64,000 nt of DNA from Acarospora socialis (lineage: Eukaryota > Ascomycota > Lecanoromycetes > Acarosporales > Acarosporaceae). The position numbers were made by a program, and so were the translations under genes. The stretch lies in NCBI GenBank assembly GCA_025617375.2, contig JAMYGW020000002.1, positions 186,001-250,000 on the forward strand. The letters run 5' to 3'. The notes beneath the pieces are model-generated. The model saw only the letters and a program-made list of their open reading frames with translations. It made no database searches and had not been told where the DNA came from. Shown in pieces: positions 1-64,000 of this stretch (position 1 is the first letter of the stretch; every line of letters starts with the position of its first letter).

Positions 1-719
1 TCACTTCTGCTTCTGGTATGATCAAGTGCCCAACTCCCTCGCCCTCCCATACTTCCCAAGTGCTCCGCGAGCCCTAGATGTAGGTCATATGTAAGTCTGT
101 GTATTAGGATACGTAAGCTGTAGATCAGCGAAATAGAATAGTAATCACCAGCGAAAACCCGCTCTGATATGCTTTTGCTTTTTGCTATTTTGGCTGCTTA
201 CTATGCCGGTCGTATATTGTGAATGAGTGAGGGAAATGGAGTGGGTTGATTTCAAGACGGAGGTTGTTTGGAAGCTGTGGGTTTACGACTGTCAAGCGCC
301 TACATAAACAAATGTTCCCGGTATAGTGTTTTTATATCTTAATACGCCTCACTGACTCGCCCAAACTCTGCAACAAGGTCATATCTCTCCCTATTTGTAC
401 ATCTTCCCGCCAGGCTCCCAACAGGCCTGAATCACAGGGACATTCTTTGTCCTCGTACGGCTTTCATGTCCCCCGATAGCCGCTATGGGCACTAGACCCG
501 ACCGCGGCACGACGCAGCTACACAAGCATGCTTGCAACGACTGTGAAGCTTGCGGCATCTTTGCCCCTTTTCTTTGGACGTGACAATCAGGATGTTAATT
601 GCGCTGCCAGCGGCTGCACGCTGCGGTGAGATGACTCGTGTTCTGTAGCATCAATGATCTCTTGGACCCCGATTCGCATAGCGTTGAATGTTTCATAGTC
701 ACCGCTCCAAGGCTTTGTT
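1..719. other. Intergenic stretch, no gene seen
   Basis: I see no conserved coding sequence here. It is the region downstream of the qut repressor gene, which ends on the opposite strand at its right edge, and has ordinary base composition. Confidence 0.5.
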
Positions 720-3403
720 CTACTGATCATCTTTATCCCCGAAGTTCCGCAGCACCTCCGCCCTCATGGCCTGACGCGGTGCTTTCCGACCGGTGAACAG
801 CTCGAACTGCGCGAACCCTTGCTCAGGTAGCATCTCTAATCCGTCAACGGCGACCCAGCCTCGGTGGGATTCGGCGCGTATCTGTTTCAGCAGCGGAGTG
901 TTTCGCGGTTTGTATGCCAGCTGTGTTTGGTATCAGTCTCGTTGTTCGAGCATGCACAATACCTACACCGGAGGCAACGCTGGCAGGAAGATCCATGTAT
1001 GAGACTGAGGCTTACCTCCATTACAACTCCACCTGTAGGACTTTCGAGCCATTGTATAGGCACCGTGAAGTTTGGCGCTGGATTGCCGCCGATGCTGTGA
1101 GCAGGAATGCAGCAAACAATAATTGTAGGCTGTCGAAGATCAGCTGGCCACGGTTCGTCCAAGGACTTCAAGACCGTAACGACGGTCCCTGGTCGGGGAG
1201 CTAGGCTAGGAGTTGCTTTTGCATCGGACCTTTTTCTGTCGCTGACATTGACGGAAGAAAGGTCGGTTGAATTCTCAGCGACAGTCTGGCTGTTGTAATG
1301 ATGAGCCAGGCTCTCTGCTTTCTGAATTGTTCGATTGTAGAGAAGGACGTTGCGGACGCCGAGTTGAACCATGGCGTATATTGCTGCTCGTGCCATTCCG
1401 CCAGCTCCAACAATCAAGCTTACTGTTCGGGCCGTGATTGCATTTGCTGGTGAAAGGTTGCGGCGGACACATGTCCTCATGCCGATCCAGTCGGTATTAT
1501 CTCCATACAAGGCCGTGACAGGTCCTGCGCGATTCCTCTGACAGCGTAAGCTCGTTTCAGTAGATATGGGACCGTCCGGTAGAGTACGAATTGGAATTAC
1601 AGTGTTGACAGCACCAATAACTCTGGCATGAGAGCTTTCCGAGGAGAGCCGTGCCATGACCTGGGTCTTGTATGGTAGGGCAATGCTAGCTCCTCCAAAA
1701 TTTGGACTCCTGACAAGGACTTCAAGTTCCTCAAGCGAAGAGGCTTGCTTGATGCTGTATTCGTGAGGCATGCCGCAAGCTGCGTAAGCGCCGTTATGCA
1801 TCGCTGGAGACAAGCTGTACATTACGTTGGCTCCAAATATGTAGAAGTGCATCTTGTCGAGTACAAAGGACTTGTATAGTGCCTCCTGAGCCTCCCGTGC
1901 CGTGATGCACGGCGAGATATCTGAATGTTTGTTGTGTTGAAGTGCTTGGTGGGTGACCGGTGTCAGAATGCGGTTGAAGCAGCAAGAGTGTCGCCCCTTA
2001 AGACCTGTGTTATATGCTACAATCGGGGGGTGAGGCATCGGAAGAGTGTCAATGCGGTGCGCGAATCGTTGAACAGCCACATTGTCTTCCATTGAGTGCG
2101 CAGGTTGAGAGATCCGAACAATGTCACAGCCAAGCGCTCTGGCCCTGGTGTACATTTCGAGGCGATCCTCCTTATCCCAAGCCCCTTGGCCGGGTGTGTG
2201 GACAAAGAAATGTCCTATCAGTTTCGTAAGACCCTTGACAGCCAGAAGTTCACGGATGCTCTTATCGGTACGCTGGAGGTCGACAGTTACATATTCAGCA
2301 CCCAGCCGTAAACCATGATGGACTAGTTCGAAGTAGGCTTCGTCTGAGAGCGGACTTCCTTGGATAGTGCCGTTTGCAGAGGTCCCAAGTCCCTGCACAT
2401 GAGTAGTCTCCACATGATAAATGATTGGCACAGTAATGTTCCGCCTGAGGAATGCGAATTGTGCGCTGATAGAAGTTAAAATTAAAGAATTCAGACGTCG
2501 ATTGTTGACAGCAGTTGTTGGTAAGTCGATTCTCAATTCCAAAGCATCGACTCCGGATTCAATGCACTCCATGTCCAGGCTCCGAGACAATAGTGTGGAC
2601 AGGTTGACCGACAGGGCGTAAGTATATCTAGTTGATTCTTCAGGTATTGGGTCTTCAAGTTCGGAAAGCGGATGGTCAACATGGCGGCCCATACTGAAGC
2701 TTATAAACTGAACAAATACTTGCTCTGCGTGCTTGAGGGTCAAAGATGGAGTAGTTGATGACCTTCTTCCAGGAAAGAGCTCTGGCACCGTGGATTGAGA
2801 ATGAGACGAGGACTTCGTACCTTCCTCGGACATATTGTAGAATTCGAAATTCGAACATGCACGGTACATAGGCTCACAAAACTCCAGAAGCCGGCGGATC
2901 TTCTCCTCACTTTCGATTCTGAGATAGTCTCGAATGCTTTCCACATCACGAAGGACATGTATAACCGGATGAGTCTTTGCATATTCCTGAAGAAGAGGTT
3001 GTCCACTTTCCTCCAAACACCCCGGTCCACAGGCAATGATGCAGTCCCTCTCGTTGTCCATCAACATCGATTTCATCACCTCAACCTCACGAATGCGGTA
3101 CTCAGTGACGCCCCGAGCTTTCCTGAACGATGCTCGAGAAGATCCGGTTGTTCGAAGGAAGTATTGGTCTGCATCGACGAGTCGCCGCCCAAGAGCAGTG
3201 CATGCGATGACGGCCAAAGAAGACTTCCCTGTTCCACGAATGCCTATCAACACGATGGAAGCTCGCAGGGAGAAGTTTCTGGCTGTCCGTAGGGCGTGGG
3301 GTGAAGTAGCCCGGTTCGGTGGTGGTTGTGAAGCATGGGGGGCTATTGGCTCCTGCGATGCTTTGTGTGGTGCCGGGTTATACTCCAGCTCTAGTTCAGC
3401 CAT
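720..3403 (-). CDS. qutR: QutR/QA-1S-type quinate pathway repressor
   Basis: Transcriptional repressor of quinate catabolism, known in this family to bind and silence the Zn2Cys6 activator QutA/QA-1F and to release it when quinate or shikimate is present. It is a relic of the C-terminal three domains of the AROM enzyme. Visible in order: a shikimate-kinase-like P-loop (GIRGTGKS, residues about 54-61), a type I dehydroquinase-like domain (about 255-490) and a shikimate-dehydrogenase-like domain (from about 545, with SLSPAMHN and PYKTQ). I infer two exons: 3403-1016 and 920-720, with a 95-nt GTAAGC...ACAG intron. The spliced end reads [15 protein letters not shown], which restores the conserved shikimate-dehydrogenase C-terminus; reading through the intron destroys it. 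The product is about 862 aa (known homologues about 920). It is divergent from the activator gene, about 0.5-0.6 kb away, the usual qut/qa arrangement. Assignment is firm; the exact start is less so. Confidence 0.93.
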
Positions 3404-4001
3404 AGAAGATTCGGTGTGTACCCACAGGCACTACTATCACTCCAGCATCGAATAGAGCCGCTTGGGCGGCTATTTCCTAGTAGCAATGAGCCGAAGCGTT
3501 CACGATGCCTTTCCCTTTCTGCTGATAGTGGTCCAGTGGTCGAACGCTCGTCAGCCCTCACACGACTCCTACTGGACGTTCCTGTTTCGATCAAGGTAGT
3601 AAGTGGACCGAAAAGCAGACGCGCGATTTGCCTTGGAAATAAGTTTTGTCAAGTTTCTGACGGTCAATTGCGTGCCCCATTCCATTCCAGACAAAAGCAA
3701 AGCTATATACAATGTGCCAGAACTGTAGGGAGATAGAAGATGTTGTTGATGCACAATGATCGCCGCCAAGACAGCGGGGCAGATCCGCTACCGCGTCGAT
3801 CACCCGTTCCCTTCTCGGAGCATTCCCCACCCCAGTCACTCCCACTTCGATGCTCTACATACCCCACAAGGGCGGAGTGATTGATCATTCGTTGTTGTTA
3901 GGCACACTCAACATTCTTTCTTGGTACATAAGTTCTTTCAACATAGCTTCAATGTCCCTCTCGAGTTCCCCTCTTGTTCTGCAAAAGCCGACGAAGTTGC
4001 C
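3404..4001. promoter_or_regulatory. Divergent promoter region qutR / qutA
   Basis: Shared 5' region of the repressor (minus) and activator (plus) genes. I found no convincing copy of the QutA-type palindrome here, although both genes are autoregulated or inducible in related fungi. The activator may start inside this stretch, at 3921. Confidence 0.45.
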
Positions 4002-6964
4002 ATGCCGGCTGTGAATTCCAAGACGAAGGACCATGAAGATTCAGACCATGTAGGAGCTATCAGCACTATCGAGAACATTAACTACCCTCAGCTACGACGG
4101 AAGAACGGCACTCCCAGTACTGCTGACGATGTCGTCTCACAAGCACCTAAACGTCAGAGAGTCTCTCAGGCTTGTGAACAGTGTCGGGCTAAGAAGTACA
4201 AGTGTGACGCCATACACCCGACTTGCTCAGCATGCGCCTCATCGAATGAGTTGTGCTCGTACAGGACTAGTATCAAGAAGCGTGGACTACCAACAGGATA
4301 TGTGCGGGTGCTGGAAATGCTCTGGGGTGCCGTTTTCCTTGAACATTCGGGCTCTGAAGCGGCAGTGGAAGCGTTGTTGACCGGCGAGAAACGGATCTTT
4401 GCGAAGATAGAAGAAGATGGAGTGTATGCGGAGGTGCTCCTCAAACAATGGAGGCAAAGTATAATCTCGAAAGCGGTTGACCGGTACCTTGGGAATGAAG
4501 AGATCACGAATGACCGCAACTTCGGAGAAAGGAAATCTAATGATCAACGAAGCAAGTTGGTCGAGAGCGGGAACGCGGGTGTTACGAATATAAGGCACCC
4601 TGAAGCTGGAATACCTTACGAGTGGACCAACAATAACAAGGCTGAGAGTGCACACACAAGACCTGCAAGCCACAAAGAAGAGATCATGACACAGGCTCTA
4701 CCAGTGTTCGGCTCTTCTAGGGCTAATTTAGGGGTTCTCCCAGTCGATCATGGTCTTTCTGACGCTCTGGACGGGCCATTGACACACCAAGCAACAACCA
4801 AAGCTCCATACCCAAGTCTCTGTCTAGCCCTCCCTGCGAATGCAGTGCAGCTGATAAATATCTATATCTCGTATACGCATTGCTGGTTCCCCGTTATAGA
4901 GCGGGATATCTTCTGGAAAGTCTCCTTTGAGTACTCTGGGCGGACTCTCCAAATGTCAAGAAACTCTCCAGGCTCTGGGAAACATGCGGCTTTGTGGGCC
5001 ATTCTTGCTTATGCATCTGTTCAAGACGCTGCAAGGGGTTCGTCTACAGATGTCACTACTGGGCTTAAGGGTCTCCAGCTGACTACTGAGCAAATGTATT
5101 CAAATGCGAGAGGCCTTATTCCCTCAGAAGAAGCCGAATTCGAGTATGGTCATGTTCAGGCTTTGCTTCTCCTTGTGCTTGTCAATGTTGGTCTCGGAAA
5201 TGTGACCGTTGCATGGCTTCTTATTGGTCAAGCAGTCCGTCGAGCTCTTGATATGGGGCTCGGTACCTTACCAACTAACTCCTCAGGGTCCCAGAGTCAG
5301 GAAGCTTCGAGTGGAAGTCATAAGCATATTTTTTCTGGATGTTTTGCACTTGACACTCTTGTTGCGGCAAGGCTGGGTAGGCGTCCACATCTGAGAAGAG
5401 ATGACGCTGCCGAAATGGGACGGTTCACAGCTGATGGTCAAGAAGAGTATGAGCCTTGGAGAGACTGCTTTGATCTTGACCGAGGTTCGGGTGGTGTAGC
5501 GACAGGCGTTCCACATCGCCTACATATCTTCAGTATATTCTTACAATTTATCGAGCTCGCTGGTATCCTGAATGATCTTCTATGTGACGTTCCGAAGGGT
5601 CACAAACCTGAGCAATACTACCAAAAGATGTCCACCAATCTACACCGATGGGTTGCAGATCTGCCTCCGCATTGTCGGCTCGCAATATCTACCAATCTCA
5701 ACTCCCAGCAAAGCACACACGCAGTACCTCAGCTCTTGAACCTCCATCTGATGTATCAAAGCACAGTCGCCCTCTTACAGCTTCAATCTGATCACGGCTT
5801 CGAAGAAACTTCCGGCATATACAATCATGTTCGCGAAGTCTACCTTGATGCTGCTCGTCAATCTCTTGACCTACTGCAGCAATTCTCAAGAAGTTTTGGC
5901 CTGTCTCTGATGCCTCCTACCTTTCTGTACTTCATCACTGTGGTCAGCCATGGCATGAGTCTCTCTGCTAACCAAAGCAATAACGAACTGAGCCCGACAA
6001 CGACAGTGCGAAGAGACCTGCGTCAGATTCTGTCTCGTCTAGAACGAGTTTGGGCAAGTCGAAAGGCCACACCAACATATTTCGCCATTCCGACATACAA
6101 TGCGAACCCAAAGGTGAATAAAATACAGGCCATCCAGGGCCCTATCACCGGGTCTGTGACGACAAATACCCAGCAGGGACCTGATCTGGGGCCATCGTTA
6201 CGCACAGAGAACAGCAAGCCATACACCGTTGATCAATTTGCTCAGCCGAGAAACTACATGCAAGTGTCTGATGCTCGTTCCAATAGCCTCTTCAAGAACG
6301 TACGGACGGCAGAAACCCAAGGCTTCCTTCAAAGTCCACAAGCTAGCACTGAGCCTTTCCCCATATGGGCACAAAATCAACGCTCGCTCGAAACATACTC
6401 CAGGACGCCTCCGTCCACCAGTCGTACACATCCGGTCGAAGTAACAATGACCGAGTATCACAAAGATTCAGACCTAGACACTACTCAAGCTCTTTCGCCC
6501 TCTGATCGGCGTAACCCTAACCAACACTCGCCCTTACCCTACGCAATCACGGCCGCGCTAGTTAACCATTCCAGCCCGTATGGGAACCCCGGGACCTTTC
6601 CTTCAGACTTTCAAGCGACAGAAGCAATGTTCGGTTCTCCATTCTCAATACATCATCCCACCGGCGATTTTGGAGCAGCTGGGAACGCCGATGCCGTTTG
6701 GGATGAGCTAGCATGTCTGGATGACGGTGAACGGTATGCTTTCCGCACTTTCCCCAGCTTTCACACACGACACCAGCTTTTACTGACCAGTAACCTGACG
6801 ACAGGAGCGACACCCAGCCCACATTTCTGCAGAACCTAGGCTTCGCTCCTGATGCGTCGCTTACGGAGTTCTATCCTCTATATCCTTATTTGGACCCGGT
6901 TCTGGACATGCATTACGATATGACGGCGACGGGCCACGAGTCGTTTCCGCTGAACCATCAGTAA
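4002..6964 (+). CDS. qutA: QutA/QA-1F-type Zn2Cys6 transcription activator
   Basis: Nuclear activator that turns on the quinate genes when inducer is present. A Zn2Cys6 binuclear cluster lies near residues 47-76 (CEQCRAKKYKC, then C-x6-C-x2-C-x6-C spacing) and is followed by the KKRGLPTGYVR linker typical of QA-1F. A fungal-specific transcription factor middle domain follows (about 250-620). I infer two exons, 4002-6733 and 6805-6964. The 71-nt intron (GTATGC...ACAG, branch TACTGAC) swaps an out-of-family tail for a C-terminus reading FLQNLGFAPD, as expected for the family. The product is about 963 aa from ATG 4002. An in-frame ATG at 3921 would add 27 residues; I prefer 4002 because the upstream extension looks unlike the family. 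Its partner is the repressor encoded divergently. Confidence 0.92.
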
Positions 6965-7532
6965 TAACGATCGAGCACCACCGACTCAAATACTGTAAAT
7001 ACGCTCACAGCTACGGACGCTTCGAGATCTAATCTCTCATTCTGCTTATGGCGGTTAGAGTAAGGGATGCGGTGGGAAGCAGATATCTGCAGCTACGGCA
7101 AAGGAAGCGCAAAGCCCAGTGTATCACACTTCTTCGGTCAGGGGCAGGGCATAAACTCAGCACAACCCGACCAAGTGTGGAAGGTTCTATCCAAAACGTT
7201 GTCCAGTGTATAACATGGCGCTGGGTTGGGTTGAAAGAGGCGTTTGGCCCATTGTATCGTGGGATCTTCACGGACCGTACTGTACATACCCCTAGACGAA
7301 TCCTGAATGGCCCGGTCTTGCGCATACTCTGTATCTATCTCGAAGTCTCAAAAGTCACGCCTTCGAAAATGACCTGTTTTATTTTCACACCCGTCCGTTA
7401 CGCGCCGAGGACCATAACTTTGTGCATTATATCTTGCTCCGATTACATCGATCTATATACACCCGACGTCATGATTTGAGGCCACCTACACCAAACAAGC
7501 TCATCCCGAAAGCGAACGGAGAAGAACAACAA
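6965..7532. other. Intergenic stretch between convergent genes
   Basis: Between the stop of the activator and the stop of the SnoaL-like gene. An open frame of about 140 codons at 7048-7479 has no recognisable motif, and I do not call it a gene. Confidence 0.4.
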
Positions 7533-8357
7533 TCAGATACCAACCTCCTCACCCTCCACCCACTTCTTACACTGCCAATACAACACATCATGCTTCCGCC
7601 CATTCGCATTATCCCCCTCCCGCCTATGGGCCGGCATATCCAGCATAACCTTGACGTCCATCGTCGCCTCCTGACAATACGCCAGATACCCATACCCAAC
7701 CGGATACGTCTTCAACTTGTCGTCGTCCAGCTCCGGCACCCTCCTCGGATCCACGGCAATCAACTTATCCTTTTCGTACCAATGCCTCACAAACCTTGCC
7801 GCCCACCTCTTTCCCCCTCCCTCTCCCTCTCCCTGCCCCATTTCCTCCTCCTCCGACGGAATTTTCTCCCAGAAAAAACAAAAGCGACAGTCGTTCTCCG
7901 CGTCGACTTCGGTGTTCCCGGGTAGCAGGAAGCGCTGCGTGACGGTGGTTTTCATCTTCGTGACGGCGCGCGTGGCCGAGGCGTCGTTGTCCGTTGTGCT
8001 GCCGTGGCAGCGGTGCATGATGAAAGCGCCGCGGTCCATGCTGCGCTGCGAGGCGGCGATGAAATCTTTGTAGAACGTGCGCCCCGTCCAGGTCGTGTAG
8101 ATGTTGGCGTCCGGGGCGAAGATGGAGGCTAGGTTTTCCCATTCGCAGGCGTCGCTGTGGTGGGGGTGGTTAGAATGTTGTGGTGCAGCTTGATTGAAAA
8201 GGAAGGGGGCGGGAAAAGGTGGGAAGGAGGGGATGGGGATGGTGGGGGTTGAGCCCTAAGTGGAGGGCGGGAGCGGAGCGGAGCGGGGCGGGGTTGGAGA
8301 GGCTTACCGGTAGCATGGCCAGCCCTCGGCCAGCTCGCGCAGTTTGTATCGTTCCAT
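7533..8357 (-). CDS. SnoaL/NTF2-like protein (dehydratase-like fold)
   Basis: Small cytosolic protein of the SnoaL-like/scytalone-dehydratase-like alpha+beta barrel superfamily. Members act as dehydratases, cyclases or small hydroxylases on aromatic or polyketide substrates. Two exons, 8357-8308 and 8154-7533, are separated by a 153-nt GTAAGC...CACAG intron; together they give 223 aa beginning [13 protein letters not shown]. Family features are the N-terminal helix, [30 protein letters not shown] near the middle and a C-terminal [13 protein letters not shown] Glu/Gly-rich loop (about 120-135) is an odd low-complexity insertion. It lies inside the quinate cluster and has a QutA-like palindrome about 235 bp upstream (8593-8608), so I infer a role in handling an aromatic intermediate, perhaps around protocatechuate. 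The substrate is unknown. Confidence 0.75.
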
Positions 8358-8592
8358 TGCTAGTGTATCACCGTTAGTACGAGTTGCTTTGTCGGGCCTG
8401 GACCCGGCGGGGAGAGTGTGGAGATCGACAGTCATGTTGACGAAGTCGCCGAACACGGTACGAGACAGTGGAAGGGTGACGCACGCGTGAAAGAGAGGCG
8501 ACGAATGATCAGTTACAAACGGTATAAGGCCGTATACTGTATTCATAAGTCGAGCTTCTTGCCAGTCCCACCCTGTGATGTACTCTGTCGCC

Positions 8593-8608
8593 GGGCAAAT
8601 CTTTAGCC
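8593..8608. promoter_or_regulatory. Candidate QutA operator upstream of SnoaL gene
   Basis: GGGCAAATCTTTAGCC matches 13 of 16 positions of the QA-1F/QutA consensus GGRTAARYRYTTATCC by my hand comparison. Its left half, CCGGGCAA, is identical to the half-site in the qutE/qutG promoter. It lies about 235 bp upstream of the SnoaL-like start codon. Confidence 0.45.
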
Positions 8609-8609
8609 G

Positions 8610-8924
8610 TTCATTGCTGTCTGAGCCATGAGGGGCAGAACTCTATTGATGGCTTACTGGTTCTGCCGAACCTGATAATCTATGTGAAGTCATGTCAGAG
8701 ACTTGATGTGGATTATTGATTGTTTGATGTACGATAGTGAGCAAGTGTGGTGGGGACGTGGGGACGTGGGGACGGTTTACATGTGCCATGGTTCGGATTC
8801 TTTGACAAAATTTGTTTAAGTTGATATAAAATAAATTTTTTTAGTCGTTACATTGAGCTCTGATGTTATACTCTCAAGCTTGATTTTCTTGCAATCTTTG
8901 AGTTTTCAGATCCCAGAGTTTAAG
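8610..8924. other. Intergenic stretch upstream of SnoaL gene
   Basis: The rest of the interval up to the stop of the HeLo/DUF7580 gene. It contains a short tandem run (GGGGACGT units near 8753-8773) and an A/T-rich patch near 8820-8850. No gene is seen. Confidence 0.4.
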
Positions 8925-10971
8925 CTATTGTGATAGTGATGTCTTCGAGATGCCAGCACTTACATTATTGTCTGACTGTGTTGACAGGGACATACAAACC
9001 TCATTGTTGTCTGTCTGAATCGGAAACTGTGCCAAATCTGTTGAGATCTCTTCAGCAGTATCCTCTCGCTCTTCTGAAATCAATGCCATATCTGGAGCAA
9101 CCACGGTGTTCTCCAATAACTGCTCATACTCGAGGAGAGAAGAGATAGCTTTCTTGACATATTTGGTCTCGTCCTTCTCTGCATTGCTGGCCGTAAGGTA
9201 CGAGGCTGAAGCTTTGAACTCCAACATATCCCTGACAATGATCACATAGGTAGCTCCAACTCTACGGTCAAGAACATTGAGACCGTTCAGGGCCTTGATC
9301 TTGGCTGCAGCAAGCCCAGAGGCACCCAGGCCATACTCAAGATTGGTTCCGGAACCGAGCTGATACAGCACTAGACCAAGCTCAATCATCGAGGTGTTTG
9401 ACGCACGAGCCGGACCATTTCCCCCACCCAATTTGCGTGGCGGAGGACGCTGACCAAATCCGAACGAAATCCAGGGACGCATTACCAGAGGCCTGCTATC
9501 GTCCCAGATATCTGGCTCGTCGGAGGTTTGATAGAAGCGATAATTTGTGGGTCGAGGATCAACACATTTCCGCCTCACTGCGCCAAGATACAGGTGAGCA
9601 GAGGTGATTGTGCGTGCTAGCTGCACAACTTGTACGGGCAAGATGCGGTGGCGGAAGTCGATCCCATTGAGGATATCCCCTAGACTAGCCCGGCTAGACC
9701 ATTGCCCCTGTGTATCATGGTAAACAACATGTGTTTTCTCGGACCCGTTGGCAGGAAAGTATCCCCATTGTTCAACTAACTGGTGCAAGGGTGGAGCTTC
9801 TATCTCCAGTGGCCTGTCAAGGTTGTGCAGCTCTGTTGGTTTCGAGGCAAGAAATTGAGTATTAGATCCGGCAGAGGCAGTCTCTACAGATAGAAGAGAG
9901 CTGCCATTCTCCCACGAGCCAGAAGTGTGCCGTTGAAGGTTGAAGACTAACGAGTCATCACGCAGGTGTACAGTTGGCTCCTGATCAAGGTCGTCCCGAT
10001 TCTCATTATGGTCCTCTTTTAACTGAAGGCTGAGCCTGAAAGGGTCGCGAGACCCTTTCTTAATATTCACTACCATTAGGTCATCATGTAAACAGCTGAG
10101 TGCCTGCTCAATGTGAATTGCAATGGGCCAGTAGGCTTCCATATCATCATTGTTTGACAACATTCTCGAAGTGTCTTTGGGAGCGCGAACTTGCAAGATG
10201 CATTCCAAGTCGTTATTTCCATGCCGGAGTTCCTTGATCATTGAGCGCAGGGTCTCTCTGTCATGGTGGTGCCATCTGAGTCTTTGGAGAAACGAAGTTG
10301 AGTCTTTCAGAGTCTTCGCCTCTTGCTTTTGTCTTACCAGTTCTGCTTTTACTCCATCGGACTTCGAAATCTCCCTTTCATGGCTGTATGTGGGCGCTTC
10401 TCCGCCAGTGGCTGCAGTTTTGGATGCCTCTGTCTTTGATTTTGGCTTCTTTCGTAAGAACCGACTCTTCCACCCTGTTTGGCAGGATTTAGAGGGTTTG
10501 GGCACCGTCTGGGACACTAAAGTACCATGTGGGGATTCAATTTGAGACGTTGAAGTAGAATCAAGGGTAGCGGTGTCGTCTTCAAGCAACAGTCCATGGT
10601 TGTCTAAGCTTTTCTGTCAGCCATGGCCGCCTTCTGTGGATTTAAAAGACCTTACCCTCGCCGTCATATTTCTTCATCAATTCGTTGCAGGTTTGAAAGT
10701 ACCGCATCATTTGAGCGAGGAGTTGAAGGACGACAGACGTCACTCGGTGGTTCTCATCATTTGGATCGAGCTCCTCCCTCAACTCACTGAGGCGGCGAGA
10801 TTTCAACGAATCCAATCGCACCCACTGTATATTCAGCGAGATCTGTACCGCTTCGAAGTCTGTCCCAAAGGCCCGAGAAACCTTGTACGCATGGTAGAGG
10901 GTGTTGCAAAGGTCAAAAAGCCTCAGGAACATGGCCACCGACCCCAGGGTCAGGCTCACCGGCTCTGGCAT
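8925..10971 (-). CDS. HeLo-domain + DUF7580-like protein (prion-inhibition family)
   Basis: Predicted fungal HeLo-type protein. The N-terminal helical domain (residues 1-105, beginning MPEPVSLTLGSVAMFLRLFD) resembles the prion-inhibition-and-propagation domain, whose members include HET-S. The C-terminal half (about 380-600: LGDIL, LPVQVVQLARTI, ELGLVLYQLG) resembles DUF7580, a domain commonly fused to such N-termini. The linker is Lys/Ser-rich. I infer two exons, 10971-10656 and 10603-8925, with a 52-nt intron (GTAAGG...CTTAG, branch GCTGAC). Only that acceptor keeps the two halves in frame, giving about 664 aa. In this class HeLo domains can form membrane-disrupting pores when seeded, in heterokaryon incompatibility and programmed cell death; I infer, but cannot show, such a role here. 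It is divergent from a second HeLo-type gene. Confidence 0.75.
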
Positions 10972-11601
10972 TTTGTGCGAAAGAAGATATATTGAGAGAA
11001 GGAATTGTTGCGTCCAGAAAAGAGACTGCGCCTGAAGTCGTGCGGTGAGCCATAAAGCATCAGAGAGATCGGCGTGCGACCTCCCATGGGATGGGGGGGG
11101 GGATCTTTGTTCCAGCCCATTCGGATCGACGATAAGCCATTTCAAACCTTGCCCAACTTGGTGGCCGGTCTGCTTTAGCCTTGCAGCACCCAGCGAGTCA
11201 CAGAACGCGAGTTGACATTGATGAAGTAACATTGCTGAATCTGTCTGCCTAACGCAAGGCTGAAAGACACTAACTGCCAAGGCCAATTATAGAACCAGCT
11301 GGGCGGCGTGATGGGTACGCCCCACCAGCAAGTAGATCAACCACACTGTGCGGGCACGAGATCGAAGTTTCTGAGTGCTGGTGCCACTCTGCAGTCCTTA
11401 GGAGGGTACTTTATTGTTGCTGACGCCTAAGCAATGACGACAAACACCATCAGAATCTCAAGATAGCCATTGCATCTGCCATGACTTTGCAAGCGAACAA
11501 TCTCTAGAAGATATCGTTGTGTACAGTTCCGGCTTTCCACTCTGAGTACATCTGGCCAATCTTGTCTTCCCCAAAGGTTCGAAATCTTCTCGGGCAGGAA
11601 G
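10972..11601. promoter_or_regulatory. Shared promoter of two divergent HeLo-type genes
   Basis: 630-bp head-to-head intergenic region between the two HeLo-type genes, so both may be controlled together. Upstream in-frame codons to 11286 could extend the minus-strand gene, but the MPEP start fits the domain best. Confidence 0.45.
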
Positions 11602-13448
11602 ATGGCAGATGTGATCAGCATCGGAATCTTAGTTATCAATGTACTCTCCGTTACGCAAAAAGTCTACAAACTCGCACATTTGGTGAAAGATTCCAGCCCA
11701 AAAGTCGATGCAATCTACTATCGACTTATCGCGGAAAAAGAGCGGACGGAAGGATGGGCAAACCATATGCGAATTATGAGCGGTGCCGATCTACGGTCCA
11801 TGATTCCTCCCGGCAAATATGATGAAGTCCGAGTACTGCTGGACAGGTTGAGCGACTATTATCAGCGTGCCGAAAGGAAATATGGCAAGATACAGCCGCC
11901 TGATATAGGTGGGGAGAAGCGCCGTTTGGCGATGCTTGCAGCAAAGGTCGGATTTGTTGCTTTCGGATATGATGATCTCCAGGAACTTGTGGATACCATT
12001 GCAACAATGAACAAAGCGTTGAAAGCTATCGCCCCACCGCTGCCATCATACACGCCAGCGAGCTATTTAGAAGCTCCTGCAGTGAACACTGTCCATACAT
12101 ATCTGAGAGATGACATGAATCAGAGGGAGGAGACAGGCTTGCTCACTACGACAAATCCACCCATTCCAATTACATCAGGGTCTGCATCAGACAGTTCTGC
12201 TAGATTAGAAGTCTCGGGGCCAGCAGGCCTCTCTGTGTCTGAGCTTGGTCCGATGCAGCCTTATATATCTTCTCTGGAGCACATATACCGGCTTTGTCTT
12301 GAGACACTCATCAAGGTATCGGCAATCCACTCACAGCGACAATACTCCAATCCGGCCTCTAGATTGAAGCTGTGGGGAGTGGGAGTTTTTGGGAAGCCAC
12401 TGCCATTAGATCAGCTCATGAAGCATGACTTGACCAGGTCCCTTTTTCCTTTGCGGCAGTGCTTGTTGGAAACTTTTGCGCACATTCTCATTGTTGAAGG
12501 TAAACCAGGAACCCATGCTATGCTCTCAAGCTCTATGCTTACTCACGGTAGAACGATATCTCGCCCGTTTGAGAATGCAACCTCAGCAGTCAGAAGGTCA
12601 ACAAATTGAACAGCTCCAGAGGAAGATAACCGCTCTCCTAGGAACAGAAGAGGTGGTCCAGATGGCTGTAGAGAGATGGGCAAGCTTTCTGGCCCAGCCA
12701 GGACAAGACCACAATCAGGAGCAGGGGGAAGAACAAAATCCCAAGCTAACAAATGAATCCAGCAAAGCTGACATGAAGTCTATCGCCATGACAATTGAAT
12801 GTCTCTTTGATCTTCTTCCCCTCATCCGAGAAGAACAACGAGCACATTTCCTCCGTCTTGAATGGGCTGAGGAGCGGAAGGCTGAGGAGGTTACGTCACA
12901 GCAGCAGAGTGTGCCGGAAGGACAAAATACTGAAGAAGACAACATGGTCAAGAATTTGGAAGAGGTAAATCGTATACTGAAGGTCAAAGACAATGTTGCA
13001 GCCAAGCAAGCCAGCTCCCAAGGAAAGCAGGTAAAACTCTACTCACCTGTGTTTCAAAAGGAAACAGAACGGCTGGCCGAATGCTACTCCTCAAAAGTCG
13101 GTGAAGATATGAAATCGATGAGTCCCGAAGAAGACAAGAAGTTCCGCCAGAAGCAGGCTCAGCTTGCGGAAATCCTCGGTAAGAACCCGTAACAACTTCA
13201 AGCCAGCATCCAAGCTTGCTAATGACTCGATTCCCATAGCAAATTTTGTCAAGCAGAGCCAGGCTGGTAAAGAGCCAGGTACGAAATACCTGGCTTGGCC
13301 GTATAGGCTGGACGAAAAGGGGAAGGCTGTTGACGTTAAGGCTCCACTGAATGGCGAGGAAGATGATAAGCGCTTAAATGCCTTTTTGAATTCTCTCAGG
13401 GATCCAATAACTGATTTATGGAGTATTGCTAGGCCACGGCCTGAATAA
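11602..13448 (+). CDS. HeLo-type prion-inhibition domain protein
   Basis: Second member of a divergent HeLo pair. I infer exons 11602-12499, 12552-13178 and 13240-13448, with introns of 52 nt (GTAAAC...GGTAG) and 61 nt (GTAAGA...CATAG, with GCTAATGAC as branch). All phases agree, giving 577 aa. The N-terminus (MADVISIGILVINVLSVTQKV, then RLIAEKERTEGW and about 100 residues of amphipathic helix) matches the HeLo prion-inhibition domain. The middle (about 300-500) is Gln/Glu-rich and probably coiled-coil. The tail (TKYLAWPYRLDEKGK) is conserved-looking but not recognised by me. No NACHT, NB-ARC or amyloid-repeat motif is visible, so it may be a standalone executor or regulator. Placement inside a quinate cluster is unexpected. 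Confidence 0.7.
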
Positions 13449-13992
13449 GACATATGTTATTTAATTACTGATGATGAAGTGTCAAGAGAGTAAAGATCAG
13501 AACTCACAACTGATATGTAGAGTTAGATTCATGGGTCAGCACAAAATACTAAGATAGTCACAGCAGAACTAGTTCTAGAGCTGTATCATGCATTAAGGAG
13601 GAAATATGAGATATATTGAAAGCTCAGAATCATGCATAAATTTAAATGATATCTTCTTCAACAATGAACCTGTTGATCTGACAGTATACACTAGAGAGTG
13701 CTCTATCATGCCAAATGAGAAAACACAGGCGGCGAAGGAGAGCCCGGCGATTAACTTCTGAGTGTGTCGCGTTGAGATTACACACCATCTCGAGCTTCTT
13801 TGTAAACATACCGAGTTTAGGGAGTCGAATGAATCTCAATTAATGTGAGATCCGGATAGGCATTGATAGGGCAAGGATGTGAGGCTGAGACGACAGTGTC
13901 ACGATCGCGTGTCCAATGAACTGAATTCAGGCAAGATTGCGCGCCATCTGCGCGATACGCCTGGTATAGTGCATTGGTACTCTATCGTAATA
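13449..13992. other. Intergenic stretch between convergent genes
   Basis: A 65-codon frame on the minus strand (13642-13839) has no recognisable motif. I see nothing else. Confidence 0.4.
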
Positions 13993-15152
13993 CTAATCAA
14001 CATCAGGGACCGGCAATCCCTCCACAAACCTCATCCTTCTACCCAGAGCGGTCATGGCTTCCATCGCCTTTTTCTCCCTCAACTCCCGCGCTTCGGTATC
14101 AGAAACAAGGACAAAGTTATATGTCAGCAGAGAGCAACCTAACTTCACCCCATATTTCTTCGCCATGCTTTCGTCTGTGACTTTCTGTACGTCGACGACT
14201 AGCGATTCTTTTACTCCAAAGACAGCATCGGAAGTTTCGTAAGGGTCGTTTCGTAGATACAATGCCCTAGATACGAAAATCAGCCATCATTGTGGGAGAC
14301 ATGCTTGGTGCAGATCATCCCGGAGTTCGAAAATACATACGTTATCAAATGATCATAGCCAGGCTTCTCGAACATAAAATGCATGTGGCTAGGCCTGTAC
14401 GGATGTCGATGCAGCAATTTCAGCAACGCCCCCACCGGACCATCATGTGGAATGGGATAAGGCACGGGAACAATAGCATGGAACCAAAAGACGCCGTCCT
14501 GGTCACTGTGCATAACTGCCCGCCCGTCCGGACCATCCCTGTCGGCATATTGTACATCGTAGAAACCCCTCGAGTCGGTCTCCCATATATCAATCTTAGC
14601 GTCCGCGACGGGCTTACCGGAGGTGTCTTTGACGGTACAGAGCACCAGGCAGGCTTCACCTTCAGGGTCGTGCGAGATGGCGCCGCCGTTGGGCGCTGGT
14701 TCGGCTTCGTGGGTGTGGAAGGGGCCGAGAACAGTGCCTTCGGTCGAATGTGGGGGTTTGGGGTGATCTATGGAGTCGACGAGGAGAGAAAGGCCTAGGA
14801 CGTCGGACAAGAGAATGAATTCCTGGGATTGAACAACTCGTCAGTGAATTCTTTGGGTACGTCCGAGCACCAAATATTATTGCTGAGAGAGACTACCTCG
14901 AACATTCTGACATACCTGCCGCACGTCACTACAGATCTGCCCTACTTTCGTCAAGAACTCAATCGCTGCCATCCATTCTTTCGTGCTCAATCGTGTCTCC
15001 CTAGCAAAGTCGTGTAGGTGCGTTACGAGTCTCTCGGTGAGGTATTTCAGTCTCGGATCTGGGCATCGCGAATTGATTGTGTGCACGTTCTCCGTAATGT
15101 TGTCGATGGTTAGATCTTTCATGGGCGGGATATCAACCTGTGAGGGATCCAT
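13993..15152 (-). CDS. Intradiol ring-cleavage dioxygenase (catechol/hydroxyquinol type)
   Basis: Non-haem Fe(III) dioxygenase that opens catechol or hydroxyquinol between the hydroxyls to a muconate-type acid. Exons 15152-14916, 14822-14341 and 14266-13993 (introns 93 and 74 nt) give 330 aa with agreeing phases. The joins recreate family sequence: SDVRQ|EFILLSDVLG and YDHLIT|ALYLRNDPYETSDAVFG. An N-terminal helical dimerisation domain (1-100) precedes the catalytic domain, with TEGTVLGPFH, WETDSRGFYDVQY (first Tyr iron ligand region) and HPYRPSHMHFM (second Tyr and two His ligands). Length and the RPSHMHF box fit fungal hydroxyquinol or catechol 1,2-dioxygenases rather than protocatechuate 3,4-dioxygenase. 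In the cluster it could act after oxidative decarboxylation of protocatechuate to hydroxyquinol, but no decarboxylating hydroxylase is in the window. Confidence 0.9.
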
Positions 15153-15707
15153 GATGGGTGATGTTTCTCAAGGGCCGCTTTGTAGATGGAGTAACAGATT
15201 CTGAGGCCGTTCGACTACATCTGATCTTTCAAGAGAACAATCGCATATGCCTACAGGACCGTAAGAAGGTCTCAAGCGCGTCTTTGGCGTCGGAAGCGTT
15301 CCGTTCAGGAGTTGATTAATCATTTTGTGTATCCAGTAGCGTAAGTATCGTACTGTGGTGGTCCTGGTGGGCTGAGGTTGGCGGGGTGAGGTTGGCGGGG
15401 TGGTCTACCAATCCAAGTGAGGACTAGTGCGGTGGAAGAGACATTATCCGGCAATGGCTGAACTGCCGATGCTGTTTGACGACTTCGCATTTCCATCTTC
15501 GTTGTCAATACGGTGACTTGGACGAGATACTCTATCCACAGACAATAGCTAAGGCTGGAATTTGTTGCGGCAGGTAGCTGTGATGCAGGTATTGGTACGG
15601 TTACTGAACACATGGCACGGATGATCCGAAGCGGTCCCAGAAATGAGTGTTTGGGGACTCTGCCGTGATGGATGCTGGATCAAAACCTCATTGCTAATGG
15701 GATCCTA
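15153..15707. promoter_or_regulatory. Region upstream of dioxygenase gene
   Basis: Holds a two-copy GC-rich tandem (TGAGGTTGGCGGGG, about 15372-15404) and a weak QutA-like site, GGAAGAGACATTATCC (15434-15449, 11 of 16 consensus positions). No gene is supported. Confidence 0.35.
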
Positions 15708-16172
15708 TCATATCTTGGAGTCCGGCTTCTTCGACGACATTTTCTTCGCCGCAAAATCAATTGCGTACTGATATCCATAAACACCCATACCCATGATCAC
15801 CGCCTCCGCCTTCTCGCTCAGGTAGCTGTGATGCCTGAACGCCTCTCTACTATGCAAGTTCGTGATATGGATCTCGACAAAAGGGATGGCAACGCCCACC
15901 AGAGCATCCCGTAGCGCAACACTTGTGTGAGTAAATGCAGCGGGATTGATGATGATGGCGTCGACCTTCTCTTCGCGGGCTCGATGGATTCGATCAACAA
16001 GCTCTCCTTCGTGGTTTGACTGGAATGTGTTGAGATGTATGGAGAGGGACGAAGCTTGCGATTCCGCCGCCGTTTCGATGTTTTGGAGACTGGCAGATCC
16101 GTATACGTGCGGTTCTCTCGTCCCGAGGAGGTTCAGATTAGGGCCGTTGAGGAGGAGGATGTTCTTTGCCAT
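15708..16172 (-). CDS. qutE: Catabolic type II 3-dehydroquinase
   Basis: Converts 3-dehydroquinate to 3-dehydroshikimate in the inducible quinate pathway. It forms a small dodecameric cytosolic enzyme that is heat-stable in relatives. The product is 154 aa from the chosen ATG ([17 protein letters not shown]), the usual type II length; a frame extending to 16259 would add an unlikely 29-residue leader. Visible hallmarks are [16 protein letters not shown] (catalytic Arg and Tyr loop), [10 protein letters not shown], and [20 protein letters not shown] with the catalytic His region. It is divergent from qutG, and a QutA-like palindrome lies between them at 16440-16459. Confidence 0.95.
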
Positions 16173-16439
16173 ATTTGGGCTATGTAAACCGTAAGATACT
16201 GGACGTAGCTCCTGTGATAGAGACGATCGTACTTGAAATCTGATGTTCAATATGATCAATCTCGTCGCTTGAATGATTACGAGCCTTGCTCACCACAGTA
16301 CAAAGTGCTTCTCAGAGTGAGTTCGTAAGTACAATCTTATTCCACCTCTTGATCAGCCCAAGCTCTTTCCTCGTGCTTCAAAACTCCCAACTCATGATTC
16401 ATGGGCACGACAAGCCATATACAGTCAAGTGGGTCTATT
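16173..16439. promoter_or_regulatory. Promoter region of qutE
   Basis: Left part of the divergent qutE/qutG intergenic region (16173-16674). It contains no gene. The candidate operator is annotated separately. Confidence 0.5.
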
Positions 16440-16459
16440 CCGGGCAAGTCATTACCCGG
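16440..16459. promoter_or_regulatory. Candidate QutA operator in qutE/qutG promoter
   Basis: CCGGGCAAGTCATTACCCGG is a 20-bp near-perfect inverted repeat (CCGGG-N-AA ... TT-N-CCCGG). Its inner 16 bp match 12 of 16 positions of GGRTAARYRYTTATCC. It lies about 270 bp upstream of qutE and 215 bp upstream of qutG, placed to serve both. Confidence 0.55.
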
Positions 16460-16674
16460 TATGATCGATATCTCCATCGTCTTTACGTTAGAACTTCATG
16501 GCCAGCACTCCTCACAGCATCGACATCGTAGTTTCTTTAATCACCAAGGTGTGTTGGTTTCCAGTATTCGAAGTAGCAATCGAGTTGTGCAATGCTTACT
16601 ATCCTGTAGTTCTAACAAGAACTTAACCCTGACCTAGAATATCAACTTAGGCTTAGCGTTGGATCTAAGCCCTA

Positions 16675-18207
16675 ATGGAGAAACCAACCTTGCCTCAGAA
16701 GGAGTTAGACGGCATCTACGCATTTGCAATTGAGCTGACGAGGCGAGCCGGTAAGCTGCTGCTTGACGCGGCCGAAAAGAGATATGGCGATGCAGAGGTC
16801 TGGAGTACCCCCGAAGCACATGTGGAGAAAGAGAATGCGGTCGACTTAGTCACCAAGATGGATGGAGGTAAGCTTCTGTTCACCTAGCATTGGCCCAGTA
16901 ACTCTTCCCTGGGCTGTTTCCTTGCACAGAACACTGACTTTGGGGTCTCTGTTTCCTTGTGCAGAAGTTGAAGACTTTGTGAAGCGGGAGATCAACAGGG
17001 TATATCCAGCTCACAAGTCAGTCACCTGTTCGTTTCACTCTCAGCATACTACGCATACTACGCAAACTCTTTCCAGGAGGTTTGCAAGAGATAACTACCT
17101 TACCCAATCCTCACTCCGCAACACGTCTGACAGCGTCGTGTTGTGAGGACTGATGGCGTCTGACCACATTACAGGTTCATTGGCGAGGAAACATACTCGA
17201 AAGGCACCTCCAAACAGTATCTGATAGGTGACGATCCCACCTGGTGCGTGGACCCGCTTGATGGTCAGTTACCACAACGTCCCGCCGCTCCCACAAGCCC
17301 CTGACTCTTCCACTTCAGGTACCGTCAATTACATCCATCTCTGTCCGATGTATTGCGTCTCAATAGGCTTCATCCTGAACGGGATACCAACCGTTGGCGT
17401 CATATATGTCCCTTTCCACGACACTCTCTTCTCAGCCTGCGTGGGCCGTGGTGCGTGGCTCAACGAGACACGCAGATTGCCACTGGCACGGAACCCTATC
17501 CCACCTCTACCGCCAAACGCACCGTCAGGGTGTATCTTTTCCTGTGAATGGGGAAAGGACAGGAGAGATAGGCCTGATAGCAACCTACACAGGAAGGTCG
17601 AGAGCTTCATCAATATGGCGGCCGAGGTGGGTGGGAGAGGGGGAAGAGGTGGTATGGCTCATGGGATGAGAAGTATGGGCAGGTACGTGGAGTCTTTTCT
17701 TCCCATATCTGACTCGAATCAATCAAAGCATACTGACGGCGTCTAGCGCTGCCTTAGACTTGGCATACACTGCAATGGGCTCGTTCGATATCTGGTGGGA
17801 AGGTGGATGTTGGGAATGGTGAGTAGTTTCTCGGCTCTCAACGCTCCTGGCATCGTACTGGATCGAGGTTGAGATATTCTTGTGCCCATAAATAGGGATG
17901 TAGCGGCAGGAATATGCATCCTCCGTGAAGCCGGAGGGCTAATCACACCGGCGAACCCACCAGAAAACTCTGAGAGGGCAGAAATCCAAGATGTACACCT
18001 GGGAAGTCGGTTGTACCTGGCTATACGGTAAGATTCGCTGCGGTATCCCAGTGCTAACCATTTCAGCCATGTTGATAGTAGACTGCTAACGAAATATGAT
18101 TGTATAGACCTGCAGGAGACGGTCACGGAGAAACCGGACGACAAGCACAAGAAAGGACCGTAAGAGCTGTTTGGAGGCGAGTTCGAAATTTAGACTATGC
18201 TCGTTGA
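16675..18207 (+). CDS. qutG: QutG/QA-X inositol-monophosphatase-like protein
   Basis: Member of the inositol monophosphatase superfamily always associated with fungal quinate clusters; its precise reaction is unproven. Seven exons fit all phases: 16675-16867, 16965-17016, 17175-17263, 17319-17682, 17747-17818, 17896-18027 and 18108-18207, giving 333 aa, close to the known QUTG length of about 330. Motifs: the metal-site triad KFIGEE (Glu), WCVDPLDGTVNYIH (DP-D-GT box) and a C-terminal W(D)VAAG box with WWEGGCWEWDVAAGICI. The family ending ERTVRAVWRRVRNLDYAR is present. A Gly/Arg-rich insert (GGRGGRGGM) sits around residue 220. It is transcribed away from qutE. Confidence 0.92.
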
Positions 18208-18370
18208 GACTCAGGAATAAGGGAAACCGGGAAGCTTGTTAGGGAAATCGAACGCAGGTCTATGCAATCGAATAGACGGATCCGGGTCTGTGTCACAGGG
18301 AGAGGATAACATGAAAGCTCATACATGGAACAATTCAAAGATGATTGAACTGTAATATAGTTTGATTCGC

Positions 18371-19300
18371 CTACAACACCGATTTGTTCAATGCGGACCC
18401 AATAACAGCCTTGACCTTCTCTACGGGCAATTGCTCGACTTTCCGTCCCGTCCAATATCTATCCTGCTCCAAACCTTGCCAAATCAAAGCTTCCGTCCCC
18501 AGTATCACCTGCCATCCTGCCTTCTGCGAAATCGCCGCAATCTCAGTCCAGGGGGACGGATGATAGCACATCTCTAAGATCGCACCCTTATGTTGCTTGC
18601 CCAGCATAATCTCCATGACTTCCCTAGCAGCGAGCTCCGCGAGCGTCCGAGGTGGAAAGTTCGGGATGCACGCCACAATGGCTCCTGGACCCTCTAATCG
18701 GTGAGCCTGCGGTGCACTCTCGACATGAAGTAGACCGTCGCCGAAGCCGTTCCGTGAGCATTCCTTGATCACGGCATCCACCTCGGCCTTGTCTCGATTG
18801 ACGATATATATCGGACTACAGCCAAGCCACTTTTTCAAAGCGTAGACAGCGGACCTGGCAGCACCACCGCCACCAATCACCATCCCCGGTCGCCCTCTGT
18901 AGATTGCATCTCCGTCCTTCACATTCTGCCCGAAGGCTTTCTGGATCCCAACACAGTCTGTATTCGTCCCGCAGAAGATTCGTCGTCCTTTGTCGCCGTT
19001 CCGGACGAAGATAGTGTTGCAGGCACCAATGGCCTTGCCCTCCGGTGTGATTTCGTCCAGTTTCGGTATGATGTTGACCTTGTGCGGCATGGTGACGGAG
19101 GCGCCGAAAAACTTTGGGTCTTCAATGAGGGTGAGGAAGTGATCCATGTCCTTTGATTCCAACAGGATCTGGGACCAGCGGAGGCCTAGGTCGTCGTAGA
19201 CGGTCTGGTGGAGGAGCGGAGATAGGGAGTGGGCGATGGGGTAGCCGAAGAGGTAGTTTACCCTGTCGAGGTGGGCGGTATTGGGAGTTTGTGGAGCCAT
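18371..19300 (-). CDS. qutB: Quinate/shikimate dehydrogenase (catabolic)
   Basis: NAD(P)-dependent enzyme oxidising quinate to 3-dehydroquinate and shikimate to 3-dehydroshikimate, the first catabolic step. Single exon, 309 aa. The N-terminal substrate domain shows YPIAHSLSP and TMPHKVN (catalytic Lys) and GTNTDCVG (catalytic Asp). The Rossmann domain has GGGGAARSAVYALKKW and a NRDKAEVD segment. The C-terminal TEALIWQGLEQDRYWTG is typical of fungal QUTB. It is divergent from the permease gene across a 780-bp shared promoter. Confidence 0.95.
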   Translation of the reverse strand: MAPQTPNTAHLDRVNYLFGYPIAHSLSPLLHQTVYDDLGLRWSQILLESKDMDHFLTLIEDPKFFGASVTMPHKVNIIPKLDEITPEGKAIGACNTIFVRNGDKGRRIFCGTNTDCVGIQKAFGQNVKDGDAIYRGRPGMVIGGGGAARSAVYALKKWLGCSPIYIVNRDKAEVDAVIKECSRNGFGDGLLHVESAPQAHRLEGPGAIVACIPNFPPRTLAELAAREVMEIMLGKQHKGAILEMCYHPSPWTEIAAISQKAGWQVILGTEALIWQGLEQDRYWTGRKVEQLPVEKVKAVIGSALNKSVL

Positions 19301-20080
19301 ATTGTGAGAAAGATGCGGATAGTCAGCGGAAGAAGAGGTCTAAAGTAAAACGAGAATGCGTATTGTAAGAAACTGCGTGAAATCTGCGAGAGTTCCTAAG
19401 GAGTTATACTGAGAGCCCATCGAGTGATGTGGGTTACGAGGTGCTTGGTGCAATATCAGATGAAAAACTCCTCGACAGCCCTCCGATAGCCTCGAGCCCC
19501 TTGTGGTACTGATATATGCCATTGTCTGTACTTTGTAGTGTTGAGAAGTACCTATGGTTGATGATGGTAAATTGTACTGTATGTCCGAGCTGCACCCCAC
19601 AATCCATCCGCCGTCTGAACTACCTACCGTACCCCACTCGCACATCCCGAGAAGCACAACCGGGTCAATCATACTTCCGTGCCTAGTTTCCCCACACTTT
19701 TGCAACCTCGTCACGGCTAAAGAATTAACCCAAGTGCCGACTAAGGTAGAAATTACCCTCCATCGAGCAGAGCCTGGACCCCGACCTCTGTAGCTCGACA
19801 TGTCAAATTCGAGATCGTGGTGGCCTTGGCTCCTAGCTTTGGCCAAGTTCAATGACTGAGCTTGTGGAGGAGGATCTTCAGAGATCCTGTATAAAGACAT
19901 TGAGACCTCGTCAGTGTATCGTGCTGTCTCGTCTTCTTTCAGCAGCACGGTTCGCATTGGCAATTCGAAGCTTCACTTATACCGGTTGTTCTTGCTGTTT
20001 GGGCACCTGGTCTTCTCTTGACTTGTCTGCTGGAGCAGTGCTCAACATCTCAAGCCGCGCTCTCAGGTTAGGTGTAAACC
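19301..20080. promoter_or_regulatory. Divergent promoter qutB / qutD
   Basis: 780-bp intergenic region with no supported gene; long frames on the minus strand lack motifs. It contains one QutA-like site, annotated at 19715-19730. Confidence 0.5.
19715..19730. promoter_or_regulatory. Candidate QutA operator in qutB/qutD promoter
   Basis: GGCTAAAGAATTAACC matches 12 of 16 positions of the QutA/QA-1F consensus and keeps the TAA...TTA dyad at the same spacing. It lies between the divergent dehydrogenase and permease genes. Confidence 0.4.
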
Positions 20081-21758
20081 ATGGGCATTTTATCGAAAGT
20101 CGAGGATCGCCCTACGCCGTCATGCGTCTACAATTGGAGGGTCTACGCCTGTGCGGCAGTGGCCTCTTCTGCGGCGATGATGATCGGTTATGACAGCGCC
20201 TTCATTGGTGGAACCCTCGCCCTGCCTGCTTTCACCAAAGAGTTCGGATTCTCGAAATTGAGCACAACTGAAGTCAACTTCATCTCCGCCAACATCGTCT
20301 CTTGTTACCAGGCTGGCGCCTTTTTTGGAGCCTTCTTCGCCTACCCTGCGGGACACTTCCTCGGCCGGCGTCGAGGCCTGCTTCTCTTCTCGCTACTCTT
20401 CATCGTCGGTGCCGCCTTGATGCTTGGAGTTAAAGGATCGACTGGTCTAGGACTCCTATACGGCGGTCGCGTTTTGGCCGGAATCGGTGTGGGAGGAGCT
20501 TCGAATCTTACGCCGATCTATATCTCTGAATCCGCTCCTCCAGCCATCCGAGGTAGATTGGTCGGTTTGTACGAGCTCGGATGGCAAATAGGCGGGCTCG
20601 TGGGCTTCTGGATCAATGTGAGTCTTTCTATGGTCTTGGATCTCATCGACGAGGATTGAGGCTGACGTTAGTGTACAGTACGGTGTCAGCACAACGATGC
20701 GACAGTCACATACGCAATGGCTCATCCCCTTTGCTGTACAACTGATACCGGCTGGCATTCTCTTTTTGGGCTCGTTCTGGATCCCAGAATCACCACGGTG
20801 GTTGCTGTCAAAGGGTCGAAGAGAGGAAGGGCTGAAGAACCTCTGCTGGATCCGCCAACTTAGCACCACGGACATCTACATGATCGAGGAGGTTGCCGCA
20901 ATTGAGACTGCTCTCGAAGCGCAGCGCGCAGCGACGGGCCTTGGATTTTGGAAACCTTTCCAAGCACTCCGGAGGGATTCCAAGGTCTTGTACCGCTTCT
21001 TCTTGGGCGGCTCTCTCTTCTTCTGGCAAAACGGCTCGGGCATCAACGCCATCAACTACTACAGCCCGACCGTGTTCAAGAGTATCGGTATCACAGGCAC
21101 CAACACGTCTCTGTTCACAACTGGGCTCTTCGGTGTTGTCAAAACCGTCCTTACATTCGTCTGGCTGCTGCTCCTCATCGACAAACTTGGCAGGCGCAAG
21201 TTGCTCATGTTCGGTGCCCTGGGAGGATCACTCTGTCTGTGGTTTGTCGGTGGATACATCGCCGTCGCCAAGCCTACACAGCATCCGACATCGTCCCTGG
21301 GTTCTGGCGGCATTGCGGCGGTCTTCTTCTTCTACCTCTGGACGGCCTTCTACACGCCATCTTGGAATGGAACGCCATGGGTCATCAACAGCGAGATCTT
21401 CGACCAAAACACCCGCACGCTGGCACAGGCCTTTGCAGCAGCCAACAATTGGTTTTGGAACTTCCTCGTTGCGCGTTTTACTCCCCAGATGTTTGCGGCA
21501 ATGGGCTACGGCGTGTACTTTTTCTTCGCCTCGCTCATGATCCTGTCTATACCGTTCGTTTACTTTTTGATTCCCGAGACGAAGAGTGTGCCGCTAGAGA
21601 GCATGGACCGATTGTTCGACAGGAGTCTGAAGCCGTGGAAAGCAAACAAGATCGTGATGCGAGAGGTGCAGACGTTGGAGCAGGACTTCCGCCACGACAT
21701 CGAAGGCGCTCATCTCGACGTGGAGAAGGCGCCCGCTGAGCATTATGAGAAGATGTAG
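20081..21758 (+). CDS. qutD: Quinate permease, MFS sugar-porter family
   Basis: Plasma-membrane H+-coupled quinate uptake carrier of the major facilitator superfamily. Exons 20081-20617 and 20679-21758 (61-nt intron GTGAGT...TACAG) give 538 aa; QUTD of Aspergillus is 533 aa. About twelve hydrophobic segments are readable. Sugar-porter signatures: GHFLGRRRG after helix 2, GRVLAGIGVGGAS, PESPRWLL before the central loop, DKLGRRKLL and PETKSVPLESMDRLF at the C-terminus. The N-terminal VEDRPTPSCVYNWRVY matches quinate permeases. It shares a promoter with qutB and precedes qutC, consistent with co-induction. Confidence 0.95.
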
Positions 21759-22101
21759 TTGCTAGCTCTGGGACGTTATTGTATCTATCTACGTGTTTAT
21801 CATCATTCCGGGCAGGTTACAGATGCTTGGTGTATATATCATGGGCGCTTTCAGCGCGGTTGTCATGTGGAAATGACATTCGAAGCACTCTGTTACCATT
21901 TTTCAACGATGTATTATGCATGGTTCTATAATGCAGGTGTCACCAACCCAAAATTTTCTGAATAAGTGCTCTAAATGCATTGGTGAACAATGACCTTCTA
22001 CAGCATACCAAGATTCAAAAATGTCCTCGAGTATTGGGCAATAGTAAGGTAGTGTCCGAGTCGGTCTCGGAAAGGCCAAAGGTAGGGCTTACCTAAGAGG
22101 C
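21759..22101. other. Intergenic stretch qutD-qutC
   Basis: 3' flank of the permease gene. No gene is seen. Confidence 0.4.
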
Positions 22102-22117
22102 GCCTAAAGACTTATCC
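22102..22117. promoter_or_regulatory. Candidate QutA operator upstream of qutC
   Basis: The complement reads GGATAAGTCTTTAGGC, matching 13 of 16 positions of GGRTAARYRYTTATCC, with an exact GGATAAGT left half. It lies about 420 bp upstream of the qutC start. Confidence 0.45.
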
Positions 22118-22534
22118 GCCGGCAATCTCATGTTTCCACATTCAGATCTGCGAGCATTCCGTTCAAGAAAAAAGTTCTAGATCGCACCGAGTTTCCCAAG
22201 CTCACCGTATTCCTCCAGGATTGCTAAACTGGGTTTCGCCATATAGAGGCCCATGCTAGCGATGGACTCTCTCTTTAAATCCCGTGTTTCCCTTCCGGGA
22301 GCTACGAATGGGATACCTACGATTGAAGCAGCTATATAGCAATTGAATGCCATCAGGTGTCGAGGGACTTCCGATCTCCGCTATTACCCCTACCATCACG
22401 CACCAAACCGCCTGTGGCATCTGTCGAACAGTACGGAAAAGGCTCGTCCAGAGTCCACACTCGGCCAGTTTCAGCTCATTAGGCATCACAAAAACCATCC
22501 AGTTACCGGCTCACTCGGCCCCATCACATAGAAA

Positions 22535-23554
22535 ATGCCGCTCAGACCGGCGATTGCCTCGATGTCACTGGGTCGAGCTTGGGTCCATGAACTCCCAGAG
22601 AAACTCGACCAAGCCGCAGCTTACGGGTTCTCCGGCGTAGAGATATTCTACGAAGACCTTGAATACCTTGCCAAAGCCCAGCCAGGCGGGGAAGCAACAG
22701 TCGACAATCAACTAGCCGCTGCGCGTATCATACGCAATCTCTGCGACGAACGGCATCTCACAGTCATCGGCCTGCAGCCATTCCTTTTCTACGAGGGACT
22801 GCTGGATAGGAAAGAGCACGCGGCCAGGATAGAGAAGTTGAAAGTCTGGTTCCGGCTAGCGAAGATTCTGGGCACGGACGTCGTACAGATACCGACGAAT
22901 TTCATGCAGGAGGGCATCACGGGGGATGTAGATGCGATTGTGAAGGATATGATCGAGGTGGCAGACCTGGGGGCCAAGGAAACTCCCGTCATCAAGTTCG
23001 CGTATGAGAACCTGGCGTGGGGCACTTTCATCGACACGTGGGAGGGAGCGTGGGAGATCGTGGCGAAAGTCGACCGACCTAATTTCGGCATGTGTTTGGA
23101 TACTTTCAATATCGCCGGCAGAGTGTGGGCCGACCCTTCCTCCCCGTCCGGCACAACCACGAACGCAAACGCAGACCTACAAGCTTCAATAGCGGCAATG
23201 ATCAAGACTGTGGATGTGAAAAAGATCTTCTACGTGCAGGTCGTCGACGGCGAAAGGATGCAGACGCCACTCGTGGAGGGTCACCCGTTTCATGTGAAAG
23301 GGCAACCAAGCCGGATGAGCTGGTCGCGGAATGCGAGGCTGTTCGCCTTCGAAGAGGACAGGGGTGCGTATCTGCCTGTTTTGGAGGTCGCCAAGGCGTT
23401 CACGGCGCCACAGCCGAAGGGGCTGGGGTTCGATGGATGGGTCTCAGCGGAACTGTTTTCGCGGACGATGGCGGAGAAGGATCCGTCTGTACCGAGGGAA
23501 CATGCCAAGAGGGCCGCTGAGTCGTGGAAGAAGCTAATCAAGGAACTGGGCTGA
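22535..23554 (+). CDS. qutC: 3-Dehydroshikimate dehydratase
   Basis: Dehydrates and aromatises 3-dehydroshikimate to protocatechuate, the last enzyme of the core qut pathway. Single exon, 339 aa, a xylose-isomerase-like TIM barrel with a divalent metal. Visible: SMSLGRAWVHELPEKLDQAA, YGFSGVEIFYEDLEYLA (first metal Glu region), YENLAWGTFIDTWEGAWEIV, MCLDTFNIAGRVWADP (metal Asp) and YVQVVDGERMQTPL. The start MPLRPAIASMSLGR aligns with QUTC/QA-4 N-termini. It follows qutD on the same strand. Confidence 0.95.
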   Translation: MPLRPAIASMSLGRAWVHELPEKLDQAAAYGFSGVEIFYEDLEYLAKAQPGGEATVDNQLAAARIIRNLCDERHLTVIGLQPFLFYEGLLDRKEHAARIEKLKVWFRLAKILGTDVVQIPTNFMQEGITGDVDAIVKDMIEVADLGAKETPVIKFAYENLAWGTFIDTWEGAWEIVAKVDRPNFGMCLDTFNIAGRVWADPSSPSGTTTNANADLQASIAAMIKTVDVKKIFYVQVVDGERMQTPLVEGHPFHVKGQPSRMSWSRNARLFAFEEDRGAYLPVLEVAKAFTAPQPKGLGFDGWVSAELFSRTMAEKDPSVPREHAKRAAESWKKLIKELG

Positions 23555-24031
23555 ACATAGCTATGAAATGAATCTCTAGAACGAAAAACCGCTGTGCTAA
23601 CCGCAAGCTGTACTTCGATCCGCTACATCTTTAAAACTGCGCCGGCTGTCGTAGCTCAGTGTTGAGGCCCACGGAATTATACCGCATAACCCATCCAAGC
23701 TCCCGGCAGATCTCCTATCCGCTCCACCTACTACAATCTTTCAAAGCTATTAACAGGCCTAAGGAGAAGCGGTCTTTCGACTGGCTATGAATTCTCAATG
23801 CGCAGTCGAGGAAGTTGCTAAGCTTCACGAAGGGAATGATTTGAGCATTGAAAAAACACCTCAAGGAAAGCTGAGGTAAACATGATATTCATGATTATCT
23901 AATCCATCATGAGGAGCTCAGAATAATTCAGTTCATATGTTTGTACCATCGCATATGATATTTACGTATGCATTCCTAAGAAACAATGTCACACACGCTC
24001 TTGCACATGTAATTCTCTCGTTCGTCACTCC
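23555..24031. other. Intergenic stretch
   Basis: Between qutC and the oxidoreductase. No motif or RNA gene is recognised. Confidence 0.4.
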
Positions 24032-25090
24032 ATGTCCACAAAGATAAAAATCGCAGTCATCGGCGGCGGCCACATCGGTCCCCGTCACGCCGCCTGCGTC
24101 CTGAAGTCTCCCGAAAGCACCCTCATCGCGCTCGTGGACCCAGCTCCGCACGGGGCCCAGCTCGCGGCCGACCTCAACACCAACCACTACCCATCCGTCA
24201 CCACCCTCCTCGCCTCCCCGCACAAACCCCACGCCGCCATCATCTGCACGCCCAACCACACGCACGTCGCCGTCGCCACCGAGCTCGTCCACAGCGGCGT
24301 GCACGTCCTCGTCGAGAAACCCCTGAGCACGGACATCTCCAGCGGCGTCGACTTAATCGCGCACGCCCGCCACGCCGGCGTCAAGCTCCTCGTCGGCCAC
24401 CACCGCCGCTTCAACCCCTACGTCGTCGCCACCAAGCACGCCATCACCTCGGGTCTCCTGGGCGAGATCACCGCCATCAACGGCCTCTGAACGACCTTCA
24501 AACCGGCCTCGTACTTTGACGCCCCCACGGACTGGCGGCGCGGCCCCACCGGCGGCGTCGTCCTCATCAACCTCGTCCACGAAATCGACCTCCTGCACCA
24601 CCTCCTCGGCCCCATCGTGCGCGTGCATGCCGAGCAGACCCTGTCCCGCCGCAAGCACGCCGCGGAGGAAGGCGCGGCGCTGACCTTCCGCTTTGCGTCC
24701 AGCGCCGTCGGCTCCTTCCTCGTGTCCGACAGCACGCCGAGTCCGTGGAACTTCGAGGCCGGCACGGGCGAGAACCCGACTATTCCGAGGACGGGGGAGA
24801 GTTTCTATCGGATCTTGGGGACCGAGGCGGCGTTGAGCGTGCCGGATATGACGGTTTGGTCGTATGGGGAGGAGAAGAGCTGGGTGGAGCGGCTGCAGCG
24901 GAGGAAAATGGATGTGGTAGATGCGGTGCCGTTTGAATTGCAGTTGGCGCATTTCGTGAGGGTGGTGAGGGGTGAGGAGGAGCCGGCTTGTGGTGGGGAG
25001 GCGGGGTTGCGGGCATTGGTCGTTTGTGAGGCGGTGAGGAGGGCGTTGAGGACGGGGGAGACGGTGGAGGTGAGGGGGTCGAAGTTGTAG
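24032..25090 (+). pseudogene. Gfo/Idh/MocA oxidoreductase with an in-frame TGA
   Basis: NAD(P)-dependent sugar/cyclitol dehydrogenase family. The N-terminal Rossmann half (IAVIGGGHIGPRHA, CTPNHTH, VHVLVEKPLS) and the C-terminal half (TTFKPASYFDAP, GGVVLINLVHEIDLL) lie in the same frame across 353 codons. They are separated by one TGA (24488-24490) where the family usually has Trp (NGLW-TTYKP). No GT...AG intron can remove it. The rest of the frame is uninterrupted and GC-rich at third positions, so the lesion looks recent, or could be a sequencing error or a polymorphism. The context (TGA followed by ACG) is not the known fungal readthrough context TGA-CTA. It lies directly downstream of qutC; a role in cyclitol or quinate-like substrate oxidation is only a guess. 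Confidence 0.75.
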
Positions 25091-25276
25091 GTGGACTGGG
25101 ATCGGAGGACGATGATTAGCTCTTCTTGGTCGCATCGATTTTGCGGAGCAGTAGATGCTAGACAAATCAAGAAGACCGAGAGATCGATCACGGTCATCAG
25201 GTGCATCATGGAATGACAGTCGAGATCCAAATTCCAGTCCTGGTGTATTTGCACTCTGACAGATGTCGTATACCCT

Positions 25277-26689
25277 TCAATCACTCCGCCAAACACCATC
25301 TTCGTGAATCCCCTCTACCACCAATCCATCATGCATCTTCTCATCCCCATACCACCCCCTTAACCTCGCCACGTACTCCCCCAGCAACCCCACTGCAACC
25401 GTCCCGCCGGTGAACCAACAGCCTCTCGTAAACCACCACCAACAATCCCTAACGTCCCCCAACCGCACCCTCCAAACCATCCACCCCAACGTCCCCGCCG
25501 CACCCCCACAGCTCCCCAGAAAGAATACCGGCCCCGCCCCGACCGCCGCCCCCGCCGCGCCCAACAACCCCACCTGCACGACCGCCAGGCCCGTGAGCAC
25601 GCGCTTCGTATGTTTCTCATGCCTTAACGCAATGCTCTTAATCCCCGCGCCGGCGTCATCGCGAATGTCCATATGCGCGTAGATCATATCGTACAGCACC
25701 GTCCACGAGACGCAGCTGGCGTAAAGGCTCGCGGCGGCTAGGGCCAAATGCGCGTTTTCGGGCGCGAGGAGATCGATGCCGAGGGCGGGAAAGCCCATGA
25801 AGGCGCCCCACGAGAAAGTCAGGCCGAGGACGAACTGCGGATAGTGAGTGACGCGTTTGGCGAGGGGGTAGGTGGCGACGAGGGCGAGGGAGGGGACGGC
25901 GTAGGGGAGACATTGGGGCGGGAATTGCAGCAGGACGACGAGGCCGGTGAGGAGCTGCGCGCCGGTGAAGAGCAGGGCGTTGGTCGGGGTTATGGCGCGG
26001 CGGGCGAGGGGGCGGAGACGTGTGCGCGTGACGTGCGGGTCTAAGTTGCGGTCCCAGAGGTCGTTGATGGTGCAGCCGGCGCCGCGCATGATGAGGGCGC
26101 CGGTTAGGAAGAGGAGGGTGGTCGTGAGGAGGGGGGTGGGTGGGGTGATGGTTGGGCTGGTGTAGGGAGCTGCGAGGAGGGTCGAGAAGAGGCAGGGGAA
26201 GAAGAGGTAGTAGGTTCCTGTTGGTTTGTCGAGGCGGATCAGTTCGGCGTAGGGGACCCAGGAGGCGGGGAGGTGGGAGAGGAGGCCGGTTGTTGGGGGC
26301 GTGTAGGGTGGATTCTGGGTTGTTAGTGAGTCTAGTGGCGGTTGATCTGTTGGCGGTGTTGACGGTTGGGGTTGATGGTGTGCTTGGTAGGATGATGAGT
26401 GCTTATGAAGGACGTGTGCTGGTACTGGCCGCGCCTGATATATGGGGCTCTGCCTAAGTTCGCACCTTGAGTACGCTTGGATTAACCCTCTCGATGGCGT
26501 CTTGCCTCGGGTTCTCGTAAGATGTATGTAACGAGTAGTGGTGGGTCGTATCAAATGGGGGTATTGTCGTCGCTGGAGGCTGACTACCCGAAGCCGTCGT
26601 CTACTGACGTACTTCAGTCCCAGGCTCTCTGGAAGAGAGCTGACGGTCGGACCGCATATTTGCGGGGCTCTCAGGCAGTAAGATAACAT
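25277..26689 (-). CDS. COQ2: 4-Hydroxybenzoate polyprenyltransferase, mitochondrial
   Basis: UbiA-family integral membrane enzyme that joins the polyprenyl tail to 4-hydroxybenzoate in ubiquinone synthesis at the inner mitochondrial membrane. Single exon, 470 aa. A long Arg/Ser/Thr/Pro-rich N-terminus (about 1-145) is consistent with a mitochondrial presequence. Active-site motifs: LIRLDKPTGTYYLFFPC, GAGCTINDLWDRNLDPHVTRT (NDxxDxxxD) and YDMIYAHMDIRDD (second Asp motif), with eight or nine hydrophobic helices. The third-position GC content is very high. It converges on the oxidoreductase pseudogene. Housekeeping gene, not obviously tied to the quinate cluster. Confidence 0.94.
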   Translation of the reverse strand: MLSYCLRAPQICGPTVSSLPESLGLKYVSRRRLRVVSLQRRQYPHLIRPTTTRYIHLTRTRGKTPSRGLIQAYSRCELRQSPIYQARPVPAHVLHKHSSSYQAHHQPQPSTPPTDQPPLDSLTTQNPPYTPPTTGLLSHLPASWVPYAELIRLDKPTGTYYLFFPCLFSTLLAAPYTSPTITPPTPLLTTTLLFLTGALIMRGAGCTINDLWDRNLDPHVTRTRLRPLARRAITPTNALLFTGAQLLTGLVVLLQFPPQCLPYAVPSLALVATYPLAKRVTHYPQFVLGLTFSWGAFMGFPALGIDLLAPENAHLALAAASLYASCVSWTVLYDMIYAHMDIRDDAGAGIKSIALRHEKHTKRVLTGLAVVQVGLLGAAGAAVGAGPVFFLGSCGGAAGTLGWMVWRVRLGDVRDCWWWFTRGCWFTGGTVAVGLLGEYVARLRGWYGDEKMHDGLVVEGIHEDGVWRSD

Positions 26690-27571
26690 GTTGATGTGCA
26701 GCTAGGCCTATAGGAAGACATTACTATATACTATGTCACACCCGTGAAGAAGGATTGCCTTACCTTAGTCTTGTTATGATGCACTCAATTGACTAACTTG
26801 AGATGAAAGAGATGTCCAGCAGTATAGCAGAAAGCTATTGGGGATGAGAAGAAGCTATGTGAGGACGCAGGCTACGGCTATCCATGCCTGCCGGGAGCTT
26901 GATGGAAAGGCGTAGAGCAGAGAGGTCAGTTTGTAGATGTATGAAGAAAGCTGTAATCTAAATTAGCATCTACCATATCCTGACCTATCCTTGTCCGCCT
27001 TCAAAGATGCCTTGACAAAAAGCGTTCTCTCCACAAGGGTACTTGCCAGCAAAGGTAATGACAGGAATGACAAAATGCAAAACATACAACAGCGGGTATT
27101 CGCTGATCGTCACCGACCCAACTACTAATCCGCCGATCTAAGGCTTATGTATGGCAGAGCGGACTGGATGCCCAGTATTCCTTGGTCTGTGGTCGTATGT
27201 ACTTGAATGTACTTAATATTTTGGTTCGTATTGCGAAAATATTAGAGAGATACTAAGATCAAAAATATCCCCGACTATTTAGACTCTCGATGGGCGATTC
27301 AGTCACGAAACCCAACTAGGTACTTCACTCGCTGCACTGATCAAGGATCAGACAGCTGTAGGGTGATGAATCTATTGATTAATGCTCAAAACTCATATGA
27401 AGCTTGAGGCTAACAACAAGCAGCATCGACTTCTCCTCGTTTTTGGATACCATGGAGGCAAGTAGCGAGTCCAAACCTTTGATACCCAACCACCTGTGAC
27501 TCAATACTCGCTGCCGTTATGCCGGCCATAGCTGTAATCAACCGAAGTGGCCTCCCCCGGTCCCCAGCACC
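26690..27571. other. Intergenic stretch
   Basis: Upstream of COQ2. No gene, tRNA or repeat is recognised by eye. Confidence 0.4.
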
Positions 27572-27931
27572 TCAACGCCGGTCCTTCATGCCCCGAATCA
27601 CGGGTACAATCAGCCTCCGATTATCGAGAATCATCACCCTCGCTTTCTCGCACTCCTCAAGAATCTCCTTCACGTTCTGGTTCTCCTTCGTCGCCTTCTC
27701 CATACACACCAAAACTTGACTCGATCTCTTCTTCATCTGCCAGAAGACGTTCTGAACCAAGACCCGAGAGTAGACCTCGCCAAACACTTCGCCCAATATC
27801 GAAGTTATGGTCCTCCACGTCATCTTGGTGTAAAGAGCCATGACGCAGACGTATTGCTTTTGGGCCACGTTGTACGGCTCGATGCCGTCGGACCACGCGT
27901 GGGCGGCTGGCTTACGTTTAGGACGTGGCAT
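27572..27931 (-). CDS. Small hypothetical protein
   Basis: 119-codon frame starting MPRPKRKPAAHAW, with a basic N-terminus, a helix-rich middle (WRTITSILGEVFGEVYSRV) and a basic C-terminus. The start suggests a small nuclear or DNA-associated protein, but I recognise no domain. The size and plausible ATG are the only support; it may be part of a longer spliced gene. Confidence 0.4.
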   Translation of the reverse strand: MPRPKRKPAAHAWSDGIEPYNVAQKQYVCVMALYTKMTWRTITSILGEVFGEVYSRVLVQNVFWQMKKRSSQVLVCMEKATKENQNVKEILEECEKARVMILDNRRLIVPVIRGMKDRR

Positions 27932-28839
27932 CGTTGATCTTTGGCGGACAACGCGAAAGTGTTTTGGATTGTTGACGGACGTTTCTAAGCGGTTGAGCGA
28001 CGAGGGACGTTGAGAAAAGACGAAGCTCTGTTTCCTAAGTTGAGACCATCAATAACCATACAACCCTTCACTATGGATCAACACACCTTTCGCGTAACAC
28101 TGCTACGTATGTAGATGGTGAAAGATGCCTGCGCCTACCCCTCGAGTATGGCGAGTAAAGACCGTTCGTTCTTGCCTGATTCAGCGAGCTGAGTTTAATA
28201 GAGCTACCGCCTTGAGAACGTAAGGTTTGATGGAGATCTGGTGTCCGAATCACGTTTGAAGGTGATAAAAGCCTTCAACGCAGAACGGGTGGCGTATGAA
28301 CATAATGTACTTGATGAAATGTATAGCTCCTGGCATATGCTGGAGTAATGTAAGGCAATAGTCGTCGCTTTGCACGCAAGCTGAGACATCCAACACGTTT
28401 CAAGAGTGAATAACCTCGTGGTTCCGTTCACTCCATCTCTATATGTCGGACTTATACCCGTGGCCTCTATTTGACTCAAACGATCTGTATGCCAAATGTC
28501 TTCCTTGCCGCCCCCAGAATGGAGGAGTTCCAGCACCTTAGTAAGACTATCCTGGTAACCAACGCTTCCAGCCGCTTTGTTGAGGCTGAAGTAGGAGGTC
28601 GGACTGCCCATCACTTGCCGTATGGCTGTGACGGAACAGGTTATGCTCCGACGACAAGACTCTTTCGGTTGCCCATGTCTTATGTCGTAGCTGTAAATTC
28701 TTAGGCCAGGATAAGCGCGGACCGACATCTCCACGCTGTTCCGAGTGATAGCCAAGACCTGCGTGGTACTTGGTGAAGGCTTGATGAAGTTTTGATAGTC
28801 GAGTCATGCCAGCCAGCCGTCAATGCCGAGGCCACCATC
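27932..28839. other. Intergenic stretch with one unsupported frame
   Basis: A minus-strand frame of 183 codons (28204-28755) has no recognisable motif and unremarkable composition. I do not call it a gene. Confidence 0.35.
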
Positions 28840-29537
28840 TCAGATGCTGGTAACTCCAGGCGCCCAAGCATTCCCAATCGTCTTTACCTTCGCAATGAAA
28901 ATACGGCTTGTGATCTCGCTCGACGTGGGCTCACGTCCTATGACCATTGCCATGGGCGTGTGGTCATCTGGAGTATGAAAAGGATTCTGTAGAAGGCGGA
29001 TGTACGCAGTCTGGAGTGCTCGAAATGCCTATGTAATGTTCAGTAAACCAACTTCAATGCACATACTTAGGCATTGAAACCAGCCGACCAGCATGAAGAG
29101 CAGACGGCAGTGAACGTACAGGTTTCAAATCACTATCTCTCAACCCAACGACTGGCGGCAGCTTTCCCCGCTCCCCTTCTTGAGGGGCAGGTCTACCGGC
29201 CATATCAACAATGATGACAAACTTCACCCCGGTAGTAGTCAACCAGCCGTACATTGCCAGCCTTTCGTCGATAGCTTGCAATAAGCCTAAGTCCTGGTCG
29301 ATTGTTTTGTTATGCTCCCGGATGTCGAAGATATCAAGGCAGGAGTTGAGCATGAAAGAGAACTCAAGCTTGGAGTTCATGTGCGGCGGAAAAAGAGCTA
29401 TGTGCAGCGGATTGTCCTATTGATAGTCAGTCAGCGAATCTCAGTAAGCTGTTAAGGGACAGTCCTGCGGTCGTCGTGACTCAGGAATATACATGTTTGC
29501 CAATGATGCCAATGCAAGCTATCGAAGGGGTAGCCAT
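28840..29537 (-). CDS. Sedlin/TRAPPC2L-like TRAPP complex subunit
   Basis: Longin-fold subunit of the TRAPP vesicle-tethering complex acting at the Golgi. Exons 29537-29493, 29416-29120 and 29028-28840 (introns 76 and 91 nt) give 176 aa with agreeing phases. The joins produce IGIIGKH|DNPLHIALFPP and GLRDSDLKP|AFRALQTAYIRLLQNPF, which are Sedlin-family sequence. SFMLNSCLDIFDIRE and the YGWLTTTGVKFVIIVDM strand also fit. It sits only about 260 bp from the sharp edge of an AT-rich repeat block, yet it appears intact. Confidence 0.85.
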
Positions 29538-29794
29538 CTTGCCGCCGTTTGAATATGCTTGTTGAAAGGCACAGTATTTGCTCTCAAAGGGCCCAGTCAC
29601 CTCTATAAAGTAAGAAATGAATAACCTGATCGATGATCTAGAATTTGTTCCGATTGATTGATTGATTGATTCATAGGTGACCGAGGCTGCCTAGCGCTGC
29701 CATACACCACATGACTATGTAACAAAGATTAGTGCATTATGCACTATGTACCTGTCATGAAAAGACCCCACATTCTAACAGCCCCCTGCAGCCT

Positions 29795-32700
29795 CTATAC
29801 TCTAATCACTCTCTGCTGTCTGAGTTCTTCATTAGAATCTGTGTCTGCATCTTTCAATGTTCTAATCTCTGTCAAGTTCAAAGCTAATATCTTTCTTGAA
29901 CTGTCATTCTAGAGAATAAACATCACTGTAAACAATTAATTGTCTTTTCTACAGTTAATAATTGACAGTTCTTGAATTCTCTGTTTCAAAATTCTCTGAT
30001 GACTTTTCTGAATTCTGTAGATCTTCTGAAATCTTCATTACATTCTGAAATTGTCTCAAAAGATTGTCTTGTAACATCAAAATAATGATCAATTTGACTA
30101 ATGCTGAATTCTTAAGAATCTTTCAGACATCATTGATTCATTTCAGAAGCTTCTTGTGAAGATTCTGAATTTATGAGCACTCAATAAGAACATGTTGTAC
30201 TGTCTGAATGTTCTGTGAGTATAAGCATTGAGAAAAGTTCTGTCTTTGAATTTTGTGTAGATAGTAAGTAAACTTTATCTTCTCTATTTGTAGTTGTGTG
30301 ATCAGTGAGCTCAGAGAACATCATATGCTGTTGTGTTTGACAAGAATCTTGAAGTTGAACTTCTTTTTTGAAAGAAAAGTTGCTCACTCTGAGATTCTGT
30401 TTTCTCATTTGTCAACTCATTGTTTGATAACTTGATGACAAAAACTCTGCTTACACATGATTAAGAAATGATAAATCTTTCAGAAGTAAACTCTAGTTTC
30501 TTTGACAGCAGTTTTGACAGTCTTGTCTGTCTTCTTATTCTCTGAAATTTTCACATGAACTAAAATTCAGTGAATCTGCATTCATATTTCAACATTCTGT
30601 AGCTGATCAATGTCTTAAATTACATCTCAAAGCAGATACTGCTTCAACTGATGTTTCAGATTGACAGAGACTTGAATGATTATCTGATTGTCAATATAGA
30701 CATTGATTATTCACAAATCTCAGTTCTGAAACTCTTTGATCTTCAGAGTGAAACTCATGATCATGACTAAATTCTGAAGCTCTGTCTCAAAGACTGTTAT
30801 TATGTATTTTATGTTTATGTAGCACAGTTTTTTTTGTCAAAGTTCAGAAATCATCACTGATGTTTTTATCTGACTACTAATGATGTTGTTATTTATAAAG
30901 ATATTGAGCACTTTGTTGTTTCTGCACAGAGTGTTGATGTTGTGAACTTGAATAATGTTGTTGACAAAGAAGACAATGTGTATGTTCAGAGAAATTCATC
31001 ATGAAGAAATCACATACAAATATTTGATTTTAAGTTTGATTTCTGCTTTCAGCAGTCAGCAATTTTGTTTTTCTCTGCTTTATGATTTATTCAATGAAAA
31101 TTCAAAACTTCAATATTTACTTTCATCTAAATCTTAAACTCATCATAATATTATAATGTATTAAGAAGATCAGAATATGAACAACAGCATCTTCAGTGAT
31201 CTTTTTCAGCTGCTGCTTCATGAGTAAAAGATTAAGCTTCATGTTTAGAACTGAATCTGTTATTGTGTGAAATGCTTCAACTATAATGATCTCAGTGTGT
31301 CACTGAATGCTGATGAGCTTTCAAAGAATGTACTCTCATTACATGATCATTTTGTGAACTTTATCTGTCACATATCAAGTAAAGCAGCAGTAAATGATCT
31401 GAGAAATGATCACTAAAATATACAGTCTTTGCAAGTTTCTGAAATTGAATTTTCAGATGAAGTCTGCAATGATAGTCAGTTCTTTCAGACTTATTGTCAT
31501 CTTCAACTCAATATGTCAAACATGAACTTCAAACTTCAGCTGTAAATTCAGAATGATGTATAGAACTCAGCAGATTTTTATAAAAGAAATTTTGTGAGAT
31601 TTTAGAATCAGCATGATGAAGATGTTGTGATTGTTGAGTTTGTTGATGAAGTGAATAAACTTGTATTTGATGAAAACAAAAATCAAAATATATCTGTATG
31701 CTCAAATCTCTGTTTTTGTGTGCAGAGTCTGCAGTATCTGATAATTTGTCTTTGTGAAGATGTTTGACATTATGAAGTCAATATCATCAATTCAGCTTGC
31801 TGTCACTGTTCAAAGATCATTTTTATTGTTAATGTCAAGTAAATCTGTATTGTAGAAGAGATAGAGAATAAATGATAGCAATAATTTCTGTAAAATGTTA
31901 ATGTGTATGCTGAAGAACTCAGACTCAAACTCTGAAAGCTTAAATATTGAGATTTGTCTCTGCAGAAAATTATCTATTTAATTAATCAGTGCTGATGAAA
32001 TTCACTGCTTTCTTAGATTGTGTAGCAGTTTTTGATGTGATATGTTGTCAAAAATCTCAAAGACATCAAGCATGAAAAGTGAAATCATCAGCATATCAGA
32101 GTTTCATACTTTCTGAATAACTTTCATGAGAATGTGAATTGTGTATTTTGTCAACATTTTCTTTCTTTCATCAAGCAGAATCTTAAGTAGTAACTGATAA
32201 ATCTTCATCATTCAACTCATTCTTCTAACTATTACTAACTTCAATATCTTCTTAAGCATGTTTAGAAGTGTCATCAGTCTGTAAATCTTTGTCATTCTGT
32301 AGTTTTTCTTATTTGACTTTTGAAAAGTAATTATAATAAAGCATTTGAACACTTTCAGATGTGTTTCATCATAAAAATATCAATTATATAGTGACAGAAG
32401 TAGCAAAAGAATCTGAGATAGTGTAAAATGAAAAATACAGTTCAGTATGCTGTTCAGATCAGAGATTTTGTTGTTTAATATTTGAAGAATGATGTTGCTG
32501 AGTTTATGTTTCATGATTGATGACATTGATATTGACTTTGAATACTGATAATTTTCTGTGTTGTTAAGATTTGCTGTGAAGAAAATCAAAAAGAAAATGA
32601 TTTGTAGCAGTTCTGTCTTGTCACTAAATTTCAGAGTCAGAGTTTCATCAAAACATTATAGAACTAAAATGAAAGTTTGACTTTCTGCTTCTCTATTTCT

Positions 32701-35690
32701 CACTTATTTTGTTAGTTTTCAGAGATCTTTTGAGTCTGTAAATGCTGTCTTCATTCATTCTTGATGAGTTTGTCACATCAGCTTTAATAACTTCTTTCTT
32801 TTCTTGTTGCAGATCTCATAATAATTAATTCATGTTTTCTCTGTCTGTTCTTTCTGTTATTTTCTTCAAACTTTATTTATCTTTCAAATGACTTTCTTGA
32901 TTGCTGAATCAAAGTCTGATTTTAATTACTTACTGAAACAGATCATCAAAACTGCTTTCTGAATGATGTGCTGTAGAATCTTCATAATGACTTTTATTTG
33001 CTGCTTTGTTGTCTCAAAAGTTGTAATTGTAAACTGAGTGATGAAAGTCTTTCAAAAGATCTTTGCATCAATCTTATCTCATTGCTGTCTTATTTAAGAA
33101 GTGACTTTCAGTGTTTTGAGAAACAGTGTTGTCAGAATTGAGTAGTGATCTAAGTTATGATTCTTCTTTATCATCTTACAGCTCATCAGTCTTTGTGTCA
33201 TCATCAATATACTCAGAGACAAATTAATTGTGTTTTAAAGCTCATCAACTCTTCAAATAATGAATTTCTGAGAAAGCAGAAAAAATAGTTGCTGCTTATT
33301 TATAACAGTAAGCAGCTACTTCATCTCTTTGTCTTTCTTGATGTTTAGATCATCTTATGTTGAGTGATGTAAATTGAAATTTTTCATCATTAAATACTGT
33401 CTCTTCAGATTCTTCTTCAACAGACTGTTGAGTAGATTAAGTGACTCTGTGATGTCTTTTTAAACTGTTTTACAATAAATGTTATGAATATGTAAATGTT
33501 TCAGTTCATTGTTCTCTATATAGCATAGATTCAGAGTGATCAGATTTTTGAAGTGCTTCTTGAAGATTCACTGTGTTTTGTTTAAATATGTGTTCACAAA
33601 GAAACAGACTTTAATGAATTTTAATTCTGAATCTTGATGAATAGAATAAATTAAGTGAAAGTGATCTCTGCAGAAATAATAAGTGTTGATGCTGAAAAGA
33701 TTTTTTCAGAACTTTTGAATTGCTAGAATGTTGTATTTTTATGTTTGTGAGTTTCAAAGCATGAAGATCATGATCTTGTCACATAATTTCATGATGTTGT
33801 ACTGTAAAATTGTCAGAATTTAATGTTCTGACATTAAATACTGATGAATATAACAGTGTCTGTAATTACAGAACTTTTAAACTTCAGAATCATACTATTC
33901 TCAGATGTCTCAGAATAAGTTTTGAAGATGATGAAAATAATAACAGTGATAGATGTGACAGCAGAGCTCATTGAAGTGAGAATAAATGTCAATTTCATCA
34001 TGCTGAACATCTTTCAGATATCAGTCAATCTTGCTGTTTTTTTTTTCACTTCTATGTTGTGTTGCTTCAGAAACTTTGTAATGATGTATTTACTTCTTTT
34101 GTTGTTGATAGTGAAGCTTAAAAATGTATAATTAATGATTATCTTCATAAATGATGCAGAACATTTTTCATTGATGTTCAGAGTCAATTTTGACTTCAGT
34201 ATAAATAGAATGAACATTTTTTTCAAAGTTTTTATCACTGAAGTCTTGAAAAATGCACTTGCTTCATTCTGAGTGCTTTTTTGATTCTAAGAACTTTCTC
34301 TGTTTTAAGTGAGACAAAAATCATTAAGAACAATATTGAATTATGATGTGTCTGATGCTGATGTGAAGATCAGAAAATGTGTGTAAACTTTGAAATTTGA
34401 AACTCTTCAGTGAATTCACTTAATGCTGCATGATCATCTACACTTGCATCATCTCTTTCTGATAGTTAAAACACTTATTGTTACAAATTTTATGTGAGTC
34501 TCTGCAGCTTGTGCACTTCTGTTTTCTTAGATTTTTAAAGAAATAATTCTTGAATTTATATCTCTCAGCACAGTTGCTGCATTTTTGCTGCTCATTGCAT
34601 TAAACATTTATATAATTATATTTATGACATCAGAAGCACTTCTGAATTCAGTAAACTTTATTGTATAGTTCTGTCTTTTTATATTTGAAATTTCAGATCA
34701 GATCTGTCTGTAGAGTCAAATTGATCTGCTCAGTATTCAGAAATTTTATGATTATAGAGTCTGCAGTGCATTTTGAGAAACATAATCAGCTGATGTACTC
34801 AATTAAGATGTTGATACTGATCTTGTGATTTTTGATCTGAATATGAACTATGATTTGCTTCTGATTGTTTATTTTGATGTTGATTGTGAAAATTTTGTAA
34901 ACTATGACATCATAAATTGTTGTCATCATCTTACAGATTTCAAAGACACAGACTTAATTAAGACTAATCTGCAAAATCTTTTTTTCAGTTATTGTCTGAA
35001 TATAGATTGTCAGATCTTCAGATTTTAGTTACTTGATGACAGTTACATGCAGAATTGCAATGTTTTGATCAACAGATATGTATATATGACTGATGACTCA
35101 GTTGTGTAAGATTCTGAAAGTAAAAATATGATAGTGATCAATGAGAATGAAATTCAGTTTGACAATAATTCTGCAATTATTAAGACTGAAAAGATCAATG
35201 ATAGTGTTCTGAGTGCTCTGAGTCACAAATGTGAATGAAAAAGAAACTGTTGATGAAGAAAAAGATGTCTGAACAGTTATCTGAATTTAAAGATGCATGT
35301 TTCTGTATCTAATGATGATCAAGAATGACAAGATTGAGTTTCTATTGACAGAGACTTTCAGTAAGTTTTTTATTATGATGATGTTCTGTTTCACTATGTT
35401 CATCTGTTGAATCAGAACTTTCAGATTCACAACAATTTAAACTGTATCAGACTGATTCAGAATTCTTTCTATTAGCTTTTTCATCAACAGAATAAAGAAT
35501 TCAATATAGAATCATTGAATGATCTTCTTGAACTTGTCATCATCACTTTTGTCTGTGACAAAAGTGTGAAGTTTCAATGCTTTGTGTTTGATCTGGGTGG
35601 CATGCTTGAGTAAGAAGATGAATTTCACATCAATCTTTGATCATACAGCTTCAGACATCACATCTTATCTCAGATGATATATCAGAAGAT
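29795..35690. repeat. AT-rich block 1, decayed repeat DNA lacking CpC/CpG
   Basis: The boundary is abrupt: GC-containing host sequence ends near 29795 and resumes near 35690. Inside, C is followed by A or T but almost never by C or G, and G is almost never preceded by G or C. In the 600 bases I checked letter by letter (30001-30300 and 31801-32100) there was no CC, GG or CG at all. CpA, TpG, TpC and GpA remain abundant. No host gene is visible. The content I can identify is a LINE on the minus strand. Confidence 0.85.
31140..34600 (-). mobile_element. Decayed Tad1-like LINE (non-LTR retrotransposon)
   Basis: Read on the minus strand, the block contains the parts of a Tad1-clade LINE in the right order. 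ORF1 zinc-knuckle-like Cys residues (KCTSCRDSHK region) lie near 34440-34600. An endonuclease DFNLHH box lies near 33375. Reverse transcriptase N-terminal fingers lie at 32380-32590. Then come IYRLMTLLNMLKKILE-like sequence, LLMLDVFEIFDNISHQKLLHNLRK, ILYLFYNT and a degraded IDDID box (normally FxDD) near 31770. The post-RT segment (MKLNLLLMKQQLKKI) is near 31250. Many stops and frame changes make it non-functional. The element probably extends across most of 29.8-35.6 kb, but I cannot fix its termini. Pro and Gly positions of the family are uniformly replaced. Confidence 0.85.
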
Positions 35691-35699
35691 AGAGGGCAA

Positions 35700-36008
35700 C
35701 GAGCTGAGTTACTGGCTTGAATTTGGGCTTAATGTGAGCTGTTTTGGTGGAGTTATTTCAAAAATTTGGTTTGAGCTGTTTGAGGTGTTTTTTCCTAGAA
35801 ATTGTTCCGGGAGCTGAGACGGGTTCGGGGCAAAGCAGCGAAATACGATTGCGGTTAGGGTTGCTCCACCAATGATGAAATCGGGAATAAGCGCCGCTAG
35901 CCAATAGATGATATCGACATCACCGCTCTCATCTCCATTTGCCCCACGATACAAACCATTCCACTCCTTCCTACCCGCCCGCTCCCATCCAATTTACTTC
36001 TTTATACA
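35700..36008. other. Boundary to gene island, 5' flank of complex I gene
   Basis: Host-like composition returns here. The complex I gene starts about 320 bp from the edge of the AT block, so its promoter must fit in this stretch. Confidence 0.5.
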
Positions 36009-36895
36009 ATGTTTTCAACTGCAAGATCAACAGCAGCGCTCGCACTGCGAGGTACGCTCAATCGCCACCGCATGATTCGCTACCCAATATGCTAACCGCG
36101 CTTCTCCAACAGCCAAACCATCAACAGCACTCCTCCCTCTCCGCGCCGGTCCTTCCGCCTTCATATCCTCGTCATCACCAAAACCAGCAACAGCGCTCAC
36201 TCCACAGCGAGATGGCGAAGGTCCGCCGCTCAGCGTCACCGGCAAGCCGCGGCGAGAGGTGCCGTTACCGAGTCAAGAGAAGAAGGAGGGGGCGATGCAA
36301 TTCGCGCTGTACGTCTTCCCCTCCAACACAGCAATTACGCACGTCGCTCGGAACCCAAACTGTCTCAACTAACCAACCTGACTTCAGAACAACGATGGAC
36401 CAAATCGCCAACTGGGCCCGTCAAAGCTCCCTCTGGCCCATGACCTTTGGGCTGGCCTGCTGCGCCGTCGAGATGATGCATCTCTCCACCCCACGCTACG
36501 ACCAAGACCGCCTGGGCATAATCTTCCGCGCCTCGCCGCGGCAATCGGACGTTATGATCGTGGCGGGCACGTTGACGAACAAGATGGCGCCGGCGTTGAG
36601 GCAGGTTTACGATCAGATGCCGGATCCGAGATGGGTGATTTCGATGGGCAGCTGTGCGAATGGAGGGGGTTATTATCATTACAGCTACTCGGTTGTGAGA
36701 GGGTGCGATAGGATTGTGCCGGTGGATATCTACGTGCCTGGGTGTAAGTATTGCAACGGCTGATTTGTGGAAGGAGACTTGCTGATCGTGATTTGTGCAG
36801 GCCCACCGACGGCGGAGGCGTTGATGTATGGCATCTTTCAGCTGCAGAAAAAGATGAGACATTCAAAGATCACGCGGATGTGGTACAGGAAGTAG
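36009..36895 (+). CDS. NADH:ubiquinone oxidoreductase PSST subunit (NDUFS7/nuo-19.3 type)
   Basis: Core mitochondrial complex I subunit carrying iron-sulphur cluster N2, which passes electrons to ubiquinone. Exons 36009-36051, 36113-36308, 36388-36743 and 36801-36895 fit all phases (introns 61, 79 and 57 nt) and give 229 aa. A Ser/Ala/Arg-rich presequence ([15 protein letters not shown]) is followed by [33 protein letters not shown]. Cluster ligands are visible as the tandem Cys-Cys of LACCAVEMM, the Cys of [10 protein letters not shown] and the Cys of VPGCPPTAE. It ends [12 protein letters not shown] normally essential gene between two transposon graveyards. Confidence 0.95.
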
Positions 36896-37330
36896 AAAAT
36901 GACAACGGAAAGTGTATAGGGGTCCCAGTTTGGGTCGTGCGGAACAAAGCATGTGTACAGCTCAGTGCATTCAGCATTCGAAGGTTTTCCGGCGTCTTCT
37001 TTCCATCGGTTTTATTGAAAAATGCATCACGTTCATCACAGAACTACAGGCTGCACACGCTTTCTCTCGTACTGTACAATGTGTCCACCGTGACCCAGCC
37101 CTTCTGGCCACGGGTATATTGCATACCCCCACTAATCAAATACTAGTCTCTGCACCTACGCCGTTTGTTCCACGGCCGTAGCTGTGCCTATGATAGACAA
37201 TGCTCACTGGTCATCGCGCATTCAAACCACCCAACGAACCAATCCCAAGTTTCCAGTTCACCAAATTCTGAACCGCAAACAAGACCCATCTCTTTCGCAA
37301 GCCCCCCTCTTCAGACCCAAACCGCATACT
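36896..37330. other. Intergenic stretch
   Basis: 3' flanks of two convergent genes. Nothing is recognised. Long plus-strand frames over 37184-38215 are shadows of the minus-strand gene. Confidence 0.4.
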
Positions 37331-37870
37331 TCAAACCGGTTTCCCGGCCCTCTCGCAGACCTTACACGCCCTCCTCGGCCCCACCAATTCCTTCTTCACC
37401 CCCTCCCAAAACTCCCCACCCACCTTCGACTCATCACAGCCATCCAGAACCACAACCTCCTTCAAACCCCTCAATGCCCTGAATGCTTTAACACCAGCGA
37501 ACTGGTCCACCCATCGCTCGGGATAAACCTTCAAATACGTCAACCGGATGCACTGCCCCAACTTCTTGAACGCAGCGGTGGCGTGCGTCGAGCGCCGGCC
37601 CCAATAATTCAACGTGACGTGTGTGATTTGCCGGCGTCGAGGGATCGAGATGCTTCGGAGGAAATTGTAAAGTGCCTGCGGGTCGTCGAGAACGAAGCGG
37701 TTGTTACGGTAGTAGACGGGCAGAGCTTCGTTGTGGATCTGCTTGCAGACGCCGAGGAGCGTGAGGCGGTTGGGGGTGGCGGAAGGTTTGGGCTGCACCG
37801 GTTGGGAGGCGGGGACGAGGAGGTTGCTGTAGATCATGTTGCGGATTTCGGGAGGAAGGCGGAGGAACAT
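37331..37870 (-). CDS. 2EXR/F-box-like domain protein
   Basis: 179-aa protein starting MFLRLPPEIRNMIYSNLLV, the opening of fungal 2EXR/F-box-like proteins. It is followed by LTLLGVCKQIHNEALPVYYRNNRFVL, which is equally typical. The C-terminus ends in a Cys-containing tail (ACKVCERAGK). This domain class is common in Pezizomycotina and of unknown function, perhaps in protein turnover. Short for the family, so a 5' or 3' exon may be missing. Confidence 0.75.
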   Translation of the reverse strand: MFLRLPPEIRNMIYSNLLVPASQPVQPKPSATPNRLTLLGVCKQIHNEALPVYYRNNRFVLDDPQALYNFLRSISIPRRRQITHVTLNYWGRRSTHATAAFKKLGQCIRLTYLKVYPERWVDQFAGVKAFRALRGLKEVVVLDGCDESKVGGEFWEGVKKELVGPRRACKVCERAGKPV

Positions 37871-38383
37871 GTTTGCGTGTGCGGAGTGGAGGATTATAGG
37901 ACACGTGTTGGTGTTGGGTTGTTGGGTAGGAGAATGCGGGCTTTTGACTTGAAGTCGAAGGGGTCATGTTTCAAGTCTTGGAGGGCAGGCATGAGCACGG
38001 AGCTTCTGGAAGGAATCGGAAAACAACATGTTGGCTTTCTCGAAGAAGTGACTCGCTGCTGGATGTTGGTTTCATTCTTCGGTACAACGGAGTGTCGTCT
38101 ATCGTTTGGTCAACCGACGACTTACACCCGCGATGAGTGGATTGAAATCTACCTATATCAGTTCGTGACATCGGTCGGTGAGACCAAGCCTGCTGTCGGT
38201 CCTGATGGAAGCTAGATCGGTGTTGGCGCCAACGTGGCGCAGTTCTGGATTCGCCTGGCTGAGAGGTCTCTGTGTCCGAGACCTGGGGGAGTTCGTCGCT
38301 GATGCTTCGGCGAGAGTAGTAAAAGAACTTGAGATTGATCGTTCCATGTTTATATCACGGAGAGGTCGAACAGCCGTTCCTGT
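37871..38383. other. Intergenic stretch downstream of the broken cyclase
   Basis: This is where the class I half of the diterpene cyclase would lie if the gene were full length. I find no DDxxD-type or other terpene-synthase sequence here. Confidence 0.4.
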
Positions 38384-40421
38384 TTAATGCTCTCCACCTT
38401 GAGCTCCAGTCGAAGCCGTAACCCCAGCGCCACACCACAAACACTTGGGCCAGAAGACAGCTACGTTCGCGCTATGGCAAATCCCAAATAGATGATCGCT
38501 GTTGATCAGGCTTTCAATTTCTGTCAAAAATTTGTGATGTGTGCTGCATAGCTCTTCAACCACACGTCCGAGCGAGGGTTTATCCGTTGAAACGTAAAGC
38601 ACCGCAATCATGTAGGCTTCTGAAAGGTTTGTAGATCTATAGGTGACTTTTTCAATCCACAGATACTCAGGTCTGCAAGTCATCTGCTTTCTGAGAAACG
38701 ATCGGCCCCGATCTATTGCAGATAGGATATTTGGGCGGAAAAAATGAGCCAACGGTAATACCAACAAGCTGACAAGCGTGAGAATTGCATAAGCTGTTTC
38801 TTCTCTCGGCCCTTTACTACCCCATGAGCCGTTGATAGGCTGAGACTGTAGGGTGCGAACCAGACATTGGAAGAGCGTAGGCATGACCTTTTCTTGCAAT
38901 AGCAGGCGAGGAAGTTGTGGGAATCTGCTACCGTCCCACGCTCGGAGCAACTCAATCATAGATTGGGCCATCAGCATTGCTGGGTAATACTGCGACAGAT
39001 TCTGGCCGAGCATTGCCATAACGTCAGCCCTGGAGATATGAAATAAAGGCCAGGCACGGATCAATCATACTCATTTATCATGCAGTGAACCACTGGCGCT
39101 CCACCAACTTTCACAAACAAAACTGACAACTTTTTCGATTGCCGCATTCTTCGATAGATATTCTTCTGAATCTAGAATAATACTTAGAAGAGCGTTGCAG
39201 TTGGCACTGACGCTTGGATTTCTCTCGGCGCTATATGTTTTCAGACATTTTGAGGAATCAAAGTGTCCAACAATGCAGCTAGTAAAGCCTGGTCTTCCGA
39301 ACAAGCTAAATACAATGGATGATTTGGCGCTATCATCTAGATTGGCCTCAATACCTGGAGCTTAGCTTTGTGCCTCCGGACTTTGAAGGTAGCTCACCAA
39401 AGCCGACAAGGCCTCCTCCTTCCATCCTAGATTCTTCGAGCGCTTTCAAGGTTTTACCGTTCCGAGCCACATCTGATTCGTGAGTTCATAGTCCAGCCTC
39501 CAGTAGCGTGGAAACAACCTGAAAAATTGGAATAAGCCAAAGATCTGGTACATTTAGGAGAACTGGTATACCGATGTCAACGCTAGTGGATGGATAAGCA
39601 CTTGGCACGCCGCCCGAGCCTTTCCCGTCTCCATTTGAAATGACCAAGCGAAGGTACGTTTCCGCCTCGTCGTCCCATTTGATGGATCGAATTAAGTAGG
39701 ACGCAGTCGCTGAAGGTGACGCCATCATGCTCTTGCAAACCTTTTGGTGAGCGATTCGGTCAAACAAGAAATCTTTGTCCATGAAATGCTTCCAGAGAGT
39801 GCAGAAGCGTGGAAGGTGCGGTACTGTAAAGCAACTCAGGTTGCAGTTTTGCAAGCTTTTGGTTACGTATCTGAAGTAAATGCTCCTTGTCTGAGAAGGT
39901 GAAGTGAATGCCCTCCTCCTTGAGCAAGTCCAAAAGTGAAGGGGCTAGGGCTTTAAATCCCACTGCCTTACAGTCACTAACTCGCCAGGCCTTAAGCAAC
40001 TCAGAGAGACGCGCAAACCGCTTTCTCTACTTGTTAAGAGATGTTCCGTGTGAAGATGTCTCAACTGAAATGGATTTTTAACATGTTGAGTCAAGCAGAA
40101 CAAGGCGGCCATTATTGAGAGAATGCCATCAACCTCACTCAGGTCATCATCACCTGGATGTGCAGGGCACCCCCGGTTTGGCAATTGTGCATCCAGGACA
40201 AAAGAGAAAACCGATGGAAACAGTCATTGTGGATGATCAGGGACGGTTCTAGAGACGCAGGCAGCCCAGGCGGTATCATAGACACTGCGGGTCATCGACC
40301 CAAGGCCGTGCGCTGGATCGTAGGTGCCGAGCAGGGTACTCAAAAGCGTCCTCACGCGCTCTTGTGATTCAAGCTCTACCATAATTCTATATTGAAAGGG
40401 AGTACTTTCTTGCCTTGCCAA
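38384..40421 (-). pseudogene. Broken fungal CPS/KS-type diterpene cyclase
   Basis: Remnant of a gibberellin-type ent-copalyl diphosphate/ent-kaurene synthase that cyclises geranylgeranyl diphosphate. Readable in order: GSMTRSVYDTAW (near 40290), LFPSVFSFVLDAQ (40190), VDGILSIMAALFCL (40100), VGFKALAPSLLDLLKEEGI (39930), TLLHSLEAF (39810), MASPSATASYLIRS (39720), a class II Asp box reading EANLDDSAKS (39330; family DxDD) and NLSQYYPAMLMAQ, REETAYAILTLVSLL and LSEAYMIAVLY (39010-38600). At least three in-frame TGA codons fall at likely Trp sites (ends 40224, 39486 and 39071), and there is a frame change near 39810. The match ends just inside the class I domain, so the kaurene-synthase half is gone. 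Lesions are few, so decay looks recent. An intact P450 lies nearby. Confidence 0.85.
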
Positions 40422-40581
40422 TAGTACGCATGCTCATTGAGTGTTCTAGAGAGACACAAAATTGAACGGCTTTAATGAACGTCAATGAAAGCTTGAGAGC
40501 ACTGGAATTGCACAGCCTCCTCCAACCATCAACGAAAGTATCTGCCTTGTGAAGCCGCAACGCCTTGAGCACATGTAGCAT

Positions 40582-42229
40582 GATTGGCCAGCAACCGTGC
40601 CACGTGCGGTAGATCTGATGTTGTACGGAAGAGCGGGATGCAGTTGCATCACCGACAGGGTCCTGAACACCTTGAGAGTAAGTGTATGTATGAATCTAGT
40701 CTCAACTTCACACACACAGTGAACTATGCCGACTCTAAGCGCTCACTCTCAGAGTTACTAGAGTGTAAAAGCGAGCTTAACGTCATGAGCTGATCCACAG
40801 CGCATGACTGCATAAGGTCTGTGTCGCCTAGGGTTTGTCACGCATGTCGAAAATGGTACGGTTGGACAAGTAGTCGCCTTGCAGCTGGCAAAGTCGAGGC
40901 AAGGTCGAGGCAAAGTTGAGCCAAGGAGAACTCCGAGAGGACCACCGTGATATAGGGTTTTGTTTCAGACTTCAGCTGAGATGTGCATCAACGGCATATT
41001 ACCAGGTACCAGGTAGTATTGATAATGTGGTTGCGAACGGGCAATAGTCTGGCGCTAGTCAATCACTACTCCATATGGCCAGACTTCCACGACTGCATGA
41101 GCGATGTGGTTCGTTCAGAAGCTTGTACATCCCGGCGATCTTTCGGACCTTGAACCTACTCTGTTGGTCAATGATATATTAGTACTGTTAAGCCGTATTA
41201 ATACATCGAGTGATTTTTCCAACCTAGGTACAGGGTCAGGATAGAGCGGGTGGGATAGCCGCATAACTATGTATGAGAAAATCTTCTAAAGTAGCCCTGT
41301 AAAAACTCCGCTCTCATACAAAATCTATCAGTGTCGGCCTGGACTTGGTCTTAACTAGTGGTATTTTAATATGCAGCTATCCACCCGCAGTGTCCTGCCC
41401 TGTACCTACCTATGTACTACCTTACCAGTCTTCCAAAGTTTGCTGCTTGAGATCAGGCTGATCTCAAGGAGCGTCGCTTATCATATATAAGGTAATGACT
41501 AGCATTAGCGCTTCCGCTGCTTCTAACTCCGCAGAGAGGTAGAGGACATCAAATGACCAACCAACCAGTAGAGAGATACTATCAACGCCGTACTCATACT
41601 TAGATACTGCGCCAACCTGACTCCCCGGCATGGGGCGGTACAAACAAGCACACCAAAAGGGTGTTCGTCTTTCACGGAACACGGGGAGAAAAAACTCAGG
41701 CCACGTTGCCAATGTTTGGCTAGTAAGCCGGACATACATACAGCCATTCTATTATGCTTTTGAAGCCTCTTCCTCTACATCTCTAACTTCTCTAGCATCA
41801 TTTCGTTACTTCCTCGTTACATTCTTTCTCAGGGCTATCACTGCTAGGGACAGAAGCATGGGTTATCACCTTTGGGGTTTGTCTGACCTTCGAAGAGCGG
41901 GGCTATGCAGAACGGAAGCAGAGCAACGAATTTCATTGAGCCGGGGCACGCGGATCTTCAAAATGTACATTGTAAGGCACTCCCATACCAGGAACAGCCT
42001 CGGAAGGTAGATCTTCGGCCGCACTCCTGCAGGGACTTCTGCTCAACGTGGGGGGAGGGCTGGCAGGCAACAATACGAATACAGTGCAACCACAGCCACG
42101 ACGATCCTACCGTCTCTTCTCAATCGATGGTAGATCAACATCTGCTTTTGAAGGCCTAGGTTTAGATAGGCAGACAGTTGGCGATCAACTTTGGTACTTA
42201 CTGACTTGCCAAGCCGTAGCAAGGTGAGC
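40582..42229. other. Intergenic stretch, 1.6 kb
   Basis: No gene with recognisable motifs on either strand. Host-like composition is moderately AT-enriched near 41160-41400. It may hold further decayed cluster genes that I cannot identify. Confidence 0.4.
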
Positions 42230-42720
42230 CCGCTGATCTTGTTATAGCTCACTGAGTATTGCCGGCTACAAGCAGGCATCATCTTGGGGTCCATGCGAAC
42301 GTCTACCAGGCAGTATCAAAGTAGACAAATGGAAATCCAAGGCTCTACAGCTTGGGCGGGACAACACTTTGCCAGTGCTACACCCCAGATTCTAGTCACG
42401 ACGAGGCGCAGCTCCACCCACGCAAGAGGTCGTCCCAGGCAACTGTGGAATTTTACACCGAAAGGCTTGCTAGCAGAAAGGTGATCGGTGCCATACTCTG
42501 TGAGACACTCGCCCTTAGGCAGCGAGCGCTTGGGGACGAAGCGGTCCGGGTTCGAGAATAACTTGCCACAGCAATTGACGGCGAAGGTACGGACTCCCAA
42601 CCTGGTCTGCAGGGTTGTCAGCTTCGATGACGGCTGATTGCCAGTGCTTGATCACTCCTCCTGGGAGATATACTCCAGCATAAGCATCACCACCTTTGGG
42701 GAAATAGTGGTTTTAGGTTA
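42230..42720 (-). pseudogene. C-terminal fragment of a second cytochrome P450
   Basis: The minus strand reads KLFSNPDRFVPKR, then LSASKPFGVKFHSCLGRPLAWVELRL. This is the PERF-like segment and haem-binding loop (F-G-x-x-x-x-x-C-L-G-R) of a fungal P450 of a different subfamily from its neighbour. An upstream piece (DAYAGVYLPGGVIKHW) is in another frame, and no I-helix or K-helix is found before the next gene, so only about the last quarter survives. Probably a relic of the same diterpenoid cluster. Confidence 0.7.
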
Positions 42721-42937
42721 AGATCTAGGTCAGATGAATAAAATACGAAAAGTAACATATATCACACTTAAAGTATCAATTTTTCAGTTCTGGATAATTT
42801 AAAATTTGTCACTTAGGTTCTTTCTGTTTCTATAGAGTTTTGAAGATAATCATGTCCTGCTTTGTTAAGAATCCACATAAGAGCAGCCGAATTTGCCCTA
42901 ATCCCTTTCAGGCGGGCCATCCACCCATGTATACCTC

Positions 42938-45260
42938 TCAGCGGGCCGCCTGATCGCTCTTGCCATCACCACTGACTGCGCGCTTCCGCACTAGAATCTT
43001 CATGAACGGACTCGGCAGCCTTGTCTTGCCAAATGTCAGGAATGGCCGCGCTGTCGGGTCGGCAAGTTTGAATTCATAGTTGACAATGAGATGCGAGAGG
43101 ATCATTTTCATGACAACAGATACGTAGAAGCGCGCAGGGCTATTTATTCGTAGTTCGTATTAGTTAGTACGGTGATATAGTAAGCAGGGTATGAGCGAGC
43201 TATACAGCATTTACGCTACACCTAGCTCTTCTTGAAATAACGGTGGCATGGATGGGGAGAGCCATTATGACGGAGCCTAAGCAAAAGCAAGGGGCAAACT
43301 CACCAAGCATGCCGGATTGATCCCCAGAACGGGAACTCGTGACTCGGATGAGTGAGTCGAGACTCTGATGTGCCATCCTTTTCATTGACGAAACGAAACC
43401 CTTCGAAGGACAAGGCGCGCGGCCAAATGCTCTCATCGCGCATGAGCGAGAGTTGTGGTATGGCGAGCCAATTGTTGGTTGGGATGTGGTAGCCATCAGG
43501 GGCGGTATATGGAGCCATGACTGTGCGAGGAGCGCTGACTTTGTTGAGTGACTTTGCGTCAGTATACGACATCAGAATCCCCCCCTTTCGATCTCTTCTC
43601 TCATGCGGAAGAATGGCTGGCTTACGAATTGGACCAGGACTCAGGCGCGCTGTCTCTTTCACGAAGCTGTCAAGATAAGGCATCTCCTGATTCAACGAAC
43701 CGACGGACGCGTCTTTACACTCCTCAGCTTCAGCTCTGAGTTTCTCATGGTATTCTGGGTGCTTGCAGAAGCTGTAGATACAGAACTGCGCAACCTAGGC
43801 TGGAGTGTCAGTCTTGAGCGGTGGATCGTGGAAGTCTGTCATACCATGGGGACCTGAAATGCACTCGCGAACAGAAGACCAAGCGTAACTTTGGCGACTG
43901 CAGCGGCGTCTTGAAGCCTGGCCATCTCGGCTGTCCATTGAGTGATATGGCCCTGCGCCTGCTGATGTGTTTGTCAGTTCTATTGCTGCTTCAAGACAGG
44001 AAACCTCACTGACCAGCTTTCTATCGCTTGAATCCTCACTTTCTAAGGTTTGGCAGGTAAGCCACAGCAGAAGGCTATAAACCCTGTGTCGGGTTACACC
44101 CCAACCCATCGCTATGGGACCGATGAGTCTGTAACGCCCATGAGCTTAATGAAACACCGCCGTTGGCTGATTCAAAGGATCACTGACGGCAGGAGAAAGC
44201 CCGGCATGAGATTCAGAATGGGGAAAGCTTTTGCACAGCTCCAGAAGAAGCTCATGACGTCCTGGTAGACTTCGAGGCGGTCGGCTGCGGTGGAGAATCC
44301 GATGTCAGTCCCGTGTTGCGCAAGAAAAGGGATGTCGACAGTGCCATACCTTGGTCCTCGCCAATGAAGGCCAAGAGATTCACACGAGTGAAGATGCGTA
44401 GGAGCGCTGGCATGAGCCGGACCGTTTGCCAGTCACCATGGTCTTGTTCGCATTTGTCTAGTCATGAAGGCTCGTTGGTCAATCCGAGCGACTGTGATAG
44501 GCAAGGTCTCTTCTCCATACACACATACCGTTCAGAGGTGCCACCTCTAAAGCCACTGCCTCCCTAATACGCATCCGAAAGGCATCGCTCATTGCGGGAA
44601 CATTGGACCGAAGCTTATTCTTCAGCACACCAACCATGACGCGAAATGCCTCACTTTTGGGTCCTTTGTGCTCGGGCGGTACTTGAAGATGGCCCAAGAT
44701 TGGCTCCGTGAATGCAAGCTGTGACGCTTTAGCATGGTTCCCATATTACCGTAAAAAGGCTGGACGGGGCTTGTGGCTATACTTCGTGCAGCGCCTCTTC
44801 CATCGACAGCACGGACTCAGGTTCACATTCCAGCTGTTTGAGCTGATTACGGTCCGATACAAAGACAATCCAGCGGTCGGTCATCGGAATTGCGAAAGGC
44901 TTCCCATTAGACTATGCATATCAGAGGTCTGCTCGCAAAGATGTCGGAATTTCTTGTGCATACCGAGTCATATGCCTTTTGGAGAAGCGTTTCCGAATCG
45001 ACAATCATACGTAACGCTGTCAACCACCTACCCAACGGCGTTGGATACGCCGCGATGATGATGTTGGACTAGACACAGGGTCAGCGCAAGGATTGACGGT
45101 GCGATGTACGCGTTAATCATACTGGGGCCTTCCACCAGAATTTCCAGAAGACAGCCGCTGTTTGCCAGGCCAAAAGAGGGTAGACAATACAGTACCAATG
45201 CCAGTGCCAACCATGGGAGACAGTAACGAAGCTCAAGTTCGAGATCGATGGTAGCGCCAT
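42938..45260 (-). CDS. Cytochrome P450 monooxygenase, 11 exons
   Basis: ER-anchored haem-thiolate monooxygenase resembling P450s of fungal gibberellin-type clusters. The inferred exons are 45260-45123, 45068-44964, 44911-44783, 44718-44529, 44457-44350, 44284-44188, 44128-44014, 43961-43845, 43794-43626, 43538-43304 and 43139-42938. All phases agree, giving 534 aa. An N-terminal hydrophobic anchor (YCIVYPLLAWQTAAVFW) precedes KPFAIPMTDRWIVFVSD. The I-helix region is GLLFASAFQVPM, with K-helix ExxR as KETARL, FEGFRFVNEKD and a haem loop FWGSIRHACPARF. The usual GRxxCPGRF glycines are Ile and Ala here, a mild deviation. No lesion is seen, in contrast to the adjacent cyclase. Substrate unknown; an ent-kaurene-type diterpene oxidation is inferred from context. 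Confidence 0.88.
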
Positions 45261-45385
45261 GGATACCGCAGGAACAAAGTGCTCGCCAACGGATTTGGCG
45301 TACATGGCGGATGAGTTCATGCTGATATCTGGTCTTCCAGCCTGTACCGCCGAGGGCGGACATCCCAGTCCATATTTATGGACTC

Positions 45386-45758
45386 GTAGGTGGGCATGTC
45401 AACATCCAACTGATAGCCAGCCGCCACCAATTGCGGACCCAGTTTGCAACAGCTGAAAACCGATTTGAATAATTTATGAAGATCACAAGACTGAGACACG
45501 AAATGTTGTATGTTTAGTACATGGCTTTTTCCGGCACGGGGTCCATGTTTGGAAATGTGTATTGGACCCGTAAGTGAGCATGTCGACATCCGACTGATAG
45601 TCAGCCGCCACCAATTGCTGAACCAGTTTGCAAAAGCTCAGGGCTGATCTGGATAACCTGTGGGGACCACAAGGCTGGGAGACGGAGCATTACACGGAAC
45701 ATTATGTGTTCCTTTTTCCCCGGCATGGGGTCCAGGCTGGGAAATGTGCTTTGACGAA
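45386..45758. repeat. Diverged tandem duplication, two units of about 185 bp
   Basis: Unit 1 (about 45386-45568) and unit 2 (about 45569-45758) share GCATGTC(A/G)ACATCC(A/G)ACTGATAG, AGCCGCCACCAATTGC, CCAGTTTGCAA, CATGG near the end and GGAAATGTG, in the same order and orientation. Differences are mostly transitions. It lies upstream of the P450 gene. No coding function is recognised. Confidence 0.7.
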
Positions 45759-46294
45759 GAGGATTGGCTATTGGGGCCAGTGGTCCTTGCTCACATGCAG
45801 GCAATCTTCCGTGTCTATCTGCAAGTTGCAGTTTTATTTTCAGTTGCATGCATTACTCGTAGGTTGGATCTGTCGGCTAAGGTACTGTGTATACCTTACG
45901 CCCACCCAAGACCAACAGGCGCTAAGGTATCCAACCGAACTGCAGAGAGACTCTGCATTGCCCTGCGGTAGTGAACAATAATCTCACGCACCTCCGGAAG
46001 CCTAGTATTTCTTGGTCGAATGCCTGATGAGCGTCTTGCTGAGTATCGCTGCAACTGCTGAGGGGTGTGAGGGGTAGAATTTAACCCCCACTGGCCATCA
46101 GCTTACCATGAGCTGGCCAGACAGCCTCGGATTGATCCCTGCTCCTTCCACAGTGCAACCCACATGTATTGAGGTGATGCAAGGCGTGTGGAGGTGCAAC
46201 TCTTGATTGCGATGGGAAAGGTATTAAGTCGAGAAGTGGTCGCTCGTTGCGGAACTTGCTCTTGTCGTGCTATGACAGTTTGATCATTGTAATC
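45759..46294. other. Intergenic stretch
   Basis: 5' flank of the PTH11-like gene. Nothing else is recognised. Confidence 0.4.
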
Positions 46295-47842
46295 ATGTCT
46301 GCTAGCAATGTTGATCCAAAGCTCATCGAAAGCATTCCCCCGGCCTTACTGAAGACACTGCCAGCTGGACAACCGCCTTCAGGTATTCAGCCAAACTTTG
46401 CAAATCCCCCCACTCGGGTCCCAGTCATTCTAGGCATTGGCATAGCTTTCCTTGTCCTGGCTGTCCTCTGCTTCTCCATTCGCATCTACACGAAGCTCGC
46501 TATTGCGAAGAACTGGAAGTGGGATGACTGTGAGTGGCATTGATGCAGACCCGAACGTTTAAGCAGATCCCAGACTGACTGCGTTCACTAGTGACCTGCT
46601 CGTTAGGTTTTGTGAGCCGATTTGGTCTCTGCGCAGATCAACACAAACGTCTGACACTGTAATTCAGATGTGCAGTATCGTGTATTTTGTTGCAGTGGTC
46701 ATGGGTGGGTGGCCTTGGTGCTTGACTCTTACCGGCTAAGCTGACTGTCCAAAGGATGCATCAACGGCGCAGCAGGTAGACACTTGTGGGACGTATACCT
46801 GGACAAGGTCTTGAACAAGAGCAGCCTCTACGTACATGATGGTGGCCCACTTGTTCTTAAAGTACCTTGCTGATGACAGAACAGCAAAGCTACATCACAA
46901 CGATCATGGTCACACCGGCTTTGGGTCTCATCAAATTCAGCCTCTTCATCCAATACTACCTGCTGTTCCGCCCCCTGCGATGGGTCAGGATCAGTGTGTG
47001 GATTGGAGCCACCATCTCTGCTGTCTTCTATGTCGCTGTCACAATCACAGCGTTTGTATTGAATAGTCCGTGGCGGGGAGAGTCCTTGCTTGAGACCATA
47101 CTGTCATGGCATTACCTTGAGTTTGCACAGTTCTCCATTCCAACCGGCGTCATCGGCATGCTGGTCGACTGGTACCTCTTCATTCTTCCAATCCCAGCTG
47201 TCTTGGCCTTACAGATGTCCACTGCAAAGAAGCTTGGTGTACTGATCGTATTCATGACCGGGGGCCTGTAAGCCTCGAGATTCCAAGCAAGCGAAAGGCT
47301 TTGCCGCAAATGCTAATTTGTTATCACGACTAGTGCTGCGATCGCCTCCATTGTGAGTCTGTACTACCGCGTCCAGCTTCAAGGAGACCCCAGTGATCCA
47401 ACATGGAAGGTCGGCTACGTTTTGCTCTGGGCGTAAGACATTCTTACTCTCCCCCACTAGTTCTGTTAGAGAGCTGATGCTGCACAGGCAAATCGAGATG
47501 TTCGCCGGTGTCGCCGCCTCCAGCATGCCCACCGTCAACAGATTCTTCACTCGGCGGAATTTCTCACTTAGGTCCTGGAGGTCGTCCTTGAAATCCAGCC
47601 TCACGCACTTGCTAAGCAGCTCCAGACGGGAGAAGCTCTCTGATGACAATCCTAGCTTTACAGGTCGGGCCAGGAGCAATAGGCACACTTCAGAAGATGG
47701 CGAAGGACGCAGGATGAAAGATCTGGGGTCGGATGGCTGCGAATGCAAGGCGGTGAAGGCTCCTTGGGTGAGGAACTCACAGATCCATCTTACACCCATC
47801 TCTGTTACCCAGGAACAGCTGGACAATGCATCATTTAGGTAG
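46295..47842 (+). CDS. PTH11-like seven-helix membrane protein (fungal rhodopsin domain)
   Basis: Integral plasma-membrane protein of the fungal rhodopsin-domain family, which includes putative PTH11-type receptors. Exons 46295-46529, 46592-46611, 46668-46704, 46755-46831, 46885-47267, 47334-47432 and 47488-47842 fit all phases and give 401 aa. The second exon is only 20 nt. Seven hydrophobic helices are readable, starting VILGIGIAFLVLAVLCFSIRIYTK and ending IEMFAGVAASSMPTV. Family markers: NWKWDD after helix 1, GAAGRHLWDV, ITTIMVTPALGLIKFSLFIQYY and FSIPTGVIGMLVDWYLFILPIP. There is no CFEM domain. The cytosolic tail is Ser/Arg-rich and could be phosphorylated. It could be a sensor; ligand unknown. 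Confidence 0.85.
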
Positions 47843-49073
47843 GTGGTCATAGGTTGCCATCATTGATTGTACAATTGAGACACAAGAAGCAGGGCTTGTC
47901 TCACAAATAGCTGTATCATCTGTAGCAGCAACGTCGTATGCAGAGTTATCAAGGAAATTGGGGCCGCTGCTGCTGCATGCCATTGGTGATGCAAATTGAG
48001 TGATGCCTTCCAAGGGCTACAGTTCATATTGGATGATGCAGACCGCTGCCAGGCTTGCAGTGTAAGGGTAACCATTAGAGGCGAGGCCTCGAGCGGTGCC
48101 TAGCGCGTGACGGGTGTTGGAGGCGCCGCACTGGTACTACAGTTGTATAGGAACTTAGCGATAACTACGCCATATGGGAGCAGTTATAATAAGGTGGTCT
48201 TTTGGCTCAGTGATTTGCAGGCGTCGCTCTTACATGCAGGCAACAAATCAAAAACTGTCTGCACCTTGCCTGCTTGCTTGCCCCTATTGTTCCATTGCTC
48301 AACCTCTGAGTTGGCACACGGGTGGAACAAGAGACTGATGGTGTGGTTATGTCTGCTTGCTCACTGGATGCTGATAATCAAAGCTCCACTTTGCAGACCC
48401 CACCGCTTACCAGCAGGTAGATGATAATAAAAAGAAATAGGATCACAACGCCACCATGTATACCATCTTTAGAGAAGATCGCTCATCGTTAGGCTTCTTC
48501 ACATGCAAGGATGCTTTGGGGGCAAAAAGCGAGTGCTAAATCATCTCATGACAGATTGCGGTGCACTTGAGGTTAGTCAGCAACACTTGGTGGGCATGTC
48601 TTCAGCTCAAACATTGCGGCTTAGTGTTACATACTACTATTTTACATGTGGTGAGGTAGGTATTCTGTCTACCTTAAGCACCACTTACACAACAAAGGAT
48701 AACAATGAGAAAGATGCCCCCTGTCGCTTCCATTAAACGAGCTCTATCTACTCGTACAAGTAAATATGAAGACTGTATACAGGCTTGTGCATTGCATAAG
48801 GCATAGGCATGGCTCTTTGTTTGCATTGTGGTGGCACAGGAACCCCCACCGTACCAAGTATGTTGCCCAGCTCTGATCCGCAAGGCTACACCTGTTTGCG
48901 CCGTGAAGCTCCGAGACATGTCCTGTAATACCTGCAGGTATCAGTTCTACTCATCGCTCTTCCTCAACTACCCTGCTTCTTGTGTTGGTACTGTCACTGC
49001 CAACCCATAAGAGGTCGACACCTTCGTCTCTCAGCAACCTGCCCTCTTGTGAATCACTGTGCAAACACTCATT
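47843..49073. other. Intergenic stretch, 1.2 kb
   Basis: No supported gene on either strand. It serves as the 3' flank of the PTH11-like gene and the promoter of the FAD oxidoreductase. Confidence 0.4.
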
Positions 49074-50859
49074 ATGGCCTCTCAGCTGCTTTCTACATCT
49101 GCTGCAACGATCCTCCTCTTCATTATCTCCATCTTCATCATGCGCCGTCTACGAATTTCACAGAACCTACAGGCTGCGAAGGAGCCTGACCCCCTGGGTC
49201 TCACAAGCGGCTTACCAGAACCTACTATACTTGGCAAAAGCCTCACATCGGCACTACCTGACAGCGTCATCTTCCCGCACGACGCCGCCGCCTTCAAGCA
49301 GTCAATAAATTCTTACTGGGCCCAGCAGGAGTGCGAAGTGATCCCAGCATGTGTCGTCCGGCCCCGCGACGTTCAGCAGCTCTGCACGGCCGTCAGGGTC
49401 CTCAAGCGCGAGTACGACGAACGAAGAAAGAAAGCTGGCAACAAAGAAGCAGAAGGACTATTTGCTATCCGCAGCGGTGGCCACTCTCCGGTTTCTGGTG
49501 CTGCGAGCATCAAGGGAGGTGTTGTGATCGACCTTGGCCTCTTTTGTGAGGTGACACCCTCTAAGGATGGATCGAGCGTGGCCATCGGAGCGGGTGCCAA
49601 GTGGATGGACGTTTCTAAAATCCTGGATGAGAAGGGTCTCGCTGTTGTTGGAGGCAGGAACTCTGCTGTTGGGGTGGGCGGCTTGACTCTGGGAGGTCAG
49701 CTTCTGCTTTTCACATCCGTACTCGCCCCTCTCCCCTGCTTCGATTGCGAGTCGAACCCCTAAGAACCCCGCCAGCAGTTCCACCATTCCTTTGTTCCAG
49801 AACTGACCCAAACGTACAATAGGCGGTCTCTCCTTCTTTTCCCCCCGCTTCGGCTTAGTCTGCTCCAACATCCTCAGCTACGAACTCGTCCTCGCCTCTG
49901 GCTGCGTCGCCACAGCCTCTGCATCAACCAACTCTGACCTCTGGCGTGCCCTCAAAGGCGGCTCCAACAACTTCGGCATCGTCACGCGCTTTACGGCCCG
50001 CAGCTTCCCCTCCACCAAGGTTTGGAGCGGCTTCCTCTATATGCCCGCCTCCCAAGCCGCCAAGGTCCTCGCGGCTTTCCACGAATTCGTCAACAGAGCG
50101 GATTCGGGCGATTCCAGCACCATCTACGACGACCACACCGCCGGCCCCATCGCCTGCTTCTCCTATATTCAGAAACTCGGTATCCAGGCCATCTCCGTGA
50201 ATCTTGTCTATACCAAGCCTCCCGAGAACGGGAAGAAATGGCCCGCCTGCTGGAGGACCTCCTCCTTCGGGTCGCTTTGGCACCTCTGGAGCACCTGCAA
50301 GGTCCGCACCCTGACCAGTGCGACCGACGAAATGAACGCGCTCAACCCTCCCGGCAGGCGCCAGGTCTTCGCCACCACGACAATCAAGAACGACTCTGCC
50401 ACCCTCGCTGCCGCGTACGCCGCCTACCGCGATGCCATCGCCTCGATCCGCCGTGTCAACGTCAAGGGCTTGGTCTGGACGCTCGTCCTGCAGCCACTCC
50501 TACCGGACTGGGCACGCAAGGGCGATACGAATCCGCTGGGCCTGCACGACTGCACTGATGAGCCTCTCGTTATCGTGAGCTTCACGGTCAACTGGGCTGA
50601 ACGCCGAGATGACGAGTTAGTCGAGACGACGACGCGCCGCGCAGTCGAGCAGATTGATGCAGTTGCAATGGCTAATAAAACGGGCCATCGATATCGGTAC
50701 TTGAACTACTGCGCGAAGTGGCAGAGGCCGTTTGAAGGTTATGGCCTGGAGAATTGGCGCTTTTTGCAGGGGGTAAGTAGGAGGTATGATCCCGAGGGGT
50801 TGTTTCAGAGGGGGTGTGCAGGTGGGTTTAAGCTTGATGTGGTGGATGGTGAGGCCTGA
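49074..50859 (+). CDS. FAD-linked oxidoreductase, PCMH/BBE type
   Basis: Flavoprotein of the berberine-bridge-enzyme-like family, often found in fungal secondary-metabolite clusters, performing two-electron oxidations. Exons 49074-49695 and 49823-50859 (127-nt intron GTCAGC...ACAATAG) give 552 aa. An N-terminal hydrophobic segment (ATILLFIISIFIMRRL) suggests membrane anchoring or a signal. The FAD-binding PCMH domain shows VVRPRDVQQLC, FAIRSGGHSPVSGA (His for covalent FAD) and GGLSFFSPRFGLVCSNILSYELVLA. The BBE domain at the C-terminus reads YLNYCAKWQRPFEGYG, then RRYDPEGLFQRGCAGGFKL. It appears intact. It may belong to the same metabolite cluster as the P450, inferred from proximity only. 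Confidence 0.9.
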
Positions 50860-51404
50860 GATGTCGCTGCTCGCGGCGAAAGCGCAATGTATGTGCGATA
50901 CCGGCAGCTTTGACCCTCTAGGGCCCCGGGATGTCTCTGGAGTCCTGACAAGACAGTGTGACAGCACCTACTAACCAAATCTAGCATGGAGGAGGGCGTA
51001 ATGCAGGACTAACTCTTAGGTAGTAGGCTAGTTAGCAGACTGTTCTTTAGGATCGGAATGATGAATATCCACTATTGCGGAGTTAGGGCACACTTGGGGA
51101 ATGAAGATGTATATAACTACAAGCACATACGGTGGGAACTTTTAGACATTTTAGATCAACTTACTATATAAACTGCATACAAAATGGATCCTAATGTGCC
51201 TCCCCTTCCATCATACCTTCCACCACACCCACAAGCCCTCCAACAGGCCCTCCAACAGGCACGATTCGATCCTTTGGGCATGCATCGAGGCCTTGGTGAA
51301 GAAAAAAAAGGGAGAAAGTGAAGAAGGAGAAGGCAGCGAGGGTGAGGGCGACGAAGGCAGCAAAAATAGATTCACCGAACAAAGGAGGTGCCGAACATTC
51401 AAGT
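50860..51404. other. Intergenic stretch before AT-rich block 2
   Basis: Host-like sequence with a purine-rich patch (51295-51370). Small open frames over 51191-51412 have low-complexity composition, and I do not call them genes. Confidence 0.4.
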
Positions 51405-52094
51405 ATTAACACTGACAGCTACACACAACTGTTCAGCAGTAAATAATCATTAAATAATCACTCTTTTGCACTGTGCTGACTCTTAGTTCTTTCAACATTG
51501 TACTGATGAGTCATCTGAAACAAGTTTTCTGAAGTCTTTAAAGAAGCTTTCAGTGACAACATTGTGAACAACATTCAGAATTCTGAATCATCTGATATAG
51601 TGAATAATATCTTGATTATAATCTCTATTGAAATAGTAAACAGATTTTTCAACTGCAATATATTGTTTGACACTGTCACATCAGACTACAAATCAAAAAC
51701 AGTTTTCATCAATCTTCTCATAATTGCAGCTACACAGCATTCTTCAATGCAACAATTTATCTGTTATGACATCAGTAAAGATCAATAAATTGTAAATAAA
51801 AACATAACAATGCAGAATGCTGCAAATTTCTATAAACAGATATTTACATCTTTAAAATAAATCTGTTATATATCTTATCAATTTTTCACAGAAGATACAA
51901 ACAAAATTTATTTTATTAAACATCACTATTTCAATATTTACATCATATATCAATGTCACTGCTTACTTAAACATCAAATACAATTAAGATTCATTAAATA
52001 ATTTGTATTTTTTCTTGTTCAACACAGTTAAATCATTTATGTCAATCTTAAAAACTCTAAACTGTCTCAACAAATTTATGCTTCTATTTGACAG

Positions 52095-52256
52095 TGTTAT
52101 GAGACATGATCACTTCACATGATGTTATGCTCACTAAGCATGATTATTAAGCATTCTCATCACATATATAGTGATCACATTTCTTTACTCACTTACTTTC
52201 TCAACTTACTTATATATTATATCTTGAATCACATAACTTAGATTTACACTCTAACA
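52095..52256. mobile_element. Solo LTR (copy 1) with 5-bp target duplication
   Basis: A 162-bp element beginning TGTTATG and ending TCTAACA, flanked on both sides by GACAG (52090-52094 and 52257-52261). A related copy lies at 58206-58369. The ends and the 5-bp duplication fit an LTR of a Copia- or Gypsy-type retrotransposon left after recombination. It is a fossil; no internal region is attached. Confidence 0.75.
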
Positions 52257-53170
52257 GACAGCTATGACAGTAATAACAGCATTAATAATTCTCATAACTA
52301 CAAATTTAACAACAACTACACATTATTCAATGACTAACTCTACAGAATCATATCACTTATTATACAGTCAGTTAATAATTATAAGATGTTTTATCAATTC
52401 TGATACAATAAATTTAAGATATACAGAAAATTTTTTTCTGATACTTTACTCAGCAAAGACAACATGAAACTTGAAGTTAGCTGAGAGATTGTGAAACTGT
52501 AACAAAATAATATTTTAAGATTACTTTCAAAAATTCAATCTATTAATGATACACACATGATTATTTATCAATAATTACAAAGTTCTGTGTAAAAAGAACT
52601 ACAATGTCTGCAGATAAAATTACAGTAAATAATTGTCAAAATATTGAATAAATTTAAGATAAAATAAAAATATTGTTTTACAAATCAAGTCATTTTCTTC
52701 TAATCAGTAAATACTTGTTGAACAAAAAATAAATTTATTTATTGAGTATTGTTACAGAGACAGATTTTTTACTAACTGTTAATTCTTAATGTGACTGCAT
52801 GAGTCAGTATTTTTGACTTGTTTGACTTGAAGCTAAATCATTTTGAAACAATAAATTACACACTTTCATAATTTATTTTTAAAGCAACCAGAAAATGATA
52901 AATTACATGTAATCTATGTAATTTATTTTTTATTACAGATAGTACACAGATTAATACTGACCTGTGTGATCACTCTAATAAAATATAAGAAAGAAACAGA
53001 AAGTGCATTAAGTAATAGTAAAATAAATATAAAAAAAGATAAAAAATGCATTTCATTACTTCAAAGTATTAAGATATTATTTTAAATAGTTTAATAATAA
53101 TTTGTATTATGAAATAAATCTATTTATAACTAGTTAAAGCTTATTATATTCTTATCTGAAATTTCTTAAA

Positions 53171-56100
53171 TATTATTATTATTATTATTATTCTTACACT
53201 GAACTAGCTATGCTAAGTAGAACTTCTCTTTAGTTCATATTTTAGAAAATTTTACAAGAATGAAAATCTAAGCTCATAATGTTTCTCATATGAAAGTAGA
53301 TTAGATGCAAAAGTTAAGTGAATAAGACATAAGATGAGTGATTTCACTTTTAATCATAAAGAACATTGATTATAAATCAGAACTAACTTAAATAACTATT
53401 ACACACAATTCATTTAACAATCTCATAAATCAACTCTTTGATGAACAGAAGTTATATAAAGTCTTTTTTTCTTTTTTTTTAATTAATAAGCAGCTATGAG
53501 TTCTTTCTGATTTCACATGTCAACAATATATGTTGTGAAGTCTCTACTTTCTTATTACACAAATAATTAACAGAGAAAATCTTGAGAATCTTAATTTTGT
53601 AAAGAAAATAATTATAATCAATATATTTTATATGAAACTGAATCAGTTCTGAACTTTCAGTCTTTTTCAGTTTCTAATGAAGTTAAAGAATTTTTTTAAA
53701 GAATGATTCAGTAATTTAATTTTATCTTTTAATCTTTTCTTTCTGATCAGTGTCATATTATTTTTGAGTTTATACATTTTGTACAGTCTTCTTCAAGCTG
53801 ATTTTCTTCATCAGTTTCACTGAGAAGTGAGTGACTATCACAGTCATCAAGAATCAACAGACTTTTTACTTGATTCTTTTTTTAATGAAATTGCAGATTT
53901 TGTTTTTCATTTCTGCAAAAACTGTGCTCTTTGTATAAATAATATAGATTTGCACTCTATTATCTAAATATAAATCAAGAGAAAAAATGTAGATCTTGAT
54001 TTTCAGAGTGCTGATTGAAATAATTTGATAAGTATTAATAATTATACAAAGACATTTGAACTGAGTAAACTTAATTGCACTGATCACTCTCTTTATGTGA
54101 TGATTCTTGATAGATGTGTGTCAGATATATACTTCATAAATTATTGCTGATTAAATGATTGATGTGTAGATCTGTTGAGATTATACAAAAAAAGTTTCTC
54201 AAATAAATGCTGCTATTCTAATTAATGCTTTTATCTGTTTAATCATTTTGTTCTGAAGAAACTTGATATGAGCTGTTCATTTGAGTTTAAAATCAAATCA
54301 AATTTTTAAGATTCTCACACTTAAAAAAGAAATCAATTCATTGTTCTGAATTTATATAACTATCTACATATTGAATTTGATTCTGACTCTGAAGAAGTGA
54401 ATCATTTTATATTTGTGAGAAATAAATTTAATTTCATGTTGTGTAATTCAACTTTCACATTTTCTATGAATTCTTTTCAGTTTGATGCAGTTAATCTCAG
54501 TGAACAGTTTATATAAAAGAATGTTGATATCATCAGTAAAGTTAATTGTCAAAATTCTCTCTTTTAATTAATTACATCACTTCAGTAGATCTGCATTGTA
54601 AAATAAAAAGAGAATAGATAATAGAGAAAAGTCTTGTAAAACTTCAGTCTTCACAAAAAAACAGCTTATCTTCTGTTCTTATATAATCAGTAAGATAGTT
54701 TGATTGTGAAAAAAGCTCTAAACTCATCATACAACTCAATAAAACATTTATTTCTTCTGCAAGTTGTTTAGAAATCAAGTTGAGTTCATTGTGTCAAAGA
54801 TTCTTGCTATGTTCATTGACAAAAGAGTGACAACATGTTTTTTACTGCTTCAGATCATATAAATCTGATTTATTAACAAATTCAAAGTAGTTTCTGTGAA
54901 TTATTCTGTTCTACATCTCATCTGACTTTTAAAAAGAAAATTGTTGTTTTCTGTAATTTGTTTAATTTGTATAATTAATAAAATTTTCATAATCTTTCTC
55001 ACTGTATTCAGCAGAGTAATTAATCTTCATAATTTAACTTCTTTGTAGAATTGCTTTTCTGACTCATGTAACACTATTGTATAAGTTTTCTTGTATTTTT
55101 CAGAAAGAAAGTTTAGCTTTCAGCTTGCATTAATGAAATTAATAATTGCTTGAACAAACTTAAATCTCATTACTTTAAAAAGACAGTATGAAATGCTGTC
55201 TAATTCTGAAGCATTGTGAGACATTTTTGTACAAAGAATTGTAGAAATCTTCTTGATATTAGTTGAGTCAGAGATGAATATAGATTGAATAAAGATTTTT
55301 AAGTCAATAAATTTGTTTTTCTATGAAAATCAAAGCACTTTGACATTCAAAATATTCTGAAAATTGACTGTCATCTTGAGATAAAATCTTCTTTTAAAGA
55401 TCTCAGCTTTTTTATTCAGAATGTAAACTTTTTTATGTGTTGTATAAATTGAAAAAATTATTATTGCAGAATTTGAGTCTTTTTTTCTTATCTTAATCAA
55501 GATTCAAAACTTATTTTTCTTTGCTATCTTGCTGATCACATTGTAAAAGTATATAATTTTTGCTTTTGTGATCAGATCTCTCTTAATTTTGTCTTTCATC
55601 TTAATTAATTTTCATGCTTCTTTTATATAAATTATTTTTGATTATTGTCTTGTTCTTCTTTCTTATCTAACTATCTCATCAACTATGTTTGTTCATCAGA
55701 CTTCTTTTTAATCTGAGAACTTATGTATAGAAACTGAGTTACTGACTAATATCTCAATAAAGTTAATAAGATACTCTGTGTATTGTATGATCTCAATTTT
55801 TGTTGATAGATTTTAATTTATCTGAAGATGTTGAGTTTCAATCAGTATGATTTCTTGATTCATCTTCTTTCAATATTTCATTTTGCTTTGAATGATTTGT
55901 ACAATCTTAAGATTGAAAATCACTGAGATTGAAAAATGATTTAAATCATAATTCATGTTCTTTTTAATAAAGCATTCTTTCAGCTAATTTGCAAAAGTTT
56001 AACTGACAAAAATTAGATCTATTGTGCTGAAGATTTTCTGAGCATATTAAGTAGAAATTTCTGATGTAATCAATAAAGAAAAATTGTATGATGTGATTGT

Positions 56101-57900
56101 CTCAGCAAGAACTTCTTTCATGTTGTGAATGCTTAAGTTAAAGAATTCACTTTACAGTGAATAATGTAGATTGAAGTTTTCTAAAATTATGTGTTCATTC
56201 TTTCTTTGTACAAGTGCTAACAGAAGAAAAATAAAGAAAAAATAATTAGTGTTTGTGTGACTTTCTGAAAACTGCAAGTAAATATTGTATATTCAGAGAG
56301 TTCTGCTGTTCATACAAAAACAAAATATATATAAGTTGAAAATAAAAAAGATCACTGATCAGATGCTGAAATCAAGTTTTTTGTTAATTAGAAAGTAATT
56401 TCATTGTGAAATCAAATTATGTTGTAAGATAAAAGAAGTGATCTTAAAGCTGTAAAATGTTGATGTAAAAGAATTTTGTCAAAGTTTCTAAATTACAAAA
56501 ATATTGTATAATCAGATTGTTTTGTTAGTCAGAAAAAGAGTCATCATTCTGTTTTTGCTTTTCTGCACATTATATTGCAAAATAAATAGCTTATTCATTA
56601 ACTTATGACTGAGAGAGCATTTCTGTGATTGTGAAATTCATACAATTCACTGTCAATATCTTAAATAATTTTTTTCTTTTTCTTTTCAGAACTAAAAGAA
56701 AGCTGTTGTCATTAACTATTATAACTAAACTTAAGAACTGAAAAGCAGAGCTGACATCTTTATGAGAGAATATTCTGAATAAAATGTTCAGTGAGATTTT
56801 AAGAAAAGAATTTTTGATTAAAATTTGAAAATGTGTGAATTGTACAAGATAGACTTATCTTACTTTCTTCACTTTCTTCACTTTTTCTGAACAATGTTTA
56901 ATTTATATAGAGTGATTTTTGTTTTTCTTTCTGCATAATGCACATTAAATCTTTAGAGAATTCTTCTTTTTAATGCAATTTTCAGTTATGTGATTCAGTG
57001 CTGCACAGAAGTCATATTGTACAATTTTTTTGCAGTGCTTAACTGTGTAATTCTTGTACTGCTGATATTTAAAACATTAAGTGACAATGCAGTTTTCAGA
57101 GAAGATCTCACAATCATGAAGCTTAAAGTTAAGAAGAAGATCATTTTGCAGAAAATAATTTGTTTGTTCAGCTTTTGTGATTCTGATGTGAAGTGATTCA
57201 AAGTGATGTTTTTGTATAATTGTTTTCTTGAATCATTCTATTCATAGAATTTTTACTTATTTTTTAAGTTGTGAATTTTGCATATAAAGAGTCTCTATTG
57301 TCTTAACTTGATTCTTGTTGTTTATGAAGATGATTTAAATTTCATAAATCATAATAATGTACTCTTGCTACTTGATTCTGACATTGAGTTCAAAGACTTA
57401 TACAATTTTCTTTTTTTTTTCTCACATCATCTTGTTCTTTTTCTTCTCAAAGATGAGAATCACATCATTACTGAATAGACATCTTGCAATCATTACTATC
57501 TCTGAAATTTCTATCTCTTTTTGTATCTCTTGTACAATGTTTTGTTCTGTTTTTGTTTTTTGTATTTTTGTTTTTACTTTTAATTTAATTATTATCTTCT
57601 GATATCTTCTCTGAAGTATTGATAGAACTTTTGTTTCAAGATTTTTGAAATTGACTGCTGCTGCTGAGTATGTTTGTAAAGATATAAGAACTTTGATGAA
57701 ATCTTATACAATGCTTATAAAATTCTTAATTTGTTTCTTGATCTTCTGAAGATCAGTATTCAAAGTATTATTTTTTTCTTTCTGCATTACAGTTCTGATC
57801 ATTTCTTAAATCTTTTTCATCTTAATTGAACAATTACTGATTTATACAAAACAGTTTAGAGAGCTGATTATCTTTGAGAGACTTTGAGAGTGATGAAAAG
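53171..57900 (-). mobile_element. Decayed Tad1-like LINE with (ATT)n tail
   Basis: Read on the minus strand, the parts are in order. ORF1 pieces (YSAAAV, RRYQKIIIKLKVK, VMIARCLFSNDVILIF) lie at about 57400-57800. An endonuclease NFNLHYSL box lies near 56165. Reverse transcriptase ILFLFYNADLL and TDDIN (degraded FxDD) lie at about 54540-54620. The post-RT CLCIIINTYQIIS and LDLYLDNRVQIY segment lies at 53866-54087. An RNase H-like region and 3' UTR run down to a simple (ATT/AAT) tail at 53171-53192. Many stops and frame changes are present. It differs from the LINE in block 1 in the post-RT region, so it is a separate family. The 5' end is not sharply defined. Confidence 0.85.
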
Positions 57901-58205
57901 AACAGACTTTTTACTTAAATAAGATTTCATTACAATGCATTTCTTCTGATTTTTCATCATCTTTCATCATTGTATGATTTCTTTTATGAGTTCATACAAT
58001 GCTTGAGTGCTATAATGATTGTGATTAAAATTGTATAATCATATATTATTTTCAAGATACATTCAATTCTGACAGAATCTGCTAAATCTTATAAAGATTA
58101 TATATATCAAAACAGAGAGCTGATTGAATGTAATGTCTTAAATATTAGAACTAGTGATTTGTACTTGTTAATATTACTTAATACATATAATATAATGAGT
58201 AAATC

Positions 58206-58369
58206 TGTTACAGAACAAGATCACTTCAGATGACATCATGTTTATTAAGTATGTTTATTAAGTATTCTTACAACATATATAGTGATTATACTTCTTTATT
58301 CACTTAAATTCTTAATTATTACTTATATATTATAACTTGAATCACATAGCTTAAATTTACACTCTAACA
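58206..58369. mobile_element. Solo LTR (copy 2) with 5-bp target duplication
   Basis: 164-bp relative of the element at 52095-52256, beginning TGTTACA and ending TCTAACA, flanked by AAATC on both sides (58201-58205 and 58370-58374). The duplication is its own and differs from copy 1, so this is an independent insertion reduced to a solo LTR, not the partner of copy 1. Fossil. Confidence 0.75.
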
Positions 58370-58509
58370 AAATCAGTAACTAGATTGCTTTAAGTAACTA
58401 ATGAAATTGAACACAATTGTTTTCATAAGAGAAATAATTTTACAATGTAAAAAGAATTCAACATATTAAATTATCAAGATGTCACATAATATTATCTTAA
58501 TAAACAATC

Positions 58510-58804
58510 TGTTATAGTCAGAGCATTATGAACAATATATTTAGTGCAGTCACAGTGTAGATTGTTAGTAAGTATAATTAAGTGAAAACTTATAAGTATA
58601 AAACTCTTTAAAGATTAGTCTTAACATTAATAAATATATATTGTGTCACTTTATCATCAAATAGTCTGTGCATTGTTATATCTCATATTATCATTATTGA
58701 TTCTAGTAATTTATTCTTCATAATAGATATTGAAACTTATAGTTATATATTACATAAATATACTCATTAGTTTACACTAAGTCTCTTTGTATTTAATCAT
58801 AACA
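58510..58804 (+). repeat. Repeat family R, copy A
   Basis: Shares about 225 bp with the two copies at 59112-59621 (AGTCAGAGCATTATGAACA, TTAGTAAGTATAATTAAGT, GTGCATTGTTATATCTCAT). Its ends TGTTA...TAACA are compatible with an LTR, but no target duplication is clear. Fossil element of undetermined family. Confidence 0.6.
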
Positions 58805-59111
58805 ATTATTTTTTTAGATATTAATTTTTTTAAAGTCTATTTAAATAAAAGTATATAATCTTTCTTAACTCTACATTATTATATTTTCTGATAACTGTCT
58901 CTGCACTGTCAAAGAAATTTATTTTTTAAATTATTTCTTGATGATATTCTGTTATTACTATTCTTTTTATTAATATTTCTGTACTATCATGAATGATTTT
59001 AAAAATATGCTAAATATTTTTATCATAAATGTTTCTGTGTTAATATTTTATGAAAAACTTTCAATTAAGTTTGTGATAAACTCAAGTCAAAAATTTCTTA
59101 AGATAAAAATT

Positions 59112-59621
59112 TGTCAGAGTATTACAAACAATACTTTAGTGCAGTTATATCATTGATTAGTAAGTATAATTAAGTCAGTGTCTATAAACATAAAATCTCT
59201 TTGCACATAAAACTCTTCAGAAATTAGTTTTGACATCAATAAATATATACTGTGTTGTTTTATCATTGAATAATCTGTGCATTGTTATATCTCATACTGT
59301 TATAAATTTATTTTAGTAATCTATTCTTGATGATAAATATTGAAACTTACAATTTTAATCTCTCTATCTTTACAGTTAATAGTTTTGTAAATCTCAATAT
59401 CTATTCATCACAGATAGATTACTAAAGTAGATTTATGACAGTGTGAAATATAATGATACACAAGCTATTCAATGATAAAGCAACACAATATATCTCTATT
59501 GATATCAAGACTAATTTTTAAAGAGTCTTTTATGCAGAGAAATCTCATACTTATAGATTCTTGTTTAACTACACTTACTAAGATATAATGCTGTGATTAT
59601 GCTCTGTTATTTATTCTAACA
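59112..59621. repeat. Head-to-head inverted repeat of family R (copies B and C)
   Basis: Arm B (59112-59358) and arm C (about 59376-59621) are reverse complements over about 245 bp with a loop of about 17 nt. Examples are TTATCATTGAATAATCTGTG in B against CACAAGCTATTCAATGATAA in C. Mismatches seen are mainly transitions. The transcript could fold into a long hairpin. It may be two inverted LTR-like copies or a foldback element. Confidence 0.7.
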
Positions 59622-60313
59622 ATTATCTTCTTTTTTAGATGCTGATTCATCAGTGTCTTTATGATGTTGCATTGTTATTAAAAATTTGTTTCATTTTGAG
59701 AATCTTGCTAGATTAAATTGAGATGCTGCTTAGCATTTCTCATTATGTTTTATTTAATCTAAAAGAAATTTTCTTATTATGTTCAATTAAATCTGATGAT
59801 GTTATTCACAGAAAAAAAACAACAAAATGTTTTTTCTCTTCTCTTTTCTTTCTTTTCTCTTCATCTTTTCTTTATATATATCATCAACAGCAAACTTTAT
59901 ATCAACATTATCAAAATGCATTTCTTTTGTTCTGATATCTTGTTGCTTCTGTTATGCAAGCTTTATTTAATTGTTGTCACTTCACAGCTACTTTGCTTTC
60001 AATCTAGTTGTGTTACACATTTAAGAATTATGTCATCAATAGATTTCTTAAATGTCTTTGCAAAATATATTAATCTCTTCTCTAGAAAAACAACATCAAA
60101 AAGTTTAATAGTGATTGAAAAAAGCTTGGTTAACTCTCAAAGAAAAAGCTAAAAAAGTACTTAATACATAATAATGAAAAGTGAATCTTCAAGAAGATTA
60201 TTGTCAAAAATAAAAGATCAGACTCTATCTTCAATGAAGAAAATAATTTAAACAAGCTCATCATCAAGAAGATAAAACAGAAGTGTAACATCACTGTTAA
60301 GACAATATTAAAT

Positions 60314-60709
60314 GTGTGTGTTGCAGCTTTTAAATCAGTCAATAATGTTATTAATATCAAACTTAAATTCTTCTTGATCTCTGACAATATTCTATTCTTT
60401 ATTAGTTATTGCTGTGTTGTGACAGTGTTGAGTATTCATGATATTGATGATACACTTATACTGACATTAAACTGCTCTTATTATGAAACTAATATCTTAA
60501 CACTATGCTCAATTCACTCTGTTGATTTATCATCAATATTCAGTTATTTTTGCTGTCTTTGCTGCAGCAAAAGAATTGTTGTTGATTCTGACTATATTTG
60601 TGATATTAAGTTAAATGTTCACTGTAATTATTGTTTCAAAAAACACAAGTTTTATAACAGCATAGATTCAGTATCTGTGCTACACTGTTATTTTGTTAAT
60701 TTCTTTTAG
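60314..60709 (+). other. Cys-rich open frame in repeat DNA
   Basis: An uninterrupted 131-codon frame, unusually long for this block, with many Cys residues (SYFCCLCCSKRIV, HCNYCFKKHK) spaced like zinc knuckles. It contains no Pro, Gly or Trp. It could be the nucleic-acid-binding part of a transposon protein, or chance openness in a base-skewed sequence. I do not recognise it. Confidence 0.3.
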
Positions 60710-61539
60710 ATTTCAGTCAAGTTTTTTTCTTGCATTAATCATCTTTTTGTCACTGTTGATGCACTGAATGAAAAGAAAGTCATTAATTTTGTGTTCATTA
60801 AGTATCAAAAAGACTATGTCACTGTCATTATGATTCATTAACAAATTGTCAGTTATAAAGATCTTAAGAAAAAATTCATCTTGTAGTTAAAAATTGATCT
60901 TCTTTAACTGATTAAATCTTGCTGTCAAACATATCTTTTCAAAAATATATTAAATTTCTTCTGAATTGTAATATGTCTTTGTTCTGTCTTTATCTTAACT
61001 CTATACTGTTAATACACTATAGCACAATTTGCTGTCTCTGATTCATGATACAGTTGTAATTTTTGAGAAGAATGAGAAGAATAAAGAGAAAAAAAAGAAT
61101 GAAATGACTTTCAGTTGTTAAACTGTCATTTTACTTGCACATAATTGACACTTTATTTCTTTTCTTCTGATATATCATTAAATTTTAAGTTATCTTTAAA
61201 CATAAAGATTTTGTTCTGTCTGTGTCTTTACAATAAATTTAATAATATCAGTCAACATTACACAAATCATCTAAATTGACTACAGTTATCTTCTGTTTCT
61301 TTTCTTTACTTTAATATTGTATTTCTGTTATAGTTTTTGTGCACTTATTATGTTCTGTTCTGAAACTCATTGATTATACTCAGTAAAGTAGTTTTTTCAT
61401 TTAATCTTATATCACAACTTGTCTTTTCATTGCTGTTTTTCTAGAATTTCTTCAATCTCATACTTTTCACTCTCATCAGTGAGTTTGAAAGATGAAAGCA
61501 TTGATACTATGTTTTTATCTTTGTGTTGATTGTACAACT

Positions 61540-62100
61540 CTAGATAGAATACATAAAAAATGTTATGAATTTGATAGATAAAAGATAGATATAGATGATA
61601 TACTTACTTTCTGATAAGATTTGCAATGCAAAAGAGTTTGCAAATTTATGTGAAGATTTTTTATGAAATTGTTTCTGACTTAAATTCTTTGTTGACAATA
61701 AAACAAGATCATTCTTATTATAAGTCTTTGATTTGTGCTTTTGATTATAAGTCTTGATTTGTGACATTACAACATTTTCTCATCACTTTGACAGCTTTTC
61801 TTTAACAGCATGCAGCTTCTTTACTTTATTCTTGACTGTAAATATCTTTTCTTTTCAAATATTAAAGTAGTTGTTGAGCTTTTTCAAAGTTGGTTTTTTG
61901 CTTATTTTGCATGACTTGTTAGTCATGCTTTGTCATAGTGACAAATACATCTCAATTTCTTCAAAATTTGAACAAATTTTTGATCACATACATTAAGCTT
62001 GAAAGCAATTCATTTTTTGTGATTTTTGTTTTGTTTTGTAAAGAATTGTGAGATCTTTCAAATGATGTAAAAATTATCAAAATTATTCTAGAAACAAAGA
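61540..62100 (-). mobile_element. Ty3/Gypsy-type LTR retrotransposon fossil, integrase end
   Basis: The minus strand shows the integrase C-terminal region of a Gypsy-like element: YNQKHKSKTYNKNDLVLLSTKN followed by KSSHKFANSF, corresponding to the family's NVGDLVLLSTKNL and KL(S/D)xKxxGPF stretch. The element is broken with multiple breaks, and neither its LTRs nor a reverse transcriptase can be placed confidently. Old, given the complete loss of CpC and CpG. Confidence 0.7.
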
Positions 62101-62631
62101 AGATTATTATAAATATGATTCAGATTAGCTCAACTCAACTTAGCTTTGTTGTTAAGTCAGATTTAAATAGTTGTTTGACAGACTAAACTGAGTTCTAAAA
62201 TCTGAGCTTGACTCAGCTCAATGATTACTTTATTAAATATTATTCTTAATACTGTAATAAATGAAAACATTATAATCTGTAAACATATAGTAAAGACTAC
62301 ATCTGAGTGTTGTTTACTTTGCATTTATATATGCAAATTCTGCAAGAAATAATAGATTGACTCAGTTATCTTGTTTGTTGTTGCAATAGCAGTGAAGATA
62401 ATGTTTTAAAATTTGATTTTAATGCTTGATTTGTTTATCTATTTGTGAATAAAAGACAGTACTAAAATAACATTTAATTTTTGTCTGATAGTATATCTCT
62501 GATCAGTAACTGCTCATAAAGATAGAATTTCTATTTGAAACAATTTTTTTGAGTGTTTCATAATGACATATTATTTCTTCAAGAAAGACATCAGCTAATT
62601 GTATAACAGTAAGAATTTTACTTATAGAAAT

Positions 62632-63428
62632 GTATTATTATTATTATTATTCTTACACTAAACTAGCTATGCTAAGCAGAACTTCTCTTCAGTTTATATC
62701 TTAGAAAATCTTACAAGAATGAAAATTTAAACTTATAATGTCTCTTGTATGAAAATAGATTAGATGTAAAAGTTGAGTGAATAAGACATAAAATAAGTGA
62801 CTTCACTTTTAATCATAAAGAACACTGATCATAAATCAAAACTGACTTAGATGATTGTCACACACAATTCATTTAACAATCTCATAAATCAGCTCTTTAA
62901 TGAACAGAAGTTATATAAAGTTTTTTTTTTTCTTTTTAAATAATAAACAGCTGTGAGTTCTTTTTGATTTCACATGTTAGCAATATATGTTGTGAAGTCT
63001 TTGCTTTTTTATTACATAAATAGTTAACAGAGAAAATTTCAGAAATCTTAATTTTGTAAAAAAAGTAATTGTAATTAATGCATTCTGTATGAAACTGAAT
63101 CAATTTTGAACTTTCAGTTTTTTTCAGTCTTTAATGAAGCTGAAAAACTCTTTTGAAAAGTAATTCAGTGACTTGATTTTATTTTTTGATCTTCTCTTTC
63201 TGACTGATGTCATATTATTTTTAAATTTATGCATTTTATACAGTCTTCTTCAAGCTGATCTTTTCTGTCAGTTTTACTGAGAAATGAGTAATCATTACAC
63301 TCATCATAAATTGACAAATCTTCTGTTTAATTCTTTTTCTGATAAGACTGCAGATTTTGTTTTTTATTTCTGTAAAGACTGTGTTCTTTGTATGAGTGAT
63401 ATAAATTTGCATTTTATCATTTAAATTA
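62632..63428 (-). mobile_element. 5'-truncated LINE copy (3' end only)
   Basis: The same 3' end as the LINE at 53171: it starts with an (ATT)n tail at 62632-62651, followed by CTTACACTAAACTAGCTATGC. Alignment can be followed for about 795 bp and stops near 63428, matching the partner up to about 53967. This is the typical product of incomplete target-primed reverse transcription. In the first 88 aligned bases I count nine differences, all transitions. Confidence 0.85.
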
Positions 63429-64000
63429 TTGAATCTATTGAAAGATAAAAGAATACTTGTACTATACTGTTGATTAACTGTTTATCTAGTGAAATGTACA
63501 TCATTGACTTGACTGTGATCAATATAAATTGTAAAGATTGTTTATTTACATACTCTGTTATGCAGATTATATGAGTAATAAGCAATTTCTGATGTTAGTT
63601 TCAACTAAGATTATAAAAGCAGTTAGAACACTGCACTTCTTAACATTTTTACTCAGTGACACTGCATTTATTGACTTTCACTAACAGTAAGTTTTAGTTA
63701 TTCAACAAAGTGCTTAAAGATTCATTTAAATAAAAACTTAATTAGTTCATCAGTCATCATGTCTTGACTGAATACAAAGTTCACATTAATTTGATTTTGC
63801 TTGTGCAGATTACAAATATGATAATAAACAATGTTAATGTACTTTAATTGTTCATAAACATGTACATTCTTAATCAGAATCAAGACAATCTGATTGTCTT
63901 TCTTGAGCTGAAGAAATGAGACTGCTTGATGAGTTTTATTCTTTTTGATGTTTACACAGTATAAATTGTCTTCAAGATACTTATTTATATTCATGTTTTA
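63429..64000. other. AT-rich repeat DNA, unassigned
   Basis: Continuation of the AT-rich block beyond the LINE truncation point. A 90-codon minus-strand frame (63722-63994) with no Pro, Gly or Trp may be a pol-like relic. I cannot name it. Confidence 0.35.

Follow-up and report, generated by a model that had tools for sequence, protein, structure and literature searches.

We analysed a 64,000-nucleotide stretch of the genome of Acarospora socialis (hereafter the window; GenBank assembly GCA_025617375.2, contig JAMYGW020000002.1, positions 186,001 to 250,000), which contains two AT-rich blocks of mutated repeat, both without an open frame of at least 150 aa. The features are given below in window coordinates, with strand where one applies.

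29606-29793: left margin of the block A repeat, with ordinary CC/GG/CG density in the window and mutated in the copy on contig C1
29794-35594: core of block A, a mutated dispersed repeat without CC, GG or CG, identified from the dinucleotide scan and the genome copies
32202-32761, minus strand: probable LINE part of block A, a 63% match to an unmutated relative on contig C26
35595-35793: right margin of block A; the alignment to the C1 copy runs on to 35793, and CC/GG/CG are back in both copies
36001-51000: unaffected sequence between the blocks, serving as internal control, with 46.8-59.1% GC per kb bin and ordinary CG and CC/GG frequency
51393-64000: block B, a second mutated repeat block of 12.6 kb, with four CC/GG and no CG

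We first describe the composition of the blocks. In block A (29795-35690) we counted CC 0, CG 0 and GG 3, the three GG all lying at the right margin (35595-35599), and a scan of the window found none of these pairs between 29792 and 35595. Between 51392 and 64000 just four occur, every one CC or GG, with CG at 0. In block A we observe CA 398 times (observed/expected, o/e, 1.54), TG 587 (1.62), TC 486 (1.53), GA 447 (1.51), CT 424 (1.33), AG 349 (1.18) and TA 371 (0.52). At its left edge, 10-16 CC/GG/CG per 100 bp over 29201-29800 give way to 0 in the next two 100-bp bins, and at its right edge successive 100-bp bins hold 0, then 3, 2, 8 and 25. The bin set comprised 257 full kb-bins from the window and from stretches L014-L033, the latter chosen non-randomly for repeats and methyltransferase genes. 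The 94 bins with GC below 0.32 contain 0 CG against 1,759 expected from base composition and 63 CC+GG against 3,575, with CA/TG and TC/GA above expectation, and the 142 bins with GC above 0.44 hold CG at 0.83 and CC+GG at 0.95 of expectation; the 21 intermediate bins, which include half-mutated copies retaining some CC/GG, were excluded from both sums.

Copies of block A with ~80-81% identity lie on contig C1, while C5, C21 and C26 carry weaker matches. On both sides the block stops close to where the repeat alignment does. The open frame of the C26 relative resembles a LINE reverse transcriptase (a weak PDB match to LINE-1 ORF2 chains, E about 1e-4); a decayed LINE is the probable identity of block A. 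Pfam matched no family in the C21 and C26 relatives, and a search for LTRs in block A gave just two short, chance-like repeat pairs. The left margin, 29606-29793, forms a natural before/after pair, with its first 46 bases aligning poorly. For block B, the part at 53001-54500 has at least 45 genome matches including the query itself (40 of 44 candidates scored), and mutated repeats extend rightward beyond the window (L032-L033), a half-mutated LTR retroelement copy among them. In blocks A and B and in the non-random stretches read, mutation is confined to repeats and the adjoining DNA is spared. An earlier note on this DNA had described an absence of CC, GG and CG in bases checked by hand, which proves to be an understatement, since none occur in 29794-35594 and only four in block B. 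Its description of plentiful CA, TG, TC, GA, CT and AG agrees with the o/e values of 1.18-1.62, the sharp edges it saw at both ends are evident in the 100-bp counts, and the link it drew to repeats is supported by the copies on other contigs and by block ends lying near the repeat alignment ends.

Classic CpA-type RIP, misread owing to the AT-richness of the blocks, might be suspected from the RID-like and DIM-2-like genes in the genome and from the predominance of transitions among copy differences. The composition is of another kind: with CA at 1.54 and TA at 0.52 there is no TpA excess and no CpA depletion, let alone one as strong as that of CpC and CpG. When saturation was simulated at CpG+CpC with 0 and 20% of CA/CT, the results bracketed block A; the CpA simulation, which yields CA/TG 0, TA 1.80 and CG 1.63, failed to do so. 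Stop codons are mainly TGA rather than TAA or TAG (TGA 418, TAA 60 and TAG 21 in the 150 listed of 151 reverse-transcriptase matches, with 150 of 435 candidates scored). On these three lines of evidence we reject this explanation and give it next to no credence. The classic indices of block A are 0.56 for TA/AT and 1.72 for (CA+TG)/(AC+GT); against the thresholds quoted in PMC3828140 (TA/AT ≥0.89, (CA+TG)/(AC+GT) ≤1.03) it would thus be scored as free of RIP, and the mutation is missed by these indices.

Next, we investigated the target rule by comparing copies. Across 34 pairs of saturated copies, which are not independent of one another, transitions account for 13,871 of 15,349 mismatches (90%), and among two-base differences CA/TG is the most frequent (957), CA and TG being the pair of products that a single CpG yields. 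From the unmutated relative L037 to the mutated L016-L018, C to T changes affect 932/1303 CC, 438/872 CG (counted per strand), 500/1485 CT and 458/1678 CA sites, and from the C21/C26 relatives to block A the rates are 0.75 for CC (n=479), 0.52 for CG (n=305), 0.37 for CT (n=384) and 0.29 for CA (n=404); these references are relatives rather than ancestors and were selected as unmutated, and the CA and CT rates contain ordinary divergence. In the comparison with L037, the CC rate is the highest in 8/8 copies (0.49-0.75). In four LINE copies of 97.7-99.5% identity, recent one-copy changes fall at 23/159 CC, 10/512 CA, 7/404 CT and 1/10 CG sites, so that the CpG evidence in this set amounts to 10 sites and one change; CC+CG differ from CA+CT (Fisher p 1.3e-10), and the CpC rate is ~8x that of CpA/CpT. 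The same set has 34 two-against-two columns of unpolarised direction (CT 14, CC 12, CA 6, CG 2), in which the CC excess per site is weaker. In the edge strip 29652-29795, compared with the C1 copy, 12/15 CC, 2/5 CG, 5/28 CA and 3/18 CT sites are altered (CC vs CA+CT, p 2e-5), as is 1/78 A/T sites. Where CC stands isolated, its product is TC rather than CT, at 105 vs 26 for the half-mutated copy and 75 vs 9 for block A, so it is the 3' neighbour that sets the target. These directed comparisons uphold the earlier proposal of C to T change at cytosines followed by C or G, with CpA largely spared, and CpC enrichment is present in the copy alignments, the unpolarised LINE columns having CT 14 beside CC 12.

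Upon examining less advanced copies, we find that CpG loss runs well ahead of CpC loss in L032, in L021 and in the LINE. The half-mutated L032 has CG 0 with CC+GG at o/e 0.34, and for LINE copies in which long frames are open the o/e is 0.03-0.04 for CG and 0.78-0.81 for CC+GG. Overall, C changes to T mainly with a 3' G or C and seldom with A or T, in the order CpG > CpC >> CpT ~ CpA, where CpA and CpT are struck weakly, though not never. Pure CpG methylation decay of the DNMT5/Masc2 type was rejected, since old copies have lost CpC as well, wholly or almost wholly; the LINE copies are compatible with CpG-only loss as a first stage. That CpG is gone well before CpC leaves room for two processes, so that one enzyme and two layered pathways both come into question. 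With two layers, every element, even a live one, would lose its CpG through methylation by a DNMT5- or DIM-2-like enzyme and subsequent deamination, and a separate repeat-triggered mutator would remove CpC. The nearly CpG-free open-frame LINE copies and L032 suit this account, as does the DNMT5-like gene in the genome, and an equal rate per C would leave ~11% of the CpG of L032, where 0 are left. However, a single enzyme faster at CpG than at CpC predicts the identical order, and in the kb-bin tables of the window and of further stretches no bin has lost CC/GG yet retained CG; we regard two layers as possible but rather unlikely.

Changes running along one strand within a copy are a trait of RIP. 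Strand runs are clear in one half-mutated copy, L032, where neighbouring CpG sites changed on the same strand in 94/136 cases against 72 expected (matched by 0/2000 shuffles); elsewhere the result is borderline for L016 (p 0.0115), with no runs in L018, L017 and L014. Such runs would also suit an AID/APOBEC-type single-strand DNA deaminase that edits CC, the favourite of APOBEC3G, in the cDNA of elements or in DNA that is exposed. Deaminases of this type read their target from the 5' neighbour, whereas here the first C of CC is altered, the 3' neighbour decides and CpG is struck hardest, which makes this a very improbable source. A Pfam search for APOBEC_N was uninformative, as it found none here and none in any control genome. 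Passive decay, in which long-term methylation, deamination and AT-biased drift act in silent chromatin without repeat recognition, would account for two AT-rich blocks lacking open frames of at least 150 aa. It fits poorly with the near-total loss of CC while CA and CT are largely retained, with edges close to the repeat ends on both sides, with the ~8x CpC rate among one-copy changes at ~98% identity, and with the strand runs of one copy, and we consider it improbable.

The genome contains C5-methyltransferase matches at three places, DIM-2-like, DNMT5-like and candidate RID-like. NCBIfam assigned the methyltransferases to general C5-methyltransferase models, along with weak helicase-type matches. 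In the gene at C2:1420221, Pfam DNA_methylase covers only positions 2-160 and 253-324, and its product has no match to the DIM-2-like and DNMT5-like chains at E 0.001; from this coverage and chain comparison the gene looks RID-like. PMC4352252 describes part of PF00145 as absent from all RID/Masc1-like proteins.

We consider it likely, with a probability of roughly 0.8, that a RIP-type repeat-directed C-to-T system has acted in this filamentous ascomycete and left recent traces, with CpG and then CpC as targets and presumably a C5-methyltransferase as catalyst. Duplicated DNA would be singled out for mutation, the trigger perhaps being homology before meiosis, as in Neurospora. On either strand, a C with a 3' G or C is mutated, CpG fastest and CpC next, with weak action at CpT and CpA. 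As sites are exhausted, CG, CC and GG vanish wholly or almost wholly from old copies, which finish at ~25-30% GC, rich in TC, GA, TG and CA. The first suspect as catalyst is the RID-like enzyme, which would have a changed 3'-neighbour preference, and a DIM-2- or DNMT5-like enzyme may assist at CpG. Intact or near-intact repeats exist (L037 and the open LINE frames), which indicates that the system is less than fully effective; 23 of the 150 reverse-transcriptase matches listed are stop-free (150 of 435 candidates scored). More tentatively, we suggest that in the RID-like (or DIM-2-like) enzyme of this lineage the base favoured on the 3' side may have changed from A to S (G or C). The outcome would be an independent CpS form of RIP that exhausts its sites, goes unnoticed by CpA indices and has obliged surviving LINEs to shed CpG with the frame kept.

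This system resembles the RID- and DIM-2-dependent RIP of N. crassa in its C-to-T/G-to-A changes in repeats, its sharp-edged AT-rich blocks and its candidate RID-like and DIM-2-like genes. Unlike there, where the preference is given as CpA > CpT > CpG > CpC (PMC5496416), the order is roughly inverted and TGA stops prevail over TAA/TAG. In T. reesei, for which the same source gives CpA ~ CpG, then CpT, then CpC, CpG is likewise a main target, whereas here CpC comes second and CpA/CpT last. CpG to TpG change in transposons of basidiomycetes and Tuber is ascribed to a Masc2-like or methylation-based process, and Tuber too has RID- and Dim2-like genes (PMC4352252); the CpC signature sets our case apart from these, the term CpC not occurring in that source. 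In Z. tritici, a C5-methyltransferase, Dim2, raises C-to-T change in transposons, to which the candidate C5-methyltransferase here may be likened, but the changes there are at CpA, with CG sites described as methylated and not highly mutated (PMC8016269). A CpG+CpC preference has a reported precedent in Coccidioides, where, according to a review (PMC9409882, referring to Neafsey et al. 2010), repeat-induced mutation falls especially at CpG and CpC. PDB matches were obtained for a pyrophosphatase and for a triosephosphate-isomerase-like protein of this genome; the latter shares only about 45% by eye with chain 3s6d, from C. immitis, a hint that the fungus is probably distinct from Coccidioides, although the two proteins may be paralogues. 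As far as we have seen, several aspects appear new: how complete the loss is, the order of the targets, the dependence on the 3' neighbour, the runs of changes along one strand of a half-mutated copy, and the near absence of CpG from a LINE whose frame is open.

A survey of 1,239 genomes describes RIP-like defences as sharing a CpA preference (PMC12543289) and a survey of 10 genomes links RID to CpA/CpT (PMC4352252); this genome conforms to neither rule as stated there. RIP is commonly scored by CpA-based indices, and such indices call these blocks unmutated. If one enzyme sets the rule, a comparison of CpA and CpS species would indicate the residues that choose the base 3' of the mutated C, and the question of RID's catalysis would become testable.

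We observe that two repeat blocks of the window have lost nearly all of their CC, GG and CG dinucleotides. At 29795-35690, dinucleotide counts gave 0 CC, 0 CG and 3 GG, with CA, TG, TC and GA high, confirming the earlier note, which had described the first three as absent and the last four as plentiful in 600 hand-checked bases. The run free of CC, GG and CG, the core of block A, spans 29794-35594 by window count, and the second block, block B, has only four exceptions across 51393-64000. In kilobase bins with GC below 0.32 (n = 94) there were 0 CG against 1,759 expected and 63 CC+GG against 3,575 expected; in bins with GC above 0.44 (n = 142) there were 7,460 CG against 9,034 and 17,461 CC+GG against 18,322. 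These sums cover 257 full bins (the window and stretches L014-L033), 21 of intermediate GC being excluded, and the stretches were chosen for repeats and methyltransferase genes rather than as a random sample of the 31.1 Mb, 38-contig genome searched.

Both blocks are repetitive. Block A (29606-35793) aligns at about 80-81% identity with pieces on contig C1, where the copy is interrupted by other mutated repeats, and more weakly with C5. Its CC/GG/CG-free part starts 188 bp inside the left end of the C1 alignment, which is good only from about 29650, and ends 199 bp short of the right end. Two small contigs, C21 and C26, hold unmutated relatives that align at 59-69% identity. The frame of the C26 relative resembles LINE-1 ORF2 (PDB match, E about 1e-4) but matched no Pfam family, so an old LINE is the probable identity of block A. 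The aligned parts of these relatives (C21, 60 kb; C26, 30 kb; stretches L022-L028) are 50-60% GC, and the two contigs could be an accessory part of the genome, a poorly assembled part, or foreign. For block B, the part at 53001-54500 has 45 genome matches, the query itself among them. The gene content of the window (C2:186001-250000), with its fungal Zn-cluster regulator and shikimate/quinate-type enzymes, suggests a filamentous ascomycete, as do the methyltransferases described further on. Elsewhere the window carries the following features, the genes at 887-23554 being presumably quinate-use-like, with protein names beyond Pfam level likewise assumed:

887-23554, dehydroquinase/shikimate-type, fungal Zn-cluster regulator, shikimate-dehydrogenase-type, sugar transporter and AP-endonuclease-2-type genes
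8925-11286, HeLo-domain frames amid the quinate-use-like genes
24001-26000, peak in GC content (61-65%), which overlaps the prenyltransferase frame at its end
25277-26689, UbiA-type prenyltransferase frame
27081-27200, minus strand, 5S rRNA gene

Upon examining which cytosines had changed, five copy comparisons supported the proposal that C becomes T where the next base is C or G, with CC well above CA and CT in the first four sets below. From L037, a largely unmutated LTR element, to the fully mutated copies L016-L018, C-to-T changes affected 932/1303 CC, 438/872 CG per strand, 500/1485 CT and 458/1678 CA, and from the C21/C26 relatives to block A the fractions were 0.75, 0.52, 0.37 and 0.29, respectively; because these references are relatives and not ancestors, the CA and CT rates contain ordinary divergence. 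The strip at 29652-29795 is mutated in the C1 copy but not in the window; the two differ at only 1/78 A/T sites, and 12/15 CC, 2/5 CG, 5/28 CA and 3/18 CT were changed. Four LINE copies (97.7-99.5% identical) yielded 41 one-copy C-to-T changes, at 23/159 CC, 1/10 CG, 10/512 CA and 7/404 CT (CC+CG versus CA+CT, p = 1.3e-10), and 11 singletons of the reverse type; their 34 unpolarised two-against-two columns comprised CT 14, CC 12, CA 6 and CG 2. Isolated CC became TC 105 times and CT 26 times in the half-mutated LTR copy, and 75 and 9 times for block A; therefore the base after C decides.

Simulated saturation at these targets brackets block A (GC 0.298, CA/TG 1.58, TC/GA 1.52, TA 0.52), each value lying between two simulations of a saturated unmutated element or equalling one: CpG+CpC gave 0.336, 1.69, 1.66 and 0.45, and with 20% of CA/CT added 0.267, 1.55, 1.52 and 0.66. 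Targeting of CpA was rejected, as its simulation gave CA/TG 0 and TA 1.80, unlike block A. Among 150 of the 151 reverse-transcriptase matches (150/435 candidates scored), stops were 418 TGA, 60 TAA and 21 TAG, with 23 matches lacking any; TGA is the stop that CGA and TGG targets would give, whereas classic RIP is said, in a passage of PMC3828140, to yield TAA and TAG, not TGA.

CpG is mutated before CpC. The half-mutated copy retains no CpG and 131 CC/GG in the 7 kb counted, and equal per-C rates would leave about 11% of CpG. It lies directly right of the window (L032:1499-7720, C2) within fully mutated repeats, and its remaining CC are preceded by A in 55/76 cases on the plus strand and 16/55 on the other. 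Adjacent CpG sites in this copy share the mutated strand in 94/136 cases (72 expected; 0/2000 shuffles reaching this value); in the same test runs were borderline in L016 (p = 0.0115) and absent in L018, L017 and L014. In saturated copy pairs, transitions account for 13,871/15,349 mismatches, and the CA/TG swap, the trace of a CpG hit on one or the other strand, occurs 957 times.

Transposons in other states were also observed. The L037 element (L037:415-6558, C14) carries 319-bp LTRs that are 99% identical, and its CpG content is normal (observed/expected 0.81); the relatives with long matches to it in L014-L021 and L032 have been mutated in full or in part. A LINE at L034:1-4000 (C8:203501-207500; also L035, L036; copies about 98% identical) is open over 1,275 codons and shows 5 CpG against 113 expected in 3,602 bp, CC/GG retained (observed/expected 0.81), AGA/AGG as 42/46 Arg codons and 30 TGG retained; it looks like an element depleted of CpG with its frame still open.

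A genome search for C5-methyltransferases gave four matches in three places: on C3, to a chain that we take to be DIM-2 (PDB 9bap, E 4.7e-200, deposited as DNA cytosine-5 methyltransferase); on C8, to a chain that we take to be DNMT5 (PDB 7r76, E 6.5e-207, deposited as Rad8); and on C2, as two open frames whose intervening stretch starts like an intron under the consensus we assumed. The C2 match covers the Pfam model only at positions 2-160 and 253-324, and a passage of PMC4352252 describes RID/Masc1-like proteins without part of that domain, a fit by which we call the gene RID-like. Of the DIM-2 and RID homologues sought, a DIM-2-like gene was thus found, and the RID-like call follows the domain-match pattern rather than comparison with a RID sequence.

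Overall, RIP-type decay with the neighbour preference reversed and run to exhaustion is supported; either one enzyme or two may lie behind it. N. crassa RIP ranks CpA > CpT > CpG > CpC, and T. reesei RIP CpA ~ CpG, then CpT > CpC (PMC5496416); a common CpA preference is the conclusion of a survey covering 1,239 fungi (PMC12543289). CpC loss alongside CpA loss is mentioned in Stagonospora nodorum (PMC2621366) and a CpC double change in Monilinia (PMC8959702). The CpG+CpC preference is not new as such, because in Coccidioides repeat-induced mutation especially hits CpG and CpC, according to a review citing Neafsey et al. 2010 (PMC9409882); no other report of the joint preference was met in the paper listings and open-access passages covered. 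The genome studied is probably not a Coccidioides one, its TIM-like protein being far from identical to PDB 3s6d, a C. immitis chain (about 45% identity, estimated by eye). The process is of a known kind; its form here is a variant for which one precedent has been reported, and with such clean numbers it serves well as a test case.
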